Notes under the pieces: model-generated
Seen by the model: the letters and a program-made list of their open reading frames with translations, nothing else
Database searches by the model: none
What the model was told of the DNA's origin: nothing
Shown: positions 1 to 20,034 of the stretch, in pieces
Numbering within the stretch: position 1 is the stretch's first letter
Layout of the letters: each line of letters opens with the position of its first letter
Assembly (NCBI GenBank): GCA_040752395.1
Contig: JBFMHD010000021.1
Span: 1-20,034 of the forward strand
Source: JBFMHD01 sp040752395 [NCBI: Candidatus Hydrogenedentota bacterium]
GTDB taxonomy: Bacteria; JBFMHD01
Reading direction: 5' to 3'
DNA length: 20,034 nt
Program-made: the position numbers and the translations under genes

Positions 1-2
1 AG

Positions 3-418
3 CAAAGTATACAACCACCAAAGAATTTTGACAAGTATTTAAATCACTTTAAATCCGTCTTTACTAAACCATCAGTATAATTCTTGGTATCATTGTCTGT
101 TCCGGTAAAAAGACGATAACAGCAATATCAGATTATCAATATCGTAAAGAAAAAGCGCTTGAACGGTTTGTCAACATGGTAGGGATTACTTTGAGTTTGC
201 TTACCCTATGGAGTCACCAGGAATACATCAGCAATAAACCAGAACTCTGGGATGCAATGCCCTGGTATACAATGAAAAAGACGGCTAGCGTGCATGATAT
301 GATTCATCAGTTTAAGAATAAATGTATTCAAAAATTAATTTTTGATAGTTTATATCACTTCCCTGTGAACCATAAAAAATTAGAATCATTATTTAATACC
401 TTGAAAATGGCTGCTTAA
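3..418 (+). pseudogene. Degenerate DDE transposase remnant (internal deletion and frameshift)
   Basis: Frame 3 (from base 3 to the stop at 78-80) reads as a transposase-like N-terminus containing DKYLNHFKSVFTKPS. Frame 2 then continues with ILGIIVCSGKKTITAIS from about base 77. The same frame runs without a stop to 418 and ends with LWDAMPWYTMKKTASVHDM and a short basic/hydrophobic tail. This looks like the beginning and the end of a DDE-superfamily transposase of about 400 residues, with the catalytic middle missing and one frameshift near bases 70-80. The only intact reading frame starts at ATG 176 and is 80 residues, too short to be active. The stop codon overlaps the stop of the convergent PorV-like fragment, so the element probably truncated that gene. 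The family call rests on overall pattern only; no catalytic Asp/Glu residues remain. The window edge cuts the 5' side. Confidence 0.6.
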
Positions 419-780
419 ATGAAATCCATTGACTTATTTTCTGCTAAAGTATAGTTTATTTTATCAAAAAGCGAGGAATAGCAAAATGCTATCTGATGTG
501 AATTGACTCTCCCAAGACCACCAGGGTTCCATTGCATAGCATAGAGGTTATCAGTCAAAGCTGCGCGGCTACCAGCTAAACCTATGGCCTCAGCATCGAG
601 TCCGGCCCGAAGGAACAGCATTGATGAAGTTGCTACGTTGCTGCTGTTCGCACTGGCAGATGGGGGTGATGGATAAAGAAAGGTTAAGGTTAAAAATGAA
701 AAGAAAAAAGAAGTAAATGTGAATAATCTTAATATTGTTTTAAGATAATTGCTGCAACAACGCCATAACTTTTTTGCCAA
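415..780 (-). CDS. PorV/PorQ-like outer-membrane protein, N-terminal fragment
   Basis: This 121-residue frame starts with TTG at 780; the codon before it is a stop, and there is no ATG before residue 54. It has a basic N-terminus, a long hydrophobic stretch (about residues 14-35) and an Ala/Ser-rich possible signal-peptidase site near residues 40-44. After that comes RAGLDAEAIGLAGSRAAL followed by QWNPGGLGR. The pair 'A..G.GG..A...D......WNP.GL' is the signature of the start of PorV/PorQ (UPF0164-like) outer-membrane beta-barrel proteins, which are usually about 300 residues or more. Only the signal peptide and first strands remain. The frame ends at 415, where it meets the transposase remnant tail-to-tail. 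It is most likely a non-functional fragment of a lost barrel protein. A purine-rich leader (781-880) precedes it. Confidence 0.6.
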   Translation of the reverse strand: MAKKLWRCCSNYLKTILRLFTFTSFFFSFLTLTFLYPSPPSASANSSNVATSSMLFLRAGLDAEAIGLAGSRAALTDNLYAMQWNPGGLGRVNSHQIAFCYSSLFDKINYTLAENKSMDFI

Positions 781-956
781 TTAATACCCACTTCTTCTTC
801 TCTCATCCACCCTCCTTACTCCTTTCCTCAACCTTAACCTCAACCTTTCCTTTCTGTAGTGCTCCCCGTTTGTCGAGACAATTTAGCAACAGAAGATTTT
901 TCATCTTTATTTATACTCTGGATATCAAATTTTCTATAATCAAATACTTACAGCTA
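781..956 (-). other. Spacer upstream of the PorV-like fragment; polypurine word array
   Basis: No gene is supported here. On the minus strand the stretch near the PorV start is strongly purine-rich, with AAGGTT/GAGGTT words. An 11-bp copy of AACCTTAACCT (830-840) is the exact reverse complement of bases 681-691 inside the signal-peptide coding part, so leader and coding region could pair in the mRNA. A TATAAA-like box occurs around 915-920 on the minus strand, but no convincing -35 partner was found. Confidence 0.3.
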
Positions 957-1607
957 TTATACTAATAATATATTTCTACGTTTACAAAGTTGAGTTATAT
1001 ACGGGTCTTTCACTAACGTTATCATAACTGCTTTCGGCTTTCTTAATCGCAGCTTCTTTACAACCATCTTATATTTATCTAAAAACCGTTCGATGTTTTC
1101 AACATCAGGCGTAGATTTTATCTCAAATACATAACTGGTTCCATTATATAACAATATATCGAATTCATATCTCCGCCCCTTTGGCCCTATCTCACCTCCA
1201 GTGTCAATTATCTTCTGCCTCAGCTTGAGATTTGAAGCATCAATATCTGTTATACCCATCGCTAATCTGATTGTACCTGCAATAGTATCTTCAAGATTCC
1301 GACCCGCTTTCATCTGAAACCCACCAACTACTGCCTGTGTCCAGCTGATACTATCATCAATCTTTTTAGTCAATATATCAAATCGTTTATCAACCTGTTC
1401 AAATCGTTTATCAACCTGTTCAAATCGTTTATCCATATCTTGCTGCATTAATACAAACCGTTTATCAACTTCTTCGAATCGTTTATCCATATCTTGCTGT
1501 AATAATTCAAATCGTTTATCGATTTTTATTAATGCTTCAGCTAAATCACCTTTGGTTACATAGCCGTTACTTTTATCTTTATACTCAATAACTTTTTTAT
1601 TATTCAT
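957..1607 (-). CDS. Coiled-coil protein with a PD-(D/E)XK nuclease-like C-terminal domain
   Basis: This is a 216-residue soluble protein. Residues 29-76 carry six copies of (I/M/V)DKRF, starting at 29, 40, 47, 58, 65 and 72. The spacing is therefore 11, 7, 11, 7, 7, a mixed hendecad/heptad coiled coil that is also visible as a 21-bp tandem repeat in the DNA near 1380-1435. The C-terminal half (about 95-216) has RRYEFDILLYN followed by YVFEIKS. This gives D150, E162 and K164, matching the D-X(n)-E-X-K catalytic pattern of PD-(D/E)XK nucleases. Short coiled-coil plus PD-(D/E)XK proteins of this kind (DUF3782-like) are widespread and mostly uncharacterised. The ATG at 1607 has an AAAAGG only two bases upstream, so initiation is weakly marked. 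It stands alone between the PorV fragment and the pilus locus. Biological role and substrate are unknown. Confidence 0.7.
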   Translation of the reverse strand: MNNKKVIEYKDKSNGYVTKGDLAEALIKIDKRFELLQQDMDKRFEEVDKRFVLMQQDMDKRFEQVDKRFEQVDKRFDILTKKIDDSISWTQAVVGGFQMKAGRNLEDTIAGTIRLAMGITDIDASNLKLRQKIIDTGGEIGPKGRRYEFDILLYNGTSYVFEIKSTPDVENIERFLDKYKMVVKKLRLRKPKAVMITLVKDPYITQLCKRRNILLV

Positions 1608-1651
1608 AACCTTTTAATAATAATATTTTCCAAATTCTGTCAATAACAATT

Positions 1652-1838
1652 TTTCGAGATTTCTGAAAAACCCTGTTTATCGCATCTAAAGATGCTTACT
1701 ACATTTTTTATTTTTCGTAAATTCGATATAATATATTAATGTAGTGAGGGTCACAAGACCCGTTCTTTAGTCTTTAGACCCGTTTTTTAGACTTTGGACC
1801 CGTCTTTAAAAAATGAGGTTTTTCAGAGATATTTTCGA
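1652..1838. repeat. Small inverted-repeat element (MITE-like) with internal tandem repeat
   Basis: TCTGAAAAACC at 1662-1672 is the perfect reverse complement of GGTTTTTCAGA at 1817-1827. Both copies have an imperfect extension that reaches a TCGA on the outer side (about 1652 and 1838). The enclosed ~185 bp contains no reading frame. It holds a GCATC/GATGC hairpin (1682-1695), an AT-rich stretch and three 20-bp tandem units. The layout resembles a miniature inverted-repeat element, but no convincing target-site duplication was found. Confidence 0.35.
1756..1815. repeat. Three 20-bp tandem units starting AGACCCGT
   Basis: AGACCCGT occurs at 1756 and 1776 and GGACCCGT at 1796, an exact 20-bp period. 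The units share a T-rich middle (TTCTTTAG or TTTTTTAG, then CTTT); the third diverges after its first 13 bases. A GGGTC at 1748-1752 can pair with the first GACCC (1757-1761) across a four-base loop, or alternatively with either of the other two. Confidence 0.6.
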
Positions 1839-1860
1839 TTTTATCTAAAGAAGATAATGA

Positions 1861-1991
1861 TAATGGGGTTCTGATTATTTTTTATTGATATTGTCATAAT
1901 TAAATTTTATAGCTAAAAACTTAACTATAATTAATATTAATCTTTTTTGAATTCAGAACTATCCCCTTTATTGTTAAGTTAAAAGATTAAT
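1861..1991. other. AT-rich spacer with several long-range complementary segments
   Basis: This is the gene-free part of the 1608-2015 spacer downstream of the PilP-like gene. AACTTAAC (1918-1925) complements GTTAAGTT (1973-1980), and ATTAATCTTTT (1936-1946) complements AAAAGATTAAT (1981-1991). Because the order is A-B-A'-B', the two helices are mutually exclusive or form a pseudoknot. A third pair, GGGGTTCTGA (1865-1874) with TCAGAAC plus CCCC (1953-1966), encloses the left arms. In the minus-strand transcript this would be the 3' end of the PilP message. Chance pairing in AT-rich DNA is possible. Confidence 0.25.
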
Positions 1992-2015
1992 AGGCTTTAT
2001 TATTATTAAAAAAAA

Positions 2016-2501
2016 CTACTCTGTATTCAGAATGAACTCGGTTTGAGATTTTATAAAACAGATGGAATGTTTGGTGATGGATTTTAGTTCGTAACCCTGA
2101 ACATTGTCACCAATTTTTGAGAATATGGTGGTGCCGTCAGAGAGCTGAATTATTGCAATGTCATTGTTCCCATCTATTAATACACCTTTGAGTATAAAAT
2201 CTGGTCCGGGTATAACAGGTTCCTCGAGTAAATCCGGAATAATCTCCTGTGGTGAGGGTTTAGAGGGCTGTAATTTAAACGGGTCGGTTACTTTAATCTC
2301 ATCTACCTCTACTTTTTTATTATGAAGTTTTGCAAACTCGTCCATTAAACCGCATATCTTTTTATGGTCATAATCGATTGAGCGAACGGTTATATCATTC
2401 GTTTTCTGGACATGTGATATGTCTGAATGCAGGGTAAATATAAACGTAACCAGACAGAATACTATAATGAAAAATGATAGGGTTGGTTTGACAGTATCCA
2501 T
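2016..2501 (-). CDS. PilP/GspC-like inner-membrane protein of the secretin system
   Basis: This 161-residue protein has one N-terminal membrane segment (about residues 8-24), a charged, Pro-rich linker (about 70-100) and a small beta domain (about 101-160). The beta domain contains FILKGVLIDGNNDIAIIQL followed by DGTTIFSKIGD. That matches the homology-region domain of GspC and the C-terminal domain of PilP, which contacts the N0 domain of the secretin in the periplasm. No lipobox is visible, so it resembles GspC (membrane-anchored) more than lipoprotein PilP. It is the last gene of the minus-strand trio, 41 bp after the PilO-like gene. That spacer carries the 7-bp word array, and the ATG has no recognisable Shine-Dalgarno sequence. 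Family call from architecture and position; sequence similarity is low. Confidence 0.65.
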   Translation of the reverse strand: MDTVKPTLSFFIIVFCLVTFIFTLHSDISHVQKTNDITVRSIDYDHKKICGLMDEFAKLHNKKVEVDEIKVTDPFKLQPSKPSPQEIIPDLLEEPVIPGPDFILKGVLIDGNNDIAIIQLSDGTTIFSKIGDNVQGYELKSITKHSICFIKSQTEFILNTE

Positions 2502-2545
2502 AAAATAATAAATCCGAAATAAATCTGTTTTGTGTTTCGAATTTA
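2502..2545 (-). repeat. 7-bp word array between the PilO-like and PilP-like genes
   Basis: Read on the minus strand, the PilO stop codon itself begins the array (TAAATTCG, then AAACACA, AAACAGA). It continues through TTTCGGATTTATT up to the PilP start. The TTTCGGATTT word directly before the start codon recurs upstream of 6981 and 7558. No Shine-Dalgarno sequence is seen between array and start codon. Confidence 0.5.
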
Positions 2546-3115
2546 GTATAAGAAATATATAACCAGGTCTACAAATAATGTCAACTGGTTAATTGAACCT
2601 GATTTTTTCAAACTTAACGAGTCTATCGTGTTTATAAATCTCGATTGCTTCATATCTTTTAAGAACCCGATAATGGATTTGAAATCCCCTGATAACGTAA
2701 CTCTAACTGGGTATTCACGATAATCCTGTTTAATGATAACTTCAAGTGGAATCAGTCTTATGAGTTGTAACGAGTTTGACTCAATTGCTTTATCTATCTC
2801 AGAAAAAAATAACGAACTTTTGTCTCGGTCTCCTAAATGTTTTGAAATGTACTCGTATTTTTTCTCTATCTCCTGCTTGAAACTCGTTATGTTCTCCTGT
2901 TCTTTTAACAATGAATCTATCTTTGCTATCTCGGTATTCAATGAATTGTAAACACCGAGCCTTGTATCTTTAATCTGTTTTAATGGTTTGATACCATAGT
3001 AATAAACAAGAATTATGCTTGCGGGTATCAACAGATAAACTATAACCCTCAAACTTATATAAAAAGTTAATCTCTTGTTCTTGTCCATTAAACTGAGCCT
3101 CTTTGACTGATTCAT
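2543..3115 (-). CDS. PilO/GspM-like inner-membrane assembly protein
   Basis: This 190-residue protein has a short basic cytoplasmic tail, a single membrane segment (about residues 20-40), a coiled-coil stretch (about 45-95) and a C-terminal alpha/beta domain (about 100-190). That is the PilO/GspM layout. PilO pairs with PilN in the periplasm to align the inner-membrane platform with the secretin. It begins only 9 bp after the PilM-PilN fusion stop. ATG 3115 has no Shine-Dalgarno sequence. ATG 3088 (residue 10) has AGAGG nine bases upstream and is an equally plausible start, giving 181 residues. The first nine residues (MNQSKRLSL) resemble the start of the upstream gene product (MNQKRRLYL), which may be coincidence. 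The call rests on architecture and gene order. Confidence 0.65.
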   Translation of the reverse strand: MNQSKRLSLMDKNKRLTFYISLRVIVYLLIPASIILVYYYGIKPLKQIKDTRLGVYNSLNTEIAKIDSLLKEQENITSFKQEIEKKYEYISKHLGDRDKSSLFFSEIDKAIESNSLQLIRLIPLEVIIKQDYREYPVRVTLSGDFKSIIGFLKDMKQSRFINTIDSLSLKKSGSINQLTLFVDLVIYFLY

Positions 3116-3124
3116 ATTTCGTAT

Positions 3125-4552
3125 CTATTTCATAACGAACTGTATTTGAAACATAATCTCTCCTTCATGGTATTCTGCACCTTTTAGCTCAACGTTTGAA
3201 AATTGTTGTGAATTCTCAAGATTTTTCATAAACTCAGTTATACCTGCATAACTCGTAGAACTACCTATAACCTCAAACCTGTGACCTGTTGCCAGTTCTT
3301 TCTCAAGTATAATTGCCTGGTTTTTCCCGGCTGAATCCTTCAATAGTTTCATATACGAAAACTGGTCTTTATCCTGAACAGTATCCCCGGGTTTCGAATT
3401 TATGTTAAGTTCTTTAAAGGCAATTTGTTCAGGCACCAGGTCTGACAGAGACTCAAGCAGAGATCCCCAGTCAGGCGTTACTGAGAGAGGATTATAAATA
3501 CTGAAAAATCTGCGAATTATATCCTGAACCCTGCTATCAACAGTTTTCAACTCCTCAATTTTTTTCAGTTTCTCTACATACACGGCATTGCTTCGTGATA
3601 TCTCCTCCTCGATTCTGTTTATATCCTCTCTATATCCTGTTATATACATACGTGAAATCAGAAACACCAGAATTATTGCTGTAATGCTTAACACAAGAGA
3701 ATGGCTGAGTCTCTTTTTCTCAGTTTTTATTAACCTCGTCTGTTCCGGGTAAAGGTCTTTCCCCACTCTTTTCATTGAACAGAGGACGTTATAAAGAAGG
3801 GTTGAAACATTTTGCATAACTTCAGGAAGCTCTTCGATACAAAACTGTTTATGGTCTAAAAATTTCATCTTCAGTTTCTGGATAAAATCATTATCTCCAA
3901 GCAGTATAAACCTTTTCACCGAGCCAGGTATTGCAAAAACGTAATCATACACATTCTTAAAAACGTTGTTTTTATCTATAACATTCTGTCTTAAGAGAAT
4001 CTCATCTTTCTGAACCAGTATAAAAGTCATAATGTTCTTATATATAAAAAATAGAGGTAGTGGTAAAGTAAGTGACCTGAAATACCTGGATTGTTTAATG
4101 AATCTCAAGATTATTAATGGTAGCGGCAAAATATAAATTATCTCGAACCCGTTCTGTTCAAATGACTGAATCAGGTCATTAATAAAATCTCTGGGTGCAT
4201 AATACAGCATTATATATTTTTTTGACTCGTAACCTGATCCCACATCTGCTATACCATAATACATATCATCAAGATTGATTTTCAGTTTGTCTTCAAATTC
4301 GGATTCAAGCACTTCTTTTTGGTTCGTGGATTTTAAAGTATCAGTCAGAGGGTATTGTCCTAAGTTTAAAGGCTGTCCATAAAGAGACACTCCTATAGAT
4401 ACAGGTGTCGGAGTAAAATCTTTTTTTATTGATGATATAACAGCATTAAAATCGTTGTTAACCAGGGTATATTCACGATAAACGTAGTCGTGATACAGAG
4501 CAGTAACAGTATTTTTGTTTACCACAAGATACAGACGTCTTTTTTGATTCAT
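3125..4552 (-). CDS. PilM-PilN fusion (GspL-like) inner-membrane protein
   Basis: This 475-residue protein has a cytoplasmic N-terminal part (about 1-280) with a divergent actin-like/PilM fold pattern, one membrane segment (about 284-303, SLVLSITAIILVFLIS), a coiled coil (about 306-345) and a periplasmic PilN-like domain. The PilN-like domain includes DWGSLLESLSDLVPEQI (about 361-377) and FEVIGSS (about 426-432). In type IV pili PilM and PilN are separate; in type II secretion GspL joins the two roles, so this gene is GspL-like. The chosen ATG at 4552 has AGAAGA about nine bases upstream. A TTG 30 bases further out lies close to the predicted transcription start and is less likely. It is the first gene of the minus-strand trio, divergent from the secretin. 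Classical actin-fold motifs are weak, so nucleotide binding is doubtful. Confidence 0.7.
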   Translation of the reverse strand: MNQKRRLYLVVNKNTVTALYHDYVYREYTLVNNDFNAVISSIKKDFTPTPVSIGVSLYGQPLNLGQYPLTDTLKSTNQKEVLESEFEDKLKINLDDMYYGIADVGSGYESKKYIMLYYAPRDFINDLIQSFEQNGFEIIYILPLPLIILRFIKQSRYFRSLTLPLPLFFIYKNIMTFILVQKDEILLRQNVIDKNNVFKNVYDYVFAIPGSVKRFILLGDNDFIQKLKMKFLDHKQFCIEELPEVMQNVSTLLYNVLCSMKRVGKDLYPEQTRLIKTEKKRLSHSLVLSITAIILVFLISRMYITGYREDINRIEEEISRSNAVYVEKLKKIEELKTVDSRVQDIIRRFFSIYNPLSVTPDWGSLLESLSDLVPEQIAFKELNINSKPGDTVQDKDQFSYMKLLKDSAGKNQAIILEKELATGHRFEVIGSSTSYAGITEFMKNLENSQQFSNVELKGAEYHEGEIMFQIQFVMK

Positions 4553-4564
4553 TGAACTATCTTC

Positions 4565-4593
4565 TGGACATAAATTTAACAAAATTGTATAAT
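4565..4593 (+). promoter_or_regulatory. Predicted promoter of the secretin gene (leaderless transcript)
   Basis: TGGACA (4565-4570) and TATAAT (4588-4593) are separated by exactly 17 bp. Position +1 would fall at about 4600, which is the A of the secretin ATG. No Shine-Dalgarno sequence precedes that ATG. A second TATAAT at 4594-4599 abuts the start codon. Both points suggest a leaderless mRNA. Confidence 0.5.
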
Positions 4594-4594
4594 T

Positions 4595-4623
4595 ATAATA
4601 TGAAAAAGATTTTATATTGTCTA
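4595..4623 (-). promoter_or_regulatory. Predicted promoter of the PilM-PilN operon, overlapping the divergent one
   Basis: On the minus strand TAGACA (4623-4618) and TATTAT (4600-4595) are 17 bp apart, each with one mismatch to consensus. The predicted start near 4588 leaves a leader of about 35 bases containing the AGAAGA ribosome-binding site. The -35 box lies inside the secretin signal-peptide codons. The predicted transcription start (4588) lies inside the secretin promoter's -10 box. Confidence 0.4.
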
Positions 4624-6330
4624 TTAATATTTAGCTGTTTTATATCTCTGGTATTTGCCGACCCTGACCTGTCGCCAAATATAACCCTGGATTTGAAAGA
4701 AGTGGATGCAAGAGACGTGTTCCGGGCAATAAGCACACAGAAAGAGTTGAACGTAGTTGTTGATGACAACGTTCAGGGTAAAGTGACACTTCATTTAAGT
4801 GACGCTACTGTAAAAGAAGCGTTTCAGGTCATACTTGAGCTTCTGAACGCAGAGATGGAAATAGAGGGGAACATATTAAAAATTAAACCAAAGGGAGAGG
4901 AGAAGATAGAGCCAGTAAAAAATATTGAGATAAAGTTGAGAGAAGATAATAAAATAGACGTAAATTTAAATAATGCTTCTGCTGAAGAAGTATTTAAGGA
5001 ATTATCTGATAAAACAGGAGAGAACATAGTTTTAAGTTCCGAGGTAACCGGCTCGGTTAAACTTGATTTAAAAGGCATAGAGTTCAACACTCTTTTAAAC
5101 GTGATAGCGGATCTGGTGTCTGCAAAGATAAAGAGAGAGGATAACATCTACAAAGTTATTCCCTATAGTAAAGAGGAGAAGAAGGAGTCAGAGTTCGACG
5201 TAGAGATAAAAGATGGGAGATTAAGTCTTAACGTGCAGGATATAGACATAAGTGAGCTTCTGAGAACCATAGCGGATAAATCCGGGTTTGATTTGATTCT
5301 GCTTGGTTCTGTGAAAGAAAAAGTGAACGTAAAACTGACTGATGTAGAACTGGATACTGCGCTCAATCTTATACTTCGCGGTACAAGGTTCGGGATAAGG
5401 ATAGAAGATAATCTTGTTACAATCGGAGAGAATCTGCCTGCTGCACCATCTGCTCCGGTTATTGGCCAGACATCAGTCATAAGATTGAGCTACATAAAAT
5501 CAGAAGAGATACCTTCGCTTTTACCACCTACAATTCCTGCACAGTCTCTTAAGGTTTTAAAGGAACAGAACTCTATAGCGTTTCGCGGTACTGACGAACA
5601 GATAAAAGAACTTGAAGAATTTGTGCATACCATAGACATAAAACCACCTGTGGTGATGCTTGATATGCTGATAGTGGATTATCTGGATAACGTGGACAAA
5701 AACATAAACTTTAGTTCTACGCTTGGAACCGGGGAGAACCAGATAACCGAGACATTGAGAGGCGACCAGGCCGGGTTTATAACCGCGAACGTGATAAGGT
5801 CTACGTGGAAAACGATTGATGACCAGTTTGCTATAACACTCCAGGCTTTGATAGACGAGAACAAAGCAGAGGTCAAGGCAGAACCGAGGATATCAACCGT
5901 AAGCGGTCAGGAAGCAAAGATACGCGTGGAGAACGAGGAATATTTCAGAGTGACCACAGGTAACGTTGAGACACCGTTAACACAGCTTGAAAAAGTTACT
6001 TCGGGAATATCGTTAACCATAACGCCTTACGTTGCTTCTGGTAATAACTCCATCACGGTAAAAATCAACGCTACTGTGAGCCAGCCTACAGGTACAACCG
6101 GGGACAATCTTCCTGCAATAAAAAGCCGGGAAGCTTCAACTCAACTTGTGGTAGATGATGGACAAACCATAGTTATCGGTGGTCTTCTTCAGTCAGTACA
6201 GTCCACGAGTGTGCAACGGTTCCCCATACTATCAAGCATACCCGTAGTCGGACTATTATTCAAGAACACCACAAAACAGGATAGGAAAAGTAACCTTGTT
6301 TTCTATATCACGCCTACTATAGTGAAGTAG
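4600..6330 (+). CDS. Secretin (PilQ/GspD family) with three tandem STN-like domains
   Basis: This 576-residue outer-membrane pore has a signal peptide (MKKILYCLLIFSCFISLVFA) with probable cleavage before DPD. Three tandem copies of an STN/N0-like fold follow, at about 27-96, 117-187 and 206-276. Each has a pattern like LDLKEVDARDVFRAIS, then a 'V.L.L..' strand, then an Ala/Leu-rich helix. A secretin N1-type domain spans about 290-350 (SVIRLSYIKSEEIPSLL). The C-terminal secretin gate/barrel domain spans about 405-575, with LVVDDGQTIVIGGLL and FPILSSIPVVGLLFKN as hallmark motifs. The C-terminus is complete (FYITPTIVK). The start at 4600 is chosen because the signal peptide begins there; an in-frame ATG 48 bases upstream falls inside the promoter. 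It is followed after 6 bp by a pilin-like gene. Canonical PilQ or GspD usually has one N0 domain, so the triplication is notable. Confidence 0.92.
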   Translation: MKKILYCLLIFSCFISLVFADPDLSPNITLDLKEVDARDVFRAISTQKELNVVVDDNVQGKVTLHLSDATVKEAFQVILELLNAEMEIEGNILKIKPKGEEKIEPVKNIEIKLREDNKIDVNLNNASAEEVFKELSDKTGENIVLSSEVTGSVKLDLKGIEFNTLLNVIADLVSAKIKREDNIYKVIPYSKEEKKESEFDVEIKDGRLSLNVQDIDISELLRTIADKSGFDLILLGSVKEKVNVKLTDVELDTALNLILRGTRFGIRIEDNLVTIGENLPAAPSAPVIGQTSVIRLSYIKSEEIPSLLPPTIPAQSLKVLKEQNSIAFRGTDEQIKELEEFVHTIDIKPPVVMLDMLIVDYLDNVDKNINFSSTLGTGENQITETLRGDQAGFITANVIRSTWKTIDDQFAITLQALIDENKAEVKAEPRISTVSGQEAKIRVENEEYFRVTTGNVETPLTQLEKVTSGISLTITPYVASGNNSITVKINATVSQPTGTTGDNLPAIKSREASTQLVVDDGQTIVIGGLLQSVQSTSVQRFPILSSIPVVGLLFKNTTKQDRKSNLVFYITPTIVK

Positions 6331-6336
6331 CCTCTT

Positions 6337-6852
6337 ATGAGAGAAATACGAAGTATGAGAGGAGTATCACTTGTAGAATTGCTTGTTACGATTGGAATAG
6401 TGGGGTGCGGAATCGTAATGATAATTAACGGCTACCATAGATATGTGAAAAATATCAACAATGTTGAGATACGCTTGCGCGCAGCTCAGGTGCTTGAGAA
6501 CATCAAAGAAGAAATAATGGTAAAAAAATATAAAGACAATTCTCCGAATATGGTGTTTGGTCCTGAGCCTGGAGAAATCCAGAAAATTAGAAGCACACTT
6601 AACGATATTGATGATTATAATGAGTTGTTTACTGAAGTGGTTGATTCCCACGGAGTACCGCCTGGTGGTTATGAAAACTATTTTATCCGGGTTGATGTAT
6701 ATAATTTTAACATAGAAGAAAATAAAGAAGTATCAAGGCTTGAAGATACGGGTACAAGAAAGATAGTGATACAGGTTTTGTATAAAGATAGGGTTATTAA
6801 CAAAGTTGAAATAATAAAAACAGATAGTGAGAAACCTTATGGAAATCACTAA
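6337..6852 (+). CDS. Type IV pilin-like/pseudopilin protein (GspI/PilV-like)
   Basis: This 171-residue protein has a type III prepilin leader of about nine residues (MREIRSMRG). The mature sequence begins VSLVELLVTIGIVGCGIVM, with Glu at position +5 of the mature protein as required for N-methylation and assembly. A soluble domain follows the hydrophobic helix. Prepilin peptidase would cleave after Gly9; the enzyme is not in this window. It starts 6 bp after the secretin stop and is probably co-transcribed with it. ATG 6337 is preferred; ATG 6355 would leave a leader of only three residues. Assignment to a particular pseudopilin (GspI versus PilV) is not possible from the sequence. Confidence 0.75.
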   Translation: MREIRSMRGVSLVELLVTIGIVGCGIVMIINGYHRYVKNINNVEIRLRAAQVLENIKEEIMVKKYKDNSPNMVFGPEPGEIQKIRSTLNDIDDYNELFTEVVDSHGVPPGGYENYFIRVDVYNFNIEENKEVSRLEDTGTRKIVIQVLYKDRVINKVEIIKTDSEKPYGNH

Positions 6853-6980
6853 ATACAAAATTCTAAATACTAAACGAACCCACATTTCAAATGACCAGAG
6901 ATTAAAATAATATGATTTAGAGACAAGAACGTTGCAGTTTGCTACAAACATTTTATTTCGGATTTCGAATTTATTATGTT
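6853..6980 (+). repeat. Spacer with 7-bp word array between two pilin-like genes
   Basis: After the stop codon come 7-bp steps AAATACA, AAATTCT, AAATACT. The right end carries TTTCGGATTTCGAATTTATT (6956-6975) immediately before the next start, again in 7-bp steps. Left A-rich and right T-rich words are partly complementary, so the spacer could fold. No ribosome-binding site is visible before ATG 6981. Confidence 0.5.
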
Positions 6981-7457
6981 ATGATTTCTAAAGACCATGG
7001 TTTTACATTAATAGAGATTCTCGTAGTCATAGCAATATTCAGTATAGTTGCTCTTATGCTATTCCAGTTGTTCAACTCCGCGGTAAGAGTAGTTACCAGA
7101 GTAAAGCAGGTTCTTATCGAGTTAGATAAGGTCGAACTGTTTGAGTATAAAATACGTGACGAGATTAGAAATTGTCTGGACATACTGTATAACGATGGAC
7201 GTGGCATAACGTTATGGGTACTGGATAAAAATAAGGATAAAATACCTAACTATGATGAGTTGAGAGCATACTACTGGGATGGTGATGAACAAGGTGTTCT
7301 TTACAAAATTGAGAACGGAATAAAAGAGACAGTTTTTGAGAACGTAAACTATGTTGAATGGAAAGTTGATACTTATGACAGAGCAACGTTAGTAGAATTA
7401 AAAATCAAACTACGGGATAAACATTACTGGATACTGGAAACAAACTATAAATTCTAA
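6981..7457 (+). CDS. Pseudopilin, GspJ-like
   Basis: This 158-residue protein has a canonical prepilin leader of seven residues (MISKDHG) followed by FTLIEILVVIAIFSIVALML: Phe at +1, Glu at +5, then the hydrophobic assembly helix. The soluble part contains LIELDKVELFEYKIRDEIRN and a GspJ-like beta region near the C-terminus. GspJ is a minor pseudopilin at the tip of the type II secretion pseudopilus. The start at 6981 gives the normal short leader; an upstream TTG (6939) would read through the word array and add a meaningless extension. The stop codon lies inside the first word of the next array (AAATTCTAAAT). The GspJ label is tentative; the pilin-like class is secure. Confidence 0.75.
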   Translation: MISKDHGFTLIEILVVIAIFSIVALMLFQLFNSAVRVVTRVKQVLIELDKVELFEYKIRDEIRNCLDILYNDGRGITLWVLDKNKDKIPNYDELRAYYWDGDEQGVLYKIENGIKETVFENVNYVEWKVDTYDRATLVELKIKLRDKHYWILETNYKF

Positions 7458-7557
7458 ATCCAAAATACGAAGTACGAAAAAATCTCAAACGTTTAAGATA
7501 ACTTTATTTTGTTTCGGATTTAGAATCTCGAGTTTTCTGATTTCGAATTTATTTATT
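7447..7557 (+). repeat. Spacer with 7-bp word array, incorporating the stop codon
   Basis: From the last codons of the GspJ-like gene the sequence steps in 7s: AAATTCT, AAATCCA, AAATACG, AAGTACG. The right half steps as GTTTCGG, ATTTAGA, ATCTCGA, GTTTTCT, then TTTCGAATTTATT before ATG 7558. The A-rich left and T-rich right arms could pair. No Shine-Dalgarno sequence precedes the next start. Confidence 0.5.
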
Positions 7558-8550
7558 ATGAGCAACAATAAAGGAATTATAGCAGTTTACGCTACCATAA
7601 TACTGATATTTGCAGGATTATGTGGCATAACAATTATGAGGTACTTATCCCCAAACCTCAAGCTACAGAAAAGAAGAATAATCAAGTTGAAGAATGAATG
7701 CACAATCGAGAGCGGGTTTGAGATAGGACTTTTCAATATAAATAAAGACGTGTTATTCAGGGCAGATGGTACTGAAACTTGTCCTTTTATAAACTATAGA
7801 TTTAACGAAAGAGATATCAAAGTCAGTGTATGTGAGATTAACGGACAGAAAAGCAGACTTGTTATATGCTCAGAGCTAAAGAATGGGGACCAAAAAAGCA
7901 TACAGGTATCAGTAAATACTCCGTTATTATATACCATTGTTACAAAGAATAGACTTAACCAGAATTTTTTATCCGTTATAAAAGGCGACGTATACATTGA
8001 GAAAGAGGGCGAGTTTGAGGGAAGTATCCAGGGATACGTTTCTTGTATTGAAAATACTGATATAAACGGTAAAGACATAAGAAAATCCATAACTACAGAG
8101 AAACTCATCATTCCTGAATATGACCGGAACTGGATAGAGAAACAGGATGATATGATAAGGATACTGAATAGTAGAGTTACAGAATTAAAACTGCGTGATA
8201 AAAAACTCTACCGGCGAGGCAATCTCACCATATCTGACAGCGATCTAAAAGATTGCTGTATATTTGTTGATGGAGATCTCACCATCGAGAACAGATTCAA
8301 TCTCAGTAGCACAAAATATGTACCATCGATTGTAGTGCTCGGTGATATATTTATAGTAACGGACAACGCAGAACTTGAGGGATTAATTGATGCAACCGGT
8401 AAAATCACTTTAAATGGTACAGGGTCTGTCAAAGGCACAATAATATCTGAATCTCTGGAGATTTATGGCAAATGGGATTTTAACTGGAACAAAGAACTTC
8501 TTTATAAATTTCCACACATAAAACCCGAAATTAAAATCACCCGATTTTAG
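7558..8550 (+). CDS. PilX/GspK-like membrane protein with bactofilin-like beta-repeat domain
   Basis: This 330-residue protein has a short leader-like N-terminus (MSNNKG) followed by a hydrophobic helix IIAVYATIILIFAGLCGI. Glu is absent at mature position +5 (Tyr there), as is common for GspK/PilX-type minor pilins. Residues about 32-130 form an uncharacterised soluble region. Residues about 215-305 show a repeating short-strand pattern (NLTISDSDL, IFVDGDLTIEN, SIVVLGDIFIV, AELEGLIDATGKITLNG, KGTIISESLEIYG) of the right-handed beta-helix kind seen in bactofilins and other polymer-forming proteins. It follows the GspJ-like gene and is last in the plus-strand series, consistent with a tip-complex component. 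Orthology with true GspK is uncertain; the combination of pilin-like anchor and beta-helix is visible directly. Confidence 0.6.
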   Translation: MSNNKGIIAVYATIILIFAGLCGITIMRYLSPNLKLQKRRIIKLKNECTIESGFEIGLFNINKDVLFRADGTETCPFINYRFNERDIKVSVCEINGQKSRLVICSELKNGDQKSIQVSVNTPLLYTIVTKNRLNQNFLSVIKGDVYIEKEGEFEGSIQGYVSCIENTDINGKDIRKSITTEKLIIPEYDRNWIEKQDDMIRILNSRVTELKLRDKKLYRRGNLTISDSDLKDCCIFVDGDLTIENRFNLSSTKYVPSIVVLGDIFIVTDNAELEGLIDATGKITLNGTGSVKGTIISESLEIYGKWDFNWNKELLYKFPHIKPEIKITRF

Positions 8551-8551
8551 T

Positions 8552-8615
8552 ATTGTAACTCTAATAATTCAAGTAGAAGCAAGATAACGAAAGAAGTAAG
8601 TGATAAGTATTGTGG
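8552..8615. repeat. Partial copy of the ~200-bp leader repeat
   Basis: Beginning two bases after the stop of the PilX/GspK-like gene, the sequence closely follows the start of repeat B (19785 onward): TTGTAACTCTAATAAT, then CAAGTAGAAGCAAG. It lacks one AAGAGGC-type 7-bp unit relative to that copy, and one AAGAAGC unit relative to repeat A. Similarity fades after about 8615. Confidence 0.6.
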
Positions 8616-8740
8616 CTATGGAGATGGGAAAATTTTCTGTAAATCCTATAAAAAGTTCCCATTTAAAATACTACTGCACTCTAATTTTAATAATATTAGA
8701 ACTTATTTTTAGGCACGCTGTTTGCTAATGATGTATAATG

Positions 8741-8757
8741 GCCTGAGGTTTTCAGGC
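8741..8757. other. Small hairpin in the convergent spacer
   Basis: GCCTGA (8741-8746) and TCAGGC (8752-8757) form a perfect six-pair stem with a five-base loop. A TATAAT (8734-8739) sits directly upstream, but no -35 box was found. It may be a remnant of a terminator or of a small RNA; nothing decides between them. Confidence 0.3.
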
Positions 8758-8779
8758 TAAAACAACTTCCCCAATTTCT

Positions 8780-8813
8780 TTAAAGCCCCGTGTTACAAAA
8801 ACCGGGGCTTTAA
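8780..8813 (+). terminator. Rho-independent terminator in the convergent spacer
   Basis: TTAAAGCCCCG (8780-8790) pairs with CGGGGCTTTAA (8803-8813), an 11-bp stem with a 12-base loop. It is followed by AATTTTCTTTT-type sequence on the plus strand. It would end transcripts from the pilin-like genes. The stop codon of the convergent NfnL/GltA-like gene (8810-8812) lies inside the stem, so the hairpin also caps the minus-strand operon, though the T-run on that strand is weak. Confidence 0.75.
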
Positions 8814-10210
8814 TTTTCTTTTAAATATTCATCGATACTTCTTGCGGCAATCTTACCCTGACCCATCGCTAATATCACAGTCGCAGCACCACTTACTATA
8901 TCGCCACCTGCAAATACACCCTTCTTTGAGGTTGCCATTGTCTTTTCATCTACAACAATAGTACCCCATTTTGAGATTTCAAGTCCCGGGGTTGTTCTTG
9001 GGATAAGCGGATTTGGTTTGTTTCCGAGTGCCGGGATAACCGTATCAACATCAATTATAAACTCGCTGTCAGGAATTGTTATAGGTCTTCGTCTACCGCT
9101 CTCATCCTGCTCACCTAACTCCATACGATAACATTCTATTCCGATTACTCTACCCTGTTCATCACCCAATATTCTTTTAGGATTTGTTAAGAAATGAAAC
9201 ACAATACCCTCTTCCTCAGCATGGTGTATCTCTTCTATTCTTGCAGGCATCTCTTTTCTGCTACGCCTATATACAACGGTAGTTTTGGCACCACTTCTTA
9301 TAGCTGTTCTTGCAGAATCCATTGCGACATTTCCACCACCTACAACTACAGTTTTTTTACTCACAACAGCTGGTGTAGCATATTCTGGAAAAAGATACGA
9401 CTTCATAAGGTTCGAACGAGTAAGATATTCATTAGCAGAATATACTCCTATAAGATTCTCACCCGGGACACCAAGAAACATTGGTAACCCTGCACCTGTT
9501 CCGATAAAGATAGCATCAAAACCAGACTCAAGTAGCTCATCAATACTTGCTGTCATCCCTACAACAAAGTCTGTCCGTATCTTAACACCCATCATTGTGA
9601 GATATGATATTTCGCTTTTAACTATCTCTTTTGGTAACCTGAACTCAGGTATTCCGTAGCTAAGCACGCCACCTGGTTCGTGTAATGCCTCAAAAATTGT
9701 AACATCGTGTCCAAGTTTGATCAGGTCGCCTGCTACAGTTAATCCTGCAGGACCAGACCCAATAATTGCAACTTTTTTATTTGTCTGCTTTTTAATCTCA
9801 GGACACGTTATAACTCCGTACTCACGTTCATAATCAGCGGCAAACCGTTCAAGCCTGCCAATTGCGACAGGCTCGGTCTTTTTTGCTAATACACATTTTT
9901 CTTCACACTGTGTCTCCTGGGGACAGACCCTGCCTGTTGTTGCAGGTAACGAATTCTGTTCTTTTAGTTTATGAGCTGCTTCAATAAATTTTCCTTCTTC
10001 TATAAGCGAGATAAAACCCGGTATATCGATATTTACCGGGCATCCTTGTATGCACGCAGGTTTTTTACATTTAAGACAACGTTGAGCTTCCTTGATAGCT
10101 ATCTCTGGCGGAAATCCATAAGGTACCTCATTATAATTATGTCTTCTTTTTAACGGGTCTTGTTCTGGCATCTTCTGTCTTGGGATCGCCATTCTCTCTT
10201 TAGGATCCAT
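8810..10210 (-). CDS. gltA: NfnL/GltA-like NAD(P)-dependent oxidoreductase (large Nfn subunit)
   Basis: This 466-residue protein belongs to the homotetrameric glutamate-synthase small-subunit/NfnL/SudA family. An N-terminal Fe-S domain has Cys45, 48, 53, 57 and Cys96, 102, 106 (CLKCKKPACIQGCP; CPQETQCEEKC). The FAD-binding loop GSGPAG is at 151-156, the NADPH-binding loop GGGNVA at 291-296 with YRRSRKEMPA after it, and the C-terminal GVFAGGDIVSGAATV at 431-445. The length is that of full family members. No glutamate synthase large subunit is nearby. The preceding gene ends in an NfnS domain, and NfnS-NfnL is the usual gene order of electron-bifurcating NADH-dependent ferredoxin:NADP oxidoreductase. 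In that complex this subunit carries the bifurcating FAD and binds NADPH. The start at 10210 has AAGGGG seven to eight bases upstream; ATG 10192 (MAIPRQKMP) is the alternative and matches the common family start. Confidence 0.9.
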   Translation of the reverse strand: MDPKERMAIPRQKMPEQDPLKRRHNYNEVPYGFPPEIAIKEAQRCLKCKKPACIQGCPVNIDIPGFISLIEEGKFIEAAHKLKEQNSLPATTGRVCPQETQCEEKCVLAKKTEPVAIGRLERFAADYEREYGVITCPEIKKQTNKKVAIIGSGPAGLTVAGDLIKLGHDVTIFEALHEPGGVLSYGIPEFRLPKEIVKSEISYLTMMGVKIRTDFVVGMTASIDELLESGFDAIFIGTGAGLPMFLGVPGENLIGVYSANEYLTRSNLMKSYLFPEYATPAVVSKKTVVVGGGNVAMDSARTAIRSGAKTTVVYRRSRKEMPARIEEIHHAEEEGIVFHFLTNPKRILGDEQGRVIGIECYRMELGEQDESGRRRPITIPDSEFIIDVDTVIPALGNKPNPLIPRTTPGLEISKWGTIVVDEKTMATSKKGVFAGGDIVSGAATVILAMGQGKIAARSIDEYLKEN

Positions 10211-10324
10211 CTATTATCCCCTTTGACAAGTTAAAAGTTAAAAGTAAAGAAAGCGAAAATATACACTTCCTTGCCGTATCTTTCAATCTTTTAATCTTTG
10301 TGCCTTTGTGCCTCTTGCTTCTAA
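10211..10324. repeat. Spacer of short word repeats between the fusion gene and NfnL
   Basis: AAGTTAA is repeated at a 7-bp step (10228, 10235) followed by AAGTAAA. Further along, TTTGTGCC occurs twice at an 8-bp step (10297, 10305) followed by TCTTGCTTCT. The same TTTGTGCC/TCTGTGCC pair occurs at 19971-19986. This 114-bp array interrupts an otherwise tightly packed operon. The AAGGGG ribosome-binding site of NfnL lies in its last bases. Confidence 0.5.
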
Positions 10325-12778
10325 TTAATGACATATTGAATGATCCTGGGGTAATGATTTAATCTCTTCTAAATTATAAGCGTTTAATCTCTGCATAAGC
10401 TCTAACCAGTTAATTTTGTGGCCATCAAGAAATGTGCCATCAACACAAACAAATTTTGTCTGGTCACCTACGGATACCCTGCAAGCGCCACACATACCTG
10501 TGCCATCCATCATTATCGAATTAAGAGCGGTCATAGTTGGGATACCTAAATTTTTAGTAGACTCACTTACTAACATCATCATAAAAGCACAACCTACTAT
10601 AAACACCTGATCTATGGTTTCACCTTGTTCTGCAAGTAATGTAATAGCCTCGCCTACCCCTCCTTTTATTCCATAAGAACCATCCTTTGTTGCGATTAAT
10701 AGCTTATCTGAATATTCAGCTATCTTATCTTCCCGGTATAAAAGATAATGTGTAGAGGCTTCAATTATAGATATCACTCTATTTCCTGCTTTTTTCAATT
10801 CACGGCAAATCGGTAAAATCGCGCCAACACCAAAACAGCCACCACCACATACAACTGTGCCGTATCGCTTAATCGAAACAGGGTTACCAAGTGGTCCTAC
10901 AAAATGTGCTAATGTATCACCTGCGGAAAGCATTACCATCTCTCTACTTGATCTCCCCACCTCCTGCACAATCAAAGTTACAGTCCCATGCTCGACGTTC
11001 CAATCAGCTATTGTATATGGTATTCTTTCTGATTTATCATTAACCATCGCTATCACGAACTGGCCTGGTTTACATTTTTTTGCGATATCCGGTGCTTGTA
11101 TAGTAATCGTATGAAAATTAGGGACTATCTCTTGTTTTTCTACAATTTTGAACTCTGTCTTTTTAGTTATGTCTTCTTGCCTCTCAATTTTCATAATAGT
11201 TCTTAACGCACCAAGGATATCTGCCAAATAATGACCTCGATAATACCTCGGCAAATCTTTTATGTCTTCAAGTGGCGAAGACAGAGGCATCTCCTGTCTT
11301 CTGTCTTCTAAGGTGGCAGTGCCACCAGCCAAATTTCTATATGAAGGCTTTTGACGCCATATAGTTGAGTTAAAATTCTGCGCAAATTGCACAGATCTTA
11401 CGATATAAGAATCTAATTGAGCTCCCATCTCTTTAGCGATATCACAAATTATTCTGCTTACTGTGTTGCTATCAGGTGGTGGAACCAGCGCTTCACCCGT
11501 TTCCTGTGGTAAAGTGAGTGCAAATAGAACATCAGCGGATTCACTCATAAAAGAAGGGAATACATCAAGTGCAATAATTACCTCTAAATTTTTTAATGAA
11601 TCTTTATCTATATAATCTCCGGTAGTTATAACAGCTTTTGTTTCCTGGTTGAGTTTTATTTTATCATCTTGTTTTTCTACGACATGGCAGTTTTCCGAGT
11701 TCATAACGTTTTTAGTAAAATTTTTCAGTATATCAATCTCTTCGATTAAAGCGTTGTAATATATAATAGTAGCGAATTGGTTGCCTTTATAATTAAGTAA
11801 TTTAGCTGCTGCGTGTTTTACAGCATCAGTCCAGGGGACTTTTCGTATACCATCCTGAAGTTTAATATAATTAGATGTTATACGTTTAGGCGATTCAAAT
11901 AATTGTGGCAGAATAAATCGTGCTCCTATGCATATCTTGTGTTCTTGTTTGAAACTCTTTGCCATAGCACCGATTACTTTATTATCTTTTATACGGAGAT
12001 AGAAATCGCAATTAATCGAACAGAGGTCACAAATCGTCTCTTTTATTTTATCTTCTTTGCCATACCATTTTGCATATCTATCAGAGAGCGCACCTGTGGT
12101 GCATATATCAACACAAGCTCCACAGAACAAACAACCTGTTTCAGTGTGGTCTTGATAAAAAGCTGTGCCGATACGAGCCGCTCTCCCTCTGTTAATAAAA
12201 GCGATAAATGGTTTTTTATGCAAATTCTGACATACTCTGACGCACCTCCCACAGAGTATGCAAAGATTATAATCTCTATCCATAAATGGGTCTCTTCTTT
12301 CAAGCGGGATGTTGTTGTAAATTACAGGTAATCCGATATCATCAATATTATACTCTTTTACAAGTTTTTTAAGCTCACATATATCAGTATTACTGCAGGT
12401 ATTACATCTTATAGTCTTTCCTGTTTTAGTTGGCTTTGGTCGATACTTTTCACAGAGTTCTCGATGCAAGCAGACTATACAGGGACTTGTATGATTACTT
12501 AACAGGAGCTTAATTATATTCTTTCTGTAGCTTATAATTTCAGGTGTATTTGTTTTTATAGACATCCCATTTTTAACAAAAGTATTACAGGACGTTTGAA
12601 ACCCTTTCATTCCCTCGATCTCAACAATGCATATTCTACAGCCGCCAAATGGTTCTAATTCTTCGTGGTTGCATAAGTAGGGGATAATAATCCCGGCTCG
12701 TTTAGCTGCTTCAATAACTGTCTCATCAGGGTTTGCTTCAACTATTTTACCATCAATAGTTAAGATAATTTTATCCAT
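10325..12778 (-). CDS. NuoG/HndD-like iron-sulfur protein fused to Nfn small subunit (NfnS)
   Basis: This is an 817-residue fusion. N-terminal half: [2Fe-2S] ferredoxin domain with Cys36, 47, 50, 64; His96 then Cys100, 103, 109 (NuoG His-Cys cluster region) with a second C-x2-C-x5-C at 125, 128, 134; two [4Fe-4S] sets at Cys173, 176, 179, 183 and 216, 219, 222, 226; and a molybdopterin-oxidoreductase-type Fe-S motif at Cys250, 253, 257, 283. About 290-540 is a shortened, Mo-cofactor-free-looking domain (ADVLFALTLPQETGEA at 415-430). C-terminal part (about 541-817) is an NfnS/PyrK-like module: FAD motif ERIPYTIAD (584-592), nucleotide-binding VVCGGGCFGVGA (642-653), and [2Fe-2S] motif MDGTGMCGAC with Asp758, Cys763, 766, 778. 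No H-cluster motifs occur. The gene starts 3 bp after NuoF and precedes NfnL. Inference: it wires the NADH-oxidising NuoEF part to the Nfn part in one complex. Confidence 0.85.
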   Translation of the reverse strand: MDKIILTIDGKIVEANPDETVIEAAKRAGIIIPYLCNHEELEPFGGCRICIVEIEGMKGFQTSCNTFVKNGMSIKTNTPEIISYRKNIIKLLLSNHTSPCIVCLHRELCEKYRPKPTKTGKTIRCNTCSNTDICELKKLVKEYNIDDIGLPVIYNNIPLERRDPFMDRDYNLCILCGRCVRVCQNLHKKPFIAFINRGRAARIGTAFYQDHTETGCLFCGACVDICTTGALSDRYAKWYGKEDKIKETICDLCSINCDFYLRIKDNKVIGAMAKSFKQEHKICIGARFILPQLFESPKRITSNYIKLQDGIRKVPWTDAVKHAAAKLLNYKGNQFATIIYYNALIEEIDILKNFTKNVMNSENCHVVEKQDDKIKLNQETKAVITTGDYIDKDSLKNLEVIIALDVFPSFMSESADVLFALTLPQETGEALVPPPDSNTVSRIICDIAKEMGAQLDSYIVRSVQFAQNFNSTIWRQKPSYRNLAGGTATLEDRRQEMPLSSPLEDIKDLPRYYRGHYLADILGALRTIMKIERQEDITKKTEFKIVEKQEIVPNFHTITIQAPDIAKKCKPGQFVIAMVNDKSERIPYTIADWNVEHGTVTLIVQEVGRSSREMVMLSAGDTLAHFVGPLGNPVSIKRYGTVVCGGGCFGVGAILPICRELKKAGNRVISIIEASTHYLLYREDKIAEYSDKLLIATKDGSYGIKGGVGEAITLLAEQGETIDQVFIVGCAFMMMLVSESTKNLGIPTMTALNSIMMDGTGMCGACRVSVGDQTKFVCVDGTFLDGHKINWLELMQRLNAYNLEEIKSLPQDHSICH

Positions 12779-12781
12779 AAA

Positions 12782-14656
12782 TCAATTTTTACAGACTCCC
12801 TTTTTAACAGCAGAAACCTTTGTGGGACAAACATCAAGACATTGACCACATCTTATGCATTTTTTAGAATCTATACTGTGTACCTGCTTCAATTCGCCAG
12901 TAATTGCATTTACAGGACAGATTTTAAAACATAGATTGCAACCAGTACATTTATCAATATCAATAAAATATTCAATCAAGTCTTTACAAACTAAAGCCTG
13001 GCAGTGTTTTTCTTTTATATGCGCTTCATATTCGTTTCTAAAATATTTTATAGTAGAGAGCACGGGGTTTGGCAGGGTCTGACCAAGACCACATAAACTG
13101 CATAATCTTATAGTCTCAGATAATTCCTCAAGTTTATCAATATAAGATAACGAGGCATTACCTTGAGTTATCGCAGTTAAATATTGAAGTAGATGTACCG
13201 AACCGATCCTGCAGGGAATACATTTGCCACAGGATTCATTGTTTGTGAATTCTAAAAAGTATCGCGCTATATCAACTATACAGGTATCTTCATCTAAAAC
13301 AATCATACCACCAGAACCCATAATAGAACCGGCTTTTGTTAGTTCTTCATAATCGACTTTCAAATCCATAAGCTCAGCAGGTATGCAGCCGCCTGAAGGG
13401 CCACCTGTCTGAACAGCTTTTAATCTTTTGTTATTTGGGATGCCACCACCTATATCATATATTACTTCTTTAAGCGTTATGCCCATAGGGACTTCAATAA
13501 GCCCTGTATGCTTAACTTTTCCTGCAAGCGCAAAGACTTTTGTACCTTTGCTCTTTGTAGTGCCTAACTGAGCGAACGTATCCGCTCCTTTTTGTATGAT
13601 CCATGGAACATTTGCGAAGGTCTCGACATTATTTATAACAGTCGGTTTTTTGTGTAATCCACAGACAGCAGGGAACGGTGGTCTCGATGACGGCATTCCG
13701 CGTCTGCCCTCAATCGAAGCGATTAATGCGGTCTCTTCACCACAGACAAATGCTCCAGCACCCTCCTTAATCTCAATCTCAAAATCAAACCCGCTCCCCA
13801 TTATATCCCTCCCTAAAAACCCCAGATTATATGCTTGCTCTATAGCGATTTTAAGTCTTTTAACAGCAAGCGGATACTCTGCCCTTACATATATATATCC
13901 GTTTCTCGTACCGACTGCATAAGCAGCAATAATCATACCTTCAAGTACAGAATGTGGGTCACTCTCAAGGACAGCTCGATCCATAAACGCTCCCGGGTCT
14001 CCCTCATCTGCATTACATATTATGTATTTAATATCGCTCTCAGTATTTCTTGCGATCTCCCATTTTACGCCAGTGTGGAAGCCGGCACCACCTCGTCCTC
14101 TCAACATAGAATCCTTTACCTCTTTAATGACATCAGCTGGTGTTATGGTAAATGCTTTTAATAAAGCAGAATAACCATCTCTTGCTATGTAATGGTTTAT
14201 ATTTACCGGGTCTATGATACCAGCGTTCCTTAATACTATTCGCTGCTGTTTGTTTAACATTGGCAACTCAGTAATTTGTTTTATGCCTGGTATTTTCATC
14301 TCGCCGGTCGTGCAAAGTGCGAGGTCAATTCTTGGATTATTTTTTAAAATAACGTCATCTATAATTTGTGGTAGAATTTTTTCGTTAACGTTCCCGTACA
14401 TTATGCGTCTTTTATCTGGTAAACATATCTCTACAATGGGTTCTGCATAACACATTCCGATACAACCTACTTCGTAAATCTCACATTGTATTTTTTTAGT
14501 TTTAATCTCTTTTTTAAAAGAATCACAGACTTTTAATGCACCCGAAGCTATACCGCAAGTTGCAGCCCCTATTAACATTCGTATCTGTTTGCTATTATTG
14601 AAGTTTTCCCATTCTATCTCTGCTTTTCTTTTTAACTCTTTGAATCTCTCAATCAT
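12782..14656 (-). CDS. nuoF: NuoF/HndC/HydB-like NADH-binding flavoprotein with C-terminal 2x[4Fe-4S] domain
   Basis: This 624-residue protein has an N-terminal thioredoxin-like domain (Cys34, 44, 65, 69; GCIGMC). The core is NuoF: FMN loop RGRGGAGFHTGVKW (186-199), NADEGDPGAFMDR (215-227), and the NADH-binding AGAFVCGEETALIASIEGRR (300-319). The [4Fe-4S] ligands are Cys476, 479, 482 (ESCGKCIPCRIG) and Cys522. A C-terminal double ferredoxin carries Cys570, 573, 576, 580 and 600, 603, 606, 610. This domain order is that of HndC and HydB, the NAD(H)-binding subunit of soluble bifurcating complexes, rather than of membrane complex I NuoF. It is expected to exchange electrons between NADH (via FMN) and Fe-S partners in the cytoplasm. 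It starts 2 bp after the NuoE-like gene and ends 3 bp before the fusion gene, so translation is probably coupled. Confidence 0.93.
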   Translation of the reverse strand: MIERFKELKRKAEIEWENFNNSKQIRMLIGAATCGIASGALKVCDSFKKEIKTKKIQCEIYEVGCIGMCYAEPIVEICLPDKRRIMYGNVNEKILPQIIDDVILKNNPRIDLALCTTGEMKIPGIKQITELPMLNKQQRIVLRNAGIIDPVNINHYIARDGYSALLKAFTITPADVIKEVKDSMLRGRGGAGFHTGVKWEIARNTESDIKYIICNADEGDPGAFMDRAVLESDPHSVLEGMIIAAYAVGTRNGYIYVRAEYPLAVKRLKIAIEQAYNLGFLGRDIMGSGFDFEIEIKEGAGAFVCGEETALIASIEGRRGMPSSRPPFPAVCGLHKKPTVINNVETFANVPWIIQKGADTFAQLGTTKSKGTKVFALAGKVKHTGLIEVPMGITLKEVIYDIGGGIPNNKRLKAVQTGGPSGGCIPAELMDLKVDYEELTKAGSIMGSGGMIVLDEDTCIVDIARYFLEFTNNESCGKCIPCRIGSVHLLQYLTAITQGNASLSYIDKLEELSETIRLCSLCGLGQTLPNPVLSTIKYFRNEYEAHIKEKHCQALVCKDLIEYFIDIDKCTGCNLCFKICPVNAITGELKQVHSIDSKKCIRCGQCLDVCPTKVSAVKKGVCKN

Positions 14657-14658
14657 AC

Positions 14659-15099
14659 CTATATCTCATCCAGCAGTTTTCTAACCATTTGTGGCGTCAT
14701 TCGACCATAAACATTATTGTCTATAACGACAACAGGTGCAAGAGCACAGGAGCCAAAACAAGCCACTCTTAAAAGACTGAACTTGTAATCTTTAGTAGTC
14801 TCTCCTGATTTTATGCCGAGATAATTACATACATCTTCATAGATACGTTGACCACCGCGAACATGACAGGCAGTACCAAGACAGATATTAATGATATGGT
14901 CTCCTGGTTTAGTGAACCTGAATTGAGCAAAAAACGTCGCAACACCGTATATATCATTTTCCGAGACATCAATATATTTTGCAATCTCTTTAAGTGATTC
15001 TCTTGATATATATCCCTGGTTTTTTTGTATTTCCTGAAGAAGCGGTATCAAGCTATCTCGTTCTGGTTTATATTTTTTAAATATCTCTTGAAAATTCAT
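14659..15099 (-). CDS. nuoE: NuoE/HndA-like [2Fe-2S] thioredoxin-fold subunit
   Basis: This 146-residue protein has an N-terminal helical bundle (about 1-60; DSLIPLLQEIQKNQGYIS) and a thioredoxin-like [2Fe-2S] domain with ligands Cys73, Cys78, Cys114 and Cys118 (CLGTACHVRGG; CFGSCALAPVVV). This is the diagnostic C-x4-C ... C-x3-C pattern of NuoE/HndA/HydC. The ATG at 15099 gives a family-typical N-terminus. A GTG at 15162 would add 21 residues (starting MLIREPKGFDG) that do not look like the family and read through a hairpin, so it is less likely. GGA about seven bases before 15099 is a weak ribosome-binding site. The gene lies 109 bp after the PFOR stop and 2 bp before NuoF, forming the first gene of the NuoE-NuoF-fusion-NfnL series. 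Confidence 0.9.
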   Translation of the reverse strand: MNFQEIFKKYKPERDSLIPLLQEIQKNQGYISRESLKEIAKYIDVSENDIYGVATFFAQFRFTKPGDHIINICLGTACHVRGGQRIYEDVCNYLGIKSGETTKDYKFSLLRVACFGSCALAPVVVIDNNVYGRMTPQMVRKLLDEI

Positions 15100-15146
15100 T
15101 TTTGATCCATCAACCTGACCCTGGTCCAATCCGTCAAACCCTTTAG

Positions 15147-15160
15147 GCTCACGGATGAGC
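15147..15160. other. Intercistronic hairpin between PFOR and NuoE
   Basis: GCTCA (15147-15151) and TGAGC (15156-15160) form a perfect five-pair stem with a four-base loop. On the message it lies between the PFOR stop and the NuoE start. It has no T-run, so it is more likely an RNA-processing or stability feature than a terminator. Confidence 0.3.
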
Positions 15161-15208
15161 ACGGGACATTTTTTGCAAAGACTGCGAAATTGTTAACCCT
15201 GTGCCGCT

Positions 15209-18200
15209 CTATTTAGAATAATCCATTTGAGCTAAACGTTTATAATGTGTGTAACGTTCAAGCATAGCTTTTTCTGCTTTTTCATAAAGCTCTTCAGCTC
15301 TATCTGGAAATTGTTTCTTTAATGAACTGAACCTTGTCTCGGCCATTAAAAATTCCTTGAATTTACCATTCGGCTCCTTTGATTCGAAAATAAACGGATT
15401 TTTACCTTCTTTAGCGAGCAAAGGGTTATAACGGTACACAGGCCAGTACCCGCATTCTACAGCAAGCCTCTCTTCCTCAATCGACTTTGCCATATCAAGC
15501 CCATGATTTATACATGGGCAATAACAAATTATAAGTGATGGCCCCTTATACGATTCAGCTTCAATTAAAGCATTCAGATACTGCTGTTTGTTATAACCTA
15601 TTGCACAACTTGCAACATAGACATATCCATAAGATAGAGCCATCATGCCTAAATCTTTTTTTCTTACATCTTTACCAGCCATAGCAAAGCGTGCAACCGC
15701 AGAAAGCTGTGTGGCTTTAGATGCCTGACCACCTGTATTCGAATATACCTCTGTATCAAGAACAAATAGATTAATATTAACACCTGTAGAAATAATATGA
15801 TCAAGTCCACCATACCCGATGTCATAAGCCCAGCCATCTCCACCAACACACCAGATGCTCCTATCAACAAAATAATCTTTTAATTCAATAACCCTTTTTA
15901 TGGCCTCTTTATTTTCGGTGCTTGCCTGATTATATGCTTTATCAAGAAGGATACAGGTTCTATCAGCTGCTTCCATAGCTTCACTATCAACTTTATCCCA
16001 TAACTCTTTATTTTTATTTAACGCCAGGCTAAGCTCGTGCGGGATTTTTAATTCAAGTAGTCTGTTTATTTTATTAAGTAGCTGTTTACGATTAGCGTTT
16101 ACAGCAAGCCGCATACCAAAACCATACTCTGCATTGTCTTCAAATAAAGAATTAGCCCATGTAGGTCCCCTACCAGCTTTTGTTACACAATATGGTATTA
16201 TGGGGAAAGTACCGCCGTAAATAGAAGAACACCCTGTAGCATTTGCTATCATCAAACGTTCACCAAATAACTGGGTAATTAATCTCAAATACGGTGTTTC
16301 ACCGCAGCCACCACAAGCGCCATGAAACTCAAGTAATGGTTTTAAAAACTGGCTGCCTTTAAGTTGAGAAGGTTTGGTTCCGTCAAGGATGTTATCAGGC
16401 AGATTTTCAAAAAATTCTGAATTTTCACGTTCGAGATTGGCACGTTCGGCTTCTATCGGTGTTATAACAAGCGCATCTTTGGGACAGGTGTTAACACAAC
16501 TCCCACAACCTACACAATCTTCTATATATACTTGGATCCGGTATTGTAAGTTGCGCTCATTCTTTGTTGTGGACTTAAGAGTTTTAAATGTAGGGGGTGC
16601 ATTTTTTAGATCGTCAGGTAGAATCTGTTTTGAACGGATTACTGAATGTGAACATACATACGAACATTGATTACACTGGATACATTTTTCAGGAACCCAG
16701 TGAGGTACAAACGGTGCTATCCCGCGTTTCTCAAGTTTGCTTGTTGCAGTAGGGATCGCACCATCAACTGGCATCTTTGAAACAGGTATCTCATCACCTT
16801 TTAGTCTCATTATCGGTTCTATCACGCTTTTTTCGAAGTCCGAGGCATTATCAGGAATAAGTTTTATAACAGGAGCTGATTTAGAAACTTTATCAGGGAT
16901 TGGTATCTCTAAAAGTGCTTCAGCGGTTTTATCAACACAGTCCCAGTTCATCTGCACTACTTTGTCGCCTTTGGCTCCATAAGTCTTCTTTATCGCATCC
17001 TTAAGCAATTTAATGGCTTTTTCTTCAGAAAGCACATTTGAGATTTTAAAGAACGCAGCCTGCATCACAGAATTGATTCTGCCACCCAACCCAACTTCTT
17101 TTGCAATCTTTAAAGCATCGATATTGTAAAACTTTATTTTTTTGGTTATAATTGTTTTCTGCATATCTTCTGTCAGATGCTCAAAAACCTCATCTTTAGA
17201 CCAGGGCGAGTTTAATAAAAATACACCTCCTTCTTTGATCCCTTCTAATATATCATATCTTCCAATATATGCCGGGTTATGAAGCGCAATGAACTCGAAT
17301 GTCGTTGGGAGATAAGATGATTGTATTTTTGATTTACCAAACCTTAAAAACGATATTGTAATACCACCTGATTTCTTTGAATCATAAACAAAATATCCCT
17401 GGGCATTCATATCAGTATTATCACCGATAATTTTAATTGAGTTTTTACAAGAACCGACAGTGCCATCAGACCCATAGCCCCAGAATTTACACCGCACAAC
17501 GCCTTCAGGCTCGGTCTCGATATGTTTATGAATTTTTATTGATGTATGCGTAACATCATCAGTGATACCAACAGTGAAATTATGAAAAGCCTCGTTATCA
17601 AGATGGTCATAAACAGCTTGCACCATTGACGGCGTAAACTCTTTTGAAGATAAACCATATCTGCCACCGATAATTTTTATATCACTGTCTTTTAACGCAG
17701 CTATAACATCAAGATATAACGGTTCACCGATAGCACCTGGCTCTTTTGTCCTATCAAGTACAGCTATTTTTTTTACGGTTTTGGGGATAGAGTCGATAAA
17801 ATCAGGGACTGAGAAAGGTCGATATAACCGAACCTTTATAGCACCCACTTTTTCTCCTTTTTTGTTTAAATAATTCACTGTCTCTTCAATCGTGTCGCAT
17901 GAAGAACACATCGCAATAATTATTTTTGTAGCTTGCGGGTCACCAACATAGTCAAATAATTTATAAGAACGCCCGATTTTCTCTGCTATAAGCCCCATAT
18001 ATTTTTTAACAATCTGAGGGAGCCGATCATAATATCTATTAACTGTTTCTCTTCCTTGAAAATATACGTCCGGGTTCTGAGCACCAACCTTGATCATAGG
18101 TCTATTAGGACTTAATGCTCTCTCTCTAAACTCTTGCACAAATTTCATATCAAGCAGCTCTGACATAGTCTCATATGGTATCATCTCAACTTTCTGAACC

Positions 18201-18736
18201 TCATGAGACGTCCGAAAACCATCAAAGAAGTTCAAGAAAGGGACTCGCGATTCTAATGTTGCAAGATGCGAGACTAAAGCTAAATCCATAACTTCCTGTA
18301 TTGAAGAAGCTGCCATTAAAGCAAAACCTGTATTCCTAACACCCATAACATCAGAATGGTCTCCAAAAATAGAGAGGGATTGACATGCAAGCGAACGCGC
18401 AGAGACATGAAAAACCACTGGCAAGAGCTCACCCGCTATTTTATGCATATTAGGTATCATTAAAAGTAGTCCTTGAGCCGCTGTAAAAGTAGAACACATA
18501 GCCCCGGCTGTTAAAACTCCATGTACAGCACCAGCTGCACCACCCTCAGACTGCATCTCTATTACATCAACTATCTCTCCAAACAGATTCTTTCTACCTT
18601 TCACAGCCCACTCATCAACCAGCTCTCCCATTGGTGAAGATGGTGTAATAGGATAGATTGCAGCCACTTCGCTGAAAGCATAAGCCACATACGAAGCGGA
18701 TTCATTCCCGTCTATCGCTTGTTTTATAGTGTTCAT
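15209..18736 (-). CDS. nifJ: Pyruvate:ferredoxin (flavodoxin) oxidoreductase, single-chain
   Basis: This 1175-residue single-chain PFOR oxidatively decarboxylates pyruvate to acetyl-CoA and CO2 and reduces ferredoxin. The N-terminal pyruvate-binding domain has YPITPSSPMGE at about 28-38. The gamma domain begins near FWGYGSDGTVGSCK (about 418-431). Two [4Fe-4S] clusters are at Cys685, 688, 691, 695 and Cys741, 744, 747, 751. The C-terminal thiamine-diphosphate domain has GACGGCGETPY (Cys808, 811), GCSSIYGG (Cys836), GGDGWAYDIGYGG (about 965-977) and YSNTGGQASKATQ. The length matches full-size family members. ATG 18736 is preceded by AGGAGG with a ten-base spacer; longer in-frame extensions read through the repeat. 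Its ribosome-binding site is part of direct repeat A. It lies upstream of the NuoE/F/NfnS/NfnL genes in the same direction, supplying reduced ferredoxin to them. Confidence 0.97.
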   Translation of the reverse strand: MNTIKQAIDGNESASYVAYAFSEVAAIYPITPSSPMGELVDEWAVKGRKNLFGEIVDVIEMQSEGGAAGAVHGVLTAGAMCSTFTAAQGLLLMIPNMHKIAGELLPVVFHVSARSLACQSLSIFGDHSDVMGVRNTGFALMAASSIQEVMDLALVSHLATLESRVPFLNFFDGFRTSHEVQKVEMIPYETMSELLDMKFVQEFRERALSPNRPMIKVGAQNPDVYFQGRETVNRYYDRLPQIVKKYMGLIAEKIGRSYKLFDYVGDPQATKIIIAMCSSCDTIEETVNYLNKKGEKVGAIKVRLYRPFSVPDFIDSIPKTVKKIAVLDRTKEPGAIGEPLYLDVIAALKDSDIKIIGGRYGLSSKEFTPSMVQAVYDHLDNEAFHNFTVGITDDVTHTSIKIHKHIETEPEGVVRCKFWGYGSDGTVGSCKNSIKIIGDNTDMNAQGYFVYDSKKSGGITISFLRFGKSKIQSSYLPTTFEFIALHNPAYIGRYDILEGIKEGGVFLLNSPWSKDEVFEHLTEDMQKTIITKKIKFYNIDALKIAKEVGLGGRINSVMQAAFFKISNVLSEEKAIKLLKDAIKKTYGAKGDKVVQMNWDCVDKTAEALLEIPIPDKVSKSAPVIKLIPDNASDFEKSVIEPIMRLKGDEIPVSKMPVDGAIPTATSKLEKRGIAPFVPHWVPEKCIQCNQCSYVCSHSVIRSKQILPDDLKNAPPTFKTLKSTTKNERNLQYRIQVYIEDCVGCGSCVNTCPKDALVITPIEAERANLERENSEFFENLPDNILDGTKPSQLKGSQFLKPLLEFHGACGGCGETPYLRLITQLFGERLMIANATGCSSIYGGTFPIIPYCVTKAGRGPTWANSLFEDNAEYGFGMRLAVNANRKQLLNKINRLLELKIPHELSLALNKNKELWDKVDSEAMEAADRTCILLDKAYNQASTENKEAIKRVIELKDYFVDRSIWCVGGDGWAYDIGYGGLDHIISTGVNINLFVLDTEVYSNTGGQASKATQLSAVARFAMAGKDVRKKDLGMMALSYGYVYVASCAIGYNKQQYLNALIEAESYKGPSLIICYCPCINHGLDMAKSIEEERLAVECGYWPVYRYNPLLAKEGKNPFIFESKEPNGKFKEFLMAETRFSSLKKQFPDRAEELYEKAEKAMLERYTHYKRLAQMDYSK

Positions 18737-18746
18737 GGACACGATA

Positions 18747-18752
18747 CCTCCT
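18747..18752 (-). promoter_or_regulatory. Strong ribosome-binding site of PFOR at the repeat edge
   Basis: AGGAGG on the minus strand, ten bases before ATG 18736. The boundary of the ~200-bp direct repeat (18749) falls inside this site, so the repeat supplies most of it. Confidence 0.75.
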
Positions 18753-18967
18753 CTGAAAAACATTGTAATTATAATAATATCAAGTAGAAGCAAGAAGCAA
18801 GATAACGGAAGAAGTGAGAAGTATCAGGACAGGCTACAGGCTACAGGCTACGGACTACAGCCGGCTGGAGCCAAAAGCCCAAAGCCTGCTGAAAAGTCTT
18901 GAGTCTTGAGTCTTGAGTCTCGAGTCCTGTTTTGACTCACGACTTGCGACTCACGACTCTTTTCATA
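18749..18967. repeat. Direct repeat A (219 bp) made of 7-bp word arrays
   Basis: This is a close match to repeat B (19772-19969) over its whole length. Internal 7-bp arrays are AGGCTAC x3, GTCTTGA x3 plus a variant GTCTCGA, AAGAAGC-type words, AAAAGCC-type words, and GACTCAC/GACTTGC alternations. Repeat B lacks one AGGCTAC and two GTCTTGA-type units; that alone accounts for the 21-bp difference in length. The left end carries the PFOR ribosome-binding site. No gene is contained. No confident -35/-10 pair was found, although AT-rich TATAAT-like sequence occurs near 18767-18778. Confidence 0.85.
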
Positions 18968-19053
18968 TCATCTTTAGTTTTTCATATATTGTGTAGAGCG
19001 CAAAAACGCAAGAACCCAAGAACCCAAGAACCTAAGAACCCAATTTAGTCTCA
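18968..19053. repeat. Spacer downstream of the HEPN gene with an 8-bp tandem array
   Basis: AAGAACCC/T occurs four times in tandem at exact 8-bp steps (19010, 19018, 19026, 19034). The rest is AT-rich with no gene. It separates the HEPN stop from repeat A. Confidence 0.6.
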
Positions 19054-19458
19054 TTATGCAAGATTAATCTTATTCAATACAAACTTTTTTACTTTCTTAG
19101 CCATTTCAAGAGCTTCTCTGGCATCTTCTACCCCTGGTTCAAGCAAGATATCTGGATAACGAACTTCTACAGCATAATCGGTTAGGTTATCTGCTTCTTT
19201 CAACTCTTCTTTAAAAGAAGGATCTATAGTAGCACATAATTCTAATAAATCTACTATTTTATGAGTCTTGGTAAAATAAATTTGATAATAGATTAAAAAA
19301 GCCTTTAAATACTTCTCTACAACCTGTTGACAATGAAAACATACTGCTTCTGTAACAGGATCTTCAAAAGACAATTCTCTCTCAGCAGTCAAAAAATCTT
19401 TATCCGCCTTTTTTATCCATTTATTAACCAAATCTTTAATAATTTCATCTTGATTCAT
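19054..19458 (-). CDS. HEPN-domain protein paired with the adjacent nucleotidyltransferase
   Basis: This 134-residue all-helical protein has HEPN (PF05168-type) hallmarks: FHCQQVVEKYLKAFL (41-55), KTHKIVDLLELC (64-75) and VRYPD (99-103). HEPN proteins next to minimal nucleotidyltransferases form two-gene modules, many of which act as toxin-antitoxin pairs with HEPN as an RNase. The RNase motif R-x4-6-H is not visible here: His42, 66 and others lack an Arg at the right distance. The activity of this member is therefore uncertain. ATG 19458 is chosen because it gives the normal HEPN start; an upstream in-frame extension to 19524 would overlap the neighbour widely. It overlaps the end of the nucleotidyltransferase gene by 14 bp, which suggests translational coupling. 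The pair sits between the two direct repeats. Confidence 0.85.
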   Translation of the reverse strand: MNQDEIIKDLVNKWIKKADKDFLTAERELSFEDPVTEAVCFHCQQVVEKYLKAFLIYYQIYFTKTHKIVDLLELCATIDPSFKEELKEADNLTDYAVEVRYPDILLEPGVEDAREALEMAKKVKKFVLNKINLA

Positions 19459-19762
19459 AGATAACTTTCCCAAATTTATTTGCAGGATAGATGATGGTTC
19501 CAATAATATTCTTGTATGTTTCAAATTCTTTAACGGTTTTTACAATTACATCTACAGGAACTTTCAAATCAGCCAGTATCTTTCTGACATTACGATTCTG
19601 TATATGAGCTGGCAAATCACTATCCTTAATAATCAAGAGATCCAAATCGCTATCTTTCTGTGGTGTACCGGTAGCATAAGAACCAAAAAGAATTATTTTT
19701 TGAGGCTTAAAACTTTCTACAATTTTTCTTTTAATCTCATCTATTTGTTCTTGAGTTATCAT
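19445..19762 (-). CDS. Minimal nucleotidyltransferase (MNT) domain protein
   Basis: This 105-residue protein has a complete minimal nucleotidyltransferase active site: GS (27-28), ten residues, then D39-x-D41 (ILFGSYATGTPQKDSDLDLL), with the third Asp at 71 (VPVDVIV). In characterised pairs the MntA-type partner AMPylates its HEPN toxin to neutralise it; by family logic this protein would be the antitoxin. ATG 19762 is chosen because AGAGGA lies nine bases upstream and the protein then starts in normal family register. The longer frame to 19816 is translated repeat B, and the PFOR upstream frame shares the same bogus extension. The gene is first in the module and overlaps the HEPN start. Confidence 0.88.
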   Translation of the reverse strand: MITQEQIDEIKRKIVESFKPQKIILFGSYATGTPQKDSDLDLLIIKDSDLPAHIQNRNVRKILADLKVPVDVIVKTVKEFETYKNIIGTIIYPANKFGKVIYESR

Positions 19763-19771
19763 TAGGAGTCT

Positions 19772-19969
19772 TCCTCTGAAAAACGTTGTAACTCTAATAA
19801 TATCAAGTAGAAGCAAGAGGCAAGATAACAGAAGAAGTGAGAGGTGTCAGGACGGGCTACAGGCTACGGACTACAGCCGGCTGGAGCCAAAAGCCAAAAG
19901 CCTGCTGAAAAGTCTTGAGTCTTGAGTCCTGTTTTGACTCACGACTTGCGACTTTTGACTCTTTTCATA
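19772..19969. repeat. Direct repeat B (198 bp), leader of the nucleotidyltransferase gene
   Basis: This is the second copy of repeat A, in the same orientation, with AGGCTAC x2 and GTCTTGA x2. Scattered single-base changes are present (for example AAGAGGC for AAGAAGC). Its left end provides AGAGGA, the ribosome-binding site of the nucleotidyltransferase gene, just as repeat A does for PFOR. No gene is contained. Confidence 0.85.
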
Positions 19970-20034
19970 CTTTGTGCCTCTGTGCCTCTCTCGTTATCTT
20001 TCTTTATCTTTCTTTCCGTTATCTTGCTTCTTGC
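19970..20034. repeat. Word array and start of an inverted repeat copy at the window end
   Basis: TTTGTGCC then TCTGTGCC (19971-19986) repeat the pair found at 10297-10312. TTATCTTTC-type words follow. The last 19 bases (20016-20034) are the exact reverse complement of 18790-18808 within repeat A, so an inverted copy probably continues beyond the window. Confidence 0.55.

What the first reader, a model, noticed from the sequence alone, without database searches (positions are those of the whole stretch)
8810..15099. NuoEF-type diaphorase joined to an Nfn transhydrogenase through a NuoG-NfnS fusion
Seen: four adjacent minus-strand genes encode NuoE, NuoF with a double ferredoxin tail, an 817-residue protein with a NuoG/HndD-like Fe-S half and a complete NfnS half, and NfnL. 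Known: HndABCD/HydABC-type complexes couple NADH, ferredoxin and a third acceptor; NfnSL bifurcates between NADPH, NADH and ferredoxin. Inference: this is one soluble complex that moves electrons among NADH, NADPH and ferredoxin. The fusion replaces the separate NADH-binding small subunit of Nfn and substitutes for a hydrogenase or formate dehydrogenase catalytic subunit. I do not recognise this combination as a described enzyme.
Basis: partly seen in the sequence, partly recalled or inferred. Interest (0 to 1): 0.72.

Follow-up and report, generated by a model that had tools for sequence, protein, structure and literature searches.

The report
NuoEFG–Nfn hybrid NADPH enzyme
Four neighbouring bacterial genes encode what looks like one enzyme joining two known electron-splitting machines, probably to make NADPH from NADH and ferredoxin; related gene sets, with the two middle parts fused or separate, occur in other bacterial genomes.

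Summary
Minus-strand genes encode NuoE, NuoF with a double-ferredoxin tail, an 817-residue NuoG–NfnS fusion, and NfnL. The fusion is not a frame error: four more fusions in other assemblies read through in one frame, two in the same four-gene order, one with NuoF fused to GltD, one cut by its contig end. Unfused operons also exist. The family has two signatures. NuoG has a doubled Cys motif: 18 of 18 family members, 0 of 14 others. The NAD-site loops of NfnS are rebuilt: 18 of 18 NuoG-linked, 0 of 38 not linked. The linked NfnL keep the Glu of true Nfn (18 of 18), which 8 of 8 GltD domains fused to NuoG or NuoF lack. NuoF keeps the HydBC-type bifurcation ligands. Best reading: one soluble transhydrogenase among NADH, ferredoxin and NADP(H), with NfnS as internal relay rather than NAD site, perhaps with two bifurcation sites. 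The reaction is that of Nfn and Stn: a new variant of a known kind. Seven paper searches found no description; two papers mention nfn genes beside fdh.

The parts
14659..15162 (-). NuoE/BfuC/HydC-like subunit with one [2Fe-2S] (Cys 94, 99, 135, 139); the ATG at 15099 is an alternative start
12782..14656 (-). NuoF/BfuB/HydB-like subunit: FMN/NADH domain, B1 [4Fe-4S] (Cys 476, 479, 482, 522, assigned by pattern), B2 ligands (Cys459, Thr497, His546, Cys552, Cys557), C-terminal double [4Fe-4S] ferredoxin
   Evidence: B2 ligand list from PMC8880783
10325..12778 (-). NuoG-NfnS fusion, 817 aa
11174..12778 (-). NuoG-like half (residues 1-535): [2Fe-2S], His/Cys N5 site, double ferredoxin, N7-like site, degenerate molybdopterin-type domain without a Pfam match
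   Evidence: Pfam series
12377..12493 (-). doubled Cys motif Hx3Cx2Cx5C-x15-Cx2Cx5C (residues 96-134), a family signature
10328..11173 (-). NfnS half (residues 536-817): FAD motif ERIPYT, [2Fe-2S] DGTGMCGAC...C (Asp758, Cys763, 766, 778)
   Evidence: fold match to 5jca_S
10811..10855 (-). rebuilt nucleotide loop VVCGGGCFGVGAILP (residues 642-656; Gly to Cys at 648, Val/Ile/Leu to Phe at 649)
10589..10591 (-). Cys730, a Pro in all 24 unlinked NfnS
8810..10210 (-). NfnL: bifurcating-type FAD subunit, 7 Cys + Glu121 for two [4Fe-4S], Arg191 at the FAD N5 position
15209..18793 (-). Pyruvate:ferredoxin oxidoreductase, 46 bases upstream on the same strand: a possible ferredoxin source, not part of the conserved unit
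   Evidence: PFOR of G299 lies on another contig

Best explanation
The four proteins form one soluble complex that exchanges electrons among NADH, ferredoxin and NADP(H), most likely in the direction of NADPH formation. NuoE/NuoF is a HydBC/Bfu-type core: NADH at FMN, ferredoxin at the C-terminal clusters. The NuoG half is an iron-sulfur wire whose former formate-dehydrogenase-like domain is dead. The NfnS half docks NfnL onto that wire. Its FAD and Asp-ligated [2Fe-2S] act as an internal relay, because its own NAD site has been rebuilt. NfnL holds the NADP(H)-binding FAD and its own ferredoxin branch. Shown: gene content, conserved order, motifs, phylogeny. Inferred: assembly into one complex, relay role, direction, and whether one or both flavin sites split electrons.
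For: Same gene set in the same order with different neighbours in L035 and L066, and in five-gene unfused form in L067, L070, L075, L076, L124, L126 and L127. Perfect association of rebuilt NfnS with a NuoG neighbour: 11 of 11 linked against 0 of 24 unlinked, then 7 of 7 against 0 of 14 on freshly fetched loci. Linked NfnS form one clade, 100/99, and 98/95 with the motif columns removed. NuoF of seven such operons form one clade (95/93) apart from the Stn-like clade (99/99). Linked NfnL keep Glu121 (= PfNfnL E126) in 18 of 18, whereas five NuoG-GltD and three NuoF-GltD proteins have Lys or Gln there. B2 ligands are retained in NuoF. The MopB match falls from 288 bits (L068) to 30 (L035) to none (window) and the region is missing in L028.
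Against: No biochemistry. The structure model has pTM 0.44 and mostly low pLDDT (block means 35-73) over residues 91-300, the Fe-S region, so no cofactor distance could be judged. All 11 linked NfnS of the tree are one clade, so the perfect association may be a single evolutionary event; the fresh loci were picked by score, not at random. Arg191 is shared by the GltD domains of Stn-like proteins too, so it does not by itself mark bifurcation. L128 and L068 carry NuoF-GltD beside the complex, giving another possible NADP(H) entry. If the relay delivers electrons at NAD potential, the retained ferredoxin arm of NuoF has no obvious use in the oxidising direction.
Confidence: 0.66

Rival explanations
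1. It works like Stn: only the NuoEF core bifurcates and NfnSL merely passes NADPH electrons to NuoG, the L-FAD having lost bifurcation.
For: StnC, a GltD fused with NuoG, is reported as non-bifurcating (PMC10482914). The bifurcating core alone suffices to couple the three carriers. The N5 Arg is kept in Stn-like GltD domains as well, so its presence here proves nothing.
Against: NfnL keeps the Glu ligand and the RVCPQE motif of Nfn, which the Stn-like GltD domains examined lack. NfnS with its Asp-ligated [2Fe-2S] would be superfluous.
Confidence: 0.27
2. Two enzymes: an ordinary Nfn and a separate NuoEFG diaphorase that share an operon and, here, a tether.
For: Nfn genes beside fdhA-nuoE-nuoF were presented as separate complexes in PMC6349859 (passages).
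Against: Among the loci examined only NuoG-linked NfnS have rebuilt nucleotide loops, in fused and unfused operons; G068, G767, G787 and G823 also carry another, canonical NfnS or NfnSL.
Confidence: 0.1
3. The rebuilt NfnS pocket, with two new invariant Cys (648, 730), binds another substrate such as a thiol/disulfide, making this a four-substrate enzyme.
For: Cys648, Glu673 and Cys730 are invariant in 11 of 11 linked and absent from 24 of 24 others. NfnII of P. furiosus is a precedent for an Nfn with a changed NADH domain and unknown acceptor (PMC6405883 passages).
Against: No other substrate was suggested by the neighbours I looked for; NuoG is next to the rebuilt NfnS in every case.
Confidence: 0.12
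4. It is a formate dehydrogenase complex coupled to Nfn.
For: L068 has a 944-aa NuoG with full Molybdopterin and Molydop_binding domains and a Cys-His at the site recalled as catalytic; L141 has a 939-aa NuoG, not scanned with Pfam.
Against: The window has no molybdopterin Pfam match at E 0.001 and L028 lacks the region. It may be the ancestor, not the present function.
Confidence: 0.04

Closest known systems
Stn / Nfn-Bfu transhydrogenase (StnABC of Sporomusa ovata; Thermococcus sibiricus Nfn-Bfu)
   Same: NuoE/NuoF bifurcating core, NuoG wire, NADP(H)-binding GltD-type FAD domain; expected reaction NADH + reduced ferredoxin + NADP+
   Different: In Stn the GltD domain is within the NuoG chain, uses Lys at the proximal cluster and has no NfnA partner ('there is no NfnA homologue in Stn', PMC10482914). 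Here NfnL is a separate Glu-type subunit and NfnS is fused to the NuoG C-terminus.
NfnSL (NfnAB)
   Same: Complete NfnL; NfnS fold (target-normalised TM-score 0.91 to 5jca_S), FAD and Asp-ligated [2Fe-2S] motifs
   Different: NfnS nucleotide loops rebuilt; joined to NuoG and encoded with NuoEF
Bfu family, Types 1-4 (Schut et al. 2022, PMC9304861)
   Same: BfuBC-like core feeding a third reaction through BfuA
   Different: The classification section describes no NfnS-containing member; its supplement was not readable here
fdhA-nuoEF next to nfn in Margulisbacteria/Saganbacteria (PMC6349859) and fdhF2 next to nfnB in Seep-SRB1g (PMC10553843)
   Same: Perhaps related gene neighbourhoods; the second paper predicts a bifurcating complex
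   Different: No fusion, no rebuilt NfnS site and no NuoEFG-NfnSL complex in the passages seen
Benzoyl-CoA reductase Bam-Bfu
   Same: Precedent for two bifurcating modules in one complex (BfuABC plus HdrA; PMC9304861)
   Different: Other second module and substrate

Membership tests
Bfu (HydBC-type bifurcating core) | B1-B4 clusters in BfuB and C1 in BfuC | tested here: met
   Ligands aligned to AmHydB: Cys459, Thr497 (semi-conserved Cys/Thr), His546, Cys552, Cys557; eight Cys in the C-terminal ferredoxin; NuoE Cx4C and Cx3C
Bfu (HydBC-type bifurcating core) | B5 N-terminal [2Fe-2S] of BfuB | tested here: inconclusive
   Cys34, Cys65 and Cys69 present, the Cx4C partner is missing, Cys44 lies nearby. 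StnB also lacks two of the four Cys and still bifurcates (PMC7483475; PMC10482914)
Bfu (HydBC-type bifurcating core) | Coupled bifurcation with NADH and ferredoxin | not testable with these tools
   Needs assay
Stn / Nfn-Bfu | GltD domain within the NuoG chain, Lys at the proximal cluster, no NfnS | tested here: not met
   No GltD match in the fusion; NfnL separate with Glu; NfnS present
Nfn | NfnL with Glu-ligated proximal cluster and Arg at FAD N5 | tested here: met
   Glu121 = E126 and Arg191 = R201 of P. furiosus NfnL
Nfn | NfnS with FAD motif ERxPxT and [2Fe-2S] motif DGTGMCGxCRx10CV | tested here: met
   motif from PMC6405883 passages
Nfn | NfnS NAD(H) site of the common type (Gly-rich loop, Gly673-type position, GP) | tested here: not met
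   GC[FY]G, E, GC in the linked set; the functional meaning is inferred
Formate dehydrogenase | Molybdopterin and Molydop_binding domains | tested here: not met
   No Pfam match in the window fusion
[FeFe]-hydrogenase HydABC | H-cluster domain | tested here: not met
   No such Pfam match; NCBIfam hydrogenase models match only N-terminal Fe-S stretches; the chain continues into NfnS

The most novel reading that the evidence does not exclude
A tandem bifurcating machine: the FMN/B2/C1 site of the HydBC core and the Glu/Arg-type L-FAD of NfnL both work, wired in series through NuoG and an NfnS that has given up NAD to become an internal relay. Run in the NADPH-forming direction it would consume about 1 NADH and 6 reduced ferredoxins per 4 NADPH and could push NADP(H) to about -445 mV, against about -390 mV for Nfn or Stn. 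This is hand arithmetic from the E' values in PMC9304861, Table 1.
Probability: 0.33. Interest if true: 0.82.

Novelty: new variant of a known kind. Interest (0 to 1): 0.62.

Why it matters
Two different electron-bifurcating modules, normally alternatives for the same reaction, seem to be joined in one enzyme. It would be a third architecture for ferredoxin-dependent transhydrogenase, and a family in which the NAD site of NfnS appears to have been exchanged for an iron-sulfur wire. That bears on two open points: what NfnS can use instead of NAD+ (compare the unresolved acceptor of P. furiosus NfnII), and whether two bifurcation sites can work in series. The gene series from intact formate-dehydrogenase-like NuoG to truncated fused NuoG is also a readable record of modular enzyme evolution.

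Tried and rejected
Frame error: rejected by four further fusions. PFOR as part of the unit: rejected; in G299 it is on another contig and no PFOR match lies in L035 or L066. Stn membership: rejected. Formate dehydrogenase: rejected for the window. Organism: unresolved; no genome is held and PFOR is only 50-54% identical to its best matches in the order of G299 (25 of 35 genomes with a match). The genome-contig scan with the single fusion sequence gave 8 loci, none with the fusion. Plasmid search: no record covering 80% of the query. Phyla of G002 (17 genomes) and G005 (54 genomes): at E up to 1e-60 no listed match covered both halves. Structure prediction confirmed the NfnS fold only. The score cut on profile A3 is not a clean test: L130 (395 bits) is canonical and unlinked, L141 (361 bits) is rebuilt and linked. 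Alignment A1 seemed to place NuoG-only rows on NfnS and was replaced by A2. Left out of the association counts: NfnS known only from short flanks (for instance L009, L012-L021, L030-L034, L048-L065; motifs shown), several of which were later refetched with longer flanks.
Full report
Observation. The window holds four adjacent minus-strand genes as described: NuoE, NuoF, an 817-residue fusion and NfnL. NuoE to NuoF and NuoF to the fusion are separated by 2 and 3 bases, the fusion to NfnL by 114 bases, and PFOR stops 46 bases upstream of the NuoE GTG. Pfam and NCBIfam support the assignments. In the PDB the NfnS half is nearest to P. furiosus NfnS (5jca_S, E 1e-76), NfnL to T. maritima and P. 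furiosus NfnL, and NuoF to chains named NfnB, NADH dehydrogenase, NiFe hydrogenase subunit B and HoxF/HydB. The identity of chain 8oh5_C with StnC is inferred from its length of 1172 residues, which matches the paper.

Is the fusion real? A scan of genome contigs with the single sequence found 8 loci with NuoG relatives and no fusion. Five of them (L001, L002, L003, L005, L007) encode a NuoG-GltD chain behind NuoF (cut at the contig end in L005), the Stn-like arrangement. Whole-genome searches then found true fusions. G299 has the complete NuoE-NuoF-fusion-NfnL set between an Exo_endo_phos and a Glyco_transf_9 gene. G068 has the fusion and NfnL on a 4.5-kb contig, with the fusion cut at the contig end; such a short contig could be misbinned. 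In the phylum holding the genome of L008 (record titled Desulfobacterales), G546 and G774 carry fusions of 841 and 843 aa: at least 2 of the 395 genomes, whose match list was also capped. L066 (G546) has the same four-gene order; in L128 (G774) NuoF is itself fused to GltD. The fused NfnS of the window, G068, G299 and G546 form one clade (100/98); G774 came later and is not in the tree.

The wider family. In the second phylum most relatives found are unfused: NuoE-NuoF-NuoG-NfnS-NfnL in L067, L070, L075, L076, L124, L126, L127 and, with NfnL broken in two frames, L125. L071 and L069 are cut by contig ends (no NuoF seen in either); L129 has NuoF at the far end. At least 14 of 395 genomes have a NuoG-linked NfnS (13 read from the top matches plus G466); weaker matches were not read. 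NuoF of seven operons (window, L035, L066, L067, L070, L075, L076) form a clade (95/93) separate from the NuoF of the Stn-like loci L001, L002, L003 and L007 (99/99).

First signature, NfnS. NfnS without a NuoG neighbour have a Gly-rich loop ([GA]GGxG), a Gly at position 673 and GP at 730; NuoG-linked NfnS have GC[YF]G, Glu and GC. The split was 11 of 11 linked (window included) against 0 of 24 unlinked. I then fetched 18 new loci: 7 of 7 linked against 0 of 14 unlinked; three of those 14 are NfnS-NfnL chains on the same stretch as a linked operon but more than 6 kb from its NuoG. Some flanks were short, so 'unlinked' means no NuoG in the stretch fetched. Ten columns separate the two sets completely; Cys648, Glu673 and Cys730 are invariant in the linked set and Gly, Gly, Pro in the other. 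Linked NfnS are one clade even with the motif columns removed (98/95), so this may be one event, and the samples include near-copies. The [2Fe-2S] ligands are kept. That these loops hold the nicotinamide nucleotide is recalled from the ferredoxin-reductase fold, not shown here.

Second signature, NuoG. The motif Hx3Cx2Cx5C-x15-Cx2Cx5C occurs in 11 of 11 family NuoG proteins and 0 of 14 other NuoG-like proteins (L001 has a similar but differently spaced Cys set), and in 7 of 7 fresh ones. It may bind an additional cluster; that is a guess.

NfnL. Glu121 aligns with E126 of P. furiosus NfnL, the proximal-cluster ligand whose change to Cys uncouples the branches (PMC9503767 passages), and Arg191 with R201. 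In StnC that Glu is a Lys and the FAD is reported not to bifurcate (PMC10482914). A recount over all fetched loci gives Glu in 18 of 18 linked NfnL (window included) and Lys or Gln in five of five NuoG-GltD and three of three NuoF-GltD proteins. The Arg is present in both kinds, so only the Glu separates them.

NuoF and NuoE. The five B2 ligand positions of the A. mobile HydB (PMC8880783 passages) are Cys459, Thr497, His546, Cys552 and Cys557 here; B1, B3, B4 and the NuoE cluster have their Cys. The N-terminal B5 site is incomplete, as in StnB.

Decay of the formate-dehydrogenase domain. PF00384 scores 288 bits in L068 (which also has PF01568 and a Cys-His at the site I recall as catalytic), 147 in L067, 96 in the truncated L071, 79 in L070, 63 in L069, 60 in L066, 30 in L035, none in the window; L028 lacks the region. 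L068 branches first among the linked NfnS (the other ten 96/86, midpoint-rooted). The simplest story is that NfnSL was first coupled to a formate dehydrogenase through NuoG, NfnS lost NAD use, NuoEF took over, the formate site decayed, and NuoG and NfnS fused. This order is inference.

Mechanism. The likeliest working model is NADH and reduced ferredoxin entering at NuoEF, electrons passing through NuoG to the NfnS FAD and [2Fe-2S], meeting an electron from ferredoxin at the L-FAD of NfnL, and reducing NADP+. Whether the L-FAD bifurcates here, giving two sites in series, is open (I give 0.33). PFOR next door would supply reduced ferredoxin. The structure model of the fusion (pTM 0.44, mean pLDDT 69.6) confirms the NfnS fold (TM-score 0.91, normalised on 5jca_S) but says nothing on cofactor distances.

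What is known. Searches found Stn, Nfn and the Bfu family, and two reports of nfn genes beside fdh (PMC6349859 passages; PMC10553843 passages). The listings, sections and passages seen describe no NuoG-NfnS fusion, rebuilt NfnS or NuoEFG-NfnSL complex. Supplements and subscription papers were out of reach, so the supplementary clade table of PMC9304861 could list such operons.

Noticed in passing
window 19054-19816 (-): HEPN-domain protein next to a nucleotidyltransferase (MNT-like) gene, the usual pairing of a HEPN/MNT toxin-antitoxin system (the pairing is recalled).
   Followed up: no
window 2543-7457: Type IV pilus genes on both strands: PilO and PilN (-), a PilQ-like secretin and a prepilin-type N-methylation motif (+).
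   Followed up: no
L128 10110-13283, L068 530-3679, L047 55-3240: NuoF fused to a Lys-type GltD domain in place of the ferredoxin tail, next to a NuoE gene; in L128 it sits in the same operon as a NuoG-NfnS fusion and NfnL, so that complex would have two different NADP(H)-type flavin domains.
   Followed up: partly
L069 337-1446, L041 3319-4182, L042 491-1459: NuoE fused behind a response-regulator receiver domain, a possible direct signalling input to the enzyme.
   Followed up: partly
L124, L125, L127: A canonical single-chain NfnS-NfnL lies on the same contig stretch as the NuoEFG-NfnSL operon, so one genome keeps both kinds.
   Followed up: no
L068 6361-9192 and L141 934-3750: NuoG of formate-dehydrogenase size (944 and 939 aa) next to rebuilt NfnS and NfnL; L068 has full molybdopterin domains (L141 not scanned): a possible formate-linked Nfn.
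   Followed up: partly
L028 (G068 C12): Fusion on a 4.5-kb contig whose NuoG lacks the molybdopterin-type region; the genome also has another NfnS-NfnL (L036). The contig may be misbinned.
   Followed up: partly
L087 3442-6213: A 924-aa protein with a Lys-type GltD-like domain 1.3 kb from a canonical NfnS; not identified further.
   Followed up: no
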